Shown here piece by piece: positions 1 through 64,000 of a stretch of 64,000 bases of DNA. Under the pieces are notes generated by a model. The model saw only the letters and a program-made list of their open reading frames with translations, was not told where the DNA came from and made no database searches. The number at the start of each line of letters is the position of its first letter. The first letter of the stretch is position 1. The position numbers and the translations under genes were made by a program. This DNA comes from Kiloniellaceae bacterium (lineage in GTDB: Bacteria; Pseudomonadota; Alphaproteobacteria; Kiloniellales; J153), in contig JAJFGJ010000036.1 of NCBI GenBank assembly GCA_021776175.1, forward strand, positions 124,001-188,000. Reading direction: 5' to 3'.

Positions 1-206
1 ACACCGGCAATGTTGCTGCGGGTGAAGCCGCTGGCCGCCACATAGGAGACCGGACCGTCCCCGTCGGCTAAATCGAAAACGAGATCGCGATCATGGGAGG
101 TAAAGCCAAGGATGGTGCCGTCGCGGCGCTCGATCTTCCAGCAGGTGGCGAGCGTGAGCGCGGCGCCGGCCAGGTGCGCGGCCAATTCGGGACTGACCGT
201 CTTCAT
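1..206 (-). CDS. DUF2163 phage/GTA tail protein, N-terminal part (cut by window edge)
   Basis: Reading leftward from an ATG at 206, the frame stays open to the window edge and gives about 68 residues starting MKTVSPELAAHLAGAALTLA, then CWKIERRDGTILGFTSHDRD. This is the N-terminus typical of DUF2163 (BR0599-like) proteins, the counterpart of GTA gene 13, a tail-tip/hub component. The ATG overlaps the stop of the DUF2460 gene as ATGA, which indicates translational coupling. The gene order DUF2460 then DUF2163 is that of Rhodobacter-type GTAs. The rest of the gene, and the expected NlpC/P60 and host-interaction genes, would lie to the left of the window. Confidence 0.8.
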   Translation of the reverse strand, partial: MKTVSPELAAHLAGAALTLATCWKIERRDGTILGFTSHDRDLVFDLADGDGPVSYVAASGFTRSNIAG

Positions 207-811
207 GCTATATCGCGAATTTCTACGATGGGCAGGGACTGCACCGCGTCGCGGGCATGAGTGACTTGGCGTATTTCCAAATTATCCGTATCGAATCGCA
301 CCGGCACGTCGAAGGCGAAGTCGGCGGTCAAGACCGCCTGCGGCGATCCGCCCGGCAAGGCGGCGAAGCTGACGATACCGGTCGCGGTATCGACGCTGGA
401 GGTCAGGGGCATGCCATCCAGGAAAAGCTGCACGCTGCCCGCCACTGGCTTGGCGACGGTGCGGCTGAAAGTCTGGCCGCCGTTGCTATAGCCGCGCACG
501 AGCTGGGCGCTGGTCTCGCCGCCCGCCACCGCCGCGATCAGGACTTGGCCGGTGGCCGAGAAATCCGTGTGGTCCTTGAATCGGAACCCGCGCAGACGGC
601 CTTGGCGGGCATACCAGAACGCGACGATGGCATCCAGGTCAGCCGCGCTCTGGATACCCGGCGCGATGTCCCAGGCGGCGCGGGTCGCGCTCCACTCGGC
701 GTTACGCTGCTCATGGCCGCTGCCGAGGACCACAACCTCGGTACGGAATCGCGGACCTCCTCGCGCCCCGAATTCTATCTTCGTGGGCAAGCGGGTTTCG
801 TCGAAGCTCAT
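203..811 (-). CDS. DUF2460 phage/GTA tail protein
   Basis: This 202-residue protein matches the DUF2460 (TIGR02217) family, GTA gene 12, a distal tail component. Family-like features seen are the N-terminal PTKIEFGARGGPRFRTEVVV segment, the NAEWSATRAAWDIAPGIQS region, and FWYARQGRLRGFRFKDHTDF in the middle. The ATG at 811 has an AGAGG Shine-Dalgarno about six bases upstream. The gene lies 30 bases downstream of the tape-measure gene and overlaps the DUF2163 gene by four bases, so it belongs to the same leftward late operon. Length is normal for the family. Confidence 0.88.
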   Translation of the reverse strand: MSFDETRLPTKIEFGARGGPRFRTEVVVLGSGHEQRNAEWSATRAAWDIAPGIQSAADLDAIVAFWYARQGRLRGFRFKDHTDFSATGQVLIAAVAGGETSAQLVRGYSNGGQTFSRTVAKPVAGSVQLFLDGMPLTSSVDTATGIVSFAALPGGSPQAVLTADFAFDVPVRFDTDNLEIRQVTHARDAVQSLPIVEIRDIA

Positions 812-841
812 GCGGAACCTCTTGCTTGGATGATGTAATGC

Positions 842-2242
842 TTAGCGGTTGCGGCGGCCGGCGCTTACGGCATCGGCCAGCATGGCTTGAATCTGCCCGC
901 GCGATTCGTTGAAGGCGCGCGGGTTGGGCGTCTGTATATTCACCACGATCCGCGTCTCACCGGAACTGCCGCCGTTTCGCCGCAGCGCGGCTTCCTGCGC
1001 CGGGGTTCGGACAATTTCGCCGCGATGCAGGATGGCCGGCACCTCGCCGGGCGCGAGACTCGGCACGCGCCCAACCATACCGCCGCCGGCAAAGCGCGGC
1101 GCCCCGTCAAAGAACGAGGCTGGCACCACGCGGCCCGGTACGGGCGTCGATCCTACTTGGCCGCCGCCGTGGAACTGCCCGGCAAACGCACCGATCCCAC
1201 TCCCGATCAACCCCGTGACCGCGCCGGCCAGGGGCTCGGTCACCAGCTTACGGGTCAGGATACGCAGGATATCCCGCTCCAAACCTTGCAGCACATCGGA
1301 CAGGTTCCGTCCCTCGACCACCGCGTCCTCGAACGACGAGGCGAAGGTAAAACCCAAGTCGCGCGCGGCGCCGTCTAGCTTGCGAATCGTGCCTAGCTGT
1401 TGACTGAGTGCTTGATCGGTTCGCTCGGCGGCACCTGCCATTTGACCCGTGGCACGCGCGATTCCCGTCTCGGATGAGGCCAACTCTACCTCCCTGGGCG
1501 AGCGTGGCTCCAGGGCACCGCCTTGTCGGAACCGCGGGGCGCTACGAGGCCTCAAGACATCGTCAATGCGGGACCTGACACTTGGATTGTCGGCTATCGC
1601 GGAAATTTCCTTTAGCACTTGCAGAGTTTCGTCCAGCCGCCGGCGCTTCTCTATCGAACTCCCCCTATTTTCGAAATTGGCATTCGGTAAGAGTCGCCCG
1701 AGCACAGTTTCGTTGTCGATCTGACTCCGAAGTTCACGCCGGCGTCTCTCGGATTGTTGTGTCAGTCCCCGGACAAGCTGTTCCTGGGTTGCCACGATGG
1801 CGGCAACATCTTCGTCGGTGCCAAAAACAGATAGTTGCTCCTTGGTCGCGGTACGGAGTATCGCAGCCTGAGACACGAGTTCTTTGAAAGTCTTTAGAAG
1901 ACCTCGGGGTTCAATCCCGGTGAACTTGGCGATGTTTTTCTCTGCCTGAGCGGACTCGTCAGACAGATCCGCCAGCGCCTTGCCAGTTTCTTCGATCGGC
2001 GCGATGCCAGAAAACGCCCCCAAGATCTTCAAGAACTTGCTCAAGGCATTACCGGATTTACCGACTTGGTCTTGAATCGCGGCAAGTCCGCCTCTCAAGA
2101 GACCGATCCGCGCATCCAACAGTCCGAAACCTGTATCTAGCTTGCGCGCTAAACTGTCCGTCGATTGTTCAAATTTCTGTAATGCGGACTCAATTCTCCT
2201 AGTATCGGCTCCTATCTCAAAAGTGAGTCCTTCGTTTGCCAT
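842..2242 (-). CDS. Tail tape-measure-like protein (copy 1, intact)
   Basis: The 466-residue protein begins MANEGLTFEIGADTRRIESA. It has a helical N-terminal half, then a Gly-rich hydrophobic patch near residue 345 (GAVTGLIGSGIGAFAGQFHG). Next come GGG-rich turns and a C-terminal module with PSLAPGEVPAILHRGEIVRT, typical of the end of lambda-type and GTA tape-measure proteins. Its position between the tail-assembly chaperones and DUF2460 fits GTA gene 11. It is longer than the roughly 220-residue GTA version. A 288-bp stretch of its 3' half is almost identical to part of the upstream gene at 2722-4011, which points to a recent internal duplication. This copy keeps the normal C-terminus and is probably the working one. 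Confidence 0.8.
   Translation of the reverse strand: MANEGLTFEIGADTRRIESALQKFEQSTDSLARKLDTGFGLLDARIGLLRGGLAAIQDQVGKSGNALSKFLKILGAFSGIAPIEETGKALADLSDESAQAEKNIAKFTGIEPRGLLKTFKELVSQAAILRTATKEQLSVFGTDEDVAAIVATQEQLVRGLTQQSERRRRELRSQIDNETVLGRLLPNANFENRGSSIEKRRRLDETLQVLKEISAIADNPSVRSRIDDVLRPRSAPRFRQGGALEPRSPREVELASSETGIARATGQMAGAAERTDQALSQQLGTIRKLDGAARDLGFTFASSFEDAVVEGRNLSDVLQGLERDILRILTRKLVTEPLAGAVTGLIGSGIGAFAGQFHGGGQVGSTPVPGRVVPASFFDGAPRFAGGGMVGRVPSLAPGEVPAILHRGEIVRTPAQEAALRRNGGSSGETRIVVNIQTPNPRAFNESRGQIQAMLADAVSAGRRNR
1088..1375 (-). repeat. 288-bp tape-measure duplication, copy 1
   Basis: This stretch matches 2926-3213 without gaps at an estimated 94-95% identity by eye. It encodes the DGAARDLGFTFASSFEDAVV to FHGGG part of the tape-measure protein. 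Identity stops sharply at both ends, as expected of gene conversion or a partial tandem duplication. Confidence 0.85.
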
Positions 2243-2433
2243 TGTGCACCTTGGTTGCGATGGAGGGTCGGGTAAGTTGGGGTTTGAATCCTTGGTTGGC
2301 CGGATTCACAATTGCGAGACTACCATGGCAGACAAACCGCATCCGGGTTGTTATACTTTGGCTTCACAGGCCCCTGCCGCTACGCAAGGTGTTCCGTGTA
2401 TTTGCTTTGGCCCCAAAATAGAATTTTTCTATC

Positions 2434-2817
2434 ATGGTTTTGACCACAGTTTACTTGTTCCCGGTTTTCTTATCGATCGCGTCCCCCGATGAAATTCCCT
2501 TCGCGAGGACACTCGTAAATACATCGTCGGTCTGCGATAGCGCGACGGCGGTGACTCCGGCCGCGGAGGCATACGACCAAGAAGACTACGAGGAGATCGC
2601 GCGACTGGGATGCAGGTTCGCGGTTCCAGAGAAATTGAAGGCTATCGCCTTACGCTGCGAACCGTCGTATTTGGACTACAAGTCCAAAAATTTCTCCTAC
2701 CCAATCGTTCAAGACGTAACCTTACCCGAGGGCATCTGCGAAATAGAAGTCTTCCTGCCAAACGGTTGGAAGGCCATACTTTACACTCATGTCCGAAACT
2801 TCGCCTGGTGGGATTAA
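2434..2817 (+). CDS. Hypothetical 127-aa protein inserted between tape-measure copies
   Basis: I do not recognise this protein. It reads against the surrounding tail genes, begins with a hydrophobic segment (MVLTTVYLFPVFLSIAS) that could be a signal or anchor, and has three later cysteines (SVCDS, LGCRF, LRCEPS) plus a C-terminal GICEIEVFLPNGWKAILYTH region. The local sequence is more AT-rich than the flanking phage genes, consistent with a later insertion. No clear Shine-Dalgarno precedes the ATG. Its last 96 bases overlap the tail of the 2722-4011 frame on the other strand. It could be a moron-type accessory gene, or a chance frame in decayed sequence. Confidence 0.4.
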   Translation: MVLTTVYLFPVFLSIASPDEIPFARTLVNTSSVCDSATAVTPAAEAYDQEDYEEIARLGCRFAVPEKLKAIALRCEPSYLDYKSKNFSYPIVQDVTLPEGICEIEVFLPNGWKAILYTHVRNFAWWD

Positions 2818-4011
2818 ACGCGGCGTGTGGTTGGCCCAATAACAAGCCGATCCCACCTCGACTGTAATGTCACCATTTGCCATTGTGTGCCTTGTGTGTG
2901 CACGAAGCGAGCATTGGTCTCCACTGGCAAAACGCGGCGCCCCGGCAAAGAGCGAGGCCGGCACCACGCGGCCCGGGACGGGCGTCGATCCAACTTGGCC
3001 GCCGCCGTGGAACTGCCCGGCAAACGCACCGATCCCACTCCCGATCAACCCCGTGACCGCGCCGGCCAGGGGCTCGGTCACCAGCTTACGGGTCAGGATA
3101 CGCAGGATATCCTGCTCCAAACCTTGCAGCACATCGGACAGGTTCCGCCCCTCGACCACCGCGTCCTCGAACGAAGAAGCAAAGGTAAAACCCAAGTCGC
3201 GCGCGGCGCCGTCGAGCCGTTGCGCCGAAGCGCGCGCCTCATCGGACTTCCGCGCGACGGTGTCGAGCGCGTTGGATTGCGTCTCCTCGAAATCTATAGC
3301 CTTAGTACCCGCGCCCTCGAAGGCCGTGCCAAGACCTTCAACCCGATCTATCGTGAGTAGGATGTCGTCCCCAGCATTCCCAATAAGTGTTTCGATGCTA
3401 TCGGATCCATTGATGATCCCGCTTTCACTAAGGTCCATTGTTTCTGGGAGGGTCAGTTTTCTATCTAGCCGACGCAGTAATTCGGAGCGCTCTAGCTGTA
3501 GTCGGCGAATTTTCTCCGCCAATTCATTTTCTCGAATGGCATCTCCAAACTCGATTCCCGTTCGTATGCCTTGCATGCTTTGAAGCTGACTAATCCGGTT
3601 TTCGAAATCCGCGAAGCGCTCCCCAGACGATGGCGCCGAAAACGCATTGGACAACATGGCTTCGGCATCAGGGATAAACGCGCCCAAGATCGCACCGGCA
3701 GCCAATGTCACAGCAGTGGTGGCGGTTGCAAGAGATCCAGCCAGTGCTATCGCACTACCCGCAATGGTTGCGCCAATTCCCGCGCCCGTGACCCTGTCAT
3801 CTCTAGAAATTTGGCGCTCTGTATTGCTCACCGGCGGCTGGAGCGTGGCGCTCATGGCTCCAATCTTCCTTAGCGACTCCTCGACGCCAGCAAGCGATTG
3901 GATCATGCTCCGACTCGACCGGGCCACAAGTTGATTCGCCTCGCGCAACCCGCTTCTCAGGCCGCTAAGATCAAGCTCTATGCGAAGAGTCAAGCTGTCA
4001 ATTTCCGGCAT
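2722..4011 (-). CDS. Tape-measure-like protein copy 2, C-terminus disrupted
   Basis: The frame encodes 429 residues starting MPEIDSLTLRIELDLSGLRS. It contains a hydrophobic Ala/Gly-rich stretch (residues about 75-112) and the same FTFASSFEDAVVEGRNLSDV to FHGGGQ block as the gene at 842-2242. After APRFAS the shared C-terminal module (PSLAPGEVPAILHRGEIV) is missing. The frame instead runs into unrelated sequence, including MANGDITVEVGSA, which looks like the start of another MANEGLTFEIGAD-type protein. It ends inside the opposite-strand 127-aa gene. I read it as a tape-measure paralogue truncated by recombination, possibly still translated. The N-terminal half differs from copy 1, so the two may have arisen from separate modules. 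Confidence 0.6.
   Translation of the reverse strand: MPEIDSLTLRIELDLSGLRSGLREANQLVARSSRSMIQSLAGVEESLRKIGAMSATLQPPVSNTERQISRDDRVTGAGIGATIAGSAIALAGSLATATTAVTLAAGAILGAFIPDAEAMLSNAFSAPSSGERFADFENRISQLQSMQGIRTGIEFGDAIRENELAEKIRRLQLERSELLRRLDRKLTLPETMDLSESGIINGSDSIETLIGNAGDDILLTIDRVEGLGTAFEGAGTKAIDFEETQSNALDTVARKSDEARASAQRLDGAARDLGFTFASSFEDAVVEGRNLSDVLQGLEQDILRILTRKLVTEPLAGAVTGLIGSGIGAFAGQFHGGGQVGSTPVPGRVVPASLFAGAPRFASGDQCSLRAHTRHTMANGDITVEVGSACYWANHTPRLIPPGEVSDMSVKYGLPTVWQEDFYFADALG
2926..3213 (-). repeat. 288-bp tape-measure duplication, copy 2
   Basis: This is the partner of 1088-1375, offset by exactly 1838 bases with no gaps. Differences are scattered, mostly single bases. The downstream break point of homology is where the second tape-measure gene loses its normal C-terminus. 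Confidence 0.85.
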
Positions 4012-4185
4012 GGCTCTACCCTCAGATATTAGAGACTATATGTGGCGCGGTTGATTGATCGACGATGCCGGAGGGCGTATCTTGGCTCTTGTGGGGAATC
4101 GATGGAACTTCCTTCATCAAACGGCATATCAACCACCTTCGACCATGCTAAATGGGCAAGGAGGTTTTTTAGTTACGGAGATTGT

Positions 4186-4350
4186 ATGGCCCTAAGACAT
4201 TGCGAGGACTGCTCTAAGGATATCAGTACAAGTGCGCGACGTTGCCCGCATTGCGGTTGGGTCACGCGCTGGGGGGTTGCGGATATCTTTGTCGGCGTTC
4301 CAATCATAACCCTCTTCGTAATGTTCTACATAACTTACTTCGGGCTATAA
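4186..4350 (+). CDS. 54-aa zinc-ribbon/transmembrane microprotein A
   Basis: The start chosen is the ATG at 4186, preceded by GGAG six bases upstream. A longer frame opens at 4042, but its extra residues have no visible character. The protein has a two-knuckle zinc ribbon (CEDC at residues 6-9, CPHC at 20-23) followed by one C-terminal membrane segment (about residues 33-52, IFVGVPIITLFVMFYITYFG). It reads against the phage late genes and is paralogous to the next small gene. The function is unknown. Zinc-ribbon plus TM microproteins are often accessory, and this one may be a phage moron. Confidence 0.6.
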   Translation: MALRHCEDCSKDISTSARRCPHCGWVTRWGVADIFVGVPIITLFVMFYITYFGL

Positions 4351-4396
4351 CCCCTCCGATCGAATTGGCATTCGATCTAGCTAAGGGAAATACGCT

Positions 4397-4558
4397 ATGG
4401 CGCTAGAGATTTGTATAGACTGTCGCAAGCAGGTTAGTTCTCTAGCGATGGAATGCCCACATTGCGGTATGATAATGAATCGAGGTAGAACTATATTGTT
4501 CGTGCGTGTGACGATGATCGTCTTACTTGTCTTTTTTCTGCACAACCACCTCTCTTAA
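4397..4558 (+). CDS. 53-aa zinc-ribbon/transmembrane microprotein B
   Basis: This short frame starts at an ATG preceded by AAGGGAAA and ends in TAA at 4556-4558. It encodes a paralogue of the gene just upstream: MALEICIDC and MECPHCG supply CxxC knuckles at residues 6-9 and 20-23, the same spacing as in microprotein A. A basic linker and one hydrophobic segment (residues 32-48) follow. The two genes are 46 bases apart and codirectional, so they are probably one transcript. Conserved knuckle spacing with diverged remaining residues argues that both are real and anciently duplicated. Confidence 0.6.
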   Translation: MALEICIDCRKQVSSLAMECPHCGMIMNRGRTILFVRVTMIVLLVFFLHNHLS

Positions 4559-4636
4559 AACCGCACCTGTCGCCACAGGTTTCGACTGATTTCTTTATTG
4601 GTTTATTGGTTGCCCGGCACCAAGCGGCGCGCCAAG

Positions 4637-4837
4637 TTAGGACTCACGCCCCGCCCGGTCTGGAAACCGCTGCTTCATGGCTTCCAGGCGCTCGATCTCA
4701 TCCTCGCTCAAGGCGCCGTCGTCTCGTCGGATGCAGTTGACGCTCACCCAATCCTCGAACGCGGCCCAGAATTCCCGCGGTGTCGCGGCCCAGAATACCG
4801 GCGGCGCCCAGCCGAGACGGCCGAGCGCGATCTTCAT
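4637..4837 (-). CDS. Phage/GTA tail assembly chaperone (TIGR02216-like)
   Basis: The 66-residue protein has the LGWAPPVFWAATPREFW segment and EIERLEAMKQRFPD end typical of the small tail-assembly chaperone that follows the GTA_TAC gene (GTA gene 10.1, DUF2376 type). It follows the larger chaperone gene by five bases and precedes the tape-measure genes. That is the expected place for the pair of proteins which load onto the tape measure before tail polymerisation. Confidence 0.8.
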   Translation of the reverse strand: MKIALGRLGWAPPVFWAATPREFWAAFEDWVSVNCIRRDDGALSEDEIERLEAMKQRFPDRAGRES

Positions 4838-4842
4838 GTATT

Positions 4843-5217
4843 CTAGGACGTAGTCGCCACCACCGCTGGTAGTTTTGGCTTGGGCGCCGCGCCGGCTTTT
4901 TTTTCCTCGTGCCCACCGAAAGCATAACTCTGGCAGAACTTGACCAGCGCCGCGATGACGCCGAGGGAGCCTTGGGCGACAATCGACTCCCCCAGTTTAT
5001 CCAGGTCTATCGATGCGCCCGATTGCGCGATACAGGCATGGGTGAACTTGACCAGATCCTGCACCGTGATCTCGGCCCGCTCCAGCTTGCGGCCGATATC
5101 GAAGAGGTTGGTGCCAATCGCATCCTCGATCTCGCAGACCGCCCCAAAAGTGGGGCGGAGAACGTAGGTTTTTCCACCCAGGTCCAGTTCGACTTCGCCG
5201 CGCGCCTTGTTCGCCAT
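4843..5217 (-). CDS. GTA-type tail assembly chaperone (Phage_TAC_11-like)
   Basis: The 124-residue protein begins MANKARGEVELDLGGKTYVL and contains RPTFGAVCEIEDAIGTNLFD. This is the hallmark of the GTA gene 10 family, annotated as 'gene transfer agent family protein' or TAC_11. Its C-terminal tail is Lys/Ala/Pro-rich and probably disordered. It lies two bases from the major tail gene and five from the second chaperone gene, so it is tightly coupled in the late operon. Confidence 0.85.
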   Translation of the reverse strand: MANKARGEVELDLGGKTYVLRPTFGAVCEIEDAIGTNLFDIGRKLERAEITVQDLVKFTHACIAQSGASIDLDKLGESIVAQGSLGVIAALVKFCQSYAFGGHEEKKAGAAPKPKLPAVVATTS

Positions 5218-5219
5218 GG

Positions 5220-5636
5220 TCAGATGGCCACGTAAACGGGCGTGCCATGGGAGTTGAGCGTGAGCGAGTAAGTCTCCGCCCCGTCATGGTCCCCGGTACG
5301 TTCGTAGTTGGAAATCTGGAAAGCGCACTCCAAGCGGTCGCCGTTCTCGAAGGTGATCTCGAACAGGTTGATGCTCTGGTTGAAGGCCCACTGGCGCACG
5401 GTTTCCTCACCCACGCTATCTTGGAAGACGCCACCCGCCGACACGTTGAGCGAACGCACGCCGGCGCCCGCCAAACGCTGTTGCCAACCGTTGTCATCCT
5501 TGGTGGTGACGTCGACGTCCTCGCCGTTGATGGTCCAGGTCGTGGTGCGAAGGCCCGCCAGGGTGGTGAAGACCTGTGGCGAAGCGCCTGTCAGGTCGGC
5601 CTTCAAGAGAACGAGTTTACCTTTCTGTGCCGGCAA
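5220..5636 (-). CDS. Phage major tail protein (TP901-1/GTA gene 9 type)
   Basis: The 138-residue protein starts MPAQKGKLVLLKADLTGASP and has the VTTKDDNGWQQRLAGAGVRS motif typical of TP901-1-type major tail (tube) proteins. In this family the DVTTKDDNGWR region follows the first beta hairpin. The length matches GTA gene 9. A ribosome site (AGGAGGAAC in the transcript) precedes the ATG. Upstream of it lie more than 500 bases with no same-strand gene, so the tail part may have its own promoter or depend on read-through. Confidence 0.88.
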   Translation of the reverse strand: MPAQKGKLVLLKADLTGASPQVFTTLAGLRTTTWTINGEDVDVTTKDDNGWQQRLAGAGVRSLNVSAGGVFQDSVGEETVRQWAFNQSINLFEITFENGDRLECAFQISNYERTGDHDGAETYSLTLNSHGTPVYVAI

Positions 5637-5860
5637 TGTTCGGTTCCTCCTATTGGAAAACGGAAAGGCCTACCTGGCCCATGACGCGCCGCCTGCCTGG
5701 CGGTTGTGGGTAGTATCTCAGTTTTCAATTCTGCTGAACCAACGTCTTGAATGTCCGCTTTTTAGCGAATCACGTCGGCTTTAAGTCCAACGATAGACAT
5801 TGGCGTAGGCTCATCGGCACTTCTACTCCTGACCCAAAGGAAAAGTCTGCTGGACCGGAG

Positions 5861-6000
5861 GAAGCAGAGCACTGGTCGCTGACCACCCTGCGGGAGTAAG
5901 GCGGTTAAGATTGGCGCGAAGGTCGTGCTACATGACCGCTATGTCATCTTTCAGCCTGCGGAGGTGGCATTAAACCGCATGACCTTGGGTCTTATCAGGA
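5861..6000 (+). pseudogene. IS1380-family transposase 3' remnant (frameshifted)
   Basis: In one frame 5861-5896 reads EAEHWSLTTLRE then a stop. In the +1 frame from about 5904 it continues VKIGAKVVLHDRYVIFQPAEV. Together they give the WSLTTLRE..KIGAKVV..RYV.FQ.AEVAV signature near the C-terminus of IS1380-type transposases. Only this end is left and it is frameshifted, so the element is dead. The region from 5637 to 6200 holds nothing else I can support. Confidence 0.6.
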
Positions 6001-6209
6001 CGAGTAAAGAGCCTCAGCCGGCGAAGTTCCACCAAATGCGGCCGAAGCATACGCCCACAAGCCGTTTTGCCGCTGCGGGTTGTCAGCGGATGACGAAGAA
6101 TGACGTAAAGATGCTCCGATTGATGTGGATCAATGACTTTCAACAGAATTGAGCGTTCATGTGAATCCCATCTGGGAAATCTGGGATAAGTGTGTAACGA
6201 GGTATGAGT

Positions 6210-6866
6210 ATGCGTATCATTGTCAAGCTAATTGCTGTTCTTGGCGTGGTGACGTTGGTTCAACCGGCAACCGCAGCCGTCATGACCTTCAGCGATCTTC
6301 CAGAACTGGCTCTCCCCGGGGAGGAGTACCAGGAGGGTGGCATTACCGCATCCCCCATTAACGGAAGGTTGGGCTACTACACTATTCCTGGTACGGCTCA
6401 TTTAGACGACGCCGGAACGTCGTATGCCAAGTCAATGAATTTCACTATGGACTTCATTTTCTATGCAATAAGCTTCGATATTCTTCCTTACGACACTGCC
6501 TATTGTGCTGATGAGTCGGTTCCATGCAGTGGCGACCCATACGATAATGTTTTGGTACAGGGATATTGGGATGGTTCCCTTGTTGCAGAAGACATATTTT
6601 TTATGGGCGAACAACCGAGCACATACTTGTTCAGCGACCAATCTCTAATCCTGGACCAGTTGGTTATTGGTGCCCTGTATCCGGACATAGCTACGATTGG
6701 GGGAATGTGCTTGACCGCCCCCTGCGGTCATTTCAACATAGACAACGTCAGACTCGATCCCATCCCCCTTCCGGCTGCGCTCCCGCTCTTTTCCGCAGCT
6801 CTGGGTCTCCTAGGATTTCTAGGCCTACGGCGCTCGGGCCGCACCGCGCTGAAAGTACCCGTGTAG
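6210..6866 (+). CDS. Exported VPLPA-CTERM (PEP-CTERM-like) sorting-signal protein
   Basis: The start chosen is the ATG at 6210, with GAGG about seven bases upstream; an ATG at 6204 is also in frame. The 218-residue protein has a signal peptide (MRIIVKLIAVLGVVTLVQPATA) and a beta-rich body with two cysteine pairs (CADESVPC, CLTAPC). It ends in a tripartite tail: PIPLPAALPLF, a hydrophobic helix (SAALGLLGFLGL) and RRSGR. This matches the VPLPA-CTERM sorting signal read by an exosortase/rhombosortase-type system and coupled to exopolysaccharide. It is unexpected inside a phage cluster. IS1380-like remnants on both sides suggest it arrived on mobile DNA. Confidence 0.75.
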   Translation: MRIIVKLIAVLGVVTLVQPATAAVMTFSDLPELALPGEEYQEGGITASPINGRLGYYTIPGTAHLDDAGTSYAKSMNFTMDFIFYAISFDILPYDTAYCADESVPCSGDPYDNVLVQGYWDGSLVAEDIFFMGEQPSTYLFSDQSLILDQLVIGALYPDIATIGGMCLTAPCGHFNIDNVRLDPIPLPAALPLFSAALGLLGFLGLRRSGRTALKVPV

Positions 6867-7045
6867 GGGGTCTATTTGGCGTAGAACGTGATCCGATAGC
6901 CCCTATAGCACGATCCCCGGATTTACCGAAAAGCCGGATATTGTGGGCTGCGGCCGATGAGATGCGATTTACGCGAACGCTCACGGCGCTGTCAGGCGCA
7001 TCAATGAAGTTGGCTGTCTGTTACGGCGAGCCGGGAGCAAAGCAA

Positions 7046-7216
7046 TCATTGTCGCCGCACCCTGTTGACCTGCACCAGCGTCTCGCTCACGGTCATGTCC
7101 GGCCGGGCCTGTAGCACGGCCCTGACCACTTCCTCGGTCTGCCCCACGTAATCCTCGCCCTCGGCCTTGGCTCTCGCCAGAGCCCGGCGGATCACGCTTT
7201 CGATGTAGGGTTCCAT
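7046..7216 (-). CDS. Conserved-looking 56-aa hypothetical protein
   Basis: A short leftward frame from the ATG at 7216 to the TGA at 7046 gives a charged, helical protein beginning MEPYIESVIRRALARAKAEG. It continues EDYVGQTEEVVRAVLQARPD and then MTVSETLVQVNRVR. The amphipathic helix pattern and absence of rare codons suggest a real small protein. No domain is recognised. It lies between the VPLPA-CTERM gene (other strand) and an IS remnant. It could be a fragment of the original phage operon or cargo of the insertion. Confidence 0.5.
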   Translation of the reverse strand: MEPYIESVIRRALARAKAEGEDYVGQTEEVVRAVLQARPDMTVSETLVQVNRVRRQ

Positions 7217-7288
7217 CGCAGGTATGAAAGCGCGGGGTAGTTTCTAGAATCTTTCGCACATTTTGTTTTGGGTTGATGGCTGATCTGG

Positions 7289-7417
7289 TCAGGCGGTCAT
7301 CCTTTGCTGCTTGAGCAGGGTCATGTTCATGTAGCGTTTGAGGGACCATTTGGTGCCGATCTTGATGAACTGCTCCCGGACCGTCGCCAACGACCAATGC
7401 TCGACATTCTTGGGCAT
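7289..7417 (-). pseudogene. IS1380-like transposase C-terminal remnant
   Basis: The leftward 42-codon frame reads MPKNVEHWSLATVREQFIKI then GTKWSLKRYM. The EHWSL.TVRE..IKIG.K block matches the IS1380 transposase C-terminus, after which the sequence diverges from the family. It is in inverted orientation to the remnant at 5861-6000, and the two flank the VPLPA-CTERM gene. Apart from it, 7217-7516 shows no gene. Confidence 0.45.
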
Positions 7418-7516
7418 TGCGAATTTCCGCTTTTGGTACTACCCGGCCTCTCTCGCCGCACAGGAACGGCGACCGCTTTCATCCGCTGAGCCGACATTCG
7501 CATTCGCATTGCGCTC

Positions 7517-8263
7517 TCAGCGCATCGAATTTCGAACTGAGACACTACCCGGTTGTGCCGGGACCGGCTCGGCGCTCGCCAAAACCGCCCGCCATTCCTC
7601 GGCATAGGCGGCCGTTTCGCACCCGGCCATGTCCGGTGTGCCGCGCGTGAAATGTGCGACCTTGGGTTTGAGCGCGGGATCGGACCATCCTTCCAGCCAG
7701 TTCCATGATTCCGGCAAGCCCTTGATCGATGCATCGTCGATCCAATGCAGACCGTGCAGCCAAGCGCCGCTGCGATTGTTGACCGCGTAGGGGGTCAGGC
7801 CGGCGCAGCGCCCGGGACGCAAGACCATGAGGCTTGACCAATTCTTACGCGGGTAAACTGTTTGCATGAGGCCGGCCATCTTGTCGCGTTCGCGCGGCCT
7901 ATGCTGGTGTTTCACACAGGCGACGGCGGCATCTCCCGCCGCCTCAACCAAGTCCGCGATATCGGCGCGCCACAGCATGTCCGCGTCGCAAAAAACAACC
8001 GGCTCGTGGCCGAACTCTTCCAAGAGCGGAATGCAGAAGCGCGTATAACTGAACCCGGTTGAAAACGGCCGCCCGTCGCGCCCATCCCACATTTGTCCGC
8101 GCTCATCGACCGAATAGGGCCGCCAGTAGAACCCCTTGGCGCGCAGCTCCCAATCTTTCAGCGCCACGATCTCGATCGGCACACTGGCATGGCGCAGCAA
8201 GGAGCGGCGGCAAACCTCGAAGGCGGCGATATCGCGTTGATCCCAACCGATGTATACTTTCAC
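7517..8263 (-). CDS. GT8-like family glycosyltransferase
   Basis: The 248-residue protein begins MKVYIGWDQRDIAAFEVCRR. It carries a DxD nucleotide-sugar/metal motif in VVFCDADMLWRADI (around residue 95) and a later NWSSLMVLRPG segment. KVAHFTRGTPDM near residue 208 is similar to the HxxG metal-binding end of GT8-type transferases. It has no signal peptide or membrane segment, so it acts in the cytoplasm. It is the last gene of a four-gene leftward cassette that interrupts the phage structural order. The acceptor is unknown; virion protein or cell-surface glycan modification is plausible. Confidence 0.7.
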   Translation of the reverse strand: MKVYIGWDQRDIAAFEVCRRSLLRHASVPIEIVALKDWELRAKGFYWRPYSVDERGQMWDGRDGRPFSTGFSYTRFCIPLLEEFGHEPVVFCDADMLWRADIADLVEAAGDAAVACVKHQHRPRERDKMAGLMQTVYPRKNWSSLMVLRPGRCAGLTPYAVNNRSGAWLHGLHWIDDASIKGLPESWNWLEGWSDPALKPKVAHFTRGTPDMAGCETAAYAEEWRAVLASAEPVPAQPGSVSVRNSMR

Positions 8264-8279
8264 TCAGCCGCTCCGATTA

Positions 8280-8795
8280 TCAGTGTGAAAAGACCGTGTG
8301 GAGCGCCACATCGTGCCGGCCCGCCGCCTTGAATTCTTGGAGGCGTCGGGTCCACCACTCGGGTTTTTCGACCGTGACGTGGCAGTTCATGCCGTTGGGC
8401 AAGGACTTGCGGGCGGCACGGCAACAAATGGAGAGGAACACGAACTTTCGCGCAGGCCCGAAGCAATCGGCCAACACGGTGTCCAGCTCGTCACGGGGCA
8501 CATGCTCCAACACGTCGCTGCAAATCACGCCATCGAAGGGTCCACGCGGCATAGCCGCATAACGCGCCACGGCGGGATCGTAGAGCGCCGGGCGCGGCAC
8601 ACCCCACCACTCATGGACCTTGTAGCGGTCGTATTGCTGACCTTGACCGCAACCGTAATCGAGCAGTGTCAGCGCGCCATGGCGCTGAACGGCGTCGTAA
8701 ACGTGCCAGGCGACCGGCAGCAGGGAGCGGCCGGGAAAGACCCCGCCCCGCGCGTGCATAAGCCGGTATTGCCCGATCAGGGCCCCTTCGCTCAT
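8280..8795 (-). CDS. Class I SAM-dependent methyltransferase
   Basis: The 171-residue protein shows a Rossmann methyltransferase core: motif I LLDYGCGQGQQYDRY (around residue 44), an acidic YDPAV strand end, and motif IV-like FDGVICSDVLEHVPRDEL. This matches Methyltransf_11/23 members often found among glycan and phage accessory genes. It overlaps the upstream gene by four bases and is 16 bases from the glycosyltransferase gene. The substrate is unknown. Confidence 0.75.
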   Translation of the reverse strand: MSEGALIGQYRLMHARGGVFPGRSLLPVAWHVYDAVQRHGALTLLDYGCGQGQQYDRYKVHEWWGVPRPALYDPAVARYAAMPRGPFDGVICSDVLEHVPRDELDTVLADCFGPARKFVFLSICCRAARKSLPNGMNCHVTVEKPEWWTRRLQEFKAAGRHDVALHTVFSH

Positions 8796-9571
8796 GTGCC
8801 CAACAGCCAGTGGAAAGGCGCGCCGCTCTCGATCTCGCTAACCGTCCATTGCGCCCAGGCCAAGCGTTCCAAGGCCGGCAGGCGGTCGGGATAAGCCGGG
8901 GTCTCGATATTCTGGATGCCACGCGCGCAAGCACCGGCGCACACAATTTCGGGCGCTTCGTAGCAAACCGGCACGCCCTCTATAAGCGCTCGCACCGCGA
9001 CGCTCCCGGCCCAGGTCACCAGACCGTGCGCTCCGGCCAGAGCCTCGTCGAGTGGCCCTTGGGCCCGTGCCAGTTCGGGATAGAGGCGGCTTTTCGGATG
9101 AGCCCGAAAAAGTATAGGCCGCTTCGACAAGCGCTTGAGCCGGGTCCCAACATCGTCGTGCCATAGCGGCGGGCTGGCCATGGCGTAGCTGCCGATCCCG
9201 CGTTGTTCCGTTACCAGGATATGCGATCCGGTTCGCCGCCAAGGGCGCAAGGGAATGCCGAAGGAGGCCCAGCGTTCGGGTCCGCCGCAGCGCCAGCGGC
9301 CGGCGCCATTGTGATCGTGTAACGCCAGGGCGAAGGCGGTCTCGCCCTTGATCCGGCGCAAGTAGGCCTCCTCGCACACCAGGACCTGGCCGCCGGCCGC
9401 CTCGAAGGCGCGCGCGGCGTTTTCCTTGGCGCCGCGATGAACGGTCCAGGTGACCAACAGATCGCGGCGGCCGCGCGGATGACCGGCCCCCTCGGCAATG
9501 CGCCACCCGGCTCGTTGAAGGCCGCGCAGGATCGTTTCGTGGCGGCCATCCGCGAATCTGTCCGGCAGCAA
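8792..9571 (-). CDS. Capsule/glycan-type transferase-like protein
   Basis: I chose a TTG at 9571, directly after the upstream stop, which gives 259 residues from LLPDRFADGRHETILRGLQR. An in-frame ATG at 9679 would add residues lying wholly inside the preceding gene and looking like its shadow. Features are a LLVTWTVHRGAKENAARAFE block, ILVTEQRGIGSYAMASPPLW, then RPILFRAHPKSRLYPEL and TWAGSVAVRALIEGVPV. The last two resemble the C-terminal half of capsule polysaccharide transferases (KpsS/LipB type) and related phage-borne glycan proteins. The assignment is by pattern only. Confidence 0.55.
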   Translation of the reverse strand: MLPDRFADGRHETILRGLQRAGWRIAEGAGHPRGRRDLLVTWTVHRGAKENAARAFEAAGGQVLVCEEAYLRRIKGETAFALALHDHNGAGRWRCGGPERWASFGIPLRPWRRTGSHILVTEQRGIGSYAMASPPLWHDDVGTRLKRLSKRPILFRAHPKSRLYPELARAQGPLDEALAGAHGLVTWAGSVAVRALIEGVPVCYEAPEIVCAGACARGIQNIETPAYPDRLPALERLAWAQWTVSEIESGAPFHWLLGT

Positions 9572-9572
9572 G

Positions 9573-10199
9573 CTATAGGCCGTCGGCGAGCACCTGGTCG
9601 AGGGACGCCTTGGGGAAAACATCGAGGGCACTGCCAGGCGTGCAGTTGACGACGGATACGCCGATCGCATCCAAGGCATGAGCTAATCCCTCGAAGTGTG
9701 GTAAAAAAATATCGCGAAACAGATTGGGCCGGGTTGGCCAATCTTCGTGATCGCCGAACCAATGGGTGCGACCGTCCGCGCCCGGTTTCATGTCGTAGCC
9801 GAGCAGCAAAATGCGCCGGGCGCCCAGATGCACGGCCAGGTTGATCGCCTGATAGCCGCCGTTGCGCCCGGTTCGCAGACCGCGCGGGTCGCGTTCCAGG
9901 CCCCCGGTCCCGGTGTTTTCCAGAATTCCGATAGCCGGCCAGTCGCGGACCAGATCGGCGCTGTTGGACAGGGTCACCTTCAGGTTCTTGAAGGCAGGCA
10001 CGCCGCCGTGCTTGCGCCACCAGCGCCCATCGCAGGCGTAGAGAACCTCGGCCCAGGGCGCCAAGCGCCAGGCGTCGTTGACGGCGATGGTCCGCGTCTT
10101 GTCGCGCAGCGCCCTAACTTGCGCCGCCGTCAGGCTCGGCCCGCCGCCAAGGCACGCGAAGGTCTCCCCCGGCCACAGGCAAGGCGCGGTCCAAGCCAC
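9573..10199 (-). CDS. DUF115/MptE-like glycan-associated Rossmann protein
   Basis: The 208-residue protein opens with FACLGGGPSLTAAQVRALRD, then TIAVNDAWRLAPWAEVLYAC, and later GYQAINLAVHLGARRILLLG followed by YDM. This is the DUF115 (MptE-like) pattern, a Rossmann-type fold seen in flagellin/glycan modification loci and in many phages. It begins 10 bases after the tail-terminator gene and leads the four-gene cassette. A role in providing or transferring a nonulosonate-like or other sugar is possible but not shown by the sequence. Confidence 0.7.
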   Translation of the reverse strand: MAWTAPCLWPGETFACLGGGPSLTAAQVRALRDKTRTIAVNDAWRLAPWAEVLYACDGRWWRKHGGVPAFKNLKVTLSNSADLVRDWPAIGILENTGTGGLERDPRGLRTGRNGGYQAINLAVHLGARRILLLGYDMKPGADGRTHWFGDHEDWPTRPNLFRDIFLPHFEGLAHALDAIGVSVVNCTPGSALDVFPKASLDQVLADGL

Positions 10200-10209
10200 C
10201 GCCGCCTTG

Positions 10210-10623
10210 TCAGGTCGCCTGGGTGATGGCCCGGAAACGTTGCACGCCGTGGCGGGTCAGGCCGTCGCTATCGAGGAACGTCGTGCCGAATTCGAAACGC
10301 AAGAGAATGAGGGTATGTCCAACCAGATTTAGCGCTTGCTGGTCCAGGGCATTCGTGACCGCGGCCATGATGTCTTTTATTTCCTTTAGGCCCCGGTAAC
10401 GCGACCAGGCGTGGAGCGTCAGGGTTTGCTCCATGCCGTCCTGGGTCTTGGCGTCGAAAGGAGACGAGGATGCTTCGCCGATAACGAGGTAGGGAAAAGC
10501 GCTCTCAGGCGGAACATGGTCGAAAATACGTGCCGGATCTCCGATCAAGGATTTAACACCCGCGTCCGCGTTCAAGGCGGCGAAGATCGCGGCCTGCAAG
10601 GCCCATTGCGAATCGGCGCTCAT
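10210..10623 (-). CDS. Tail terminator/completion protein (DUF3168, GTA gene 8 type)
   Basis: The 137-residue protein begins MSADSQWALQAAIFAALNAD, followed by IFDHVPPESAFPYLVIGEAS and LTLHAWSRYRG. These are the conserved blocks of DUF3168, the tail terminator of HK97-like phages and GTAs. It starts four bases inside the HK97-gp10-like gene. In GTAs the next gene is the major tail protein. Here a 4.5-kb insertion separates them. Confidence 0.88.
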   Translation of the reverse strand: MSADSQWALQAAIFAALNADAGVKSLIGDPARIFDHVPPESAFPYLVIGEASSSPFDAKTQDGMEQTLTLHAWSRYRGLKEIKDIMAAVTNALDQQALNLVGHTLILLRFEFGTTFLDSDGLTRHGVQRFRAITQAT

Positions 10624-11012
10624 GAGCGGTTACCCCGAAAAGCGTCGCGCGCGGCTGCCCGTAATCGCGCCTTGATCCTGTCCTTGCTTGCTTCGAAAGC
10701 AGGGTGCAGCCAGGGCCGTGCCGCCATGCGCTGGGTGCCGAATTCCAGCTGCGCCCCATAGTCCAGGTCGGTCCCGACCTCCGCCGAAAGACCATCGGCG
10801 CTCACACGGGCGAATATACTGTCGCGCAGCCGCCCGCTATCCAGGCGCGGCGGCTCGCCCGGCCGCGAGGCCCCGCCGGCACCCGGCTTACCGACCAATT
10901 CCCGCGCCGTCTCGCGCAGGTCTTGCGCGCTTTCGGCCACGGCCCGCGCCAGGATATCCCGGCGCAACTTTAGTTTGCGTAGGCGAATCACGTGGCCACC
11001 CCTTCCTCGCAC
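10620..11012 (-). CDS. HK97 gp10-like head-tail/tail-associated protein
   Basis: The 130-residue protein has the HK97-gp10 pattern: LVGKPGAGGASRPGEPPRLD, then SGRLRDSIFARV, VGTDLDYGAQLEFGTQRMAA and RPWLHPAFE. These are conserved loops of the gp10/neck family that joins head to tail. It overlaps both neighbours, 25 bases with the head-tail adaptor and 4 with DUF3168. Canonical GTAs usually lack this gene at this point, so the neck set is more phage-like. Confidence 0.82.
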   Translation of the reverse strand: MRGRGGHVIRLRKLKLRRDILARAVAESAQDLRETARELVGKPGAGGASRPGEPPRLDSGRLRDSIFARVSADGLSAEVGTDLDYGAQLEFGTQRMAARPWLHPAFEASKDRIKARLRAAARDAFRGNRS

Positions 11013-11338
11013 AAGAGTTCGAGCACGCGGTGGTGCTCTCCAACATCGACAACGGCGCGGATGTTGAATGTCCGCGCGCCAAAGGCAAAACGCATGTCGC
11101 CGGTCACGCCCAGGCGGTAGCGAATCGAGATGCGATGCGTCACGCGGTTTTCCAATTTCATGGCCCGCAGGCGTTCGTTCCCGTTAAGCGGCATGATGTC
11201 GCCCCAAACGGTCGCCAGCGTGACCGGGGCCGCCCAGGGATCGCCGGCCTGCCCGCCGCCGCCGTCGCCAGCCGGATTCCGGGTCTGCAAAATCAGCCGA
11301 TGGCGCAGCCGCCCGGCCGCGGCCCTCGTTGTGTTCAT
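10988..11338 (-). CDS. Head-tail adaptor/joining protein (GTA gene 7 type)
   Basis: The 116-residue beta-barrel-type protein has AAAGRLRHRLILQTRNPAG, WGDIMPLNGNERLRAMKLEN and VTHRISIRYRLGVTGDMRFA. These are the normal features of the TIGR01563 head-tail joining family (HK97 gp7/SPP1 gp16-like stopper). It sits one base from the connector gene and overlaps the gp10-like gene, so translation is likely coupled. Confidence 0.85.
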   Translation of the reverse strand: MNTTRAAAGRLRHRLILQTRNPAGDGGGGQAGDPWAAPVTLATVWGDIMPLNGNERLRAMKLENRVTHRISIRYRLGVTGDMRFAFGARTFNIRAVVDVGEHHRVLELLCEEGVAT

Positions 11339-11339
11339 G

Positions 11340-12002
11340 TTACAGACGCGCCACGGTCAGGGGCCGCCACAGGGCACCGGCACCCGATGCGCTCAACGCC
11401 GCCTCGGCCGCGTTATCGCCGCGATTCTCGAAGAGATAGGCCGCCAGCTGAACGATGCCTTGGCGTAGGCGCGCGGGCACGTCCCCCGGCGCGCCACCGT
11501 GACCGGCGACGAAGCGGACCTCGATTCCGTTGGCCACACGCCCCGGCACCGGGAAGGCCTGTCCCGCACGCGCCACGAGACGCCCAGGGAGCCCCGCCGT
11601 ATCGGCGAAGTACGCGCTTGCGGGCCACAGAACCTCCGTATCGTCTTCCGCGAAGGTCTTGACGTGCACCACCGACTGCAAAGGCGGCCGCGGCAAAACC
11701 AGGATGCGGGCACTTGCCCTCCCAAGGGTTCCCTCACACCAACCTTCGCGCAAGGGAGCGCCGGGTGTTTCTATCGGCCAGGCATCGCGGAAGAGCGTCC
11801 ATGTTTGCGTGATCAACGACCGCCCCGTGGAAACCTCGCACGCCTCGGTCGCGGATCGCAGAGTCGCGAGCAGGATCGCGTCTTCGACGGTTTGATCATC
11901 GTCAAGGCGCAATTGCGCCCTCAGCTCGTTAAGATCCACCGGCAAGCGAGCCGGCGGCGCCGTGAGCTGGAGTTTCAGCGGGTTTCGCATCTCAGGGTCC
12001 AA
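11340..12002 (-). CDS. Head-tail connector protein (gp6-like, GTA gene 6 type)
   Basis: The 220-residue protein has LPVDLNELRAQLRLDDDQTV, LRSATEACEVSTGRSLITQT and GNGI-type C-terminal beta strands, ending with DVPARLRQGIVQLAAYLFEN. This is the TIGR02215/phage_gp6 connector family that binds below the portal. An ATG at 11990 is an alternative start that would reduce the 28-base overlap with the upstream gene. Confidence 0.85.
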   Translation of the reverse strand: MDPEMRNPLKLQLTAPPARLPVDLNELRAQLRLDDDQTVEDAILLATLRSATEACEVSTGRSLITQTWTLFRDAWPIETPGAPLREGWCEGTLGRASARILVLPRPPLQSVVHVKTFAEDDTEVLWPASAYFADTAGLPGRLVARAGQAFPVPGRVANGIEVRFVAGHGGAPGDVPARLRQGIVQLAAYLFENRGDNAAEAALSASGAGALWRPLTVARL

Positions 12003-12259
12003 CTTCTCTCCACGGTTCGTCCAAAAGCAGTCGTGATGGTATTGGTCAGCCGATAGACTTGACCGGCTTGCGCGCCCGACAGAAAGACGCGGGTCACGGT
12101 GCCCGCGACAGAGGCGCCGGACAGCGCGGGACCGGTGGGATCGACCGACCAGAGACTGGTTTGAATCGTATCGCCCGGGCCTCCGCCGTCGGCCAGGAAA
12201 TCAACCCAGTCGCAGGCGTAATCGAGCGTTTCATCGGGATCTATCAGACGGTATGGCAT
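11975..12259 (-). CDS. Phage fibre/tail adaptor-like protein (94 aa)
   Basis: The start at 12259 (MPYRLIDPDETLDYACDWVD) overlaps the upstream stop as TGATG, which supports it over a longer frame opening at 12355. The rest is beta-rich: QTSLWSVDPTGPALSGASVA, then VFLSGAQAGQVYRLTNTITT and WTLRC. This matches small proteins annotated as phage fibre-tail adaptors, with an Ig-like fold and WTVP-type strands. It lies just upstream of the connector gene. Confidence 0.65.
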   Translation of the reverse strand: MPYRLIDPDETLDYACDWVDFLADGGGPGDTIQTSLWSVDPTGPALSGASVAGTVTRVFLSGAQAGQVYRLTNTITTAFGRTVERSWTLRCETR

Positions 12260-12531
12260 CAGGGATAGAGATCCTGTTTGGTTACGACGATATGGACCCG
12301 CGCGCCCTCGTCCTTGACGTAGCAACGCACGCCGTCGAGCTCGGCATAAAGCCATTGTTCGCGGCGTGCGCGGGGTGTGCAGGCATGTTTTATGGCGTTG
12401 CGTTTGCGAAGCTTCGAGCCAGAAACATCCGGGTAGATGGTCAAGGCGACCCGGCCGTTGGTCGCATGCTGTTCTTCGCCATCCGCGCCGGCGATGGAGA
12501 ACTCGGGCGAGGATTGTGCGCTTTTAGTCAC
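12259..12531 (-). CDS. Small phage structural/accessory protein (90 aa)
   Basis: I do not recognise this protein. It is 90 residues, hydrophilic, basic in the middle (SGSKLRKRNAIKHACTPRAR) and ends WLYAELDGVRCYVKDEGARV then HIVVTKQDLYP. The compact operon spacing (stop/start overlap downstream, five bases upstream) makes it a real gene of the head region. Confidence 0.6.
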   Translation of the reverse strand: MTKSAQSSPEFSIAGADGEEQHATNGRVALTIYPDVSGSKLRKRNAIKHACTPRARREQWLYAELDGVRCYVKDEGARVHIVVTKQDLYP

Positions 12532-12536
12532 GGCGA

Positions 12537-13088
12537 TCAGATCTCGTCGTAGGCGAAAGTCAGCGTCTCGGCCGCGAGAACGCCGTTACCGGCGGCCGGT
12601 TCGACCTCCATGACCAGAACCAGGAAATCGCCGATCTCTTCGAACGGAGATCCATCGGTAAAGGGCCCGGTGTTGATCGCGTCCAGGTCTATGGGGCTGC
12701 CTTGGGTGGCGGTGAAAAAGTCGGACATGTTTTCGACCGGCGAACCGGCGGCGACCGATTGCGGCGGATCCGCCGCCTCGTTGGGCACGACAGGCTGCGT
12801 ATAGGCGCCGGTCACGGCATGCCAGAGTTTAACGCCGGCACCGAAGCCGTTGGCGCCATCCGAATAGGCGCGCAGGTTGGTGATCTGCGTGAAAGCGCCG
12901 CCTGCTATTTCCAGACGCAGCCATTTCTCGAAGGAATATTCCTGGCCGCTGCCCGGTACGACGAGGGGGTCGTTCAGATCGATATTCGCGTCGTCGGCGT
13001 TTTTGAAGCGGATCGTTCCCGCCGTCTTGTTGCTTCTGATGCCGGGCGCGAGCCCATTGTATTCGTTGATAACGACGTTCGCGGCCAT
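12537..13088 (-). CDS. Phage structural protein, probable decoration/fibre component (183 aa)
   Basis: The 183-residue protein starts MAANVVINEYNGLAPGIRSN and has several predicted beta strands (SFEKWLRLEIAGGAFTQITN; GDFLVLVMEVEPAAG). It also contains an Asp/Asn/Gly-rich segment (FKNADDANIDLNDPLVVPGS). Its acidic, beta-rich character and its place between the LamG protein and the small head genes suggest a virion surface protein. No family is assigned. Confidence 0.6.
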   Translation of the reverse strand: MAANVVINEYNGLAPGIRSNKTAGTIRFKNADDANIDLNDPLVVPGSGQEYSFEKWLRLEIAGGAFTQITNLRAYSDGANGFGAGVKLWHAVTGAYTQPVVPNEAADPPQSVAAGSPVENMSDFFTATQGSPIDLDAINTGPFTDGSPFEEIGDFLVLVMEVEPAAGNGVLAAETLTFAYDEI

Positions 13089-13089
13089 A

Positions 13090-14520
13090 TCAATGCCTCC
13101 TGTTGCCGGATGGAATCACGCTTCGCCGCCGCCCGCCCGCGACTCTGTGGCCGCCGCGCGCGGCGGCCTTGAAAGTCCGGCTGCCGGCCGCCGCGGCCAC
13201 CAGGCCGAGAATCGCGTCCATCGCGGCGGCACGGCTAGGCGTCGCGCGCAGAATGCCCTGCAATGCGGTGCTGGAAATTCGATCCCCACGCCGCGCCACG
13301 GCGTCGAGCCCGGCGGTGCCCTGAAAGTTCAACGCAAGCCAGGCATCCAACGCGGCCGTGTCATGCTTCGGCGCGCGCAGCGTCGCCTCAAGCGCTCCGC
13401 TCAAGAGATTGAGACTTCGGATCGCGGCATCCAGCGAGGCGCCGCTCTGAGCGGCGCCTTGCACGCTCAGATTAGCGTCGAGACCGGCGCCAAGGCCGAG
13501 CGCACGAGCCAGCGCGGTGTCGAGATCCGCCTGCGCCTGCCTTACCGCCTGGACCGCGAGATCTAGGCTCGCGCCCCTTGAGGCATTGGCCCGCAGGGCC
13601 GCGCCAACCAGGGCCGACAAGACGGCTTCGGCACGCAAGGCGGCATCGCTGGACGCCAAGATATTCCCTTGGCGCCGCACCGCCACGTCCAGCGCCCCAA
13701 TGGCGGTGCGCGAAACCGCACCCCCGCCCGCCGCCGTGGGCCACACGCGCAGCACGCGGTTCTCGCGGTACAGGTCCCAGCGCGTGGCGGGATCGTACAG
13801 CGCCCAAACCTCGCGAGCTGACAGCGCCCGGTCGTAGATACGCACGTCGGCCATGGCGCCGTCGAAGTGGCGGCTCTCGGCCTCACGATGTCCTAAGAAA
13901 ACGCCCCGAGCGGACGAGGGTATATTGCCTGAACCAACCTTGTTCGCGACCTCTACGCCATTTCTGTACAGCCGCATGGCCGTACCGTCATAAGTTCCGA
14001 TCCAGTGTTGCCAATTACCTGTAGGAAGTGTCGTTTGAAATATAAGATCGGTATTGCCACCGATGCGAAACCAGACGCCAGCGTCAGCCCCTGGAGAAAG
14101 CGAGAATATTGAATAAACATCCGATCCGCCCGCGTCGGTGCGCTTCGAGAGGAAACGACTTCCACCCGAGGTTCCTGCTGTATCCGGCTTGATCCAGGCG
14201 CACAGCGTGATCTCGTTGCCGGTGATGTCGAGCGCCGCGACATTGCCGCCCGCGACGTGGGCCTCGTCGCCGCCATCGAAGTCGAGGGCATGGGCGTTTG
14301 TCGCCGCCGCCGCGATCCAGCTTGGCGTCTCGGCGCCCGCCCCCAGAACCAGATGCGCACCACCGCCCGAAACATCCCGAAGGCCGATACCCGGCCCGGC
14401 GAACAGCGGCCAGCACGCGGCCAGCCCCTTGGCCTGGGGGCTGGCGCGGTCGATCTCGAAGGGCCAGCGCGGGGCGTGATTACCGACCGCGTGGCGGAAG
14501 TGCGCGGGGTCGAAGCGCAT
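13090..14520 (-). CDS. LamG/concanavalin-like lectin virion protein with Ala-rich C-terminal half
   Basis: The 476-residue protein has a LamG-type jelly-roll at about residues 60-235. Its features are LDFDGGDEAHVAG, ITLCAWIKPDTAGTSGGSRF, WQHWIGTYDGTAMRLYRNGV and ADVRIYDRALSAREVWALYD, the last being the classic end of LamG domains. After WDLYRENRVLRVWP (a common phage ending) it continues for about 220 Ala/Leu-rich residues with loose repeats (SLDLAVQAVRQAQADLDTAL) and a strongly basic tail. This is probably a head-fibre or tail-fibre-like adhesin binding surface glycans. It is absent from canonical GTA clusters. Confidence 0.75.
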   Translation of the reverse strand: MRFDPAHFRHAVGNHAPRWPFEIDRASPQAKGLAACWPLFAGPGIGLRDVSGGGAHLVLGAGAETPSWIAAAATNAHALDFDGGDEAHVAGGNVAALDITGNEITLCAWIKPDTAGTSGGSRFLSKRTDAGGSDVYSIFSLSPGADAGVWFRIGGNTDLIFQTTLPTGNWQHWIGTYDGTAMRLYRNGVEVANKVGSGNIPSSARGVFLGHREAESRHFDGAMADVRIYDRALSAREVWALYDPATRWDLYRENRVLRVWPTAAGGGAVSRTAIGALDVAVRRQGNILASSDAALRAEAVLSALVGAALRANASRGASLDLAVQAVRQAQADLDTALARALGLGAGLDANLSVQGAAQSGASLDAAIRSLNLLSGALEATLRAPKHDTAALDAWLALNFQGTAGLDAVARRGDRISSTALQGILRATPSRAAAMDAILGLVAAAAGSRTFKAAARGGHRVAGGRRRSVIPSGNRRH

Positions 14521-14927
14521 TAGACCTGATCCACGGACACCGGGACGTAGCGTAGGGCGTTGCCGGCCGAGGCCAGGGCGGCGCCGGAATTATTGAACAC
14601 GCGGAATTTCACATGGCGGGCGTGAACCGGCATCGTGAAAACCTTGACGGCCGCCGTGGTCCCGTTCATCTGCACCGCGCCGACCAGAAGATCGTTGTCC
14701 GAATCGGAAAAGTCCGCATTCTCGTTCGACCACTGAGCATAGATTTCAACCAGACCCGTCGCGCCCGCCGCCACGCCGTCGAGCTTGACTTCCAGGCTCA
14801 GGGCGAATGGGCCGGGACTGCCTAGGTCCTTGGCTGTGGCGACCACAGAGGCGGCATCGGCCAGACTGTCGAGAGAAATGGTGACCGCCGTATCGGTGCC
14901 GAAATTTTGTCGGATGTCTTCAGCCAT
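14520..14927 (-). CDS. Phage structural protein (135 aa)
   Basis: The protein starts MAEDIRQNFGTDTAVTISLD and contains LSLEVKLDGVAAGATGLVEI, QWSNENADFSDSDNDLLVGA and VHARHVKFRVFNNSGAAL. This is a single beta-sandwich-like domain, as in phage decoration or fibre-base proteins. Its stop overlaps the start of the LamG gene by one base, so the two are probably made in fixed ratio and may interact. No named family is recognised. Confidence 0.6.
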   Translation of the reverse strand: MAEDIRQNFGTDTAVTISLDSLADAASVVATAKDLGSPGPFALSLEVKLDGVAAGATGLVEIYAQWSNENADFSDSDNDLLVGAVQMNGTTAAVKVFTMPVHARHVKFRVFNNSGAALASAGNALRYVPVSVDQV

Positions 14928-15046
14928 GGGTCAGGTCCCGAATTCTGTCTAGGCAAACGCTTTCCTGCCACCCAATGCGCCGGAAAAAGAGCCGGCGGGG
15001 CCGAAGCCCCGCCGCAGGCACAGGGAGGTCGATCGAAGTACTAGGC

Positions 15047-15502
15047 TCAAATCGCCGGGGCGTGGCGTGGATGGCCCCGGTTCACGATCACGCCCGCGGG
15101 ACCGCCAACGGTCAGGGCCGTCGGCGTCAAGGTGGCGCGAATGAAACGTTTGCCGCCAAGGTAGCCCAAGGTAACCGGCACCAGGTCGTTGGTTGGGCTC
15201 GCGACAATGCCGGCGGCGATGCCGCTGACGCCGCTTACATCGGCGTCGGTCACGTTGGCATAGGTGCCGGGCACGCCGCTGCCGTCGTCATCGGCATGTT
15301 CAAGCTTGACGGCGATCTGCGCGGAGCCGATTGGCGGAACGCCCATTTCGACGATATCGCCAAAATGAACGACGATCTGCGCGGCGTTGAAGCCGGCCAG
15401 ATCGACGTCACCGGACACCAGCGCGCCGCTGGCCTGATTGATCGTCTGGGCCACGAGGGCCTGAACCGGGGCGAGGTTGCTGTTTAGGTCTTGCATGGTC
15501 AT
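15047..15502 (-). CDS. Capsid-proximal structural/decoration protein (151 aa)
   Basis: The start at 15502 (MTMQDLNSNLAPVQALVAQT) is set by an AGGAGG ribosome site eight bases upstream. The protein lies 13 bases after the capsid gene. The body resembles head-associated beta proteins: VHFGDIVEMGVPPIGSAQIA, VKLEHADDDGSGVPGTYANV and GYLGGKRFIRATLTPTALTV. Such proteins following HK97-type capsids often decorate the head or close its vertices. Confidence 0.65.
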   Translation of the reverse strand: MTMQDLNSNLAPVQALVAQTINQASGALVSGDVDLAGFNAAQIVVHFGDIVEMGVPPIGSAQIAVKLEHADDDGSGVPGTYANVTDADVSGVSGIAAGIVASPTNDLVPVTLGYLGGKRFIRATLTPTALTVGGPAGVIVNRGHPRHAPAI

Positions 15503-15515
15503 GTGCGATCCCTCC

Positions 15516-16679
15516 TTAGGCGCTGACTTTGAGCTTGCGAATCGCTTCGGCCAGAACCACCTGCCCGCCGACGCGGCGCCGGGCGATAAAGCGGATGTTC
15601 CCACTGGTCGCCTGGGTAAAGGGATCGCGCAGGATCGACAGACTGATCCTATCGACAATCGTATAAGCACGGCGCAGGTCGCCGAAGACGATCGGCACGG
15701 CGCCGGCCGCCACGTCCGGCATGTCTGGAACTTCGAGATATGGCTGACCGAGAATCGTGTTCGCCACGCCGTTGGCCAGGCCGGGCTGCCAGATATAGTT
15801 GTTCTGGCCGTCCTTCATCTTGCGGACCTCGCCCAGGGTCGCCCGGTTGAGCAACCACCAGCCTTGCAGGGCATAGCCGGTCTTTAGGTCGTGGTATAGA
15901 TCGATCAAGCCGTTTGCTTGACCAGTGGCGTCGGCGATGCTGGCGGCGCTGCCGCTGACCGTCTCGCCGACTTCGCTGTTTTGAAGAATACCCTCGGGCT
16001 TTCCGCTACCGTTCCCGGTTACGAAGGCGGCGCCCTCGGTCACCGCGAATTGCTCGGAGAATTCTTGTTGCAGCTCCTGGTCGAGGCTGAATTCCGAATC
16101 TTCCATCATCTGCTCGGAGACATCGAGCAAGGCATAGAGCTCGTGGGTCGGAAATTCCTCGAGCCCGTAAGTCAGGCCCTCGGTTGCGCCGCGCACCGCC
16201 GATTCGGCGGTCCAGAGCGCCCCGAAGGACCCACGCCGCTTTGGCATCTGCAAGGACCGGCGGGAAGTCTGGCGAACCCGGGCAACCGCGCGCAGCGGCG
16301 AGAATTCGACCTCGGACTTGATGATCTCACGCGCGAACTCAACCGGCGCCAAGTACCCCGCCGTCGGGTCGGTGCCGACACTCAGCGCTTTCATTTCCTC
16401 GCGGGTCAAAGCCGCGCCGCCTGGGCTCGGCTCATCGCGGGTGCCATGGCGCAAATAATCGAAATAGGCTTTTGCCTCGGCCCCGTAGGCGGGCCCGCTG
16501 TCAGGCGCCAAGGTGCCGCGGTTCGCGCGGCGAATGACGCCTTCGAGTTGATCCATGCGCGTGTTCATTTTCGCCAAGGCTTCCTGATCGCGGCCAGCCC
16601 GGCGGTTGTTTTGGTCCTGAAAGGCGGTCCAGGTTCGGCCCAATTCGTCGACCGCGTCCTTGACCTGTACGATATCCAT
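15516..16679 (-). CDS. HK97-family major capsid protein
   Basis: The start at 16679 (MDIVQVKDAVDELGRTWTAF) follows AGGAGG by six bases. The product is 387 residues, with an N-terminal coiled-coil scaffold (about residues 1-60). Its HK97 fold includes SVGTDPTAGYLAPVEFAREI, RSLQMPKRRGSFGALWTAES, QLQQEFSEQF-type spine helices, GWWLLNRATLGEVRKMKDGQ, and LGQPYLEVPDMPDVAAGAVP with GDLRRAYTIVDR. This is the Phage_capsid/TIGR01554 pattern, as in GTA gene 5. The scaffold would be removed by the protease encoded just upstream. Confidence 0.95.
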   Translation of the reverse strand: MDIVQVKDAVDELGRTWTAFQDQNNRRAGRDQEALAKMNTRMDQLEGVIRRANRGTLAPDSGPAYGAEAKAYFDYLRHGTRDEPSPGGAALTREEMKALSVGTDPTAGYLAPVEFAREIIKSEVEFSPLRAVARVRQTSRRSLQMPKRRGSFGALWTAESAVRGATEGLTYGLEEFPTHELYALLDVSEQMMEDSEFSLDQELQQEFSEQFAVTEGAAFVTGNGSGKPEGILQNSEVGETVSGSAASIADATGQANGLIDLYHDLKTGYALQGWWLLNRATLGEVRKMKDGQNNYIWQPGLANGVANTILGQPYLEVPDMPDVAAGAVPIVFGDLRRAYTIVDRISLSILRDPFTQATSGNIRFIARRRVGGQVVLAEAIRKLKVSA

Positions 16680-16739
16680 GAATGTCCTCCTGCCTGGGAA
16701 ATTCCGGCCAGCGTCCTGCCGGCCCATGATGATTCGGTA

Positions 16740-17483
16740 TTAGCGTGAAACCGGCGAACCGGCCGCCACGAGGCCGGCGACACGCCGCAGGCGCGCCGCC
16801 AGATCCTCGAGGCTCCTGGCCGACTCTTGCCCGGCGTCCCGCCTAGGCGTGAGGGCCTTGTACCCGGACCCAACAATGGTCCGGGCCTGCGAGCGGCTGA
16901 ACCCGGCATCCCGCGTCAGGTAGCGCTCGAACTCTCGCTCGCTTGGCAGGCGCGCGCCGGTCCCAGCGCCGCTCAAGCCTTTGACCCGCGCCACACGGGC
17001 GTCCGGGTTGGCGGGAAAGGTCACGACCGAGACCTCCCAAAGATCGATCCGGGTCAAGCGGCGCAACGATTTTTCGCGGTCGAAGCTGGCACCCGTCCGG
17101 GGCACCGAAAATCCGATCGACAGCGCGTCGACCGCGCCGGCGCGCAGCAGAGCCAGGGCCTCGCGCGCCTGTTGAACCTCCAGGATCAAACGCCCCTTGA
17201 CCGCCAGCCCGGCCTGCGTTTCGGCGATCCGCTCCCAAATGCCGATGGGCGCGCGCGGGTCGTGTTGCCACAGCATCTTGACCCGCCGCGCGTGTCCTAA
17301 GCTGTCTCGAAAGGCGCCCGGCTCGATCATATCCCCGGTCCGGTCGGGGGAGCCGAAGGTCGAGGCGAGACCCTCGAAGACCCCGATCTCCTGCCCATCG
17401 TCCGTGCGTTGCGTCGCGAGCGATTTCAGTTCGAAGGGCACGTTCAGGCGCTCCGGCGCCCCGGCGGTGGAAATTACGGCCAT
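16740..17483 (-). CDS. HK97-family prohead protease
   Basis: The start at 17483 (MAVISTAGAPERLNVPFELK) has GGGGAG seven bases upstream, favouring it over the ATG at 17498. The 247-residue protein has the S78 herpes/HK97 protease core: FEGLASTFGSPDRTGDMIEP, the catalytic His in LWQHDPRAPIGIW, and the catalytic Ser in ALSIGFSVPRTG. It ends with DLWEVSVVTFPANPDARV. It cleaves the capsid scaffold during head maturation. Its gene precedes the capsid gene by 60 bases, the usual arrangement. Confidence 0.92.
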   Translation of the reverse strand: MAVISTAGAPERLNVPFELKSLATQRTDDGQEIGVFEGLASTFGSPDRTGDMIEPGAFRDSLGHARRVKMLWQHDPRAPIGIWERIAETQAGLAVKGRLILEVQQAREALALLRAGAVDALSIGFSVPRTGASFDREKSLRRLTRIDLWEVSVVTFPANPDARVARVKGLSGAGTGARLPSEREFERYLTRDAGFSRSQARTIVGSGYKALTPRRDAGQESARSLEDLAARLRRVAGLVAAGSPVSR

Positions 17484-17579
17484 GGCTTGACTCCCCATCG
17501 TTTATGGCAAAATCCGCGCGGGGATGGCCGGTGGGCCCGCCGCGTACTACACTTGACGACTGCATGGAGGACACTTGAG

Positions 17580-18014
17580 ATGAAACGTCTTATCGCGGTG
17601 TTATCGGCCACGGTACTCTTGCTCGCCAGCGCTCCTGCCTGGGCCGGCGGTGGAGGTGGCCATGGGGGCCGTGGCTACGGTCATGGCGGTCACTACGGCA
17701 AAAGCCACGGCTATGGTCACCGTTCGTCCCACGGCCGGCGTCACCATGGCCATGGCGCGGTCATCTTCGGTGCCTTGGCCGGCGGTCTGGTCCTCGGCCA
17801 TCTCTTGACCCGGCCGGCCTACGCCGCGCCGGCTTATCGCGCCCCCGTCAATTATGCCCCGCCGCGCCCGGTTCTCGGCAATTGCCAAGCCACCACCGGG
17901 ACCGGCTATTACCAGGGCCGCCCGGCGCAATTCGGCGGCACCATGTGCTTCGACGGATACGGGCGCGGCTACGTCACCCCCGGCAGCGAATATTTCATGG
18001 GTTATCTGCGCTGA
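17580..18014 (+). CDS. Exported Gly/His-rich small protein
   Basis: The start at 17580 has GGAGG about ten bases upstream. The 144-residue protein has a clear signal peptide (MKRLIAVLSATVLLLASAPA WA). A Gly/His/Arg/Tyr-rich stretch (residues 23-58, ten or more His) could bind metal. After it come a short hydrophobic segment (AVIFGALAGGLVLGHLL) and a C-terminal domain with two cysteines (LGNCQATTGTGYYQGRPAQF, TMCFDGYGRGYVTPG). Similar RcnB/glycine-rich envelope proteins are common in alphaproteobacterial chromosomes. It sits opposite the protease and portal genes and overlaps the portal 3' end by 13 bases. Confidence 0.7.
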   Translation: MKRLIAVLSATVLLLASAPAWAGGGGGHGGRGYGHGGHYGKSHGYGHRSSHGRRHHGHGAVIFGALAGGLVLGHLLTRPAYAAPAYRAPVNYAPPRPVLGNCQATTGTGYYQGRPAQFGGTMCFDGYGRGYVTPGSEYFMGYLR

Positions 18015-19234
18015 GCGGTCCGCTGGGCACTGGGGAAAACATCCCCGCCCTCTAGCGCGCCCAGGCCAACGGCTTGACGCTTTTCGTTGAGGGTCAGGAA
18101 ATCGGCGGCCCTTAAGCGCGCCCAGACTTTCTCGCGCCGAGGCGCCAAGGCCGGTATGTCATCCAAATCGAAGTCGAGCGTCACCTCCCCATCGAATTGC
18201 GGCGCCAGCCAGGCGTTGAATTCGTCGCGCAGGTGGCGAAGCAGCGGGATCACGGTTTCTTCCCATAGGGCCAGGCGCGCCTCGCGATAGTTGGAGTAGG
18301 TATTGTCACCGGGAATACCGAGCAGTTGCGGTGGCACCCCGAAGGCGAGCGCGATATCGCGCGAGGCGGCGTGGCGGGATTCCAGGAAATCCATGTCCTT
18401 GGGCGTGAGACTCATCTCTTGCCAGGATAGTCCGCCGTCCAGCAGCAAGGGCCGACCGGCGTTGCGCGCGCCGCTGAATTGCGCGGCGACTTCTTCCTTC
18501 AAGCGCGCGAACTGCTCGTCGCTGAGATTGGCCGCCTCGGCGCCCTTGGGTTCGTAGACCAGGGCCCCGGAGGGCCTCGCGCCGTTCTGCAACAGCGCCA
18601 TGTTCCATTTGTCCGATTCGTTGCGTTGATCGATCGCCGCCGCCGCCGGCTCGACCGGAGAAAGGCCGTACCAGTCGTCCAGGGGATGAAAGGTTTTCAG
18701 ATGCAGGATCGCGGAACGCCCGGTGACCGGGTCCGCCTCCCAGCGCTGTTCGCCACCGCCAAGGCTATAGAGATATCCTTGCGGCAGGCCGGTTTTACCG
18801 GCGATCACTTTCATGCGGTCCGGTCTCAGGGGCCAAAGCTCGCGCGGAACCCCGGCGCCGCCGGCCGCGACCGCCTCGACATAGCTGTTGCCCGCGATCA
18901 GGAGGTAACCGGTGACGGCCTCGAAGAATTCGCTGCGCGCCATGGCCGGATTGGGCCGCGCCAGCAGCGCCAATACCGGGTGTGTCTCCAGCGCCCGCCG
19001 TCCCGAGTTCAAGTCCTGGAAGGCGCGCCAGGATACCGAGGCGACGGCGCGCGCGATCTGATTGACCGCCCGGTAGGCGACCACATTGCGGCGGTAACCT
19101 TCCTCGGCGAAGGCATCGAAGCGGCGCGGCGACCACACAGCCCGCCCCGGGTTCCGCATGGCGACCAAGGGCCCGGCGGCCGAGGCCTTGGTTTCCTCGA
19201 CCCAGATCGCCTTCCAGGCATTCCTCAGGCTCAT
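18002..19234 (-). CDS. HK97-family portal protein
   Basis: The 410-residue protein has portal family blocks: RNVVAYRAVNQIARAVASVS, the LLARPNPAMARSEFFEAVTG crown/clip region, and LLIAGNSYVEAV. It continues PSGALVYEPKGAEAANLSDE, the HAASRDIALAFGVPPQLLGI active-helix segment and YSNYREARLALWEETVIPLL. It forms the dodecameric ring for DNA entry and corresponds to GTA gene 3. A 233-base gap and an opposite-strand gene separate it from the terminase, which is unusual for this operon. Confidence 0.93.
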   Translation of the reverse strand: MSLRNAWKAIWVEETKASAAGPLVAMRNPGRAVWSPRRFDAFAEEGYRRNVVAYRAVNQIARAVASVSWRAFQDLNSGRRALETHPVLALLARPNPAMARSEFFEAVTGYLLIAGNSYVEAVAAGGAGVPRELWPLRPDRMKVIAGKTGLPQGYLYSLGGGEQRWEADPVTGRSAILHLKTFHPLDDWYGLSPVEPAAAAIDQRNESDKWNMALLQNGARPSGALVYEPKGAEAANLSDEQFARLKEEVAAQFSGARNAGRPLLLDGGLSWQEMSLTPKDMDFLESRHAASRDIALAFGVPPQLLGIPGDNTYSNYREARLALWEETVIPLLRHLRDEFNAWLAPQFDGEVTLDFDLDDIPALAPRREKVWARLRAADFLTLNEKRQAVGLGALEGGDVFPSAQRTAQRR

Positions 19235-19467
19235 ACAAGTATTCCCATTATGTAAGTCATGGCAGAGATCGCCTGAGACGCGCGATTACGATTAAGCGTT
19301 TCGGGGCCAAAAATCAGCGGTTGCGGTATTGACCTTCAACAACTCGTGACTAGGCGTGAACGGAGACTTTGATCCAGATCAATCCCTGACCGCCATGTGC
19401 GCGCGTCTAATTCCCATGACCCACCGATGGTACGTTGAACCGTGGGCCCGAGAAATTCGAGGTGCGT

Positions 19468-20172
19468 ATGGTCGATCTAAAGAAATTACCCCGCAAGCAG
19501 CTCCAGTCGATGGCAACCGCTGGAGTGCAAGTTCTGGAATGCTACCGGGTGCTCCAGAAAAGCAACTCGAATGTCGTCGCCGAGATTCTTCGCGGTCAGG
19601 GAGAGTTCTATGAGCTCGACCATTACCCCAAGGGCGATGTGTGGGATTCGGCTACGCATTCCCAGTATTTTTATCACTCCCACCGGGATGGAGAGCACGG
19701 CCACTTCCATACCTTCCTCAGGGAAAAGGGCATGCCGGAAGATTGCCGCCCGGTTAAGCAATCCGAAGCCAAGTTCATGAGAGAGCGCGACGACAAGATC
19801 AGCCATATCATCGCCATCTCAATGAACCACGCGGGTTTTCCGATCCGCCTGTTCACGACCAACCGCTGGATCACCGCCGACAACTGGTACAAAGCCGACG
19901 ACGTGATCCAGATGCTGGACCGTTTCGAGATGGATCTGGCCTCTCCGTCCTGGCCCGTCAACATCTGGCTTACCGCCATGCTGCGCCTGTTCCGGCCGCA
20001 GATCGTCGAACTGGTCCGCAAGCGCGACGCGACGGTCACGAACTGGCAGCAAGAGCATCCCGATGTGGACGCTTTCGAGGACCGCGGGTGCGATATCACC
20101 TCGGTCCGGAAAATCTCGGTCGCGGCCCAAATCAACCGGGTGAATCAGGCACTCATGTCCGCCGCCGCCTGA
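19468..20172 (+). CDS. Conserved DUF6969-like protein
   Basis: The start at 19468 (MVDLKKLPRKQLQSMATAGV) has GAGG upstream. The 234-residue soluble protein contains a His-rich stretch (HSQYFYHSHRDGEHGHFHTF), then HIIAISMNHAGFPIRLFTTN, RWITADNWYKADDVI and WPVNIWLTAMLRLFRPQI. I associate this layout with DUF6969, of unknown function, though I cannot confirm it. The His cluster suggests a metal site. It lies between terminase and portal on the opposite strand, so it interrupts the packaging genes. Confidence 0.6.
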   Translation: MVDLKKLPRKQLQSMATAGVQVLECYRVLQKSNSNVVAEILRGQGEFYELDHYPKGDVWDSATHSQYFYHSHRDGEHGHFHTFLREKGMPEDCRPVKQSEAKFMRERDDKISHIIAISMNHAGFPIRLFTTNRWITADNWYKADDVIQMLDRFEMDLASPSWPVNIWLTAMLRLFRPQIVELVRKRDATVTNWQQEHPDVDAFEDRGCDITSVRKISVAAQINRVNQALMSAAA

Positions 20173-20203
20173 CCCATTACCAAACAACGCCGCGGGCGCT
20201 CAT

Positions 20204-21580
20204 TCACAGCCCCTCGACGCGCGGTTCGCCGGCCTGGCCCGTGAGCATGAGTTCGCTCAAGGCCCAGACCCGGGCATCGACCCGGTCGGGACTGAAGCCC
20301 GGCGCGGCGCGGTCGAAATCCGCCGTCATGGCGCACATTTGATCCTCCAACTCGGCGAAAGCGCCGACGTGGTGCACCCGGCCTTGCTCGTCGAGCGCGG
20401 CCACGGGTTCGGCGCGCACCGCCTTGCCCCGGCTGGCGCGCACCGCCTTGTAGCTGACACTCGCATCGACGGTGCGCAGGACGTGTTCGATCATTTCACC
20501 GCCGTTGTTCACTTCGCCGATGATGCGATCCGCGTTCCAGCGCCAGTAGGCACTGACGGCGGCGTGGCCCCAGGCATGGGGACTGCCGCGCAGGGACAGA
20601 TCCTCCAGCACGTAACCGTGGCCGTCGGTTCCCAGACCGGCGACGATGATTCCGGTCTCGTCGTTGCGCTCGCCCGAGCCGGCGGCCGGATCGACCGCGA
20701 CCACGATACGCACCAAGTCAGGGGCCGCGCGGCGGCGCAGATCGTCGATGGCGGCCCGGTTCCAGAGCGCGCCGGGCGCTTGTTCCAGGATCTCGCCGTT
20801 CAATTCCTGACGGCCCAGGCGGGTGCCTTCGTAGCGGCGCACGATGCGCTGAATGAAGGCCGGCGCCAGGTTGGTCATGTTGTCGTAGCTCGACCCGCGC
20901 GTGATCGCCGTGTCCGGATCCTCGATCAGGGACTTCAGAACCGCGACCGGCCGGGGCGTGGTGGTCACGCACTGCCGGGGCCGCGCTCCCAGGCGCAGGC
21001 CGAATTGAAGCTGATCCCAGGCCGCCCCGCCATGGCGCCACTTGGCCAATTCGTCGGCCCAGGCCAGATCGTGCTGCGGCCCGCGTAGCTGATCGGGCTC
21101 GACCGCGTTGTAAAGCACCCCTCGGGCGCCGTTGGGCCAGGTCAGGCGCCGTTTCGAGGGTTCGTACAAGGGCCGGAACCCCGGCGGGTGAATGGCCAGC
21201 AAACCGCTCTCGCCCTCGACCAGAACATCGCGCGCGTCGGCCGCCGTCTCCGCGACCAGGGCGACCCTTCGATGGGCCCCGGCGCTCAAGGGCGTGGCGC
21301 CGCACACGCTGGCGCGCACCCATTCGGCGCCGCAGCGGGTCTTGCCGAAGCCGCGCCCGGCCATGACCAGCCAGGTGGTCCAATCGCCCGGCGGCGGCAG
21401 TTGCCGCGGCCGCGCCCAGAAGCGCCAATCGTACAGCAGCGCGGCGGCCCTAGTCTGGCGTATCTCCGCCAGAACCGCGCTCCGCTTCGAGGCGGGCAGC
21501 GATGCCAGCAATACGGCGAGCGAGAAGCCCGCGGAAGTCTTCGGCATCGCCGTCTTCACCGTCTTCGCCGTTGTCGTCAT
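20204..21580 (-). CDS. terL: Terminase large subunit (ATPase/nuclease)
   Basis: The 458-residue protein has the packaging ATPase Walker A VMAGRGFGKTRCGAEW (around residue 72) and a Walker B DLAWADELAKWR. The C-terminal RNase H-like nuclease has its first Asp in RIVVAVDPAAGSGERNDETG and a following IIGEVNNGGEMIEHV strand. This is Terminase_6/TerL of the GTA gene 2 type. It overlaps the small subunit by about 130 bases. An ATG at 21547 is an alternative start, but the LASLPASKRSAVLAEI N-terminus is family-like, so the overlap is probably real. Confidence 0.93.
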   Translation of the reverse strand: MTTTAKTVKTAMPKTSAGFSLAVLLASLPASKRSAVLAEIRQTRAAALLYDWRFWARPRQLPPPGDWTTWLVMAGRGFGKTRCGAEWVRASVCGATPLSAGAHRRVALVAETAADARDVLVEGESGLLAIHPPGFRPLYEPSKRRLTWPNGARGVLYNAVEPDQLRGPQHDLAWADELAKWRHGGAAWDQLQFGLRLGARPRQCVTTTPRPVAVLKSLIEDPDTAITRGSSYDNMTNLAPAFIQRIVRRYEGTRLGRQELNGEILEQAPGALWNRAAIDDLRRRAAPDLVRIVVAVDPAAGSGERNDETGIIVAGLGTDGHGYVLEDLSLRGSPHAWGHAAVSAYWRWNADRIIGEVNNGGEMIEHVLRTVDASVSYKAVRASRGKAVRAEPVAALDEQGRVHHVGAFAELEDQMCAMTADFDRAAPGFSPDRVDARVWALSELMLTGQAGEPRVEGL

Positions 21581-22055
21581 GATGCCCAGCGTGCGGTTTG
21601 AGCGGGCCGGCGAACAAGCCCAGGTGCTTGGCCAGAGCCATCAAGGCCGCCATCTTGCCGTGCAGTTTTATGTGTTGCGTCGTGGTGCCGGCGGTGGTTC
21701 GGCTTTCCGTAATTTCCGAAACCAGGGCCGCCTCCGCGCGGGTCAATTCGCCCGACTCGCGCAAGGCCACGCCTTTCTTCCCCCAAGTGAACAACCCGCG
21801 TGGATCGCCGAATGCGACCTTGGCCAATTCGTTCACCACCCGGTCGGCGGTCAAGCCGGTGCGCGCGGCCCGTGCCGCCTGCGCCTCGGCCACGAAGGCC
21901 ACCACATCGGGCCGGCGCAAAAGTTTATAGCCGTGGGTATGAGCGCAGCTCTTACTATAACCGGCCCGCAAGGCGGCCTGGGTAGCATTCAGATCGACAA
22001 GGTATTCCTCGGCGAAGCGCTGCTGCTTCGCGGTCATGCGCCGGGGCCCCGCCAA
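21450..22055 (-). CDS. terS: Terminase small subunit
   Basis: The 201-residue protein begins with MTAKQQRFAEEYLVDLNATQ, then AALRAGYSKSCAHTHGYKLL. This is the Terminase_2 (pfam03592) DNA-binding N-terminus. A helical oligomerisation part and an acidic stretch (HDDNGEDGEDGDAED) near the C-terminus follow. It is the first gene of the leftward late operon. A classical pfam03592 TerS is more phage-like than the diverged GTA gene 1, so sequence-specific packaging may have been retained. Confidence 0.88.
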   Translation of the reverse strand: MAGPRRMTAKQQRFAEEYLVDLNATQAALRAGYSKSCAHTHGYKLLRRPDVVAFVAEAQAARAARTGLTADRVVNELAKVAFGDPRGLFTWGKKGVALRESGELTRAEAALVSEITESRTTAGTTTQHIKLHGKMAALMALAKHLGLFAGPLKPHAGHHDDNGEDGEDGDAEDFRGLLARRIAGIAARLEAERGSGGDTPD

Positions 22056-22067
22056 TCTTCAGCCCCC

Positions 22068-22143
22068 CGCGCGTTCAATTCTTGAGTGTGATTATGGGTA
22101 GCAGTTTAGCGTTACGCCGGGAAGATGGAAGGCTGTGGAAGTT
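22068..22143. repeat. Intergenic 76-bp repeat, copy 1
   Basis: This matches 23193-23268 without gaps and with about four mismatches. It contains the core GTTACGCCGGGAAG followed by CTGTGGAA. It lies between terS and the oxygenase gene. A third, shorter relative is at 25211-25255. Confidence 0.85.
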
Positions 22144-22167
22144 AGCGGGAAAAAATTTCCCCGCGGC

Positions 22168-22830
22168 TCAAACGCCCGCCTGCTTGTGCTTATCCAGGGC
22201 GATACCGTCCCACTTGGGGTAGCTCATGCGCTGAATGTAGTCGCTGAACATGATGTTGAAACTGATGCTGGTGCGGATTCCCTCGTTGGGATTGGCCTCG
22301 ACCGAATGGACCAGCCAGGCCGGAAACAGAATCAACTGACCCGGCCTGATCCGCGCGCTCGCCACGATCGAGTTGTAGGCGTTGTAGTTCTTGACCCGGG
22401 GCGAGATCATGGTCATCTGCTGACGCGGATCGTGGAACTGAATCGCATCGGCCCCGGGCGGAACCCGCACGTAGTAGACGCCGCTCAAATAATTGTTTGG
22501 GTGATTGTGAACCGGATGGGCGCCGCCCTTGGGGTTCACGTTGGCCCAGCATCCGGTGATCTCGAAATCGCCGTACTCGATCTCGAGCTTATCGAGCACG
22601 CCCTTGGACGCGGTCATGAACACGCGCATCAAATCCTGGAATTCGGGCAGGGTGTGCAGCCGCGCCTCGGTCTGCCATGTCTCGCCCGGCCGACGCGGCG
22701 GTTTGGGCGAAATCAAGCGGTCGATATGGCGCGCCAGATTTTCATTCAGGGGCGCGGCGATCTCCGGCTTCACCTGGTGAATCCAGATGGTGGAGGCGAA
22801 CAGGGGCTGAGGCGCGATCTTGTCGAACAT
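22168..22830 (-). CDS. Putative 2OG-Fe(II) oxygenase (TIGR02466/2OG-FeII_Oxy_5-like)
   Basis: The start at 22830 (MFDKIAPQPLFASTIWIHQV) gives 220 residues and fits the family N-terminus. The double-stranded beta-helix is visible: ITGCWANVNPKGGAHPVHNH then PNNYLSGVYYVRVP holds the proximal His residues. FPAWLVHSVEANPNEGIRTS supplies the distal His and the 2-oxoglutarate-binding Arg. Such enzymes occur near phage and capsule genes; the substrate is unknown. It lies between copies 1 and 2 of the 76-bp repeat and upstream of the terminase, so it may be cargo rather than part of the late operon. Confidence 0.8.
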   Translation of the reverse strand: MFDKIAPQPLFASTIWIHQVKPEIAAPLNENLARHIDRLISPKPPRRPGETWQTEARLHTLPEFQDLMRVFMTASKGVLDKLEIEYGDFEITGCWANVNPKGGAHPVHNHPNNYLSGVYYVRVPPGADAIQFHDPRQQMTMISPRVKNYNAYNSIVASARIRPGQLILFPAWLVHSVEANPNEGIRTSISFNIMFSDYIQRMSYPKWDGIALDKHKQAGV

Positions 22831-22946
22831 GGCGCGGAGATCCTTCCAACGCCCTCTCCCCCTGACTTGATACAAACATAAAGGGGCGATGGTCAATTCA
22901 CGAGCGGGCGATCACTGGGCGCGGTTCCGCGTTCCGCCACGGGCCT

Positions 22947-23021
22947 CCTCGCCCTGAGCTTCCTCATCCTGAACTTCCTCATCCTGAGCTTGTCGAAGGA
23001 CGAAGGACGAAGGACGAAGGA
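22947..23021. repeat. Tandem 15-bp x3 and 7-bp x4 repeats
   Basis: Positions 22947-22991 are three units of consensus CCTCATCCTGARCTT (the first is CCTCGCCCTGAGCTT). Positions 22994-23021 are four exact copies of CGAAGGA. The tract looks like slippage expansion of the dispersed TCATCCTGAGCTTGTCGAAG element. Confidence 0.85.
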
Positions 23022-23053
23022 CAAAGAACGAGCGCGCAAACTCCTAATGGGTC

Positions 23054-23076
23054 ATTGCCGGACTTGATCCGGCAAT
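23054..23076. repeat. Palindromic intergenic repeat (9-bp arms)
   Basis: ATTGCCGGA and TCCGGCAAT flank a CTTGA loop. A related palindrome with the same GGACTYGATCC core is at 25330-25352. These resemble REP-like elements dispersed in this type of genome. Confidence 0.7.
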
Positions 23077-23192
23077 CCATCGCGGTCCGAGATTGGCTTT
23101 TCAATGGACCCTCGGGTCAAGCCCAAGGGTGACGAGTTAGTATTTTAGTGAGGCGCGCCCAAGAAGGATGACGTTCCAGGCGGAACTTCGCT

Positions 23193-23268
23193 CGCGCGTT
23201 CAATTCTTGAGTGTGATTATGGGTAACAGTTTAGCGTTACGCCGGGAAGATGGTGAGCTGTGGAAGTT
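23193..23268. repeat. Intergenic 76-bp repeat, copy 2
   Basis: This is the direct repeat of 22068-22143 at an offset of 1125 bases, in the same orientation. Copies 1 and 2 bracket the oxygenase gene; copies 2 and 3 bracket hipBA. Confidence 0.85.
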
Positions 23269-23423
23269 TTAGAAGTTAATTGGAACTGTCCTAGCTAAGC
23301 CACCTGTTCTAGGCCTTAAAAGATTTGAGGTGTAAACAGGCACCCCTGACCTTCACCGAGAGCAGGTGAGGTATGAATTAGTAGCCGAGCGGCACCCCCA
23401 AACACGATGCGAACAGTTCGATA

Positions 23424-23521
23424 TATACGCCAAAGTGTATAAAACATATTTATACGACTTGGCGTATATTATTATGTAATACGCAATAGCGTATATTGAC
23501 AATTATACTCTTGATCGTATA
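23424..23521. promoter_or_regulatory. Four HipB-type operators upstream of hipBA
   Basis: Four sites fit (T/A)ATAC-N8-GTATA: 23424-23441, 23451-23468, 23478-23495 and 23504-23521. Their centres are 27, 27 and 26 bases apart. The E. coli HipB operator is TATCC-N8-GGATA, also in four copies upstream of hipBA, so spacing and number match while the half-site differs by bases. The operator tract is AT-rich and surely includes the promoter, giving autorepression by HipB/HipAB. The last site ends 30 bases before the hipB ATG. Confidence 0.8.
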
Positions 23522-23551
23522 TTATTTGGGATAACCTGAGGAACCACCCCC

Positions 23552-23803
23552 ATGGATCAGATTGCCCGGACCCCGAAACAAATCGGAGACGCCCTGCGCC
23601 GGCGGCGACGCACGCTCAAGCTCACGCAGAAGGATTTAGGCGCGAAAACAAGCCTGCGTCAGGCCACGATCTCGGGCCTGGAAGGCGGCGAGCCCGGCAC
23701 GCAATTGCGCACGCTGTTCGATGCGATGACCGCGCTTAATCTTGAATTTGTGATCCGGCCCCGGACCAAGGCCCAGGCGGAAGACATTGAGACCTTGTTC
23801 TGA
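23552..23803 (+). CDS. hipB: HipB-like XRE antitoxin
   Basis: The 83-residue protein contains an XRE helix-turn-helix: IGDALRRRRRTLKLTQKDLG followed by TSLRQATISGLEGG. Its C-terminal strand is LNLEFVIRPRTK, as in HipB. It should neutralise the HipA kinase and repress its own operon through the four operators just upstream. The stop shares its last base with the first base of hipA (TGATG), so the two are translationally coupled. Confidence 0.88.
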   Translation: MDQIARTPKQIGDALRRRRRTLKLTQKDLGAKTSLRQATISGLEGGEPGTQLRTLFDAMTALNLEFVIRPRTKAQAEDIETLF

Positions 23804-25116
23804 TGGCGCGCAAAAGAATACGGATACCGCTCGATATCTATCTGAACAGCCGCCTGGTCGGGCGTTTGCGGCGGCAGCCGAGCGGCGCGATCGATTTCCA
23901 ATACGACCCTTCGTGGCTCGATTGGGAGCATAGCCTGCCCGTCTCTCTCTCCCTGCCGTTACGCGAGGACCGGTTCACCGGCGATCCCGTGATCGCCGTG
24001 TTCGACAACCTGCTGCCCGATAACGAGGCGATCCGCTGGCGCTTGGCCGAGCGGACCCAGGCGGAAGGATATGACGCCTACAACCTGCTCGCGGCGGTGG
24101 GGCGGGATTGCGTGGGTGCCCTCCAGTTCCTGCCCGAAGGCAAGGAGCCGGGCCCCGCCGGAACGGTTTCGGGCCGGGCAATCGGGAACAAAAAAATTGC
24201 CCGCATCCTCGGCGATCTCGAAAGGACCCCGCTCGGCGTGACGGAAGACGAGGACTTTCGTATCTCGCTGGCCGGCGCGCAGGAAAAAACGGCGCTCCTG
24301 TACTGGAAAAACAAGTGGCATGTGCCGCAAGGCACAACGGCGACAACGCACATTTTCAAACCGCAGATCGGACGGCTGGAAAATGGGGTCGATTTATCGC
24401 GGAGCGTGGAGAATGAGTATCTATGCCTGAGACTTACCGCAGCCTTGGGCCTGCCGAGCGCCCATACCGACATTCGGGAATTCGGGGACAAGCGGGTTCT
24501 TGTCATCGAGCGCTTCGACCGGCGCTGGACAAAGGACAAACGATTACTGCGCGTGCCCCAGGAAGATTTCTGCCAGGCGCTCTCAATCCCGCCAGCCCTA
24601 AAATACGAACCCGATGGCGGACCGGGCATGGGCCAATCGCTGGAACTGTTGAGAGCCAGCGACGAACCTGAAGCGGACCAGCGGATGTTCTTAAAGGCCC
24701 AGGTCGTCTTCTGGCTCTTAGGAGCAACGGACGGGCACGCCAAGAATTTCAGCGTTCACTTGGCGCCTGGCGGGCGCTTCAATCTGACCCCACTCTACGA
24801 CGTGATGTCGACTCAACCCAATGTCGATGCCAGGCAAATCCCAAAGAACAAAATGAAGCTCGCCATGGCGGTCGGCGACAAACGCCATTATGCGATCGAT
24901 ACGATCCTCCCACGTCATTTCCTGCAAACAGCGAAAAAGGCGGGTGTGCCCACGGCGATCGTTCAAGGAATCTTCAATGAGATCGCGGAGAATGCACCAA
25001 AGGCGATCGACACAACCTTGGCCGGCTTGCCGAAGGATTTTCCCGAGGCGATAGCCCACTCAATCACCCAAGGACTGCGTGGCCGGTTGCGCGCACTTGC
25101 GCACGCGGTGGCTTGA
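23803..25116 (+). CDS. hipA: HipA-like serine/threonine kinase toxin
   Basis: The 437-residue protein is full length for the family (E. coli HipA is 440). Seen are the N-terminal subdomain (LSLPLREDRFTGDPVIAVFD then NLLPDNEAIR), the P-loop/autophosphorylation segment RISLAGAQEKTALL, and the catalytic GATDGHAKNFSVHL. The metal-binding Asp is in LTPLYDVMSTQPN. HipA phosphorylates a tRNA synthetase (GltX in E. coli) and causes dormancy. The key residues are intact, so the toxin is probably active. A strong terminator follows. Confidence 0.92.
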   Translation: MARKRIRIPLDIYLNSRLVGRLRRQPSGAIDFQYDPSWLDWEHSLPVSLSLPLREDRFTGDPVIAVFDNLLPDNEAIRWRLAERTQAEGYDAYNLLAAVGRDCVGALQFLPEGKEPGPAGTVSGRAIGNKKIARILGDLERTPLGVTEDEDFRISLAGAQEKTALLYWKNKWHVPQGTTATTHIFKPQIGRLENGVDLSRSVENEYLCLRLTAALGLPSAHTDIREFGDKRVLVIERFDRRWTKDKRLLRVPQEDFCQALSIPPALKYEPDGGPGMGQSLELLRASDEPEADQRMFLKAQVVFWLLGATDGHAKNFSVHLAPGGRFNLTPLYDVMSTQPNVDARQIPKNKMKLAMAVGDKRHYAIDTILPRHFLQTAKKAGVPTAIVQGIFNEIAENAPKAIDTTLAGLPKDFPEAIAHSITQGLRGRLRALAHAVA

Positions 25117-25143
25117 GCGAGCATCCCCACCCACCCCCACGAA

Positions 25144-25177
25144 AAAACCCGCCTCGATTTTCCTCGGGGCGGGTTTT
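25144..25177. terminator. Bidirectional rho-independent terminator after hipBA
   Basis: AAAACCCGCC and GGCGGGTTTT form a 10-bp stem around a 14-base loop, with A-rich sequence before and T-rich sequence (TTTTCTCTTTCTC) after. It ends hipBA and could work in both directions. Confidence 0.85.
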
Positions 25178-25210
25178 CTCTTTCTCGCGCTTTCACGCGA
25201 ACCTGGTCTT

Positions 25211-25255
25211 GTTTAGCACCCCGGCGTTACGCCGGGAAGCAAGGCCCTGTGGAAA
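25211..25255. repeat. Intergenic repeat, diverged copy 3
   Basis: GTTTAGC, then a six-base insertion, then GCGTTACGCCGGGAAG and later CTGTGGAA match the 3' half of the 76-bp repeat in the same order and orientation. It lies just beyond the hipBA terminator. Confidence 0.65.
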
Positions 25256-25329
25256 TAACGAGAGCCGTCTTGAACCGCGTGGATGATGCGCGGCTTGTCT
25301 TGATAATCGTCTCACAACCGCAAATTCGT

Positions 25330-25352
25330 CATCCCGGACTCGATCCGGGATG
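25330..25352. repeat. Palindromic intergenic repeat, second copy
   Basis: CATCCCGGA and TCCGGGATG flank CTCGA. It shares the GGACTYGATCC core with the palindrome at 23054-23076. It lies between hipA and the bactofilin gene. Confidence 0.7.
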
Positions 25353-25373
25353 ATGGCGTAATTGTTATGCGGC

Positions 25374-25871
25374 CTAAAGAATCGAGGAGCGCGGCGTTTC
25401 GCTTTGCGCGGCGCTGCTCTGGCCGTTGCTGGTGGCCGTTGGGCGCAGGGGCGAGATGCTGGCGCTGGGGTCGGGCTTTTCGATCCGGCGCACGCCGCCT
25501 TCCAGAAACGCACCCGCTTCCATGGTCAGGTTTTCGTGGACCACGTCGCCGACCACCTTGGCGGTCTTGTCCATGGCCACGGTCTTGGCCTTGATCTGGC
25601 CATGAACGGTGCCGGACACGCGGACCGTTTCGGCGGTGATGGAGCCTTCGATACGCGCCCCGGTGCCGACGATCAATAGGCGGCTGTCGATGTCGCCTTC
25701 AACCGCGCCGTCGATCTGAATATCCCCGCTGCACTTCAAATCGCCGATGATCTTCAGATCGGCGCTGATGATCGAGGGTATGTTGCTCCCAGCCTTGGCC
25801 GGCGCCGTGCTCGCTTTCGGGGCCGAAGGAGTGGAAGCGGTTGAGGTGGTCTTGCTGTCCTTGCCAAACAT
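25374..25871 (-). CDS. Bactofilin (polymer-forming cytoskeletal protein)
   Basis: The 165-residue protein has a Ser/Thr/Ala-rich disordered N-terminus (residues 1-30) and a central beta-helix with the regular turn pattern of bactofilins: IISADLKIIGDLKCSGDIQI, DGAVEGDIDSRLLIVGTGAR, IEGSITAETVRVSG. The C-terminal tail is Ser/Pro-rich. It forms membrane-associated filaments that localise envelope enzymes or shape determinants. It stands alone rather than beside an M23 peptidase gene, and it is downstream of the GafZ-like gene in the same direction (141-base gap). Confidence 0.92.
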   Translation of the reverse strand: MFGKDSKTTSTASTPSAPKASTAPAKAGSNIPSIISADLKIIGDLKCSGDIQIDGAVEGDIDSRLLIVGTGARIEGSITAETVRVSGTVHGQIKAKTVAMDKTAKVVGDVVHENLTMEAGAFLEGGVRRIEKPDPSASISPLRPTATSNGQSSAAQSETPRSSIL

Positions 25872-26012
25872 GAGCGTCTGCCTTGATTGTGACCTGTTGA
25901 AAGATGTCCGGCGGTCCCGGTGCCGGGCCGCGCTGGGGCTAGATTGCCCCCGGTGTGGTTAATGGCGGATTAACAGAATTACCGGTGGCCCGCCACCCCT
26001 CGGCCCGCACCC

Positions 26013-26534
26013 CTAAAGCCGCCAATGATCGGCCAGCGCGTCCAACGCCAGACGCAGGACCACGATGCCGCCTTGCGGGGCGTGGCCGCGCGCCTTGGCC
26101 CAATCGCGCGCGGCCTCGTCGCACAGGCAGACATGAACCAGGATGCCCGACAGCGGCCCCATGGCCCGCAGAACCTCGGTAACGCTTCCGCGCAGGACGG
26201 CTTGACGCTCGCTCATATCGCGCGCGCCATCGATCCTTGGGCCATGGACTCTCGGGCCGTAGCTCGCGATCACCCGCGGGCTGGCGCCAGATGCGCGCCA
26301 TAGCCGCAACAGCTTCATGCCGGCGTCGAACTGGCGCTGGCCGATCTGATCCCGCGCCAGGTGGCGGTCCAGCACGTTCTGGGTCATGACCCGGCGAAAC
26401 TGGACCCCGGCCTCCTCGCCCGGCTCGCTTTGGATAATATCGCCGTGGCGGTAGCGCTCGGGCGGTCCGATGTCGGCACCCGCGCGCGCCGCCGGGCGCC
26501 GGGGCAGAGAAGGCCGGCCTCTAGGCCTGGTCAC
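26013..26534 (-). CDS. DUF6456 / GafZ-like GTA regulator candidate
   Basis: The GTG start at 26534 overlaps the upstream stop as GTGA, giving 173 residues. The C-terminal domain is DUF6456-like: RQFDAGMKLLRLWRASGASP, DMSERQAVLRGSVTEVLRAM, then GPLSGILVHVCLCDEAARDW and GGIVVLRLALDALADHW. This domain occurs in alphaproteobacterial regulators. By my recollection it forms the part of Rhodobacter GafA, or the separate Caulobacter GafZ, that works with RNA polymerase at GTA promoters. Pairing with a DnaA-domain-IV-like gene just upstream supports that reading. The basic Pro/Arg-rich N-terminus is probably disordered. Confidence 0.6.
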   Translation of the reverse strand: MTRPRGRPSLPRRPAARAGADIGPPERYRHGDIIQSEPGEEAGVQFRRVMTQNVLDRHLARDQIGQRQFDAGMKLLRLWRASGASPRVIASYGPRVHGPRIDGARDMSERQAVLRGSVTEVLRAMGPLSGILVHVCLCDEAARDWAKARGHAPQGGIVVLRLALDALADHWRL

Positions 26535-27169
26535 TGCAGGGTGACCCGTCCCGGCGAGCCGGACTCCGGGACTTGCTTGAGAAGATGAAGCGCCCCATCG
26601 CGCCAGGACCGGACGCCGGCGTCCCGGGCGAGCAAATCCTCGGCCCGGCGGCACCCGTAGAGAACCGTCGTATGGTCGCGGCCCAAGAAGTGACCGATCG
26701 CCGGCAAGGACGCGCCCGCGCACAACTCGCGCACTAAATACATCGTCAGCTGCCTGGGCCGCACCAGGCCGCGGCGTTGGCTGGATCCAAGCAAGTGGGC
26801 CGGCGGGACATTCGATATCTGGGCCACGGCCTTCAAGACACTGATCATGGCCGGCCCGGCCTGGGACGACTTCGCGGTGCCGCGCGCCCCGGCGCCGCCG
26901 GGACCGGATCCATCCGCCCCTGCGGGTCCCCGGCCGGGGGGCGGACTCGTCTCAGGGTCCCCGCCGCGCCGCGCCGCACCGCAGCCGGCACTAGCCGCGC
27001 TTGGTGCGATTATTCCGGCGGCAAGGGCCGCATCGGCGTTCAAGCCCAGGGCCCGCCGGATCGCCGTCGCGGACATCCCGCTTCGCCACATGGCATCGAT
27101 CTGTCCGGGCAACAGGGCCCGCCGACGCGGCCCTGTCATTGATCCGAATTGGCTTGCGTTTTTAACCAT
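26531..27169 (-). CDS. DnaA-domain-IV-like, GafY-type regulator candidate
   Basis: The start chosen is the ATG at 27169 (MVKNASQFGSMTGPRRRALL), though ATGs at 27178 and 27187 are in frame. The 212-residue protein has a short N-terminal HTH-like segment (LPGQIDAMWRSGMSATAIRR) reminiscent of GcrA, and a Gly/Pro/Ala-rich linker (about residues 55-100). The C-terminal DnaA domain IV has RPRQLTMYLVRELCAGASLP, then AIGHFLGRDHTTVLYGCRRA. There is no AAA+ ATPase, so it is not the replication initiator. This layout, coupled with a DUF6456-like gene, matches the DnaA-like half of the GTA activator GafA/GafY. Confidence 0.65.
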   Translation of the reverse strand: MVKNASQFGSMTGPRRRALLPGQIDAMWRSGMSATAIRRALGLNADAALAAGIIAPSAASAGCGAARRGGDPETSPPPGRGPAGADGSGPGGAGARGTAKSSQAGPAMISVLKAVAQISNVPPAHLLGSSQRRGLVRPRQLTMYLVRELCAGASLPAIGHFLGRDHTTVLYGCRRAEDLLARDAGVRSWRDGALHLLKQVPESGSPGRVTLQ

Positions 27170-27172
27170 GCC

Positions 27173-27268
27173 ATGCATAATGCGCATAGCACATAAATCG
27201 TCAAGTATTTTATGCGCTAATCGCATTGAACTTTGTGGAAAACGGTCACGGCAATGCGGACCATGCAT
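27173..27268. promoter_or_regulatory. Operator cluster in the regulator divergon
   Basis: Inverted repeats of the form ATGCR-N5-(C/T)GCAT occur at 27173-27187 (ATGCA..CGCAT), 27212-27226 (ATGCG..CGCAT, perfect) and 27254-27268 (ATGCG..TGCAT). A weaker overlapping site is at 27180-27194 (ATGCG..CACAT). They cover the start regions of both divergent genes. The likely binder is the S24-type repressor encoded rightward, which would control itself and the GafYZ-like operon. Confidence 0.65.
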
Positions 27269-27928
27269 AAGGACGCGCACGCGGTCAGGGCCGCGCGAAA
27301 GGATCTGGAATTGGCCGCGCGGATTCGCGAGCTTCGGCGCTCGCTCGGCCTGTCCCAGGCCACGCTCGCCGAGCTGGTGGGGATCGACCAGTCGAATGTA
27401 TCGCGTTGGGAAAGCGGAGCGATTCCGGATGCCCCCCACATCCGCCGCATGGCTGAACTCGCGGAAGTCCACCCGGCTCAGTTCCGTTACGGCGATACCT
27501 CCCTCGAAACCGGCGCGGGCGACCCCGCCCCGCCCTCCGAAACGGTCGCCGTCGTTGGCTATGTCGGTGCCGGGCAAGAGGTTCTGGCCTACGACGACCA
27601 CGCCTTAGGCGGCGGTCTGGAGGAGGTTAGCGCCCCCGAAGGAGTCGGCGAGTCTTCCATCGTCGCGGTGCGCGTACGTGGCGATTCGATGCACCCCATG
27701 CGCGACGGCTGGCTGCTGTTTTACCGGCGCGAAGATCACGGCGTGCCGGACGACTGTCTCAGCCGCTTGTGCATTGTTAAAGTCGCGGACGAAGGGCCTA
27801 TACTGGTCAAGGAGTTACGCCGCGGTTACAGCGCCAATCATTTCGTCTTGTCGAGCTGGAACGCGCCCCCGATCGAGGATGCCCGGCTCGACTGGGCGGC
27901 GCCGGTTTTATCCATCCGCCCTTGCTAA
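27254..27928 (+). CDS. XRE/S24-peptidase repressor (LexA/CI-like)
   Basis: In-frame starts are ATG 27254 and ATG 27263; a TTG at 27233 is less likely. The 224-residue protein has an N-terminal XRE helix-turn-helix (RIRELRRSLGLSQATLAELV, then GIDQSNVSRWESG). Its C-terminal S24 domain has a VVGYVGAGQEV cleavage-type segment, the nucleophile Ser in VAVRVRGDSMHPMRDGWLLF, and the Lys in ILVKELRRG. Such repressors inactivate themselves upon RecA activation. Its divergent position to the DnaA-IV/DUF6456 operon and the shared operators suggest it is the off switch of the GTA-like cluster or a former prophage. Confidence 0.85.
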   Translation: MRTMHKDAHAVRAARKDLELAARIRELRRSLGLSQATLAELVGIDQSNVSRWESGAIPDAPHIRRMAELAEVHPAQFRYGDTSLETGAGDPAPPSETVAVVGYVGAGQEVLAYDDHALGGGLEEVSAPEGVGESSIVAVRVRGDSMHPMRDGWLLFYRREDHGVPDDCLSRLCIVKVADEGPILVKELRRGYSANHFVLSSWNAPPIEDARLDWAAPVLSIRPC

Positions 27929-27996
27929 ACGCCTCCGCGACGATGGCTCGCTTTCAGGTTTCCCACAGCGATCTTCTTGACGGCTCTCTTCCGAAT

Positions 27997-28011
27997 ATGC
28001 GCGATGCACAT
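27997..28011. promoter_or_regulatory. Further ATGCR-N5-type operator
   Basis: ATGCG-CGATG-CACAT lies 20 bases before the ATG of the 93-aa gene. It has the same form as the weak site at 27180-27194, so the downstream gene may belong to the same regulon. Confidence 0.5.
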
Positions 28012-28031
28012 ATATTCAGGGAGACGAACCG

Positions 28032-28313
28032 ATGAACGCAACCTCTGACGACAATCTTGACCGGGCGGGCGGACCCGGCGTGGCAAGGGACGCCCGCCGG
28101 GCATCGAGCCGCCTGCGCGAAATGGCGGCCCGCCTCGAACATCGAGCCAGTCTAATTCGCAATGGCGGCTTCAACCCCCAAGCGGAGGTGGAAGCCGGGC
28201 GTCTTGCCGACGATGCCTTCGCGATCCGCTGGGCCTTGCGCCGAATCGCGCCCGAGACAGAGCAGATCGGACAAGTCTTCGCCACCCTGCACGGCCTGGA
28301 CGGCCATCGCTAA
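28032..28313 (+). CDS. Hypothetical 93-aa helical protein
   Basis: The start at 28032 has GGGAGACGAACCG upstream. The protein is highly charged and helical (RRASSRLREMAARLEHRASL; AEVEAGRLADDAFAIRWALR). No domain is recognised. It follows the S24 repressor by 103 bases and has an operator-like site in its promoter region, so it may be a small regulon member, for instance an anti-repressor or effector. That is inference only. Confidence 0.6.
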   Translation: MNATSDDNLDRAGGPGVARDARRASSRLREMAARLEHRASLIRNGGFNPQAEVEAGRLADDAFAIRWALRRIAPETEQIGQVFATLHGLDGHR

Positions 28314-28386
28314 GAACCTACCCGCCCGCAAGGCTTGCCAAGACCGGCCGCTTGGGTAACGTGAGTAAATTAGAACTGCCGCGCTT

Positions 28387-28432
28387 GAGCGGCAGCGATG
28401 GGAAGCAATGAGCGGTAGCGATGGGAAGCAAG
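28387..28432. repeat. Tandem duplication (2 x 23 bp) at a start codon
   Basis: GAGCGGCAGCGATGGGAAGC and its near-identical successor are adjacent 23-bp units differing at two positions. The second unit contains the ATG at 28421 of the methyltransferase and its GGAAG ribosome-site-like bases, which may create two initiation options (28421 and 28433). Confidence 0.8.
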
Positions 28433-29059
28433 ATGACCGAAGCCCAGAGAGAACGCGCGATCGACGCCGGGCAGGCGCTACGATATTCCGCACAGACTCA
28501 AGATCAGGCCTATCGGGAAGGCGCTTACGACTTTGTCGAGGGTCTGGAAATGGCCCCGCGCATGGGCGTGTTGGCCGCCTATATCAGACATCTGAACCTA
28601 AAGCGGATCCTGGATGTGGGGTGTGGGACGGGCCTGCTGCTCGGACAGCTCGACCGGCAGGTGACTTATGTCGGTGTCGATATCTCGCCCACCGCGATCG
28701 AAGCGGCGGCGCGCCGCCATGACGCCTGGCCGAACGCCAGTTTCCATGCCGCGACTTTCCGCGAATGGGAGGTGCCGGAAAAGGAATTGGACTGCCTGGT
28801 CTGGGCTGGAATTGGCCGGACCTGGACCCGCGATGGCCGCAAAGGCCGCTTCGAGGATTGGCTCGATATCCTGGATCGCGCCGAACCCTGGCTGATACCC
28901 GAAGCCGTCATTATCCTGGAAATGGTGATCCCGCACTGGGCCAACATGGCGCCCTTGATCGAAGACCGCTACGTACCGATCGCGAGCTGCGACCTCGACC
29001 ACGGTGTAGACGATCATCGTGCGGTGCGCGCGGTGCGCGTCTTCCGGCGCGCCAAATGA
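28421..29059 (+). CDS. Class I SAM-dependent methyltransferase
   Basis: The 212-residue protein shows motif I RILDVGCGTGLLLGQL (residues about 63-78), the acidic end VTYVGVDISPTAIEAA, and a DCLVWAGIG motif IV-like strand. ATG 28433 is an equally possible start four residues in. The gene overlaps the dioxygenase gene by ATGA, so the two are coupled and may act on the same small molecule or peptide. The substrate is unknown. Confidence 0.78.
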   Translation: MGSKMTEAQRERAIDAGQALRYSAQTQDQAYREGAYDFVEGLEMAPRMGVLAAYIRHLNLKRILDVGCGTGLLLGQLDRQVTYVGVDISPTAIEAAARRHDAWPNASFHAATFREWEVPEKELDCLVWAGIGRTWTRDGRKGRFEDWLDILDRAEPWLIPEAVIILEMVIPHWANMAPLIEDRYVPIASCDLDHGVDDHRAVRAVRVFRRAK

Positions 29060-29649
29060 CGCGGGTCGCGATGCCGGCCTTGGATGGCGCGACCATGCTT
29101 CGGCGTACCCAGGTCTACCAGGACCTTGCGCCGATGCGCGACGTGCTGAAAGCCGTCAAACCCCTGTTCGACGACGACAACGTCATCTCGGTCACCTCCC
29201 GCCCGGGGGCGGAACAGCCACTCAAGGACTGCGCCGGCTGGTTGCCGGAGGGCGTGAAAGAGCGCGACTTCCGAATCATCAACTCAGAGTTTCGCGGGAC
29301 CGCCATTGAGGAATTGCTCGGCAAGCTGCCGTTCGAATACGGCCGGACTCGACTCATGCGGATGCCGAAGAAGAGCTGCCTTTCGATTCACTGGGATGCC
29401 TCCTTGCGATACCACTATGCGCTGGTCACCAATCCGGCCTGTTACTTGGTTTTCATGGACGGCGGCACCGGCCATTTCCGGCACGTTCCCGCGGATGGCT
29501 ACCTTTATGAAATGGACGCACGCCTGACCCACACGGCAATAAACGCCAGCCGGGAGGCGCGCTTTCACCTGGTCATCTGCGATGCCCACGGCGGCTCAAC
29601 CGGCGAGGGCCGCCCGGAAGCCCTGGCGGCCCTCGCCCCGTCGCGCTAA
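29056..29649 (+). CDS. 2OG-dependent aspartyl/asparaginyl beta-hydroxylase-like protein
   Basis: The start at 29056 overlaps the methyltransferase stop. The 197-residue protein has an HxD-type segment in KKSCLSIHWDASLRYHYALV. The distal THTAINASREARFHLVICDA holds the second His and the 2-oxoglutarate-binding Arg. This arrangement is that of the Asp/Asn beta-hydroxylase-like cupin family. With the coupled methyltransferase it forms a two-gene tailoring unit. Confidence 0.7.
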   Translation: MTRVAMPALDGATMLRRTQVYQDLAPMRDVLKAVKPLFDDDNVISVTSRPGAEQPLKDCAGWLPEGVKERDFRIINSEFRGTAIEELLGKLPFEYGRTRLMRMPKKSCLSIHWDASLRYHYALVTNPACYLVFMDGGTGHFRHVPADGYLYEMDARLTHTAINASREARFHLVICDAHGGSTGEGRPEALAALAPSR

Positions 29650-29657
29650 GTCCGCGC

Positions 29658-30710
29658 CTAGATCGCGCCCGCCGCCGCACTAAGGTTGCGTAACTTCGCA
29701 AGGGCCAGATCGCGGCCCAATATGCCCAGGCCGCAATCGGGCGCCGCGATCAGGCGCTCGGGCTCGATATGCTCTAGCGCCGCTTCCAGGCGAGCCTTGA
29801 TTTCTTCCACCGGCTCAATCCGGCTTTTGGCGATAGCGACGACGCCGAGGATAACCTTGGTGTTGGCGAAAAGGTCCAGCAGCGACAGATCGTTGTGCCG
29901 GTGCGCATCCTCGATCGAGACCACATCGACACAGGAACGATCGACCGCCTCGGCCAGGCGCTGGTACGCATTTAAGTCCGCCTTGGGATAGTCCTCCCGG
30001 TCGATCTGGTCCGGGTAGCCGCAGCACATGTGCATGGTGCGGACGACCTGCTTAGGCACCCCATGGAAACAGCGCTCCAGGTTATCGACGCCATAGCTCA
30101 AGGCAATATCCGGCTTACGGGCGAAGACCGGCTCGTCGATCTGGATCCAGGTACATCCCGCTTCCGCCAGGGAACGAACTTCCACGTTCAGGGCCTCGGC
30201 CAAATCGGCGCACAGCCTCGGGTGGTCGTTGTAGAACAGATCGACCGTCGTATCGGCGATGGTCATGGGCCCAGGCAAGGTGATCTTGACCGGCCGATCT
30301 GTGACCGCCTGAGCCATTTTCCAGTCCGCGTCCAAGAAGCGGTCGCGCGCCTTGATGGTTCCGGTAATCGAGGGCAGATCGGCGCGGTAGGTGCCGCCGC
30401 GCACATCTTTCGGGGTCAAGGTATTGAAGTCGACGCCCTCGAGGTGGCGGCAATGATAATGGATATAGTTCTCGCGCCGCACTTCGCCGTCGGTCGGGAT
30501 GTCGATCCCGGCGCCGACCTGGTCCTCAATCACCTGGCGAACACCGCGCGCGAACAGCGCCTCGCCCTCGCCGCCCATGGCGGCAAGGGCCTCCAGGTAG
30601 CCGCAAGTCGGATCGGATGTATCGGGGCCGGCTTTGGCCCGGAACCAATCGGGGATCGGGACGAAATCCGGCTTAGGATAGGCGCCGATTGTGGTGGTTA
30701 GAAGACCCAT
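29658..30710 (-). CDS. MetE C-terminal-like cobalamin-independent methionine synthase family protein
   Basis: The start at 30710 (MGLLTTTIGAYPKPDFVPIP) gives 350 residues. The TIM barrel shows the MetE catalytic-domain features: GIDIPTDGEVRRENYIHYH, WIQIDEPVFARKPD, the zinc ligands in TMHMCCGYP, and the late Cys in LIAAPDCGLGILGRD. It lacks the N-terminal half of full MetE. Such short proteins act as core methionine synthases with corrinoid partners, or as related methyltransferases. It is convergent with the dioxygenase gene. Confidence 0.8.
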   Translation of the reverse strand: MGLLTTTIGAYPKPDFVPIPDWFRAKAGPDTSDPTCGYLEALAAMGGEGEALFARGVRQVIEDQVGAGIDIPTDGEVRRENYIHYHCRHLEGVDFNTLTPKDVRGGTYRADLPSITGTIKARDRFLDADWKMAQAVTDRPVKITLPGPMTIADTTVDLFYNDHPRLCADLAEALNVEVRSLAEAGCTWIQIDEPVFARKPDIALSYGVDNLERCFHGVPKQVVRTMHMCCGYPDQIDREDYPKADLNAYQRLAEAVDRSCVDVVSIEDAHRHNDLSLLDLFANTKVILGVVAIAKSRIEPVEEIKARLEAALEHIEPERLIAAPDCGLGILGRDLALAKLRNLSAAAGAI

Positions 30711-30863
30711 GAAATCACCCTCGAAATATCGAAACAGCGCCTGCCAAGCGTGGCGTGGCAGGCCGCCCGACCCTGGCACGAGCGGCTTTTCGCCGCAATG
30801 GCAGGCAGAGGGGAAAATGGAACCTCCTGGGCAAAATTCAGGCCTGTTTCCACCGCCGCGCCC

Positions 30864-30892
30864 TTGACCTCATAGCGAAAGATGCCTATCTC
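30864..30892 (+). promoter_or_regulatory. groESL promoter (sigma70/heat-shock type)
   Basis: TTGACC and TATCTC are separated by 17 bases. The same stretch reads CTTG-N18-CCTATCT, close to the alphaproteobacterial RpoH consensus (CTTG-N17/18-CYTATNT), so vegetative and heat-shock holoenzymes may share it. The CIRCE operator begins 11 bases downstream. Confidence 0.65.
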
Positions 30893-30903
30893 CTGCCGGA
30901 TGT

Positions 30904-30930
30904 TTGGCACTCACTGTACTGGAGTGCTAA
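30904..30930 (+). promoter_or_regulatory. CIRCE element (HrcA operator)
   Basis: TTGGCACTC-N9-GAGTGCTAA matches the CIRCE consensus TTAGCACTC-N9-GAGTGCTAA with one mismatch. It overlaps the expected transcription start of groESL, so HrcA would block initiation until heat stress. Confidence 0.95.
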
Positions 30931-30972
30931 CTGATCAATAGTTCTATTTTTGTTCTCGCAAGGAGGGTATCC

Positions 30973-32956
<1,984 letters not shown>

Positions 32957-32982
32957 GTCCGGCCCAAGCCGTCACCAAGACA

Positions 32983-33017
32983 ATGGGAGCGAGGCCTAGC
33001 CTCGCTCCCATTTCTTT
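32983..33017. terminator. Terminator after groEL
   Basis: ATGGGAGCGAGGC and GCCTCGCTCCCAT form a perfect 13-bp stem with a CTA loop, followed by TTCTTTT. It probably serves both groESL and the convergent ccmI gene. Confidence 0.9.
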
Positions 33018-33047
33018 TGCTCACGGCCTGCTCTGGTTCGGGTTTCT

Positions 33048-34571
33048 CTAGTTCGTGGACTTCAAACCTTCAAGCCGCTCACGCGCCATGGTGTGCTCGG
33101 CGCTGCCCGGCGCCAGCCGCGCCAGGAGACGGGTCCAGAATTCCAGCGCCCCATCCCTGTCACCCTGAGCTAACGCGGCTTCGCCTAAGAAAAACAGCGC
33201 GTCCGTGTCTGCGGAATCTAGCGTCAAAACATGCCGATAGGCTTCGGCCGCTTTATCACTGTCGCCGAGCACGCCGTAGGATCGAGCCAGCATTTGCCAA
33301 CCCTTCAGGTCGTCCGGTGCAGCTTTCAGGCGCTCCGCCAGGCCGCCTACCATGCTACGGATCATCTCCTGCTGCTGGGCCGGGGTCATTTCCGAGGCCG
33401 TCTCCACGTCCTCACGGCGCGGCCCCCGCGCCGTCCCATCGCCAGCGGCCTCGCTCAAACCCAGCTCCGTGGCCGCTTGGCGGAATTGCTGCTGCACGAA
33501 GGGGGCGCCCTCATGTGCCTTGGCGCCGAGATCCAAGGCGGCGCGCGCGCCCTCGGGGTCGCCCAAAGCGATCCTGAGGCGGGCCAATTCAATCCAGCCG
33601 CGAAAATCTTTCGGGTCCTGTTCCAGGCGGGCCTCCAATTGAGCCGCCGCCACGCGCGGATCGGCCGCGGCGGCACGCGCCTCGGGCAGCACCGCGCCGG
33701 GATCCAGGCCAAGCTCCGTGGCAAGGTTGGCCGCACGCTGGTGGACCGTGCCGTACCAGGAAGCATCGGCCGGGGCATCGCCGAGCAGGGCGAGCAGATC
33801 GTCCAGAGCGGCGCGCGTGTTTCCGGCCTGCTGTTTGGCCGCGGCCATATAGAAGCGTGTGCGCACATTTCCCGGATCGAGGTTCAAGGCTTGCATCAAG
33901 ACCGCGCGTGCCTCCGGCGTGACCGATCCTTGCGCCGCCGCGATCATGGTCTCGGCCTTGGCGCCGTAAAGCTCGGCGTCGGCATCGGATAGGCGAATCG
34001 CTTGGTCGAACGCCTCCATGGCCTCTGGGTACCGGCCAAGAGAGGCCAGGCTTCGGCCTAGAATCGTCCAGCCAGTCAAATCATCGGGGTTGTCGGCCAG
34101 ACGCTCGCGCACACGCGCGATCATGGTTTCAACATTGGGCAGCGCGGCTTGCCCTGACTCGTTTTGTGGCTGCGTCGCACCAGCGCCTTGCGGCGGGCGT
34201 TCAGCGAAGGGAACGCTGGGAACCTCCGGATTGCCGAGCATAAAGTAGAGACCGAACGCAGCCATGGGAACGAATACCGCCACCGCGAAGGGGATGCCGA
34301 CACCCAGCCAGGGCCTGGGGGCCGCGCTTCCCGCCGCCGGCCCATGATCGGCCGCCAGAATTCGGCGCTGGATCTCGATCTTCGCCGCCTCGGCCTCGCT
34401 GTCGGAGATCAGCGCGGCGGCGCGTTCGCGTTCAAGCTCGCCAAGCTGCGCCCGATAAACCTCCAGATCGTGCTCAGCACGCGCCGGGCGAACGCCCGGC
34501 CGGCGGAAGAAGCCAAAAAGAAGGAACACCGCCGCGAACACGGCTAGGCCGCCAAAAATTAGCCAAAGCAT
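33048..34571 (-). CDS. ccmI: Cytochrome c maturation protein CcmI (CycH) with TPR repeats
   Basis: The start at 34571 (MLWLIFGGLAVFAAVFLLFG) gives 507 residues. The first membrane helix is followed by a heptad-rich loop (HDLEVYRAQLGELERERAAA, then LISDSEAEAAKIEIQRRIL) typical of CcmI. The second membrane helix (residues about 98-116) follows, then several TPRs in the periplasm (LTGWTILGRSLASLGRYPEA; GWQMLARSYGVLGDSDKAAE). CcmI escorts apocytochrome c to the haem lyase CcmF/H. Other ccm genes are not in the window, so it is detached from its usual operon. Confidence 0.85.
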   Translation of the reverse strand: MLWLIFGGLAVFAAVFLLFGFFRRPGVRPARAEHDLEVYRAQLGELERERAAALISDSEAEAAKIEIQRRILAADHGPAAGSAAPRPWLGVGIPFAVAVFVPMAAFGLYFMLGNPEVPSVPFAERPPQGAGATQPQNESGQAALPNVETMIARVRERLADNPDDLTGWTILGRSLASLGRYPEAMEAFDQAIRLSDADAELYGAKAETMIAAAQGSVTPEARAVLMQALNLDPGNVRTRFYMAAAKQQAGNTRAALDDLLALLGDAPADASWYGTVHQRAANLATELGLDPGAVLPEARAAAADPRVAAAQLEARLEQDPKDFRGWIELARLRIALGDPEGARAALDLGAKAHEGAPFVQQQFRQAATELGLSEAAGDGTARGPRREDVETASEMTPAQQQEMIRSMVGGLAERLKAAPDDLKGWQMLARSYGVLGDSDKAAEAYRHVLTLDSADTDALFFLGEAALAQGDRDGALEFWTRLLARLAPGSAEHTMARERLEGLKSTN

Positions 34572-34851
34572 GATGCAGGTATCTTTCGGTGCCAAATAAT
34601 CGCGCCGGAAAGCTGGCATCTGAGCACCGTTATGACAAGGGCCGCGAAGCGGGGCTCCGATGTCGAATTTAGGCGACTCCAAGAACCGCACGCAATCATG
34701 GATATGTTGGTTAATTCACGTTAAGGCGCGATGTGTACAGGGCCGCGCTCAACCAAAACTTCATGTTTTGCGTTAACAATCCGGCAAGGACTGGGAGTCG
34801 GCGCGCCGCCGCGCCGGCCAGCCTTTCAGGCGGATAACGGAACATCTTGGC

Positions 34852-36921
34852 GTGAGCACTAACAGCGACATGGACCGAGCGATACCGCTCCCGATCGCGC
34901 GCGAACTGGACGCGCGCGGCGTCGGCGGCGACGTTTCAATCAAGGTCGAGGGCGTGCCCCTGGGCAGCAGCCTGTCCGCCGGCCGGAATAACCTGGACGG
35001 CACCTGGTCCCTGACCTCCGTGGAGTTAGACGGGCTCAAGTTCCTGCCGCCCGAGGGAAGCGATAAGAAGCGAACGCTTTCCATACGGGCCCTGCGCTAT
35101 GACAAGGACGGCTTCAATGTCGCCTCGACGGTTGCTCTCATCGATATGGAAGTCGATGTCCCTAAGCTCGGAGGCGGCAAGAGCAAAAAGAAGACGGGCA
35201 AGCCGGAAAAGTCCCCTGAACACCTGGCGGCGGAAGCCAAATGGCGAGAGGACACCGAGCGCGCGCTCGCGGACGCCAAGTCCATGTGGGAGAAGGACCT
35301 CGGCGAGCACCTGATTCAAGCCAAGGAGGCGTGGATTGAGGCGGACACCAAGCGCCTCGATAAGGCCAAGAAAGCCTGGACCGCCAAGGCGGAAGAAGCC
35401 GCGCGGGCGGCCCTCGACAGCGCTGAAGAGGGCCATCACAAGGCCTTGGCGAAAGCCAAACAAAGCTGGCAGGCCCAAGCGGAGACGCGCTTGGCGGAAG
35501 CGGAAGCGCGCTGGCGCGCCGATGAGGAACGCCGTCTGACGGCCGCGCGGCGGGCCTTCGAAAACGAAGAGCAAGACCGCCTCGCGACCGCCAAAGCCGA
35601 TTGGGCCGCATCGGAAAAGCAACGCCAATCCGAATTGGAACTAGCCTGGCAGGACCGGGAACAGGAACGCATGGTCCAGGCACGGGCCACTTCCAAGGCA
35701 GAGGAAGATAAGCGCCTGGCCGCCGCGCGGACCACATGGGGCACTGAAGAAAAACAACGAGTGACCGCCGCGCAAACCGCGTGGAGCACTGAAGAAAAAC
35801 AACGATTGGCGGCCGCGCAATCGCGATGGCGGGCCGAGGAAGAGGAGCGCCTGGCCGAAGCCAAGGCGGTGTGGGAGGCGCAGGCGCAAAGCCTTGCGAA
35901 CACAGCCGCCACAATCGACACGGAAGACCCGGAACGCTTGGCTGACCTTAAGCAGGCTTGGCGGGACGAGGAGCAACAGCGCCTGGAGGATACCCAAGCT
36001 GCCTGGCGGGAAGAAGAGACGCAACGCCTCGCGGCCACCAAGCAGGACTGGCAACGGGATCAGGCCAAAATCATGGCGGCGAGCAAGGCGGCGTGGGAAG
36101 TGCAGGAACAAGAGCACCTCACCCAGGCCCGGGCCGAATGGCAAGCCGAATGGCGCACGGAGGAGGAAAGCCGCCTGTCCACGGTCAAGAAAACGCTGGC
36201 GAAAGAAGAAGAAAAGCGCGTGGCTCAACTACGTGCCGAGGCCGAATCTACAGAGAGCCAACGTCTGAGCGATTCGCAGGCCGTCTGGAAGGCGCAAGAA
36301 GAGGAGCGCCTGGCCCAAGCCCGGGCGCAATGGGCGGTGAGTGCCGAGAAACGCCTGGCCAGTGTTCATCAGGCCTACGAAGCCGCGGACCGGGAGGCGA
36401 AAGCCGCTAGTCTGGCGGCATCGCCGCCGGCGCCAAGCCCAGCCCTGCCGCCGACCCCAAAGTCCCGAGCCGACCGGCAGGAGCCGCAATCCGTGGCCGC
36501 CCCCACCCCGATCGAGGATAGTCCAGTGACCAGCAAACCGCCTGCGACACGCGAGGAAATGGACCGGCGAAAGAAGGAATGGGCCCTGCGCCATGCCGCC
36601 GCGGAAAGGGCACGCGAAGCTATCGGGCAAGCCAAGCAAGAAGCGGAAGAAGCCCAGCGAGAAGTCGAGAAGCGCCGCCACCAAGCCAAAGTCGAAGTCA
36701 CCCGCATGGCGGAGCAACGCGGCCGGAAAATCGCGATCCAGGCCAAGTCGCTGCTGAAACGCGGTTATAGCCTACCGCGCTGGCGGGCCGCGGCCGGTGT
36801 CGGCTTGCTTGCCGTGGGACTCGCCTATCTGACCTTTTCCGGAACTCTCGACCTATCCAACCTCCTGGCGAGCCTCAAGGGCCTTGGAACCCAGATCGTG
36901 GGCGGAGCGCCGGGAACCTGA
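34852..36921 (+). CDS. Chimeric membrane protein: adhesin-type Ig-like module, about 24 fifteen-residue coiled-coil repeats, C-terminal TM helix
   Basis: I do not recognise this 689-residue protein as a whole. Residues 10-92 resemble an adhesin/RTX Ig-like module (GVPLGSSLSAGRNNLDGTWS, then LTSVELDGLKFLPPEG). Residues 131 to about 510 are some 24 tandem repeats of 15 residues, consensus W-x-x-E-E-x-x-R-L-x-x-A-x-x-x, with Trp (rarely F/Y/S/A) at position 1. A Pro-rich linker, a second charged helix (570-640) and one membrane helix (WRAAAGVGLLAVGLAYLTF) follow. No signal peptide is seen, so the repeats are probably cytoplasmic. Some 45-bp units are nearly identical, showing recent expansion. 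Confidence 0.75.
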   Translation: MSTNSDMDRAIPLPIARELDARGVGGDVSIKVEGVPLGSSLSAGRNNLDGTWSLTSVELDGLKFLPPEGSDKKRTLSIRALRYDKDGFNVASTVALIDMEVDVPKLGGGKSKKKTGKPEKSPEHLAAEAKWREDTERALADAKSMWEKDLGEHLIQAKEAWIEADTKRLDKAKKAWTAKAEEAARAALDSAEEGHHKALAKAKQSWQAQAETRLAEAEARWRADEERRLTAARRAFENEEQDRLATAKADWAASEKQRQSELELAWQDREQERMVQARATSKAEEDKRLAAARTTWGTEEKQRVTAAQTAWSTEEKQRLAAAQSRWRAEEEERLAEAKAVWEAQAQSLANTAATIDTEDPERLADLKQAWRDEEQQRLEDTQAAWREEETQRLAATKQDWQRDQAKIMAASKAAWEVQEQEHLTQARAEWQAEWRTEEESRLSTVKKTLAKEEEKRVAQLRAEAESTESQRLSDSQAVWKAQEEERLAQARAQWAVSAEKRLASVHQAYEAADREAKAASLAASPPAPSPALPPTPKSRADRQEPQSVAAPTPIEDSPVTSKPPATREEMDRRKKEWALRHAAAERAREAIGQAKQEAEEAQREVEKRRHQAKVEVTRMAEQRGRKIAIQAKSLLKRGYSLPRWRAAAGVGLLAVGLAYLTFSGTLDLSNLLASLKGLGTQIVGGAPGT

Positions 36922-37014
36922 GTTTCCGCTGAGTTAAAAACTTGCTCGACCGGCGGAACTTTGAGGCGCATCCTGGGCCGCGTTCTTGGAAACGACTGTA
37001 ATCGGAAAGATCTC

Positions 37015-38400
37015 ATGACTTTGCGCGATTGCCGCGGCGTTCCAGTATCTTGCGCCGACCAGAGCCTCGTCGATTCCCTGGATCGTCTGCACGAGGACTG
37101 CATGGCGTTCCAAGGCAACCCCTTGGAGGAAATCGACGAGATCCTGCGTGCCCACCCGGATTTCGTCATGGGCCATTGCTTCAAGGCCGGGCTGCTGACG
37201 CAATCCATGGAAGTACGGATCTACGAGTCCATGCTGGCCAGTGTACAGGCGGCGGAGGCACTGGCCGGGCGCGCTAACGAGCGCGAGCGGGGCCACATCG
37301 CGGCGCTACGCGCCTGGGTCGATGGCGATTTCTCGGTTGCCGTCCAACATTGGGAAGACGTGGTCACGCACTATCCCTTCGATCTTTTCGCCCTCATGCT
37401 GGTCCATCTGACCGATGTCCTCTTAGGCGACACACCGGGCCAGCGCGACAGCGTGGCCCGGGTATTCCCGTTGTGGGACGAATCGATACCGGGTTACGAA
37501 TTTGTCCTCGGATTCTATTCCTTCGGCCTGGAAGAAAACCGGGATTTCATGCACGCGGAGGAACTGGGCCGCCGGGCCGTCGCGATCCGCCCGAAGCACC
37601 CCTACGCGATTCACGCGGTTGCCCACGTGATGGAAATGAAGGGGCGTCAGGCAGGCGGCATCTGGTGGATGCGCGGCCGCGGCGAAGATTGGGCGAACGG
37701 CGACTTCGCGAACCATTTATGGTGGCACCTATCCCTGTTTCACCTGGATCTCAGGCAGAGCGACCGGGTCCTGGAGATTCATGACAAACACCTGCGTTCC
37801 GGCGCGCCGAGCGGCGACAAGTACGAGGAATTGGACGCGGCCGCGTTGCTATGGCGTCTCAAGCTGCTCGATGTCGATGTCGGCGACCGCTGGACGCTTT
37901 TGGCGAACAAGTGGGAGTCGAGCGCGGCCGACACGCTGTATGCCTTCAACGACGTGCACGCCATGATGACCTTTGTCGCGGACGGGCGCGGCGAAGCGGC
38001 CGCGCGCCTGTTAAACGCCAACGAGCGCTACCTGGGCCAAGCGAACGACGCGAACGCCGCCATGAGCCGGATCGTCGGGATGCCTTTCTGCCGCGCGCTG
38101 CAGGCCTTCGAGCAAGAGAATTACGATACTTGCGTCGAGCTTCTGCTGCCGGTGCGCTACCGCACCCACCGCTTGGGCGGCAGCGCCGCGCAGCGCGACA
38201 TCATTGGCTGGACACTCCTTGAGGCGGCCCTGCGCGCGCGCCAGTTCGATTTGGCCCTGGCCTTGGCCAACGAGCGCACCGCCTTGAAGCCGACTAGCCC
38301 GCAAAACTGGCGCATGGTGGCGCGCGCCCACCAAGGCCTAGGCCAAGCCGAACGGGCCAAGCGGGCCGACGCCCGGGCCGCCTCGTTTCTTGCCGCCTAG
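37015..38400 (+). CDS. TTC38-like tetratricopeptide repeat protein
   Basis: The start at 37015 (MTLRDCRGVPVSCADQSLVD) has GAAAG upstream. The 461-residue protein is helical and matches the TTC38 family: AHPDFVMGHCFKAGLLTQSM, ERERGHIAALRAWVDGDFSV, and VVTHYPFDLFALMLVHLTDV. It continues HPYAIHAVAHVMEMKGRQAG, LWWHLSLFHLDLRQ, and VGMPFCRALQAFEQENYDTC. The function is unknown; it is found in bacteria and in animals. The membrane coiled-coil gene lies about 90 bases upstream in the same direction, so they may share a transcript. Confidence 0.82.
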   Translation: MTLRDCRGVPVSCADQSLVDSLDRLHEDCMAFQGNPLEEIDEILRAHPDFVMGHCFKAGLLTQSMEVRIYESMLASVQAAEALAGRANERERGHIAALRAWVDGDFSVAVQHWEDVVTHYPFDLFALMLVHLTDVLLGDTPGQRDSVARVFPLWDESIPGYEFVLGFYSFGLEENRDFMHAEELGRRAVAIRPKHPYAIHAVAHVMEMKGRQAGGIWWMRGRGEDWANGDFANHLWWHLSLFHLDLRQSDRVLEIHDKHLRSGAPSGDKYEELDAAALLWRLKLLDVDVGDRWTLLANKWESSAADTLYAFNDVHAMMTFVADGRGEAAARLLNANERYLGQANDANAAMSRIVGMPFCRALQAFEQENYDTCVELLLPVRYRTHRLGGSAAQRDIIGWTLLEAALRARQFDLALALANERTALKPTSPQNWRMVARAHQGLGQAERAKRADARAASFLAA

Positions 38401-38557
38401 CCTGCGAGCGCTTCCAGCCCGCGCCCCGCGCCGAATCGCCATTCCCTCGCGGCCGGGGGCACTGCGTCATGAACTCGCCACAATGATCGGGGATTATACT
38501 TAACGTGCCGTAAGGCTTGCGCCCTGGCAAAACCCTGGGGCGTGCCGGGAGGGAGCT

Positions 38558-38749
38558 ATGAAGATATCTCTGTCACGAGAAACCCGCCGCGAGGCCTGGA
38601 CCGAAACCAAAAAGGCCGTTCGAGCATATTCCAAGGATCCGTCGAAGACCAACGAAACGCAGGTACGGGTAGCATGCACCTATATGCGCGCGGTATGCGG
38701 CCCACTCACCCCCGCGACGCGACGCGACGAGATCAACGAGAAAGAATAA
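38558..38749 (+). CDS. Small 63-aa hypothetical protein antisense-overlapping the MmeI-like gene end
   Basis: A strong ribosome site (GGGAGGGAG) lies just before the ATG. The protein is basic and helical: MKISLSRETRREAWTETKKA, then AYSKDPSKTNETQVRVACTY. Its last 17 bases overlap the 3' end of the restriction-modification gene on the other strand. The function is unknown. The good start and charged composition support it as a real small gene. Confidence 0.6.
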   Translation: MKISLSRETRREAWTETKKAVRAYSKDPSKTNETQVRVACTYMRAVCGPLTPATRRDEINEKE

Positions 38750-41700
38750 ATCGGTCGTCGGCTTGTTCCGCCTGACCGAGCAGCGCAAGAGTGCTGAGCA
38801 CCTCCGCAACCTTCTTTTCGACCCGTCTTCCCTGCGCGAAGCGCCGCGCCAACACAGCGGCGGTGACCGGTTCGCCCAGGCCCGCCAGGACGGCGCGCAC
38901 CGCCGCCACCTGGCCCGGCAAGGCGGCGGGCAGGCGTGGCTTCCGCGCCCGGCCTTCGGCGACGACCAACTCAGCCTCGATCTGCTTGGCCTTCTTCGCC
39001 GTTGTCTTCTTCGGCGCCTGGAACTCGGGGCGTAGCCAGCGGGCCGTGCCCTTGGCCTCCTCCGCCGCGCGGGCGTGGTTCAGGGCGACCAAGCGCTCTC
39101 GAATGCCCTCATCGGAGAGGTCGGCGGGCCAACCGTAGGCCTTCGCGACAGCCTCGTCCAGATCGTCATGGAGCTGGCGCAGCACGCCGACCAACCCGGC
39201 ATCGTAAACGTCTTTTTCAGCCTCGCTCAGAGATTCCTCCGCCCGGACTTTCCGTAAAACGTTGTACAGGCCGGTCATGGTGAGATGCTTGTGCTTAGCG
39301 AGAACAGCCTTGCGGTGCGCGTCCAAACGCTCGCCCAAATCGCGAATTCGCGCCTTTAAGTCGTCGGCTGGATAGGGAAAAGGAAATGGGTCGAAGCAGC
39401 GGGTTTTAACGTAAACGGGATCGTTGCCCACTCCCAGTCGGCCGCCTGAGGCCAAAGCCCAGACCACATGAACACGCGATGACAAGACGCCCAGGACAAA
39501 AGCGTCCTCGATCCCAATAACGAGAAGTTTGTTGTCGGGCCGAACGGCGGCATCGAGGAACTGAAAGAAACGATGCTTCGAGGTTTCGACGGTCGCGATG
39601 TAGCGGGAAAGGCCCCTAAGTGCTTTGCGAAGCTCCGTTCTAGGCTTCCCAAACTGCCACCACCTGTCAGCGTATTCTGTAGCGTCTCGAGTCTTGTCTC
39701 GTTGCCCTTCTCTTTGCGGCCGTACGCGATCCATAACCCACTGGTAGACGGCGGGAAATCGGTCGCGGACCTCGGACTCTTGCAAAGGAAATAGGTCGAT
39801 GACCATGACGCCGCGCGGCCGCGCCGTCAGGTCGCGCCCATTGCGGTAGGGCCTTATATGTTGGTCCAATCCCTCGACCTTGCCGAGACCCAGGGAATGC
39901 GCCTGCTGAGGAGTCACGATGAAACCGGCGCCATGAAGCTTGACGCCAGGGCTGCAAACCTTTTCGTTCGCTTTTAGCGCCGATGCCGACGCGACGCTCG
40001 CACCAAGGGTCAGGTCGGGGTGAATTTCCCCCCGCCGTTCCGAAAGCGCCACCTTCGGCGCATCGGTGTTGAGCTCGGACTCCGCATCGACCGTTCGCAA
40101 GGCGCCCTCGGCCGATCCAGGTACGCCCACCGTCATGGCGATGCGCACCGCCGCCTTGTCCGCCGATTTCATCCAGGGGTGATCCGGCACGGCCATGGCG
40201 AGGGACAGAGGTTTCCTGGCATCCAAATGCCGTTCGATCACCCGGCGGGAGAATTTCTGGGTCAGAGAATTCGTGGTGATGAGGCCGAAGCGCCGCGCCT
40301 TGTTCATACGCACGGTCTCCGCCGCCTTGTCCCAGAAATGCATGACGAAATCGGCGCCGCCCGGAATGTGTTTCCGCGCGTTCCAGCAAGCCTCGGCATA
40401 GCCGTCGCTCAGTTCTCGCCGCATGTCCTTGCCGCCAATAAACGGCGGGTTGCCGACGATGAAATCGGCTTTCGGCCAAGGTGCGGGGCGCGGGTTGATA
40501 TAAGAGCGTAGCTCGGCCCGCGCTTCCTCGTCCGGCACCTCCTCGCCGGTGATCGGATGCGGCTTGGTGGTAACGCCATCCCAGCGGGAGACCGGCCGGC
40601 CGCTTTCGTCCCGCAACACATCCCAACGGGCGTATTTCAGAATCGCGTCCTGTTCGACGATATTCGCGAAATTCTTCAGAACCGGCTCGGCGGGCATGAC
40701 CCGCCCCCGGGTACGGAAATGCCATTGCAGGTAGCCTATCCACAGGACAAGTTCCGCGATGGCCACCGCGCGCGGATTAATCTCCAATCCCAAAAACTGA
40801 TGCGGATCGACCGTGTGGCGATCCAAATCCAGGTTGACCAGGTCCTCGCCCAAATCCACGAGAGTTTCCAGGACTTCGCCTTCCAGGCGCTTCATCAACT
40901 CCATGGCCACGTATAGAAAATTTCCGGTGCCGCAGGCCGGGTCCAGAACCCGAACCTCGCAGAGACGGCCATGGAATTCGCGCACGAGGTCGCGTGCCTG
41001 ATTCTGGGATTTCTTCGCTTCTTTTTCGAGTTCCCGTGTTTTCTTGCCGAGATCCCGCGCCTTTTTGGTTTCTCCTTTCTTCAACAATGCGGCCGCGCGT
41101 TGCCGTTCCTTGTTGGACCGGGCCTGCGTTGCCTCGCCCGTCTCCACCAGTTGCGCGGCGGCAGCCTGAACGTCGCGCCAATCCTCGGTCAGCGGCTCAA
41201 TGATCGTCGCCACGACCAAGCGCTCGACATAGGCGCGCGGCGTGTAGTGCGCGCCCAGTTGGTGGCGTTCTTTCGGGCTTAGAGCGCTCTCAAGCAGTGT
41301 TCCGAAGATCGCAGGCTCCACATCCTTCCAATCGCGGTCCGCCGCGATGGTCAGCCAGTCGAGATCGTCTTCCATGATCGGCAAGGCCGCCGCGCCCTTG
41401 AACAAGCCGCCATTGAATTTCAAAACGTCGGTATGCAGCTCCGGCGAAAAACCGCCTTCGTTCATTTCCTGCCATAGACGGCCCAGAGGGATATGTACCT
41501 TGTCGGCGTCTCCCTTGTACTCCTTCAAAAGGCCGGTAAAGCTGGCGCGCTTCAACAGCCCCACATCCTCGGCGAACATGGTGAACAGGCATCGCATCAG
41601 AAACATCGCGACCTTCTCGGCGATGGCGTGCCGGTCCATCGCCAATTGTTCCGGCCGCCGATTTTTAGGCAAGGCGCGGATCATCCGGGTTTCCAAGGAT

Positions 41701-42383
41701 TGCGAGAGTTTCGCCAGTAGCGCCGCGATTTCCCGTGTGACCTCCGCCGTGCGCCGGGCGGGGTCCAGCAATCGCGGGTCGGTCCAGATAAGATGTAGGC
41801 GGTCGCGCACGGCCTCGTCGCGCAGGTCTTCCAGGTAGATGCGAAACGACTGGCGGTCGGGGAATTGGGCGTAGTGCTTCCCCTGCAAGGAGAAGTCGGC
41901 AAAAAGCTCGATCACATGGCCGACATCGACGATAACCAGAAAGGGCGGCCAACCCTCCGCCGGGGGCAGGCGCTTAGCATAGGTTTCGGCCTGTTCGCGG
42001 GCATTGCGCATGATCGTATCCCACTGCGCCCCGCCGCGCCGGCCCGATCCGACGCGCTGCTCCGGCAATGCAAGCCCTAGTTGCTTTATTTCGGCAATTT
42101 GTTTCTGGCGTTTGGCGCTCTGCTTGGCCTCCAGCACAAAGCAGTCGCGTTTATAAAGATCGATGAAATTAGCTGTCGTCGCGCCGTCGAGCCGCCGGGC
42201 AGGTACCTTACGCTCGAAGATATAGGCGTTGCGGCTCTCGTCCTCGACCGCCGGTTCGGGCTTGGGAGCACCGATTAGCGCGCAGAGTTCCGTCAGGAAC
42301 ATCTGATAGTTAGAACGTTCTCCACCGCCCGCCGGGCCCCAGCGGGCAATGAATGCCTCGATCTTATCCGCCTCGGTCGCCAC
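38733..42383 (-). CDS. MmeI-like single-chain (type IIL/IIG) restriction-modification enzyme
   Basis: The 1216-residue protein combines an N-terminal PD-(D/E)xK-type nuclease region (NFIDLYKRDCFVLEAKQSAK, around residue 90), a helical spacer, and a gamma-class N6-adenine methyltransferase. Methylase motifs are RVLDPACGTGNFLYVAMELM (motif I) and KADFIVGNPPFIGGKDM (motif IV, NPPF). A target recognition/C-terminal part (KTRCFDPFPFPYPADDLKAR) and a winged-helix-like end follow. It is larger than MmeI (about 920 residues), with a charged Lys-rich insert near residue 440. No separate specificity or restriction gene adjoins, fitting a single-chain enzyme whose one recognition domain serves both cutting and methylation. 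Confidence 0.82.
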   Translation of the reverse strand: MATEADKIEAFIARWGPAGGGERSNYQMFLTELCALIGAPKPEPAVEDESRNAYIFERKVPARRLDGATTANFIDLYKRDCFVLEAKQSAKRQKQIAEIKQLGLALPEQRVGSGRRGGAQWDTIMRNAREQAETYAKRLPPAEGWPPFLVIVDVGHVIELFADFSLQGKHYAQFPDRQSFRIYLEDLRDEAVRDRLHLIWTDPRLLDPARRTAEVTREIAALLAKLSQSLETRMIRALPKNRRPEQLAMDRHAIAEKVAMFLMRCLFTMFAEDVGLLKRASFTGLLKEYKGDADKVHIPLGRLWQEMNEGGFSPELHTDVLKFNGGLFKGAAALPIMEDDLDWLTIAADRDWKDVEPAIFGTLLESALSPKERHQLGAHYTPRAYVERLVVATIIEPLTEDWRDVQAAAAQLVETGEATQARSNKERQRAAALLKKGETKKARDLGKKTRELEKEAKKSQNQARDLVREFHGRLCEVRVLDPACGTGNFLYVAMELMKRLEGEVLETLVDLGEDLVNLDLDRHTVDPHQFLGLEINPRAVAIAELVLWIGYLQWHFRTRGRVMPAEPVLKNFANIVEQDAILKYARWDVLRDESGRPVSRWDGVTTKPHPITGEEVPDEEARAELRSYINPRPAPWPKADFIVGNPPFIGGKDMRRELSDGYAEACWNARKHIPGGADFVMHFWDKAAETVRMNKARRFGLITTNSLTQKFSRRVIERHLDARKPLSLAMAVPDHPWMKSADKAAVRIAMTVGVPGSAEGALRTVDAESELNTDAPKVALSERRGEIHPDLTLGASVASASALKANEKVCSPGVKLHGAGFIVTPQQAHSLGLGKVEGLDQHIRPYRNGRDLTARPRGVMVIDLFPLQESEVRDRFPAVYQWVMDRVRPQREGQRDKTRDATEYADRWWQFGKPRTELRKALRGLSRYIATVETSKHRFFQFLDAAVRPDNKLLVIGIEDAFVLGVLSSRVHVVWALASGGRLGVGNDPVYVKTRCFDPFPFPYPADDLKARIRDLGERLDAHRKAVLAKHKHLTMTGLYNVLRKVRAEESLSEAEKDVYDAGLVGVLRQLHDDLDEAVAKAYGWPADLSDEGIRERLVALNHARAAEEAKGTARWLRPEFQAPKKTTAKKAKQIEAELVVAEGRARKPRLPAALPGQVAAVRAVLAGLGEPVTAAVLARRFAQGRRVEKKVAEVLSTLALLGQAEQADDRFILSR

Positions 42384-42570
42384 AATCGCGCACCTTCGAA
42401 GGCTTTCCCATTTCGCCGCCTAAAGGGCGAACACGCCGCCCAGCTGGCGCGCGAGAACAGCGCAAGAGTGTGACCGTCAAAACGCCTGTAGTCAAAAACA
42501 CGCACGGAGCGGGCCGCATCCGACCATGATCGGATGCGGGATCGCGAGAGTCGCGGCCGGACAGGCGGCC

Positions 42571-43650
<1,080 letters not shown>

Positions 43651-44172
43651 TCAGCCTAGTAACCCTGTCGACCCGCGCGAAATCGCGACCACCCCGGTCC
43701 GGCTGACATCGACCAGTCCAAGGGGGCGCATCAGGTCGATAAAGACGTTGAGCTTGTCGCTGCTGCCGGTCATCTCGAAAATGAAGTGTTCCAGGCCTGA
43801 ATCGACAACGCGCGCCCGAAAGATGTCGGCGATACGCAGCGATTCAACCCGCTTGTTACCCTTTCCAGCGACTTTCACCAGCGCCAGCTCGCGCTCCACG
43901 CTGGGGCCCTCTTGCGAAAGATCGCTCACACCGTGAACCGGCACCAGGCGAGCCAGTTGAGCCTTGATCTGCTCCAGGATCTGCGGTGTCCCGGAGGTGA
44001 TGATGGTGATCCGCGATTGGCCTCGCGCCGGATCGACGACCGAAACCGTCAGGCTCTCGATGTTGTAACCGCGCCCTGAAAACAGGCCGATGACCCGGGC
44101 CAGAACCCCCGGCTCGTTATCGACAAGCACCGCGATGGTGCGTCTTTCTATGCTCGTGTCTATCGGCGCCAT
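43651..44172 (-). CDS. ilvN: Acetolactate synthase small (regulatory) subunit
   Basis: The 173-residue protein has the ACT domain RTIAVLVDNEPGVLARVIGL, then FSGRGYNIESLTVSV. It continues SRITIITSGTPQILEQIKAQ, LARLVPVHGVSDL and a C-terminal ACT-like domain ending in GLVDVSRTGVVAISRG. It binds valine and activates the large subunit. The gene is 103 bases downstream of ilvB and is the ilvH/ilvN-type long form. Confidence 0.95.
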   Translation of the reverse strand: MAPIDTSIERRTIAVLVDNEPGVLARVIGLFSGRGYNIESLTVSVVDPARGQSRITIITSGTPQILEQIKAQLARLVPVHGVSDLSQEGPSVERELALVKVAGKGNKRVESLRIADIFRARVVDSGLEHFIFEMTGSSDKLNVFIDLMRPLGLVDVSRTGVVAISRGSTGLLG

Positions 44173-44275
44173 GGCGCTTATTCCAATTAAAGATCAAGAA
44201 ATTCGTCGCGGCCGGAGTCCCGGACGCGGCGCGAGCTTGGGTGAACGGCGGCGGACCGCTGTCCCGGCAGCCGCG

Positions 44276-46039
44276 TTATACCAATACCATGCCTTCCTCG
44301 GAAACCGGTTTCGCCGCCGCGTCGTCGGGGCCAAGCAGCATTTCATAGTGCGCCGCCCCGGATGGAATCATGGGGAAGCAATTCTCCTTCTGATCGACCT
44401 GGCAGTCGAAGACCACGGGGCCTGGCGTATCGATCATTTCCAAGATCAGGTCATCCAGTTCCGCCGGCTTGGTTGCCCGCAGGCCATGCGCGCCAAAGGC
44501 CTCCGCAAGCTTAACGAAGTCCGGCAAGGACGCGGTGTAGGTCTGGGAATAACGGCTGCCGTGAAGCAGCTCTTGCCACTGGCGAACCATGCCCATCCAT
44601 TGATTGTTGATGATGAACACTTTGACCGGCAAACCGTATTGCACCAGGGTCGATAGCTCTTGGATGTTCATCAGGATCGAAGCTTCGCCCGCGATATCCA
44701 TGACCAAGGCATCGGGGTGCGCGATCTGCACGCCGTAAGCCGCCGGCAGACCGTAGCCCATGGTACCCAGACCGCCGGACGTCATCCAGTGGCGTGGCTT
44801 CTCGAACTTATAGTACTGCGCCGCCCACATCTGGTGCTGGCCGACTTCGGTGGTAATGAAGGTCTCACGATCCTTGGTCAGCTCATACAGCCGTTTTATG
44901 GCGTACTGCGGCTTTATGACCGAATCGTCGCGCCTAAAGCTCAGACAATCGCGCTCGCGCCAAGCGTCGATCGTCTTCCACCATCCCTTGAGGGCGCGCT
45001 GACTGAGACTATGCTCCCCCTTGGTCCAGGCCTTGAGCAAGGCATCCAAGACCGCGGAGGCATCGCCGACAATCGCTAGATCGACCATGACATTCTTGTT
45101 GATCGAACTGGGGTCTATATCGATGTGAATTTTAGTGGCATTGGGCGAGAACTCGTCCAAACGCCCGGTCACCCGGTCGTCGAAACGGGCGCCGACATTG
45201 ATCATGACGTCGCAATTGTACATGGCCAGATTGGCCTCATAGGTTCCGTGCATGCCAAGCATGCCCAAGAACTGAGGGTCGCTGGCCGGATAGGCACCCA
45301 AGCCCATCAAGGTACTGGTGATCGGTGCGCCGAGGGTGCGCGCGAAACGGGTTAGCAGGCGGCTGGCCTTGTCGCCCGCATTAATGACGCCGCCGCCGGA
45401 ATAGATGATCGGTCGCTTGGCCTTGGCGATTATCTCGATCGCTTTTTCTATGGCTTTGGTGTCGGGCCTCGTTCGCGGCTTGTAGCTTGCGTGCGTCACT
45501 TGCTCCGGGCCGACGTAGGCATGGCTCGTGGCCTGAAGCACATCCTTGGGCAGATCGACCACGACCGGCCCGGGCCGGCCGGTATGGGCCACGTAAAAAG
45601 CCTCGTGGACAACGCGCGGTAGATCCTCGACCGATCTGATCAAATAATTGTGCTTAGTGCAGGGGCGGGTGATGCCGGTCGTGTCCGCTTCCTGAAACGC
45701 ATCGTTGCCGATAAGGTGCGTCGGCACTTGCCCGGTCAAGCAGACCACGGGAATCGAATCCATAAGGGCGTCGGTCAGCCCGGTGACGGCATTGGTCGCG
45801 CCGGGGCCCGAGGTGACCAGGACGACCCCGACCTTACCGGTCGAGCGGGCATAGCCTTCGGCGGCATGAACAGCGGCTTGCTCGTGCCGGACCAGAATAT
45901 GCCGTATGGCATTTTGTTGGTGCAAGGCATCGTAGATCGGCAGGACGGCACCGCCCGGGTAACCGAAGATGACATCGACTCCCTGATCGCACAGCGCTTT
46001 CAGCAGCATTTGCGACCCGGTCATCTTCTTGGCTGGCAT
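44276..46039 (-). CDS. ilvB: Acetolactate synthase large (catalytic) subunit
   Basis: The start at 46039 (MPAKKMTGSQMLLKALCDQG) follows AGGA by nine bases. The 587-residue enzyme has the catalytic Glu in HILVRHEQAAVHAAEGYARS, the FAD domain (GARFDDRVTGRLDEFSPNAT), and the ThDP-binding MDIAGEASILMNIQEL followed by FIINNQWMG. The GDG element reads GEA, a variant I also recall from related species. It condenses two pyruvates, the first step to valine and leucine. Confidence 0.96.
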   Translation of the reverse strand: MPAKKMTGSQMLLKALCDQGVDVIFGYPGGAVLPIYDALHQQNAIRHILVRHEQAAVHAAEGYARSTGKVGVVLVTSGPGATNAVTGLTDALMDSIPVVCLTGQVPTHLIGNDAFQEADTTGITRPCTKHNYLIRSVEDLPRVVHEAFYVAHTGRPGPVVVDLPKDVLQATSHAYVGPEQVTHASYKPRTRPDTKAIEKAIEIIAKAKRPIIYSGGGVINAGDKASRLLTRFARTLGAPITSTLMGLGAYPASDPQFLGMLGMHGTYEANLAMYNCDVMINVGARFDDRVTGRLDEFSPNATKIHIDIDPSSINKNVMVDLAIVGDASAVLDALLKAWTKGEHSLSQRALKGWWKTIDAWRERDCLSFRRDDSVIKPQYAIKRLYELTKDRETFITTEVGQHQMWAAQYYKFEKPRHWMTSGGLGTMGYGLPAAYGVQIAHPDALVMDIAGEASILMNIQELSTLVQYGLPVKVFIINNQWMGMVRQWQELLHGSRYSQTYTASLPDFVKLAEAFGAHGLRATKPAELDDLILEMIDTPGPVVFDCQVDQKENCFPMIPSGAAHYEMLLGPDDAAAKPVSEEGMVLV

Positions 46040-46162
46040 AGTCTCGTTCCTTTTGTTACCGGCCCGCTCCCAAAGGCCCAATTCACGCTCAAAACAGGCA
46101 GAAACCGCCGAAAACCCGACTTCTCCCCTGGTGCGCGGAGGGCGTAACCTAGTCGCTGGGTT

Positions 46163-47179
46163 TTACCCGGTCAACAGAAACCGCCGAATTTCTGAAAAGA
46201 TACTAGCGCGTAAACTTTCCGAAAGTTGCTCAAAACGCATAGCAGGGTCGCGTGCGAGGCTTGGCAACTGGGTGCGCATCCAGGTCATCTGTCGCTTGGC
46301 ATAGTTGCGCGTCGCCTGCTGCGCCTTAGTGACCGCGTCTTCAAGGCTTAACTCGCCCGAGAGATGCGCCGAAAGTTCGCGCACTCCCAAGGCCTTCATG
46401 ATCGGCAAGGCGGGGTCAAGGACAAGCGTATTGAGTGCCCGAACCTCGTCCAGGGCTCCGCCTTGGATCATGGTCAGAAACCGCGCGTCGCAGGCGGCGT
46501 AAAGTTCCCGGCGCGCGGGCTGGCCGATCAGCCAAAACACGCGAAGCGCCTGGGATTGCGCCAATTCGGCACCCCCCCCTCCCGCTTGTCCCAGGGATTG
46601 CCACTCGGCCAGCGATCGCCCGCTTGCCGCCATCACTTCCCAGGCGCGTAACAGGCGCTGGGTATCGTTCGGGTGCAGGCGCGCCGCCATGACCGGGTCG
46701 CGCGCAGCCAGAAGCGCGTGAAATTTAACTCCGCCAAGGTCCCCGTGCAGCGCCTTGGCCTCGGCGCGCGCCGCCTCCGGCACCTCCGGCGCCGGGCTCA
46801 AGCCCTCCACCAGGGCCCGCAGGTACAAGCCAGTTCCTCCCGCCACAATAGGAAGCTTGCCGTCGGCGTGCGCCGCCGCGATCTCCGCCAGGGCCATGAC
46901 CCGCCAGCGCCCGGCCGAGCAACGCTCCCCCCCCGGCAGAGCCCCGTACAAGCGGTGCGGAACCAGGCGCATGGCCGTCAGATCGGGGCGCGCCGTCAGG
47001 ATCGCGAGTTCGCGGTACACCTGCATGGAATCGGCATTGATCACGACCCCGTCGAAAGCCTCCGCCAGGCGCAGGGCCAGGCTTGATTTCCCGCTCGCCG
47101 TCGGCCCGGTGACGATAACGACCGGGCCCGTGCGGCCCCCCACGGCTTCCATTCGCTCCCTATTCGTCTTGAATGTCAT
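46163..47179 (-). CDS. miaA: tRNA dimethylallyltransferase
   Basis: The 338-residue protein has the P-loop VIVTGPTASGKSSLALRLAE, DGVVINADSMQVYRELAILT, PHRLYGALPGGERCSAGRW and LPIVAGGTGLYLRALVEGLS. The C-terminal RNYAKRQMTWMRTQL is the family end signature. It adds dimethylallyl to A37 of tRNAs reading UNN codons. It is divergent from serB across 37 bases. Rhodospirillales often place it near the ilv or hfq genes; hfq is not seen here. Confidence 0.95.
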   Translation of the reverse strand: MTFKTNRERMEAVGGRTGPVVIVTGPTASGKSSLALRLAEAFDGVVINADSMQVYRELAILTARPDLTAMRLVPHRLYGALPGGERCSAGRWRVMALAEIAAAHADGKLPIVAGGTGLYLRALVEGLSPAPEVPEAARAEAKALHGDLGGVKFHALLAARDPVMAARLHPNDTQRLLRAWEVMAASGRSLAEWQSLGQAGGGGAELAQSQALRVFWLIGQPARRELYAACDARFLTMIQGGALDEVRALNTLVLDPALPIMKALGVRELSAHLSGELSLEDAVTKAQQATRNYAKRQMTWMRTQLPSLARDPAMRFEQLSESLRASIFSEIRRFLLTG

Positions 47180-47216
47180 CCCCCGCCCTTGTCCTTTTCC
47201 AGCGCATCGCCTCTAA

Positions 47217-48122
47217 ATGCGCGCCATGCACTTTGTCCTTACCGTCATTGCCGCCCCCGGCTCAAGCCCACTCGACGCGAGCATGCTCGATGCGATCATG
47301 GAAGCGCTGGGCGAGGCCGGCGCCTCGCACGCCGCCCCGGATTGGCTCGATCCGGGAATAGCCTGCGATATCCCGATCGAAAGCGCGATGCCGAAATCGG
47401 CGGAAACCGCGGTGCGCGATCGCCTGGCCGGAGCGCCCTTGGACTTGGCGATCCTACCGGCCCAAGGCCGGCGCAAGGCCTTGCTGGTCGCCGACATGGA
47501 ATCGACCATAATCGCCGAGGAACTTCTCGACGAACTGGCGGATACCCTCGGCATTCGTCCGCGGATCGCCGGGATCACGGCACGTAGCATGGCCGGGGAA
47601 ATCGATTTCGACCTGGCCATCAAATCACGAGTCCGCCTGCTGGCCGGCCTGCCCGTGTCGACGCTGGAGTGGATTGGCGCAGGCGTGACCTTCAATCCGG
47701 GCGCGCGCACCCTGGTCCGGACCATGCGCGCCCACGGCGCTTACACGGCGCTCGTTTCCGGCGGATTCACCCATTTCACCGAGGATGTCAGGGCACGCTG
47801 CGGGTTCGACGAAGCACACGCCAACCGCCTGATCGTCGCCAACGGCGCCTTGAGTGGTGAGGTCGGCGAGCCGATCCTCGGGCCCGCCGCGAAACGGGAT
47901 ATCCTCGAGAATCTTTGCCAGGCGCGCGGCATAGGCCTGGAGAGCACCTGCGCCGTGGGCGATGGCTCCAACGATGTGGCCATGGTCGAGGCCGCTGGAA
48001 TCGGCGTGGCATACCGGGCTAAAAGCGTGCTGCGCGAAGCAGCGTCCGTACACATCGATCACGGCGACCTGACCGCCCTGCTGTACCTGCAAGGCTTCCG
48101 GCGCGCCGAATTCCGGGATTAA
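47217..48122 (+). CDS. serB: Phosphoserine phosphatase
   Basis: The 301-residue protein has an N-terminal ACT-like domain and a HAD phosphatase: motif I LLVADMESTIIAEELLDELA, motif II ALVSGGFTHFTEDV, and motif III/IV GDGSNDVAMVEAAGIGVAYR. Motif I has DMEST where DxDST is standard: the second Asp, a general acid/base in HAD enzymes, is Glu. The enzyme catalyses the last step of serine synthesis. An ATG at 47226 is an alternative start. Confidence 0.92.
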   Translation: MRAMHFVLTVIAAPGSSPLDASMLDAIMEALGEAGASHAAPDWLDPGIACDIPIESAMPKSAETAVRDRLAGAPLDLAILPAQGRRKALLVADMESTIIAEELLDELADTLGIRPRIAGITARSMAGEIDFDLAIKSRVRLLAGLPVSTLEWIGAGVTFNPGARTLVRTMRAHGAYTALVSGGFTHFTEDVRARCGFDEAHANRLIVANGALSGEVGEPILGPAAKRDILENLCQARGIGLESTCAVGDGSNDVAMVEAAGIGVAYRAKSVLREAASVHIDHGDLTALLYLQGFRRAEFRD

Positions 48123-48142
48123 CAGAGGCTCCAATAAAGTTG

Positions 48143-48174
48143 AGGCGGCGACCCTGAACGGAATCGCCGCCTCG
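48143..48174. terminator. Hairpin between convergent serB and degP
   Basis: GAGGCGGCGA and TCGCCGCCTC form a perfect 10-bp stem with a 12-base loop. It lies between the two convergent stops but lacks a good U-tract on either side, so its strength is uncertain. Confidence 0.5.
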
Positions 48175-48201
48175 CGAACAAGCGCCTTGAACGCTTGGCG
48201 T

Positions 48202-49755
48202 TTAACTCTTGTCTATCCGCACCGCGATCCATTGGAAATCGCCCTGGCGATAAACCAGAAGGGTCACGACCCGAAAACCTTCGGACTTGGCTTTTTCGAC
48301 CCGCTCCGCCACCTGCGACGGATTGGAAACCTCTTCCTGATCGACTTCGACGATGACGTCGCCGGGGCGCAGGCCCTTTTCCGCGCCGGAGCCGCCTTCC
48401 TCAACCTCGGTGATAACAACGCCCTTGGTTTTCTCCTCAAGCTCAAAGCGTTGGCGAAGCTCTGGCGTGATCTGGCCCAGCGCGAGGCCCAAATCGACGA
48501 TCTTGCCGGTTTCCTTCTCTAGCTTACCGGTCTTGAGGGAAGCCTTTGCAATTTTTTCCTCGTCCAGTTCACCGAGCTTTATCTGGAAAGATACTTCCTT
48601 ACCCTTGCGCCAGACGACGACCGAGACCGCCTTTCCGATCGGCGTTTCAGCAACCATGCGCGGCAGCTTGCGCATATCCGAAACCTCGCGCCCATCGAAA
48701 CGCAACACCACATCGCCCTGAGCGAGACCGGCCACTTCGGCGGGCCCGCCAGGCGTGACCGAGGCGACCAGGGCGCCCGTCACCTTGTCGAGTCGCAAAC
48801 CCTCGGCCAACTCGTCGGTAACCGTCTGTATGCGAACGCCGAGCCAGCCGCGGCGAACCTCGCCATAGTCGCGCAGTTGCGCGATCACGTTCTTGGCCAG
48901 GGCAGCGGGGATCGCGAAGCCAATCCCAACCGAACCGCCGGAGGGCGAAAAGATCGCCGTATTCACGCCGATCACCTCACCGTCGAGATTGAACATCGGA
49001 CCGCCGGAGTTGCCCCGATTTATGGCCGCGTCCGTTTGAATGAAATCGTCATATGGGCCCGAATTGATGTCGCGCTGGCGGGCCGAGACGATGCCGGCCG
49101 TGACCGTGCCGCCCAAACCAAAGGGATTGCCAATGGCGACCACCCAGTCCCCGATCCGCGTCACATCGGAGTCGCCCCACGGTACCGCCGGAAGCGGCTT
49201 TGGCGATTCGACCTTGAGCAAGGCAAGATCGGTCTTCTCGTCGCGCCCCACAAGCTTGGCTTCGAGCAAGGTATCGTCGGACAGACGCACCGAAATCTCG
49301 TCGGCGTCCGCGATGACATGGTTGTTGGTGACGATGTAACCACTTGAATCGACGATAAAACCGGAGCCGAGCGAGGTCGAGCGGCGCCGTTCGCGTTGCG
49401 GCGGTTTAGTTCCGCGCCGTTCGAAAAATTCCTGAAAAAACTCCTCGAACTCTTCGCTGCGCTTTGTTTCCACCATCTGTGTGGTCGCGATGTTGACCAC
49501 CGTTGGCAGCAGTCTTTCCGCGAGATCGGCGAAGCTTTCGGGCGCCGTGCGCGCTTGCGCGGCCAGCGGCGCGGCCAGGAGGCCGAGCGCCAGACCGAGG
49601 GCGAAAAATTTCTGCAGGACATGCGCGATCACGCCCCTAGATGCCTGCGCGCGCTCGGCGCGTTGGTCTGCGATATATATCTGATTCACTCCCGCATTCT
49701 CCGTATCTTCGCGCCCAACCGGCGCCTGTGCCTTATTGGAATTGGAATTCCACAT
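48202..49755 (-). CDS. degP: Periplasmic Do-family serine protease (DegP/HtrA)
   Basis: The 517-residue protein has a signal/anchor helix at residues about 48-66 (KFFALGLALGLLAAPLAAQA) after an unusually long N-terminal stretch, so a later start is possible. The catalytic triad is visible: His in VTNNHVIADADE, Asp in KTDLALLKVESP, Ser in AAINRGNSGGPMFNLDG. Two PDZ domains follow (GALVASVTPGGPAEVAGLAQ and the GSGAEKGLRPGDVIVEVDQE segment). It degrades or chaperones misfolded envelope proteins. It sits downstream of hflK-hflC-DUF2065 in the same direction, a common alphaproteobacterial arrangement. Confidence 0.95.
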   Translation of the reverse strand: MWNSNSNKAQAPVGREDTENAGVNQIYIADQRAERAQASRGVIAHVLQKFFALGLALGLLAAPLAAQARTAPESFADLAERLLPTVVNIATTQMVETKRSEEFEEFFQEFFERRGTKPPQRERRRSTSLGSGFIVDSSGYIVTNNHVIADADEISVRLSDDTLLEAKLVGRDEKTDLALLKVESPKPLPAVPWGDSDVTRIGDWVVAIGNPFGLGGTVTAGIVSARQRDINSGPYDDFIQTDAAINRGNSGGPMFNLDGEVIGVNTAIFSPSGGSVGIGFAIPAALAKNVIAQLRDYGEVRRGWLGVRIQTVTDELAEGLRLDKVTGALVASVTPGGPAEVAGLAQGDVVLRFDGREVSDMRKLPRMVAETPIGKAVSVVVWRKGKEVSFQIKLGELDEEKIAKASLKTGKLEKETGKIVDLGLALGQITPELRQRFELEEKTKGVVITEVEEGGSGAEKGLRPGDVIVEVDQEEVSNPSQVAERVEKAKSEGFRVVTLLVYRQGDFQWIAVRIDKS

Positions 49756-49962
49756 TTCAGCGATGTGGTGGGCCCCCGTGAGAAGTCAAGCGCCGGGATA
49801 AGGCGTAAAATAGCGCCGATCTAGGCGGAATTAAGGCCAAATGGCAAAACTTCCCGAGATAACCGGATTCGAGCATGAAATTCGGTAATTTCCGCCAAAA
49901 AAACTTGCCGCCGCCTGTAACATGCCACGAGAGTGTGACCAGGCCGTTAGCCAATCGAGCGG

Positions 49963-50148
49963 TTAACCTCTCAAGAACCAGACAAATACTACACCAACGG
50001 CGGCGGCGCTTAAGCCCCCAACGCGCAATATCTCGGGCGGCAACTGGTCCAACATGTCCAAAACTTGGCGCAAGCGGTGCGGAAACAGCGCCATGAAAAC
50101 GCTCTCGATAACGAGAACCAGGGCCAGCGCGGTGAGAAAATCAGTCAT
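49963..50148 (-). CDS. DUF2065 (YjeT-like) small membrane protein
   Basis: The 61-residue protein has two membrane helices (FLTALALVLVIESVFMALFP and VGGLSAAAVGVVFVWFLR). The conserved DUF2065 core RLRQVLDMLDQLPPEILRVG lies between them. It is found between hflC and degP in many proteobacteria; its function is unknown. Its start is 60 bases from the hflC stop. Confidence 0.9.
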   Translation of the reverse strand: MTDFLTALALVLVIESVFMALFPHRLRQVLDMLDQLPPEILRVGGLSAAAVGVVFVWFLRG

Positions 50149-50208
50149 TTGGCCCCGTGGCGCCCGTCCGGTCCCGCCCGTGGGCCACCACGCGCTCTAG
50201 CCGTCGCC

Positions 50209-51087
50209 CTATTTTCCCTTAGGTGTTTCGGTCGCCGAGAAGAAGTCGAAAAATTCGCTGTCCGGCGACAGCACCATGAAGGTTCCTTGCCCCGAGAGCG
50301 ACTTCTCGTAAGCCTGCATCGAGCGGTAAAAATTGAAGAAATCGGTGTCGCGGCCGTATGCCTTGTTGAGAATCTCGGTACGCAGGCCTTCACCGCGGCC
50401 GCGCTCGATTTCGGCCTCTTTCTCGGCCTCGGCCCGGATCACGGTCGCCTCGCGGTCGGCGGCGGCACGAACCCGTTGTGCCTGCTCAAAGCCTTGCGCC
50501 CGGAACTCGGCGGCCTCGCGCTTACGCTCGGAATTCATGCGGCCATAGACGGCTTGGCTGATTTCGTCGGGGAAGTCGGCCCGTCCAATACGCACATCGA
50601 CCAGTTCGATCCCAAACCGGCCGGCATCGACATTCACCCGGTCGCGGATTTGGAGCATCAGATCGGCGCGTTCTTCCGACAGGACGCTGGCCAGGGTGAC
50701 GTTACCCATCACACCGCGAAGGGAGGCGTTGATGATCGGCCCCAGGCGCTGGCGCACACCGCCTTCGGTGCGCACCGTCTTGAAAAACTCCAGGGCGTCG
50801 CTGATCCTATAGCGGGCGAAGGCGTCGACCAGAATACGCTTCTGGTCGGAGAGCAGGATACTCTCCACCGGCGGGTCCAGGTTGAGCACCCGCTTTTCGT
50901 AATACAGCACATTCTGCACGATCGGCAGTTTAAAGTTCAGCCCCGCCTCGGTCACGACACGCTTCGGCTCGCCAAGCTGCAGAACAATGGCCTGCGTTGT
51001 CTGATGCACGGTGAAGGCCGCGCTCGACACGGCGATGCCGAGCGCGATAATCAGAATTCCCAAGATTAGGAAGGATTTGCGGCCCAT
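50209..51087 (-). CDS. hflC: HflC, SPFH-domain FtsH regulator
   Basis: The 292-residue protein has an N-terminal membrane helix (LILGILIIALGIAVSSAAFT) and an SPFH/band-7 domain: VHQTTQAIVLQLGEPKRVVT, DPPVESILLSDQKRILVDAF, GIELVDVRIGRADFPDEISQ. A C-terminal coiled coil and the LSPDSEFFDFF end follow. With HflK it forms a large periplasmic cage around the protease FtsH. It follows hflK by 17 bases. Confidence 0.95.
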   Translation of the reverse strand: MGRKSFLILGILIIALGIAVSSAAFTVHQTTQAIVLQLGEPKRVVTEAGLNFKLPIVQNVLYYEKRVLNLDPPVESILLSDQKRILVDAFARYRISDALEFFKTVRTEGGVRQRLGPIINASLRGVMGNVTLASVLSEERADLMLQIRDRVNVDAGRFGIELVDVRIGRADFPDEISQAVYGRMNSERKREAAEFRAQGFEQAQRVRAAADREATVIRAEAEKEAEIERGRGEGLRTEILNKAYGRDTDFFNFYRSMQAYEKSLSGQGTFMVLSPDSEFFDFFSATETPKGK

Positions 51088-51104
51088 CTTACTTCCCTCC
51101 TACT

Positions 51105-52253
51105 CTATTGGCTGCCGGTCGCGGCACGCCCGCTTCCGGACCCGCTGCGAAGTTGATCGAGCGGCAAGTAGGGAACCACACCCCCGGCACCCTGATCCAT
51201 GATGACCTTGTCGATATCGGAAAACACGTTCTGCATCGTCTCCAAATACATGCGCCGCCGCGCGACCTCCGGGTTCTGGCGATAGGCGTCATAGACCTGA
51301 ATAAAGCGTTGAGCCTCACCCTCAGCCTCGTTCTTCAGGCGCTCCCGGTACCCTTGCGCCTCTTGAATCATGCGCTGCGCCTCGCCGCGCGCGCGCGGCA
51401 AGATATCGTTGCGGTAAGCATCGGCCTCGTTGCGCAGCCGGTCCAGGTCTTGCCGTGCCCGCTGCACGTCATCGAAAGCATCGATAACCTGCCCCGGCGG
51501 CGCGACGTTCTGAAGCTGGACCTGAGTAATCTCGATTCCCGCGTCGTACTCGTTCAGGATCGATTGCAGCAAAATCCGGGTTTTGGCTTCGATGTCCTGG
51601 CGTGCCTCGGTCAAGGCCGGCTGGATGTCAGTGCGGCCGATAATTTCGCGCATCGCGCTCTCGGCGACGATTTTCACGGTCGCCCTGGGATCCCGGATTT
51701 CAAACAGGAACTTTCCGGCGTCGGCAATTTTCCACTGCACCGTGAAGTCGATGTCGACGATGTTCTGGTCGCCCGTCACCATCAGGCTTTCCTGAGGCAC
51801 ATCGCGAACCTGAGCACGGGCACGATCCGCGCCAACCGAGCGGAACCCGATATCGATAGCATTGATTCGCTCGACACTAGGCGTTTCCACCGTCTCGATA
51901 GGATAGGGTAAATGCCAGTTCAGGCCCGGCTGGGTCGTTTCTACCCATTTCCCAAATCGCAAAACCACGCCCTGCTGGTCCGGCTGAACCCGGTAAAATC
52001 CGGTGGCGAACCAAATCACCACAAGGGCCAAGAGGATAAGACCGAAAACTCCGCCGCTCATGCCGCCGCCAGGGAGCATGCCCTTGAAGCGGTCTTGTCC
52101 GCGGCGGATGATTTCCTCCAGATCGGGCGCCTGGGGCCCCTGACCACCTCCGCCGCCACGGCCCCAAGGACCGCCGCCGCCTGAGCCACCACCACCGCCA
52201 CCGGAGCCGCCGCCCCATGGACCACCGCCGCCGCCTTTATTTTCCCAGGGCAT
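51105..52253 (-). CDS. hflK: HflK, SPFH-domain FtsH regulator
   Basis: The 382-residue protein has a cytoplasmic Gly-rich N-terminus (residues 4-38), the family segment PDLEEIIRRGQDRFKGMLPG, one membrane helix (GVFGLILLALVVIWFATGFY) and the SPFH domain starting VQPDQQGVVLRFGKWVETTQ. The helical arm NEADAYRNDILPRARGEAQR carries on into the ANP-rich end. The partner HflC is encoded directly downstream. The Gly tract is longer than usual. Confidence 0.95.
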   Translation of the reverse strand: MPWENKGGGGGPWGGGSGGGGGGSGGGGPWGRGGGGGQGPQAPDLEEIIRRGQDRFKGMLPGGGMSGGVFGLILLALVVIWFATGFYRVQPDQQGVVLRFGKWVETTQPGLNWHLPYPIETVETPSVERINAIDIGFRSVGADRARAQVRDVPQESLMVTGDQNIVDIDFTVQWKIADAGKFLFEIRDPRATVKIVAESAMREIIGRTDIQPALTEARQDIEAKTRILLQSILNEYDAGIEITQVQLQNVAPPGQVIDAFDDVQRARQDLDRLRNEADAYRNDILPRARGEAQRMIQEAQGYRERLKNEAEGEAQRFIQVYDAYRQNPEVARRRMYLETMQNVFSDIDKVIMDQGAGGVVPYLPLDQLRSGSGSGRAATGSQ

Positions 52254-52425
52254 CTACGCTTTTCCTAACGCCATTGCTGTGCTCGTCTCAGGACCCAGTT
52301 TCCAAATCGCTCCGGACGCCTTATATCACCGATATCGCGCGTTATGAACGGAAGTCTTCAAAGGCGGGAAGAGTCCGGCTGGAACCACTGCGCACAATAT
52401 TGTCACGAAGGCGGAGTTTGCAAGG

Positions 52426-53571
52426 ATGGAACGGATCACAGAACAACAGGTCCTGGCGGCCCTAGGCAAAGTCATGGATCCGGCCACGGGACGGGACATT
52501 GTCGGTCTTGGCATGATTTCCGGGGTCGTGGTCCGGGACGGCAACGTCGGGTTTTCGATCGAAGTCGACCCGCGCGAGGGCGCGCGGATGGAGCCCTTGC
52601 GCAAAGAAGCCGAGGGCAAGGTCCAGGCCTTGCCCGGGGTCCTCTCGGTAACCGCCGTTCTGACCGCCCATAAGGAGGCGCCGGCGGGGGCCGCGCAATC
52701 CGGCCAGGGAGCGGCGCCGGCATCGCCGCCCCGGCAATCCCCGGGGGCATCCGCGCGCGCCCTGGTGCCGGGGGTGCGCGCCATCGTCGCGGTGGCCAGC
52801 GGTAAGGGCGGCGTTGGAAAATCGACGACCACGACAAATTTGGCCGTCGCGCTCGCGAGGATGGGGCTCAAGGTTGGGGTTCTCGACGCCGATATCTATG
52901 GGCCGTCGCAGCCGCGCATGCTGGGTATTTCCGGCCGGCCGACCTCTCCGGACGGCAAAACTCTGCGCCCCATGGAGAACTACGGCCTGAAGTGCATGTC
53001 CATGGGGTTCCTGGTCGCCGAGGACACGCCCATGATCTGGCGCGGCCCCATGGTGCAAAGCGCCCTGCAGCAAATGCTACGCGATGTCGAGTGGGGTGAG
53101 CTTGACATTCTGGTGGTGGACATGCCGCCGGGCACCGGCGACGCGCAACTCAGCATGTCGCAGCAAGTGCCCCTGTCCGGGGCGGTCATCGTCTCGACGC
53201 CCCAGGACATCGCGCTCCTGGATGCCCGCAAGGGTCTGAACATGTTTCGTAAGGTCGATGTGCCGGTTTTGGGCATCGTCGAGAACATGAGCATGTTCAT
53301 CTGCCCGAACTGCGGCCACGAATCGCACATTTTCAGCCATGGCGGCGCCGAGCGCGAGGCCGAACGGCTCGGCGTCGAGTTCCTGGGCGGGATCCCCCTG
53401 GACATCGAGATTCGCGAAACCTCGGACAGCGGCCGCCCGGTCGTGGTGTCGAACCCCGACAGCCCCCACGCCCAGGCCTACGCGAAAATGGCCCAGCGGG
53501 TCTGGGACAAGGTCGCCTCCGGCCTAGAAGATGGCGCCCAACGCACGGCGCCGAAGATCGTCATGCAATAA
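52426..53571 (+). CDS. mrp: Mrp/ApbC-type Fe-S cluster carrier ATPase
   Basis: The 381-residue protein has an N-terminal MIP18/DUF59 domain (ITEQQVLAALGKVMDPATGR; DIVGLGMISGVVV), a Pro/Ser-rich linker, then the P-loop ATPase VASGKGGVGKSTTTTNLAVA (deviant Walker A). It continues DADIYGPSQPRMLGI, DILVVDMPPGTGDAQLSMSQ, and the cluster-binding CxxC in MSMFICPNCGHESHIF. It carries 4Fe-4S clusters to apoproteins. It is divergent from hflK. Confidence 0.96.
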   Translation: MERITEQQVLAALGKVMDPATGRDIVGLGMISGVVVRDGNVGFSIEVDPREGARMEPLRKEAEGKVQALPGVLSVTAVLTAHKEAPAGAAQSGQGAAPASPPRQSPGASARALVPGVRAIVAVASGKGGVGKSTTTTNLAVALARMGLKVGVLDADIYGPSQPRMLGISGRPTSPDGKTLRPMENYGLKCMSMGFLVAEDTPMIWRGPMVQSALQQMLRDVEWGELDILVVDMPPGTGDAQLSMSQQVPLSGAVIVSTPQDIALLDARKGLNMFRKVDVPVLGIVENMSMFICPNCGHESHIFSHGGAEREAERLGVEFLGGIPLDIEIRETSDSGRPVVVSNPDSPHAQAYAKMAQRVWDKVASGLEDGAQRTAPKIVMQ

Positions 53572-53590
53572 AGGGGCGTTAAGACCCGAA

Positions 53591-54010
53591 TTACTGGGCG
53601 CCGAACATCTTTTGCAGATTTTCGAATCCGGCTTCGTAGATGCCGCGAACAACGGCAACCGCATCGCTTTCCGGGGCGCCGGAGGGGGTAAATTCGCTCG
53701 ACCACTCAACGGTGCAACCCATGCCAGCCTCGCGCACCTTTATGGTCGCCGTGTAATCCGCGATTGGTAGCGGGCCCGATAGGATCGAATAGTTGTAGGT
53801 CCGCTCCTTGTCGTCCGCACTCTCCAGACGCTCGACGATTTGGCCGCCACCGGCCAGATGAAGGGTGCGAACCTTCGTGCCACCTTCGGTTTTGGTTTCG
53901 CTTTTTTCGACCGCGGGATGCCAATCCGGCAGACCATTGAAAGCGCCGATCACGCTCCAAACGGCCTGGGCGGGAACCGGTAGGTTCTGCGACATTTTAA
54001 CAGCTGCCAT
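53591..54010 (-). CDS. SRPBCC (START-like) family protein
   Basis: The start at 54010 (MAAVKMSQNLPVPAQAVWSV) has AGGAGAAAG upstream. The 139-residue protein fits the polyketide cyclase/SRPBCC fold: PAQAVWSVIGAFNGLPDWHP, GGTKVRTLHLAGGGQIVERL, RTYNYSILSGPLPIADYTAT, and GIYEAGFENLQKMFG at the end. It has a hydrophobic cavity for an unknown ligand. It lies 29 bases downstream of thyX in the same direction and converges with mrp. Confidence 0.85.
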   Translation of the reverse strand: MAAVKMSQNLPVPAQAVWSVIGAFNGLPDWHPAVEKSETKTEGGTKVRTLHLAGGGQIVERLESADDKERTYNYSILSGPLPIADYTATIKVREAGMGCTVEWSSEFTPSGAPESDAVAVVRGIYEAGFENLQKMFGAQ

Positions 54011-54039
54011 GAGCTTTCTCCTGTTTTGCGGCTTGCCGC

Positions 54040-55002
54040 TCAGATATTCCGGCCAAGCGCGGCCATGAGTTCGTCCCATTCTCGTTTTGACAGGTCCGAA
54101 TCGCCCTGTTCCAGCGCTTCCCCCGCGACCAAACGGCGAACCACGCCGAGCGCGGCACCGGAGAGATGAACGCCTTCCATGACATGGTTGGTGAAGGCCT
54201 TCGTGGTCACAGGCACCCAACGCTTCAGGGTCTCAAGGATCGCGTCCGCGTAGGCCCGTATTTCGTATTGCGCGTGGGGGTCGGCGCGTAAGGATACGAA
54301 GTGCAGCAAATTATGCAAATCGCACTTCCAATACCATTGAGTATACGTATTCAGCGGTAGATTCATGCGCGCCAGCTCGCGTGCCAGACCGGCGCGGTTG
54401 TCGTCGATTATTCCGCTGTCCTGGCGCTCGTTCAGCATGATCTCGTAGTGCTCGTAACAGCGCGCGGCATCGTCTCTCAGTAAATCCAGCACGCGCGCGG
54501 CATCTTCGCCGTGCAGGACATCGCCGCGCCCTTGGCGATTAGACTCCGATTGCGCGGCCAAGTGCTCCGGCGCCGGAATGTAGAACTCTTTGTCCAGAAC
54601 CGAATAGCGCGCCGAGTATTCGTTCACGTTAGCGGTGCGATGGCGGATCCATTGTCGTGCCACGAAGATTGGCAACTTCACATGGAACTTTATTTCGCAC
54701 ATCTCGAAGGGTGTCGTGTGGCGGTGGCGCATAAGATAGTCGATCAGGCCCGCATCGCCGCGCGTGTGCTTGGTCCCCTTGCCATAGGAAACTCGCGCCG
54801 ACTGCACGATCGCCGCATCGTCGCCCATGTAGTCGATGACCCGGATAAAGCCGTGATCAAGGATCGGCATCGGCTCGTAGAGGATTTCTTCCAGCCCCGG
54901 CACGGTGCAGCGGCGGGTTCGGTTTTCCGCCGCCCGCGATTCGCGGATCTCGGATTCCTGGTCCTCGGTCAATAGTCCGCGGCTGCTCGATTGGGTCGTC
55001 AT
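54040..55002 (-). CDS. thyX: Flavin-dependent thymidylate synthase ThyX
   Basis: The start at 55002 ([20 protein letters not shown]) is preceded by GGAGG; an ATG at 55077 without a good ribosome site is the alternative. The 320-residue protein carries the ThyX motif [15 protein letters not shown] (RHRx7S), the preceding [20 protein letters not shown], and the later [20 protein letters not shown]. It makes dTMP from dUMP using FAD and methylene-tetrahydrofolate. No thyA is seen in the window. Confidence 0.95.
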
Positions 55003-55222
55003 GGGGCCTCCGGTTTCGTCGTCGCGGCCATGATCGCCCGATTCGCGGGCCGGTTTCCATGCTTCTTTAGCGCTCATACCCGGACCATAGCGGCCGGGCA
55101 GGGCGCTGCCGAGGCCAGAGGACTGGGGATAAGCCCGATTTCTGGGGAAAAGCCCGCTAAAAGTCCCGGAAGGCAGCGCCGCGGGCCTGGCCAGAAAGGT
55201 TCCATCCAGGCCCGAGAGTCCC

Positions 55223-55228
55223 TATATT
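55223..55228 (+). promoter_or_regulatory. Probable -10 of the ssrA promoter
   Basis: TATATT lies just before the tmRNA precursor start. A weak TTCCAT at about 55199-55204 could serve as the -35 element. The assignment is by position and sequence only. Confidence 0.45.
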
Positions 55229-55230
55229 AG

Positions 55231-55547
55231 GGGTGCCGGGCAACCGGCTATGGCGTTACACGGGCGTGTGGAATAAGCGCAGCGGACCCGGGGGCAGTAC
55301 CCGGCGCCTCCACCAATTCCCTTTTCGGCCACCGTCTTGGAACCAGTGGCTTGAAAAAAGACGGCTTTTGGGGGCGAAACAGGATCGACGCGCGTGGTAA
55401 AGATGCGTTCGGCGCCCGGCATGGTACCGCCGTTATCGGGCCGTATTATAGTTGCAAATGACAACTATGGTGAGGCTCGCCTCGCCGCTTAATTGCGGCT
55501 GGTAAGCCAAATTAAGTCCTCGGCCTTCACACGCCGGGGCGGGGTTC
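55231..55547 (+). ncRNA. ssrA: Permuted two-piece tmRNA
   Basis: The acceptor piece comes first and ends with GGCGCCTCCACCA, its CCA at 55313-55315, preceded by the T-arm CCGGGGGCAGTACCCGG. The coding piece starts at 55370 with GGGGGCGAAACAGGATCGAC. Its first seven bases GGGGGCG pair with CGCCTCC of the acceptor piece. The tag frame is at 55454-55492: resume codon GCA, tag ANDNYGEARLAA, then TAA. The intervening 55316-55369 segment is removed during maturation, as in alphaproteobacteria generally. tmRNA with SmpB rescues stalled ribosomes and tags the products for ClpXP. The outer ends are approximate. Confidence 0.93.
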
Positions 55548-55581
55548 GGGGCGCACCTGGCAACAGAAGCGCCCCACTTTT
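55548..55581 (+). terminator. Terminator at the end of ssrA
   Basis: GGGGCGC and GCGCCCC form a stem around a 14-base loop, followed by ACTTTTCC. It could also help define the 3' end of the coding piece. Confidence 0.7.
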
Positions 55582-55662
55582 CCTCTGGAATCCGTCTGGA
55601 AGTCATCGACTTCACGGGTTATGGAGATTGGGGCGCGGGCGAAGCACGAACGAGGATGGGAC

Positions 55663-56211
55663 ATGCCGGACGACGGCTTAAAAGACGACGGCTCAAAAGA
55701 CGGCGACCTAAAGTATGATCTTATGGTGGAGGAAGCGCTGCGCGGCGTGGTTGGGCGGTCCTTGACACATGCCGCCAAGCATGGCCTGCACGATGGCCAT
55801 CATTTCTATATTACCTTCCGTACCGACGACCCCGGAACTCAGGTATCGCAGCGCCTGCGCGAGCGTTACCCTAGCGAAATGACTATCGTCCTACAGTATC
55901 AATTCTGGGACCTGGAGGTCACGCAAGAGGGATTCTCGGTCACCTTGTCGTTTGGCGAGGTTCCGGAAAATCTGATCGTCCCCTTCCCGGCGGTGATTGC
56001 CTTCGCGGACCCCTCGGTTCAATTCGGACTGCAGTTCGACATCGCGAAAGGCGAGGGAGCCGACGTGCAATCCGACAGCGAACGGCCGGATGCGGGTGCG
56101 GATCCGGACACGAACCCGGATGACGCCGCCAGCGGTGCCGGCGTGGACGCCGGGCAACAAGACTCGAACAAGGTCGTTTCCTTCGACACCTTCCGCAGGA
56201 AACAGACCTGA
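55663..56211 (+). CDS. sspB: SspB-family ClpXP adaptor (alpha type)
   Basis: The start at 55663 (MPDDGLKDDGSKDGDLKYDL) has GAGG upstream. The 182-residue protein shows the SspB-alpha core: VEEALRGVVGRSLTHAAKHG, HHFYITFRTDDPGTQVSQRL, MTIVLQYQFWDLEVTQEGFS, FPAVIAFADPSVQFGLQFDI. An acidic, disordered linker and a C-terminal ClpX-docking tail (NKVVSFDTFRRKQT) follow. SspB delivers ssrA-tagged proteins to ClpXP. Here it follows the tmRNA gene that encodes the tag it binds. Confidence 0.93.
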   Translation: MPDDGLKDDGSKDGDLKYDLMVEEALRGVVGRSLTHAAKHGLHDGHHFYITFRTDDPGTQVSQRLRERYPSEMTIVLQYQFWDLEVTQEGFSVTLSFGEVPENLIVPFPAVIAFADPSVQFGLQFDIAKGEGADVQSDSERPDAGADPDTNPDDAASGAGVDAGQQDSNKVVSFDTFRRKQT

Positions 56212-56231
56212 CTCGCCGCCAAAGCGCCGGA

Positions 56232-56429
56232 TCAGTGACGCCGTGCGATGGTGGCCGGGTTCCAGGCCGTGATCCGCTTTGGCTTTTCCCGCTCGGCATC
56301 CTTGCCGGGCCGGCGCAGCTCCATGCGATCGACGAATTCGTACATGCGGCGCTGAAGCTCTTGACGCTCCTCGGATGTCAGGTCTTCGTCGGACTTGCCC
56401 GAGAGGTCGCGTTCGCTCAGGTCATCCAT
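56232..56429 (-). CDS. Small acidic hypothetical protein (65 aa)
   Basis: The protein begins MDDLSERDLSGKSDEDLTSE then ERQELQRRMYEFVDRMELRR and ends KPKRITAWNPATIARRH. It is amphipathic and charged, without membrane segments. No domain is recognised. Convergent with sspB, 21 bases apart. The composition looks like a real small protein. Confidence 0.5.
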   Translation of the reverse strand: MDDLSERDLSGKSDEDLTSEERQELQRRMYEFVDRMELRRPGKDAEREKPKRITAWNPATIARRH

Positions 56430-56633
56430 GGGCTAGGCCTTTTCTTAGGAACGGAATTCGATCGTCAGATCGGTTTGCTAGGCGCCAATGGTCGCAATCC
56501 AGGGTTAAGGAAACCTTATGAAAGGCCGATTCGGCATTCCACCTCCTTTACGAGGCGCCCGCTGGGTTCACGACCGGCCTGCTAGGATAACGCCATGGCC
56601 GAAGCAACGCATCCCGGGACTTAACCCGATTCC

Positions 56634-56861
56634 ATGATCAAGAAGCGCTCCATCAAGATCGCCGGACATAAGACCAGCGTCAGCCTGGAAGCGGAATTCT
56701 GGGACGCGCTGAAGGCGATCGCGGCGGCACAGGGTCTCTCGTTAAACGCCTTGGTCGAGCGCATCGACGCCGCCCGCGAGAACCATGCCGGCGCGGGCAA
56801 CCTTTCGAGCGCCCTGCGGCTTCACGTCCTCGGCCACCTGAGGGCGCGCGCTGGCATCTAA
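56634..56861 (+). CDS. Ribbon-helix-helix domain protein (RHH_4-like)
   Basis: The 75-residue protein has the RHH_4 pattern: KRSIKIAGHKTSVSLEAEFW (the DNA-contacting strand TSVSLE), then DALKAIAAAQGLSLNALVER. A short helical end follows. Alphaproteobacteria carry such small DNA-binding proteins, often as single genes of unknown target. No partner toxin adjoins, so it is unlikely to be an antitoxin. Confidence 0.8.
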   Translation: MIKKRSIKIAGHKTSVSLEAEFWDALKAIAAAQGLSLNALVERIDAARENHAGAGNLSSALRLHVLGHLRARAGI

Positions 56862-57091
56862 TCGGAGCCAATTCCCAATTCCCTGCTTTTCCCTGCCGAG
56901 CAGGGAATTTACAGGGCGCCATTCGCGCCCCCACGCGCGCACCCCTTCAGGCGAACTAAAGCCGTCAGCGGCCTTGCTCCCCACCGTGTAACCCACCGAG
57001 ACAGAGGATACCGCCCGCCTTGGCCGGCGCAACGGCAAGACTGTGGAAGCTGTTCTCGCCGCGATGGGACGACGGGCGGAATGTCCATCGC

Positions 57092-57985
57092 TCATCGATG
57101 CGATTCCTCGATCCGGTGAACCACGCCCGCCGCCAGCAAGACTTCCGGGCTCGGGAACCATATGTCCGCGTGAGAGGCGTCGAATACCCGCTCCAGGAAG
57201 GTCTTTCCGATCCCCTGACTCTGGTAAAATAGGCGGTCCTTTTCCTGTTCTTTCTCGATATCGAGGAAGGGGAGCGGAAGATTCGCAGACAGCCGATATT
57301 GGTGGAAGCCCAAGCGGCCGTTCCCGCCGAGTATTCTGACCGCACCGCCGATGAACGCCGTGGTGCAGGCCGAAGAGCAGGATCCGAAAACATAGGTATC
57401 AAGTCCGTATCTTTGTATAAGTTTGGCGACCCCCCGGCCTTCGTAGATATGCCCACCATGGCTTTCCAACACCATGGCGGTGACGCCCGGATGCTGGCGC
57501 AGGATCGCCTCCAGTTTCTTGGTGATGCCCATCTCCAGGCTCCCGCTAAGGCGGATGAGCCTATCGCCGTCGCTCAGGCTCAGCGCGTATTTCGCGGCCC
57601 TTTCGCGTTCCAGCACATCGGCCGCGAGCTCCACGTCCCGGTCGATGAGCAGCCATTGGAGCGCCCCGAAGACACTGATCAGAGTGACTACGATACTGAC
57701 GGCAAGGCCCAGATAGATGGCCCAGACCCATGCGGCGGAACCAAAATCGCGCAGGTAGCGCTCGCACGACCGCAACACGCCGACAATCTGCCAGGGGTAG
57801 ACAATCAGATGGCCGGCGACCAAAAACGAAACCGTCACCGCGGCGGCGCCGTGGGAGGAATCGAGAAACGGCGGGTGGGTAAATCGGTCGAGATAGAAAA
57901 TGACCAGGCGCAGAAGCACCAGGTTCATCAAGAACGAGCGTATCAGCGAATGGCGGCCCTGCCAGTGCTCTCGAATGTAACCCAT
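57092..57985 (-). CDS. Membrane protein with ClpP/crotonase-like domain
   Basis: The start at 57985 (MGYIREHWQGRHSLIRSFLM) fits related proteins; a GTG at 58030 is the alternative. The 297-residue protein has three or four membrane segments in the first 130 residues (LVLLRLVIFYLD; AAAVTVSFLVAGHLIVYPWQ; AWVWAIYLGLAVSIVVTLIS). A soluble ClpP-fold domain follows: ITAMV-type strand in GVTAMVLESHGGHIYEGRGV, then TYVFGSCSSACTTAFIGG with the likely nucleophile Ser, and GFHQYRLS. This is the 'ClpP-like periplasmic/cytosolic domain' membrane family of unknown substrate. It is 55 bases upstream of nothing else in its direction. Confidence 0.75.
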   Translation of the reverse strand: MGYIREHWQGRHSLIRSFLMNLVLLRLVIFYLDRFTHPPFLDSSHGAAAVTVSFLVAGHLIVYPWQIVGVLRSCERYLRDFGSAAWVWAIYLGLAVSIVVTLISVFGALQWLLIDRDVELAADVLERERAAKYALSLSDGDRLIRLSGSLEMGITKKLEAILRQHPGVTAMVLESHGGHIYEGRGVAKLIQRYGLDTYVFGSCSSACTTAFIGGAVRILGGNGRLGFHQYRLSANLPLPFLDIEKEQEKDRLFYQSQGIGKTFLERVFDASHADIWFPSPEVLLAAGVVHRIEESHR

Positions 57986-58039
57986 GGCCCCAGTCCGAAT
58001 CGGTGCGATCCCAATGTTCGACAGCTTCACCTTGAGCCG

Positions 58040-61000
58040 TTACTGACTCAATCCCTTGAGCAGGCCCTTGAGACCCTTCTTGAAAATGTCTTCGGGCTTA
58101 ATCGCTTGAGGTTGTGCCGGGGCGGGTTGAGCGCCGGTGCCGGGCGCCGGAACCGGTGCCGGCGCGCCGCGGAAGGGCTGCCCGCCGATCTTCGGGTTCG
58201 GCTTGTCGAGCGGTCCGGTAAGCTCGGCCGTCAGATAGGGCGTGTTGGGGGCGCCCTCGCGAAAAACATCCGTCCGGGTGTCGATTCGCCAGGCCGCCAA
58301 ATTGGCGGTGCCTTGGGTCAGGGCGGCGGCCTTGCTGCCCTCCACGCGCAGATCGCCGGTCGCGACCACACCCTTGTCGATGGTGAATGCCCCCGTGAGC
58401 TTGGCGGGCGCGCCGGCAAAGGCGCCGAACAAGACATTGGTTGCGTGGGCCACACCGCGGATCTCCTTGACCTTTGTCCCCAGGATGCCAAGCAAGATGG
58501 AGCCCACCTGCTCCTCCGCCTTGGCGGCCAGGTTCATGGCGCCGTTCACATCGCCGGCTCCGGCTAGGCTGGAGATAAGCTCCGCCTCGCTACGGCCCTT
58601 GGCGGTGATCGAGACATCCAAGTTTAGCGGCCCCGATATCCGGTCGCTGCCGGCCAAGTCCTTCGCGAGCTTCGCGAGATTGAGCTCGAGCGCCGTCAGG
58701 GCGAGTCCGGTTTCGATGCCGGCGCGCGTGTCGACCTTCCCGGTCATGACAACCGCGCCGTCGTAGATGGTGCCGCTGATCTTGCGCAGATCGGCGACAC
58801 CTTCCTTCAGGGAGGCATCGATAACGGCATTGTCCAGGCGGTTTTGACCATGAACCAGCGCCGCCGCGCGCAATTTGAGATCGGCATCGAACCCCCGCAG
58901 AGCGGCGGTATCGATTGCTTCCCTCGACCAGCGGTCCGAAACCTTGGCTCCGGCGGCGGCGGTGGCGCCGGTGCTAGCGCCCACGGATGGCTTGGCGGCC
59001 GGTTTACCCTTTCCGCCCCCGGACGCCGGAACGGTGAAAGTGGCCAGCGGGAGCACCCCGGTCGCGAGATCGGCCGAAACCATGGGCCGAGGGCCGCTTA
59101 AGTCCAGCCCGAGAGACCCCTTCACCTCACTCGGCCCGATCGCACCGGAGATACCGCTCAGCTCGATAACCTGCTGCGTACCTTGAACGCGCGCCTTGAG
59201 ATCGAGGCCAAGCCCAGGTGCCAATCCGGCGTCGACCGCGAAAGGGCTGACCAAGGCGGCCAAGTCCGGATGCTTGGCCACGATTGCCATATCAATGCCG
59301 CCAATCGCAGGCTCGGCCCCACCGAGGTCCACGGCCAGCCCGCCATCAAGGGCAAGCGGGCCAAGCTGCCCCTTCACCGCGCTGAGTGAAATTTTTTGCG
59401 GCGTTCCCACCGCATTCGCACTTAGATCCAGCGTTCCGAAACTGGGATCGAGATTAAGATCGGGGATCAGCGCGGCCGTCAGCTTTGCCAGGTCCCCGTG
59501 GGAGCCGCTTAGGTCGAGATCGAACTCCAAGGGCTCGGCCAAGGGTTTAACCCGGCCGCTGGCCGCCAAGCGGCCACCGAGCGTCTTCACCTCGCCGGTC
59601 ACGTTAAGTTGATCCTCGCCGCCCTTCACGGTGCCGGACAAATTCAGGCTTTCCGCTCGTTCCAAGGGCCCCGGCGCCGATCCGAGGGCCTTGGCGATCC
59701 CGGCGGGATTGTCGGTACTGAGTTCGTAGGCCGCATCCACGACAGGTGCCGTCGTCAGGGCCGCGAATGTTCCGGCCACGCGGAGCTTGCCCCCCCCCGC
59801 GATATCGCCGACAAGAAGCTCCCTCAGGGCGACGGAGCCTTGTTGCAACGTCGCATCGAGGCGCAGGTCCGCGGCGGCGACCTTTCGCATCGTGATTTGG
59901 CCAACGCGAAGATCGAAATTCGCGTCGAATTCCCCCAGGCCGGCGGGCAAGGCAAACCGGGGCCGCGTCGCAACGGCTTGCGGCGCACCGCTCGCGCCCG
60001 TTTCCGGCGCCACGCCGCTCGCGGGACTGGCCTGGCGCTCCGCCGGCAGGTAGGCATCGAGGTCGATCTTATCGAGCGCCAGCCCAACGCCGATCCCGGG
60101 CCGTTCGCGAAGCGCGACCGCGATGCCGCCGGTAATCTGGCTGAGATCGAAGCGAAGGTCGATATCGCTGAGCATTATGTCCGCTGGAGTCGCGCCGACG
60201 TTCATGGTCAGACTCATCTTGCGTAGGCGCGATGCCGGTACCTGGGCCACGTCAATGTTCATCCAGTCGAGAACGCCGCGCAAATTGTCCGATCCGGCAT
60301 CCAGCCGTCCATCGAATCTCAGGCCGGCCTGATCTGCCTCCCCAGCCGGCGCGACAACGCCGGTCAAGGAAACGTCCGAGCCTCCGGGCAGGAGCGCAAG
60401 CGCCTGACCGAGCTTCAGGACACCCTCCTCCAGGGCGAGCGAGAGTAAAAATTGCCGCACAACCTGCCCCCGGAACACCACGGCATCGACCGATACGTCC
60501 AGCGACGCCGTCATGTCTGTTGGCAATGCCAAAGGCGCGGTATCGCTTTGAGCGGGACTCCGCGTCGGGATTGGCGTGGGCGTGGCCGCGCTGTCGTCTT
60601 GCCCCGCCGGCGCTTCTCCGGCGGGTGGCGCCATCAAGGCATCGAAGTCGACACGCGAGGCGGATAGGCGAATCTGTAAATCCCGGCTCGGTTCGATCGT
60701 TAACTGAATTTCACCATCGGCCTGAACATCACCTATTCCCACGGCAAGCTTACCGAACGTGACCCGCTCACGGTCCGCCGCGACATTGGATTCGGCGGTA
60801 AAGGGCTTGGCGAAAACAGCCGGCAAGGAAGCGTTCACGGGCATGGCGGCGACTAAAGCGGCAAGATCTTTCCCAACAGCCTTCACGCGCCCGCGCAGGG
60901 ATGTGCGCTCAATATGGAGAGAGAGGGCGCCGGAAAACCGTATCGATGCGTCCGCTTCAGGCACGCCCATCACCAGGCGGATGGGCGTGGCGCCGCCACT

Positions 61001-61663
61001 CACCAGGCTGCCCAGGCTCAGCTCGAAATCGGTCGCGACACCGCGAATGCTGGCCTTCCCGGAGGCTGCCAGGGGGCCCTTCAAAGACTCCGCGGCGATC
61101 TCCGCGTAAAGAGAATCGATCTTTTCCTCGGTCCCCGAGACGGCGTCGCGGTAGATCAAGGAGCCCTCGGTTACGGTCACGCGGTCGAGGCTGATCGCGG
61201 CGGCGATGCCTTCGCCCCGGCCCTCGACCGGCGCCCCTGTGGACTCCGGCAAGGTGGCCGCCGGGCCGGGTTGCGGGGCCGCGAACTCCCAGTTCCCGCG
61301 GCCATCGGACAGGACTTCCAACAGAATGCGAGGCTTGACCAGATCGACGCTTTCAACCCTGATCTCCCCCTGCAACAGGGGTAAAAACGCGATGCGTACT
61401 TTCAGCGCCTCCAACTCGGCCATTGAAGGCGCGCTGCCTCCCTCGATATTGGCAAGGCGAACGCGCGAGGCGGACAAGGTCGGGGCCGGCAAGATCGCCA
61501 AACTGACATCGCCGTCAATCGTCAAATCGCGGCCCAGTAAATCGAAAACCTCCTGGGAAATTCGATCCTTATGCGCATTCCAATCGACGAACCCGGGTGC
61601 GACCAAGAGCGCCGCGGCAAGTGCGATCGCGAGTACGAGCAGGCCTAGCCCAAGTTTCTTCAA
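58040..61663 (-). CDS. Giant AsmA-family protein
   Basis: I chose a TTG start at 61663 because AAAGGA lies just upstream and the signal-anchor KKLGLGLLVLAIALAAALLV begins there; an ATG at 61714 is in frame. The 1207-residue protein has the AsmA N-terminus (GFVDWNAHKDRISQEVFDLL, then GRDLTIDGDVSLAILPAPTL) and long stretches of beta groove. It also has the AsmA_2 C-terminal domain (LAKDLAGSDRISGPLNLDVS; GALNGAMNLAA-like DVNGAMNLAAK). AsmA-like proteins bridge inner and outer membranes and are linked to phospholipid transport. It ends in a Pro/Ala-rich tail. Confidence 0.88.
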   Translation of the reverse strand: MKKLGLGLLVLAIALAAALLVAPGFVDWNAHKDRISQEVFDLLGRDLTIDGDVSLAILPAPTLSASRVRLANIEGGSAPSMAELEALKVRIAFLPLLQGEIRVESVDLVKPRILLEVLSDGRGNWEFAAPQPGPAATLPESTGAPVEGRGEGIAAAISLDRVTVTEGSLIYRDAVSGTEEKIDSLYAEIAAESLKGPLAASGKASIRGVATDFELSLGSLVSGGATPIRLVMGVPEADASIRFSGALSLHIERTSLRGRVKAVGKDLAALVAAMPVNASLPAVFAKPFTAESNVAADRERVTFGKLAVGIGDVQADGEIQLTIEPSRDLQIRLSASRVDFDALMAPPAGEAPAGQDDSAATPTPIPTRSPAQSDTAPLALPTDMTASLDVSVDAVVFRGQVVRQFLLSLALEEGVLKLGQALALLPGGSDVSLTGVVAPAGEADQAGLRFDGRLDAGSDNLRGVLDWMNIDVAQVPASRLRKMSLTMNVGATPADIMLSDIDLRFDLSQITGGIAVALRERPGIGVGLALDKIDLDAYLPAERQASPASGVAPETGASGAPQAVATRPRFALPAGLGEFDANFDLRVGQITMRKVAAADLRLDATLQQGSVALRELLVGDIAGGGKLRVAGTFAALTTAPVVDAAYELSTDNPAGIAKALGSAPGPLERAESLNLSGTVKGGEDQLNVTGEVKTLGGRLAASGRVKPLAEPLEFDLDLSGSHGDLAKLTAALIPDLNLDPSFGTLDLSANAVGTPQKISLSAVKGQLGPLALDGGLAVDLGGAEPAIGGIDMAIVAKHPDLAALVSPFAVDAGLAPGLGLDLKARVQGTQQVIELSGISGAIGPSEVKGSLGLDLSGPRPMVSADLATGVLPLATFTVPASGGGKGKPAAKPSVGASTGATAAAGAKVSDRWSREAIDTAALRGFDADLKLRAAALVHGQNRLDNAVIDASLKEGVADLRKISGTIYDGAVVMTGKVDTRAGIETGLALTALELNLAKLAKDLAGSDRISGPLNLDVSITAKGRSEAELISSLAGAGDVNGAMNLAAKAEEQVGSILLGILGTKVKEIRGVAHATNVLFGAFAGAPAKLTGAFTIDKGVVATGDLRVEGSKAAALTQGTANLAAWRIDTRTDVFREGAPNTPYLTAELTGPLDKPNPKIGGQPFRGAPAPVPAPGTGAQPAPAQPQAIKPEDIFKKGLKGLLKGLSQ

Positions 61664-61815
61664 ATCGATTTCCTTTATTTGCCCGGCCGGAGAATCCGAA
61701 AAACGCCAGCACACTCAACTGGCCATTGCGCCTAGCTCGGTTTCAGCTAAGCTAATGAAACAGTGATGTGCGGGCAAACACTACGCGAAGGCCCGAAGCT
61801 AGGGTTCGAAAGCAT

Positions 61816-62037
61816 ATGGGCGAGGTCATCGATCTCGAAATCTACCGCAAGCGGCTAAAGCGCGGTGCGGAGCGCGCGCAGGGTCCGGGCAATCGCAGGC
61901 GCCCGGACAACGGCCCGCAATGCGCCAAATCAACCAGCAAAAAGACCGGTACCCGCAAGCCCCAGTCTAGCGAATCCAACCCACTGGAGCCCTCGAGTAA
62001 AACCAAGATCGATTCGAGCGACTCGAATTCGGATTGA
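61816..62037 (+). CDS. Small basic, Ser-rich hypothetical protein
   Basis: The ATG at 61816 gives MGEVIDLEIYRKRLKRGAER, resembling the VIDLxxYRxRRR start of small alphaproteobacterial DUF4169-like proteins. The remainder is low-complexity (Arg/Gly, then Ser/Lys/Asp-rich). A longer start at 61768 is possible. Coding status is uncertain. Confidence 0.4.
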   Translation: MGEVIDLEIYRKRLKRGAERAQGPGNRRRPDNGPQCAKSTSKKTGTRKPQSSESNPLEPSSKTKIDSSDSNSD

Positions 62038-62161
62038 CGGCGGCGCTTCGGCATTCGAAATTTTCCCCGTTCCGCGAATTGTCAGCCCCCAAGCACACGG
62101 CTTCCGGACTTGCGCAGATACCAGGGCCCATCGAAAAGACCTCCGATCGGGATTGTGAACC

Positions 62162-62782
62162 ATGTTCTATGAAACGAGCGACAACCGGCACGGCTTGCCG
62201 CACGACCCCTTCAAAAGCTGTATCGTGCCCAGGCCGATCGGCTGGATTTCGACCCTAAGCGCCGAGAATGTCGTGAACTTGGCGCCCTATAGCTTTTTCA
62301 ACGGAGTCGCCTCCGATCCCCCCATGGTCATGTTTTCGTGCCTTGGCCTGCCCCCGCGCCCAAACAAGGATACGCTGGCGAATTGCGCCGATACGGGTGA
62401 GTTCGTCTTTAACTTGGCAACCTGGGATCTGCGCGAGGAAATGAACGCCACCAGCGCCGCGGTCAATCCCGATGCGGACGAGTTCGAACTGGCGGGCCTG
62501 GAAAAAGCGCCCTCCATTTTGATCAAGCCGCCGCGCGTCAAGGCATCGCCGATCCATATGGAGTGCGTGGTGCACCAGATCGTGGACCTGCCGGGCACCG
62601 ACCCCAAGGCCCGCAACGCCATGGTCCTGGGCCGGGTGGTCGGGATCCATATCGACGAAAGCGTCCTGACCGGCGGCCTGATCGACATGGACAAGCTGCG
62701 CCCGATCGCGCGGCTAGGATATATGGACTATTCCCGAGTCGATCTCGTCTTCGGCATGCAACGGCCAAGCGGAGGCGGATGA
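62162..62782 (+). CDS. Flavin reductase-like FMN-binding protein
   Basis: The 206-residue protein shows the flavin-reductase split-barrel features: KSCIVPRPIGWISTLSAENV, VNLAPYSFFNGVASDPPMVM and KDTLANCADTGEFVFNLATW. It also has PPRVKASPIHMECVVHQIVD and DMDKLRPIARLGYMDYSRVD. It binds FMN and probably reduces flavin or protects flavoproteins. It stands alone and converges with the oxidase gene on its right (19 bases apart). Confidence 0.9.
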   Translation: MFYETSDNRHGLPHDPFKSCIVPRPIGWISTLSAENVVNLAPYSFFNGVASDPPMVMFSCLGLPPRPNKDTLANCADTGEFVFNLATWDLREEMNATSAAVNPDADEFELAGLEKAPSILIKPPRVKASPIHMECVVHQIVDLPGTDPKARNAMVLGRVVGIHIDESVLTGGLIDMDKLRPIARLGYMDYSRVDLVFGMQRPSGGG

Positions 62783-62800
62783 GGCCGGGACCGGGCGGCT

Positions 62801-64000
62801 CTAAACCTCGACAACCTTGCCGGGATTCATGAGGTTATCGGGGTCGAGCGCGATTTTGAGTTGGCGCATCACCCCGACGGCTTCGCCGTGTTCGGCGTGC
62901 AGGAATTTTATCTTGCCGGAACCGATCCCGTGCTCGCCGGTGCAGGTTCCCCCCATGTCCAGGGCACGCATGACCATGCGCTCGTTCAGTGCCTCGGCCC
63001 GGCGCATCTCATCGGGATCGTCCGGATCGATGATGAAGCAGAGGTGGAAATTCCCGTCTCCAGCGTGCCCCACGATGGGCGCGAGCAGACCCGAGTCCTC
63101 GATATCCGACTTGGTTGCCAGGAGGCATTCGGCGAGGCGCGAGATCGGCACGCAAACATCCGTCGCCCAACCCTTGGAGCCGGGGCGGAGTGCTAGCGCC
63201 GCATAGTAAGCGTCATGCCGGGCCTGCCATAGCTGGTTCCGGTCTTCTTGCTCGCGCGCCCAACGGAAATCGTCGCCGCCAAACTCGCCCGCGATCCCGC
63301 CGACCATCTCGACCTGCTCCCGGACCCCGGACTCGCTACCGTGGAACTCAAAAAATAGGGCTGGAAGAACCGGGTTGTTGAGCTTCGAATAACGATTGAT
63401 CGCATCCATCTGAACTTCGTCCAGAATCTCGATACGCGCGATGGGGATCCCGGACTGTATGGTTGTGATGACGGTGTTCACGGCGCCTTGAAGGTCCGAG
63501 AAGGAACAGACAGCCGAAGAAATAGCCTCGGGAATGCCATAGAGACGGAGCTGAACCTCGGTGATGACCCCAAGCGTTCCTTCGGATCCAACGAACAGCC
63601 GGGTCAAATCGTAGCCGGCGGCCGATTTGCGCGACCGGCCGCCCGTGCGGATCACGCGCCCATCGGCCAAGACAACGGTCAAACCCATGACGTTCTCTCG
63701 CATGGTGCCGTAGCGGACCGCGTTGGTGCCCGAGGCGCGCGTCGCGGCCATCCCGCCCAATGAAGCATCGGCGCCGGGATCTATGGGAAAGAACAGACCC
63801 GTACCGCGCAGATACTCGTTCAGTTGCTTGCGCGTGACCCCGGCCTGGACCCGGCAATCTAGGTCCTCGGCATTGACTTCTATAACCTGGTTCATGGGCG
63901 TCATATCGATGCAGATCCCGCCTCGCAAGGCCGCGACATGGCCTTCCAAGGAGGTGCCGGTACCGAAGGGGACCACCGGGCGCTTGTGCCCGGCGCAGAC
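62801..64000 (-). CDS. FAD-binding oxidase (GlcD/D-lactate dehydrogenase type), cut by window edge
   Basis: The leftward frame stays open to the right edge, so the N-terminus is outside the window; 400 residues are visible. The FAD PP-loop is visible in VVPFGTGTSLEGHVAALRGG, with DPGADASLGGMAATRASGTN and GYDLTRLFVGSEGTLGVITE. The C-terminal FAD-linked oxidase domain ends GHAGDGNFHLCFIIDPDDPD, TCTGEHGIGSGKIKFL, ALDPDNLMNPGKVVEV. These are typical of the glycolate/D-lactate dehydrogenase GlcD family, soluble or membrane-associated. Confidence 0.93.
   Translation of the reverse strand, partial: VCAGHKRPVVPFGTGTSLEGHVAALRGGICIDMTPMNQVIEVNAEDLDCRVQAGVTRKQLNEYLRGTGLFFPIDPGADASLGGMAATRASGTNAVRYGTMRENVMGLTVVLADGRVIRTGGRSRKSAAGYDLTRLFVGSEGTLGVITEVQLRLYGIPEAISSAVCSFSDLQGAVNTVITTIQSGIPIARIEILDEVQMDAINRYSKLNNPVLPALFFEFHGSESGVREQVEMVGGIAGEFGGDDFRWAREQEDRNQLWQARHDAYYAALALRPGSKGWATDVCVPISRLAECLLATKSDIEDSGLLAPIVGHAGDGNFHLCFIIDPDDPDEMRRAEALNERMVMRALDMGGTCTGEHGIGSGKIKFLHAEHGEAVGVMRQLKIALDPDNLMNPGKVVEV

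What the first reader, a model, noticed from the sequence alone, without database searches (positions are those of the whole stretch)
7517..10199. Four-gene glycan/methyl cassette inside the tail operon
DUF115-like, capsule-transferase-like, methyltransferase and GT8-like genes are packed head to tail on the virion strand, exactly between the tail terminator and the major tail gene, which are normally adjacent. Their tight overlaps suggest co-expression with late genes. They could glycosylate or methyl-glycosylate virion proteins, or alter the host surface at the time of particle release.
Basis: partly seen in the sequence, partly recalled or inferred. Interest (0 to 1): 0.6.

Follow-up and report, generated by a model that had tools for sequence, protein, structure and literature searches.

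The report
Sugar-transfer genes inside inherited phage-like cluster
A bacterium inherits a phage-like particle gene cluster, resembling a gene transfer agent, whose tail genes are split by four enzyme genes that probably attach a sugar to the particle's tail proteins.

Summary
Four intact minus-strand genes, g1-g4 (window 10199-7517), lie between the tail terminator (10623-10210) and the major tail gene (5636-5220). A 1.84-kb insertion element (5708-7550), absent from the relatives compared, now separates g4 from the tail gene.

The surroundings change the reading. The cluster is RcGTA-like in its tail and sits at the same chromosomal site in congeneric Kiloniellaceae MAGs. It evolves like the flanking housekeeping genes, with purifying selection on the cassette (dN/dS 0.08-0.20 within the genus). 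I therefore read it as a GTA-like, vertically inherited particle cluster, not a recent prophage.

g1 folds like the catalytic domain of Maf, the flagellin O-glycosyltransferase (Z 16.7). g2 folds like KpsC/WbbB Kdo transferases but lacks their nucleophilic Asp. g3 is a methyltransferase; g4 has a conserved DxD.

g1 relatives sit among virion genes on the same strand in 55 of 63 viral and 27 of 28 genomic loci. A related six-gene cassette fills the same terminator/major-tail slot in a tail-only, head-less cluster of another family.

Best explanation: soluble enzymes that O-glycosylate (and methylate) a tail or other virion protein. This is inferred. No chemistry, particle or DNA transfer was shown.

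The parts
9573..10199 (-). g1: single-domain DUF115/Maf-like glycosyltransferase (phrog_4603)
   Evidence: AlphaFold model pLDDT 96; VIA-align best match Maf 5mu5 Z 16.7, CstII 12.1; dN/dS 0.12-0.20 in three congeners
8792..9571 (-). g2: GT-B-like protein with KpsC/WbbB (Kdo transferase) fold, nucleophile Asp replaced by Gly; ORF opens at 9679 but the probable start is TTG 9571
   Evidence: dN/dS 0.15-0.19
8280..8795 (-). g3: SAM-dependent methyltransferase
   Evidence: PF13489 1.8e-5, phrog_24759 1.7e-19; dN/dS 0.08-0.16
7517..8263 (-). g4: GT8-like / nucleotide-diphospho-sugar transferase family (phrog_28018), conserved D93-x-D95; its last residues are read from the inserted element
   Evidence: dN/dS 0.09-0.13; G385 g4 ends in a stop before the tail gene
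10210..10623 (-). tail terminator / tail completion (upstream border)
   Evidence: PF11367 1e-33, phrog_176
5220..5636 (-). major tail (tube) protein, TP901-1 / Rcc01691 type (downstream border)
   Evidence: PF06199 8e-36, phrog_1407, PDB RcGTA tail tube 2.7e-24
5708..7550 (.). inserted element between g4 and the major tail gene; inverted ends, 6-bp direct repeat ACAACC; carries a plus-strand ORF 6204-6866
   Evidence: absent from G385, G386 and L002; partial copies of its ends elsewhere in the genome
10620..12355 (-). neck (11012-10620), head closure (11338-10988), head-tail adaptor (12002-11340), gp77-like (12355-11975)
12537..14927 (-). conserved 183-aa protein, LamG-domain protein (14520-13090), 135-aa protein; found in the congeners, no relatives detected in G389
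15516..19234 (-). major capsid protein (16727-15516), prohead protease (17498-16740), portal (19234-18002)
20204..22055 (-). terminase large (21580-20204) and small (22055-21450) subunits
203..5217 (-). tail chaperones (5217-4843 GTA-gp10 type; 4837-4637), two tape-measure-like ORFs, distal tail protein (811-203, Rcc01695 family); baseplate hub, NlpC/P60 and megatron-like genes continue past the window start

Best explanation
The four genes are a glycan-transfer cassette built into the late (particle) operon of a vertically inherited, RcGTA-like gene-transfer-agent cluster of Kiloniellaceae-type Alphaproteobacteria. The enzymes have no predicted membrane segments and would be made together with the tail proteins. 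Proposed working: g1, a minimal Maf-like enzyme, moves a CMP-activated acidic sugar (nonulosonic acid or Kdo) onto Ser/Thr of a particle protein before or during assembly; g2 and g4 extend the sugar and g3 methylates it. The acceptor is most likely a tail protein, the major tail protein being the simplest candidate. Shown here: gene order, conservation, purifying selection, folds, same-strand virion context, and a related cassette in the same slot of a head-less tail cluster. Inferred: donor sugar, acceptor, order of steps, and benefit (shielding, stability, or adsorption to a glycan-binding receptor).
For: 1) The particle cluster is at one chromosomal site in congeners: both flanks shown in G385 and G386; G387 shows one flank and is broken inside g2. 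Virion, cassette and flanking genes have similar synonymous divergence (pS against G385: cassette 0.34-0.53, flanks 0.28-0.44). 2) Cassette dN/dS is 0.08-0.20 in three congeners and 0.16-0.23 against G389. 3) Tail and head genes match RcGTA: distal tail 9.7e-56, hub 2.6e-62, megatron model 500 bits (cut-off 800), MCP 8.4e-43, tail tube 2.7e-24. 4) g1 matches Maf (protein O-glycosyltransferase) best, Z 16.7 over 184 residues, ahead of CstII at 12.1. C. botulinum Maf uses CMP-activated Neu5Ac and KDO (PMC11339370, abstract and passages). The genome has a NeuB. 5) g1 relatives lie with virion genes on the same strand in 55 of 63 and 27 of 28 loci, opposite strand 0 of 91. 6) G148 and G446 keep terminator-g1-g2-g2'-MT-GT9-like-g4-major tail beside chromosomal genes, with no head genes between; G148 has no PF05065 capsid or PF04860 portal. 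dN/dS across the shared genes is 0.02-0.24, except 0.56 for one gene with almost no changes. 7) No membrane segment: highest 19-residue hydropathy mean 1.35. 8) Caulobacter giant phages CcrColossus and CcrBL9 carry g1-g2-(g2')-g4 after RcGTA-like tail genes and before the endolysin.
Against: No chemical or particle data exist. Fold does not fix the acceptor: CstII, which modifies lipo-oligosaccharide (recalled), is second best for g1, and Foldseek itself gave no g1 match at E <= 0.001. g2 lacks the Asp nucleophile of Kdo transferases, so a Kdo donor is unproven for it. In other phages the cassette lies beside head genes (MCP | adaptor in 10 of 63 viral loci), so a tail acceptor may not be general. 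In this genome two insertions (5708-7550, and a plus-strand DUF6969 gene at 19435-20172) break the operon, so the cluster may be failing here. The capsid is closer to Rhizobium phage RHph_X2_25 (50% identity) than to RcGTA, so RcGTA orthology is not shown. The short sibling-genus contigs of G388 and G391 show a different gene order.
Confidence: 0.55

Rival explanations
1. The enzymes remodel the host's surface glycan (LPS, capsule or flagellum) late in particle production, for instance to hide receptors and avoid re-adsorption to the producer.
For: CstII and KpsC are surface-glycan enzymes (fold and profile matches; their roles partly recalled); the g4 family also occurs away from virion genes (38 of 40 class loci), with neighbours that include SIS-domain and sulfotransferase genes.
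Against: No membrane or flippase gene and no membrane segments; g1 matches the protein-modifying Maf better than CstII; 0 of 91 g1 loci have virion genes on the other strand; a head-less tail cluster keeps a related cassette inside its tail genes.
Confidence: 0.2
2. The cluster is an ordinary, recurrently integrating prophage and the cassette is a moron without a settled role.
For: g1-type genes are common in true phages: 76 phage records, PAJU2, Caulobacter giant phages.
Against: Same chromosomal site and synonymous divergence like the flanks; no integrase, replication or lysis family among the cluster and border ORFs scanned.
Confidence: 0.1
3. The cluster is a dying remnant in this genome; the cassette is kept only by inertia.
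For: Insertion element at 5708-7550 and plus-strand DUF6969 gene at 19435-20172 inside the operon; the element is missing in G385 and G386.
Against: All cassette and main virion ORFs are open; within the genus dN/dS is 0.04-0.32 for cluster genes, tape-measure ORFs up to 0.45. The test averages over the branch and cannot see recent loss.
Confidence: 0.12
4. The enzymes modify packaged DNA or a nucleotide rather than a protein.
For: Virus glycosyltransferases that modify DNA are known (as cited in PMC12619734, passage).
Against: A tail-only cluster without detected capsid or portal carries a related cassette; no base-modification gene was seen among the cluster ORFs scanned.
Confidence: 0.03

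Closest known systems
[quoted passage not shown]
   Same: Tail gene types and order (major tail, GTA-gp10 type chaperone, small chaperone, tape measure, Rcc01695 distal tail, hub, NlpC, megatron) and HK97 capsid homology
   Different: A glycosyltransferase/methyltransferase cassette splits terminator and major tail gene; extra head genes (LamG protein and others); capsid closer to a Rhizobium phage; no particles or DNA transfer known
Maf flagellin glycosyltransferases (PF01973, 5mu5)
   Same: g1 matches the catalytic domain fold (Z 16.7); the g1 of G148 passes the Pfam cut-off (37.3 against 34.6 bits)
   Different: g1 is 208 residues, one domain, without the N- and C-terminal domains described for Maf (PMC11339370, passage); genomic partner is tail genes, not flagellin
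KpsC / WbbB Kdo transferases
   Same: g2 fold (Z 13.4) and profile match (4.6e-7)
   Different: Asp nucleophile replaced by Gly in g2; Asp at this place in only 3 of 29 aligned sequences
Mycobacteriophage virion glycosylation
   Same: Phage-borne glycosyltransferases that put glycans on capsid and tail tube (as cited in PMC12619734, passage; the original paper was not held)
   Different: No enzyme-level comparison made here; no phage infection cycle here; the cassette is inherited with the chromosome
Caulobacter giant phages CcrColossus and CcrBL9, and Pseudomonas phage PAJU2
   Same: CcrColossus and CcrBL9: g1-g2-g2-like-g4 in a row next to RcGTA-like tail genes. PAJU2: g1, an unknown gene and a methyltransferase between head closure and neck genes
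   Different: Replicating phages; other slots in the late region

Membership tests
RcGTA-like gene transfer agent | At least six RcGTA-type head-tail genes clustered (criterion seen in PMC6821227 passages) | tested here: met
   MCP, tail tube, GTA-gp10 type chaperone, distal tail, hub and megatron matched in one cluster; NlpC and tape measure matched below cut-off
RcGTA-like gene transfer agent | Fixed chromosomal site, vertical inheritance, purifying selection | tested here: met
   tail tube gene in 8 of 9 family genomes (the ninth is 59% complete)
RcGTA-like gene transfer agent | No integrase, replication or lysis genes in the cluster | tested here: inconclusive
   None among ORFs scanned; not every small ORF was scanned
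RcGTA-like gene transfer agent | Classified as GTA rather than virus by composition (GTA-Hunter) | not testable with these tools
   classifier not available; the paper lists 0 RcGTA-like clusters for Kiloniellales (5 genomes, 3 OTUs)
RcGTA-like gene transfer agent | Particles carry and transfer host DNA | not testable with these tools
   needs experiment
Maf / DUF115 protein O-glycosyltransferase | Maf_flag10 catalytic fold | tested here: met
   5mu5 Z 16.7, rmsd 3.1, 184 aligned
Maf / DUF115 protein O-glycosyltransferase | Pfam PF01973 gathering score | tested here: not met
   19 bits against 34.6 for g1; its relative in G148 reaches 37.3
Maf / DUF115 protein O-glycosyltransferase | Three-domain architecture | tested here: not met
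   g1 is 208 aa and aligns only to residues 261-513 of 5mu5
GT42 sialyltransferase (CstII) | Fold, plus the catalytic His (recalled) | tested here: inconclusive
   fold Z 12.1; sequence alignment too weak (E about 0.4) to place the His
KpsC/WbbB Kdo transferase | Asp nucleophile (D160 in KpsC by PDB titles of adduct mutants) | tested here: not met
   aligned position is Gly in g2; Asp at this place in 3 of 29 aligned sequences
KpsC/WbbB Kdo transferase | Fold | tested here: met
   Z 13.4, rmsd 3.8, 231 aligned; Foldseek 1.2e-6
GT8 | GT-A fold with DxD | tested here: inconclusive
   D93-x-D95 invariant in 16 of 16; no Pfam GT8 match, PDB profile hits weak; no model made
Phage virion glycosylation system | Glycan found on a particle protein | not testable with these tools
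   needs mass spectrometry
Phage serotype-conversion (gtr type) cassette | Membrane flippase and membrane transferase (recalled) | tested here: not met
   no membrane segments in g1-g4 and no such gene in the cassette

The most novel reading that the evidence does not exclude
A host-domesticated tail glycosylation machine: a Maf-like O-glycosyltransferase cassette, spread among phages, has been kept for long times inside both a gene-transfer-agent-like cluster and a head-less tail (tailocin-like) cluster, where it decorates the tail tube much as Maf decorates flagellin and sets which cells the particle meets or escapes.
Probability: 0.35. Interest if true: 0.82.

Novelty: new variant of a known kind. 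Interest (0 to 1): 0.64.

Why it matters
Virion glycosylation is known in mycobacteriophages, but I found no report of it in gene transfer agents or tail-only particles. Full-text searches that found none: 'gene transfer agent' with 'glycosyltransferase' and 'alphaproteobacteria' (12 papers, 11 listed; passages of one read); 'gene transfer agent' with 'glycosylation' (33 papers, 20 listed; passages of one read); 'tailocin' with 'glycosyltransferase' and 'alphaproteobacteria' (0).

If true, bacteria maintain sugar-coated particles for their own use, and the idea can be tested by co-expressing the enzymes with one tail protein. It would also give a function to phrog_4603, labelled only 'alpha-2,3-sialyltransferase', which is common among phage head-tail genes. 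RcGTA-like clusters would extend to a lineage where a class-wide survey listed none (Kiloniellales, 5 genomes).

Tried and rejected
Serotype conversion of the host by a gtr-like set was rejected as the main reading: no membrane component.

Naming g1 a sialyltransferase was rejected: PHROG says so, but the fold is nearer Maf, and the catalytic His could not be placed. Naming g2 a Kdo transferase was rejected: the nucleophile is missing.

g4 as a marker of the cassette was rejected. It was found in 44 of 385 class genomes including the own one, but 20-kb stretches (shorter at contig ends) from 40 of the 45 other places showed virion genes and g1/g2 in only 2 of 40; 5 places were not fetched. A Pfam tally of 73 neighbours of the other 38 gave mostly TPR proteins (7 of 73) and no clear LPS locus.

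Window portal protein against G148, G379, G401 gave nothing, yet G379's locus has a portal by profile. That search was therefore too weak, and the head-less claim rests for G148 only; other portal and capsid families were not tested. Terminase_6N matches exist in G148 and G446 on other contigs, so head genes of another type elsewhere are not excluded. One tail ORF in G446 has a stop inside the aligned stretch, and the last G148 ORF has no match there.

Rows dropped or weak: in the dN/dS table, values where pS was saturated are 'nan' (2 of the G389 values). The IMG/VR loci include near-duplicates, and 8 of 63 show no virion gene by my profiles. A 5-kb limit gives 48 of 63. Seven or eight of the 28 genome loci come from this same family cluster.

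A transposase relic in the element was suspected by eye only. No named IS family was assigned.
Full report
What is there. The window lies in a 394.6-kb contig of a 3.76-Mb, 39-contig genome. Four minus-strand genes, g1 10199-9573, g2 (ORF 9679-8792, probable start 9571), g3 8795-8280 and g4 8263-7517, lie between a tail terminator (10623-10210; PF11367, 1e-33) and the major tail gene (5636-5220; PF06199, 8e-36). They are tightly packed (gaps 10, 1, -4 and 16 nt). It has inverted ends and the 6-bp repeat ACAACC on both sides. Relatives G385, G386 and L002 have no such element and run from g4 straight to the tail gene. Fragments of its ends occur elsewhere in the genome (9 further partial matches).

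The setting is a GTA-like cluster. From the small terminase (22055) past the window start to the megatron-like gene (contig 119375-122698) the genes are those of a siphovirus-like particle: terminases, portal, protease, capsid, adaptor, head closure, neck, terminator, tail tube, chaperones, tape measure, distal tail, hub, NlpC/P60 and megatron-like. Several match RcGTA: distal tail TIGR02217 9.7e-56, hub TIGR02218 2.6e-62 (tested on the G386 copy), megatron NF048004 500 bits (below its cut-off of 800), capsid 8.4e-43 and tail tube 2.7e-24 against the solved RcGTA particle. The closest capsid among phage records is Rhizobium phage RHph_X2_25 at 50%, so descent from the RcGTA line is not shown.

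Vertical inheritance. In congeners G385 and G386 the cluster lies between the same chromosomal genes on both sides: a polyprenyl synthetase on one, and bactofilin, a cobalamin-independent synthase-like gene and others on the other. In G387 one flank is present and the contigs break inside g2. G389, another genus, is colinear over its 22-kb contig. Synonymous divergence (pS) from G385 is 0.34-0.53 for the cassette, 0.27-0.62 for virion genes and 0.28-0.44 for flanks. dN/dS is 0.08-0.20 for the cassette in three congeners. The tail tube gene is in 8 of 9 family genomes, the ninth being 59% complete, and at about 35% identity in 4 of 49 other genomes of the order. g2 is in the same 8 of 9 and in 1 of 49. 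A survey of alphaproteobacterial GTAs lists none in 5 Kiloniellales genomes (PMC6821227, passages only).

The longer form. In sibling genera the slot holds g1, g2, a second g2-like gene, a GT9-like gene, an FkbM methyltransferase and g4 (G389 L140; IMG/VR L004). The window's genus has g3 in place of the middle genes. The short contigs of G388 and G391 show other orders (g4-tail tube-g1-g2; repeated chaperones), which may be real or assembly faults.

What the proteins are. g1 was modelled at pLDDT 96. Foldseek gave no match below 0.001, but the second aligner puts Maf of Magnetospirillum first (Z 16.7, 184 residues, 3.1 A), then CstII and Cst-I (12.1) and archaeal HPPK (11.5). g2 (pLDDT 88) matches KpsC and WbbB Kdo transferases by Foldseek (1.2e-6), by VIA-align (Z 13.4) and by sequence profile (4.6e-7). 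The Asp that KpsC uses as nucleophile (mutated in entries 8fuw and 8fux) falls on Gly in g2; only 3 of 29 aligned sequences have Asp there. g3 is a small methyltransferase. g4 keeps D-x-D in 16 of 16 sequences. None has a membrane segment. The genome has one NeuB synthase for a nonulosonic acid.

Where relatives sit. Of 63 IMG/VR loci with g1, 55 have recognisable virion genes on the same strand (48 within 5 kb) and 0 have any on the other strand. Of 28 loci in named genomes, 27 have them on the same strand and 0 on the other. The IMG/VR set is viral by selection; the genome set is not. Slots vary: capsid | adaptor, adaptor | head closure, terminator | tail tube, and after the tail genes in Caulobacter giant phages. 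In PAJU2 g1, an unknown gene and a methyltransferase lie between head closure and neck. Most viral loci have g1 without g2-g4 by my profiles (42 of 63). By contrast, g4 alone occurs away from virion genes in 38 of 40 class loci.

A tail without a head. In G148, a different family of the class, 3-hydroxyacyl-CoA dehydrogenase and copper amine oxidase genes are followed directly by terminator, g1, g2, second g2, methyltransferase, GT9-like, g4, tail tube, chaperones, tape measure, distal tail, J-like and fibre genes. The genome has no PF05065 capsid and no PF04860 portal match, while control genomes ring. G446, same genus, has the same cluster beside the same genes, with dN/dS 0.02-0.24 for nearly all genes (one nearly invariant gene at 0.56; one ORF with a stop in the alignment). 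A related cassette in the terminator/tail-tube slot of a head-less cluster makes a tail acceptor the simplest reading. Caveat: only two head families were tested, and terminase-like matches exist elsewhere in both genomes.

How it most likely works. Soluble enzymes made with the tail proteins; g1 as Maf-like first transferase from a CMP-sugar to Ser/Thr; g2, g4 and g3 extending and methylating. C. botulinum Maf accepts CMP-Neu5Ac and KDO and recognises local Ser/Thr context (PMC11339370, abstract and passages). All catalytic statements about g1-g4 are inference.

Scores. What is new is the combination: a long-kept glycosylation-type cassette inside a GTA-like cluster and inside a head-less tail cluster.

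Noticed in passing
window 5708-7550: Insertion element with inverted ends, 6-bp direct repeat ACAACC and a plus-strand ORF (6204-6866) with a PEP-CTERM-like tail (by eye); partial copies of its ends at 9 other places in the genome.
   Followed up: partly
window 19435-20172: A plus-strand DUF6969 gene (PF22308, 7e-85) sits between terminase and portal, against the operon; G385 has portal directly after the terminase.
   Followed up: partly
window 5666-5705: Two short hairpins with loops AGGCA and AGGTA (GCCAGGYAGGC, 2 matches, 0.11 expected) just before the tail tube gene; also seen in G385 and L002, not in G386. Possible control of tail-tube expression.
   Followed up: no
L156 5713-19993 and L246 from about 10308: Head-less, conserved siphovirus-like tail cluster with a six-gene cassette in another alphaproteobacterial family: a candidate flexible tailocin.
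   Followed up: partly
window 13090-14520: LamG-domain protein in the head region is among the fastest-changing cluster genes (62-64% identity where capsid has 86-90%); a candidate receptor-binding head fibre.
   Followed up: no
window 842-4011: Two tape-measure-like ORFs in tandem; G386 aligns to both through one 450-aa ORF.
   Followed up: no
window 23552-25116: HTH plus HipA-like pair beside the cluster, with no match for the HipA ORF in the fetched G385 and G386 contigs.
   Followed up: no
L002 (IMGVR_UViG_3300022697_000401): A contig filed as viral is 48-95% identical, protein by protein, to this cluster (mostly 76-95%) and is probably a GTA-like locus of a relative.
   Followed up: partly

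Follow-up and report, generated by a model that had tools for sequence, protein, structure and literature searches.

In Caulobacter crescentus, GafY and GafZ activate the GTA cluster, and RogA, a LexA-like HTH-S24 repressor, silences gafYZ at the core promoter and hence the GTA, having no direct action on the cluster itself (PMC9632790, PMC11150451). RogA (CCNA_00080) is unlinked to gafYZ (CCNA_01111-2), is associated with GGAA-N4-TTCC repeats and has been described as lacking key cleavage residues (PMC9632790). In Rhodobacter capsulatus, GafA, which has a DnaA-like HTH, is positively autoregulated (PMC6363796, PMC9638019) and occupies a region 75-125 bases upstream of terS (PMC9638019). In contrast to the locus described here, CtrA and GtaR govern gafA, no function is predicted for its divergent neighbour rcc01866, and these two papers mention no divergon with an S24 repressor (PMC6363796, PMC9638019).

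The window, a 64-kb stretch of DNA from a Kiloniellaceae bacterium (genome G000) to which all positions refer, contains a GTA-like cluster and, next to it, a gafYZ-like pair with a divergent repressor gene (Table 1). As has been shown for Caulobacter, a LexA-like repressor appears to control gafYZ at the core promoter, here judged from the sequence alone. In contrast to RogA, this repressor is encoded divergently from gafYZ, keeps the Ala-Gly, Ser and Lys residues, has ATGCR-N5-YGCAT as its probable site and would also cover its own gene and that of a 93-aa protein, p93. In lambda, P22 and similar phages, the repressor gene lies back to back with a divergent early promoter, several palindromic operators occupy the gap and the S24 domain carries cleavage residues. 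Our locus likewise has a repressor and an activator back to back, several palindromic operators between them and an S24 domain with cleavage residues. However, a GafY/GafZ pair takes the place of cro, the neighbouring genes (groEL, bactofilin, terL) are the same in two genera and there is no integrase close by.

Table 1. Features of the GTA-like locus and its putative switch (positions in the window)
Feature	Positions	Strand	Sequence	Remarks
O1	27173-27187		ATGCATAATGCGCAT	exact ATGCR-N5-YGCAT; overlaps O2 and predicted gafY -10; conserved in 5/5 genomes
O2	27180-27194		ATGCGCATAGCACAT	one mismatch; 7 bp offset from O1; 0-1 mismatch in 5/5 genomes
O3	27212-27226		ATGCGCTAATCGCAT	exact; between gafY promoter and repressor start; exact in 4/5 genomes, 1 mismatch in G003
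O4	27254-27268		ATGCGGACCATGCAT	exact; at repressor start; kept in G000, G001, G005; lost in G002, G003
O5	27997-28011		ATGCGCGATGCACAT	one mismatch; 3' of conserved TTGAC -35 of p93
GTA-like head-tail cluster	203..22055	-		terS, terL, portal, protease, capsid, tail genes, DUF2460
terS promoter block	22108..22140	-	TTCCACAG-N9-TTCCCGGCGTAACGCT...CCCATAATCACACTCAAGAATTGAACG	
Second promoter-block copy	23233..23265	-		upstream of the 2OG-Fe(II) oxygenase gene preceding terS
gafZ-like gene	26013..26528	-		DUF6456, 3.3e-10; start approximate
gafY-like gene	26531..27169	-		DnaA domain-IV-type C-terminal HTH, Bac_DnaA_C 2.4e-19
Candidate GafY box	27234..27242	-	TTTTCCACA	upstream of gafY -35; conserved; CTTCCCCAG in G005
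CI/LexA-type repressor	27254..27928	+		224 aa; HTH_3/HTH_31 and S24-like domain
Candidate GafY box	27959..27967	+	TTTCCCACA	upstream of p93 -35 (TTGACG)
p93	28032..28313	+		conserved 93-aa protein; probably two helices; no known family

The cluster runs leftwards from terS and past the window edge, where hub (TIGR02218), NlpC/P60 and megatron-like genes continue the order known from RcGTA. The megatron model was matched at 2e-149, yet with 499.7 bits against a cut-off of 800, and the GTA_TIM domain (PF13547) had no match in the genome, the Caulobacter control being positive. The nearest integrase on the contig is more than 100 kb away and the same neighbours occur in five genomes, as expected of vertical inheritance. 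In view of the synteny, the hub and the lack of a nearby integrase, yet with GTA_TIM missing and the megatron score below its cut-off, we classify the cluster as GTA-like. Two tape-measure-like frames in it (842-2242 and 2722-4011, minus strand) have a nearly identical stretch (GAARDLGFTFASSFEDAVVEGRNLSDVLQGLE...) in common, which looks like a duplication. Between 7517 and 10199 (minus strand) lie frames unlike head or tail genes, of which 7517-8263 appears glycosyltransferase-like by eye and has no Pfam match.

To the right of the cluster follow a HipBA-like pair, a bactofilin-like gene, gafZ and gafY, and divergently the repressor gene, p93, a methyltransferase gene and, further on, groEL (HipBA, bactofilin and groEL were named by eye from the translations). 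A DnaA domain-IV-like GafY followed by a DUF6456 GafZ is the composition of a GafYZ pair. The module of p93, S24 repressor and gafY-gafZ, with the same sites, is also present in four relatives: G001, G002 and G003 from the same genus and G005 from another (Kiloniellaceae MAGs OFTM28, OFTM267, OFTM296 and OFTM340). The order groEL - methyltransferase - p93 - repressor - gafY - gafZ - bactofilin - terL holds for as much of the locus as the contigs contain. Of nine genomes of this family, five have the repressor, and the same five have p93.

An earlier note had proposed a shared operator on both divergent starts and before the 93-aa gene, in the layout of a phage-type bistable switch. All five sites were found where it had placed them, three exact and two with one mismatch, and the CI-like arrangement proved to be conserved in the five genomes. 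The exact sites, which span 96 bp, have no further exact counterpart in the window. The gafY promoter is predicted from CTTGAC (CTAGAC in G005), followed at promoter-like spacing by CATTAT (CATAAT in G005), which falls inside O1/O2. An ATG is kept 7 nt past this -10-like element in four of the five genomes; in G003 that ATG is out of the gafY frame. We took this ATG (27169) as the most likely gafY start, and its distance from the element suggests a leaderless gafY mRNA. O1 and O2 overlap the predicted -10 and are situated just upstream of this ATG. O4 overlaps the repressor ATG at 27254 in G000, though not every relative has its start there; in G005 the site persists with one mismatch although the reading frame there differs. 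In front of p93, a predicted TTGAC -35 is conserved in all five genomes and O5 comes next, over the expected -10 region; at this position all four relatives have an exact ATGCR-N5-YGCAT.

In the 3.76-Mb genome G000 (39 contigs), the exact motif occurs 12 times, with about 14 occurrences expected at random and 6 for the reversed-pattern control. The single-site count is at chance level, and the nine exact matches outside the module are scattered singletons, several of them inside open frames. Chance palindromes in an AT-richer intergenic stretch would account for such background frequencies, yet as an explanation of the module they are practically negligible, as clustering in five genomes and base-level conservation refute them. 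In G000 as in the four relatives, the module was the one place where at least two exact matches lay no more than 1 kb apart. A stricter search with the extended motif gave 24 places in the five genomes; the module accounts for 14 of these, and the reversed pattern gave 6 in all. The frequency of the motif is unremarkable, and its significance rests on clustering and conservation. The regulon reaching terS that the earlier note had envisaged did not emerge, since the window scan detected no site with fewer than two mismatches near terS and the extended-motif matches concentrate in the module only.

Two matches outside the module deserve mention. One exact match downstream of a LysR gene (locus L003; similar in G002 and G003) was discarded, as by eye it resembles a terminator hairpin. 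Upstream of an aminotransferase gene (L010 1501-1515; G000:C34:31962-31976), a strong match scores 22.1, on par with the operators; G001 and G003 have it too, along with a conserved TGTATGCATAATTCAAAA block. A gene of the GntR/FCD type lies close by. This site may be a second target of the repressor or belong to the GntR/FCD-type regulator.

The conservation of the sites was examined at the level of single bases. In 170 bp around the divergent gap, 24 of 28 half-site columns of O1-O3 are invariant across the five genomes, compared to 21 of 142 columns outside (Fisher p=4e-13). For O5 in the p93 promoter the corresponding numbers are 9 of 10 and 16 of 95 (p=6e-6). As the alignment had been anchored on the sites and so leans somewhat in their favour, a matrix trained on the relatives' 18 sites alone was scanned over the window. 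The five sites took ranks 1-5 (26.1, 24.1, 21.8, 21.6 and 13.6), the next score being 12.1. The one-mismatch sites O2 and O5, which had been regarded as the weaker ones, came out on top with O2 first; the weakest is O4, with 13.6 close to the 12.1 of the next chance site. Because the five genomes, several of them drafts, are close relatives, they provide limited independent evidence. In G026 (L091, about 2854-2874) and G020 (L097/L098, seemingly split by a contig break), a DUF6456-like gene likewise lies divergent from a CI-type repressor gene, but the HTH of that repressor is a different one and the gap contains a palindrome TAGGGAA-N5-TTCCCTA. This pair was left out of the footprinting on account of the other HTH, the other palindrome and the want of a recognisable DnaA-like gene.

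The linked repressor is the natural candidate for the protein that binds these sites: the palindrome is of the dimer type, the sites lie at its own start as well as at the neighbouring genes, and the recognition-helix segment DQSNVSRWE is invariant in all five orthologues (those of the relatives are 64-86% identical). Its HTH_3 domain is matched at 2.5e-12 and it matches the repressor family phrog_4 at 1.5e-25; Peptidase_S24 is found at 6.2e-5 with 23.1 bits, just below the cut-off of 23.3. We infer that the S24 protein binds O1-O5, and consider it very probable that ATGCR-N5-YGCAT is its operator, by which it would silence gafYZ, itself and p93.

Alternatively, GafY could bind ATGCR-N5-YGCAT with its DnaA-like HTH and autoregulate the divergon, the S24 repressor acting elsewhere; Caulobacter GafY does bind its own promoter (PMC9632790). 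We regard this as very unlikely, as the terS promoter, which is the chief target of GafY/GafA, lacks the motif, as gafY, p93 and terS share another, DnaA-box-like element, and as a symmetric dimer site is more in line with an XRE/S24 dimer than with a DnaA-type HTH. There is equally little to be expected of an unlinked binder, either host LexA or a class-wide 213-aa LexA-like protein (G000:C30:89776-90405, about 61 kb away). The latter fits the description of RogA and is probably its orthologue; its family is present in G000-G005, and RogA represses gafYZ in Caulobacter (PMC9632790). Yet the family occurs in 51 of 78 genomes searched whereas the motif cluster accompanies only the linked repressor, the RogA-type GGAA-N4-TTCC was found neither in the window nor in loci L016-L020, and the only SOS box GTTC-N7-GTTC in the window is at 30941. 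In the divergon, a pattern search detected none of GGAA-N4-TTCC, GTTC-N7-GTTC, CtrA TTAA-N7-TTAA and the IHF consensus. A CtrA half-site-like TTAACCAT at 27162 was rejected, as it is not conserved in the alignment.

Returning to the linked repressor, all five orthologues keep the residues at the positions for autocleavage, A106-G107, S145 and K186, unchanged. The spacings between them, 39 and 41 residues, are similar in lambda CI and LexA. Since the residues are retained, RecA-stimulated self-cleavage after DNA damage is plausible. The structure model (mean pLDDT 47) was not used, its S24 domain being too poor to judge the geometry. Over the C-terminal part, phage repressors reach up to about 42% identity to the protein, in keeping with a switch that came from a phage. 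We do not regard the repressor as the RogA orthologue, because two described features of RogA are not found (the cleavage residues are retained, and GGAA-N4-TTCC is missing at the gafYZ promoter) and the genome encodes the separate 213-aa protein; this was judged from the published description of RogA. With its Ala-Gly, Ser and Lys residues, its linkage to gafYZ and a different operator, the repressor looks like a functional analogue of RogA that is possibly cleavable upon damage.

The DnaA-box-like element shared by the gafY, p93 and terS promoters reads TTYYCCACA. At terS, the CTTCCACAG box lies 78-85 bp upstream of the start, inside a longer conserved block, a likeness to GafA binding in R. 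capsulatus. In G005, the gafY and terS elements both read CTTCCCCAG, i. e. they change in concert. In four of the five genomes, a search with the promoter block gave one or two matches per genome, each of them at the GTA locus; the reversed pattern gave one match, in G005. In G001, one copy of the block stands at terS and another before a channel-like gene. The element is a candidate GafY recognition site, with DnaA itself as the alternative binder; the three promoters supply a candidate element that the Caulobacter study could not derive. It is also the one feature here that speaks for an activation of the GTA-like cluster by GafYZ.

What the sequence establishes are the sites and how well they are conserved, the module, this shared second element and the cleavage residues still in place; from them we infer which protein binds which site, repression, cleavage, bistability and GTA production as follows. 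Two half-sites spaced by one helical turn would accommodate a repressor dimer. Bound to O1/O2, it would cover the -10 and the start of gafY and block gafY-gafZ, at O3/O4 it would limit its own gene, and at O5 it would cover the p93 core promoter. With gafYZ off, the GTA-like cluster, having no operator of its own, would not be activated. Upon loss of the repressor, plausibly by RecA-stimulated self-cleavage after DNA damage, GafY would rise and bind TTYYCCACA at gafY, p93 and terS, and the positive loop via GafY would commit the cell. The p93 protein occurs in the family's repressor-bearing genomes only, had no family match and no fold match at E<=0.001, and is possibly an antirepressor or a GTA maturation factor.

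The full reading can be offered only tentatively, our doubts slightly outweighing our confidence: a GTA-like cluster would be directly controlled by a linked, self-cleavable CI-type repressor, DNA damage would lead to particles via gafYZ, with GafY acting through TTYYCCACA at gafY, p93 and terS, and p93 would be a co-released factor. GTA production kills the producer, and so the question of how cells keep the GTA off and release it is a central one. A phage-style repressor with intact cleavage residues adjoining the GTA activators would tie particle release to DNA damage.
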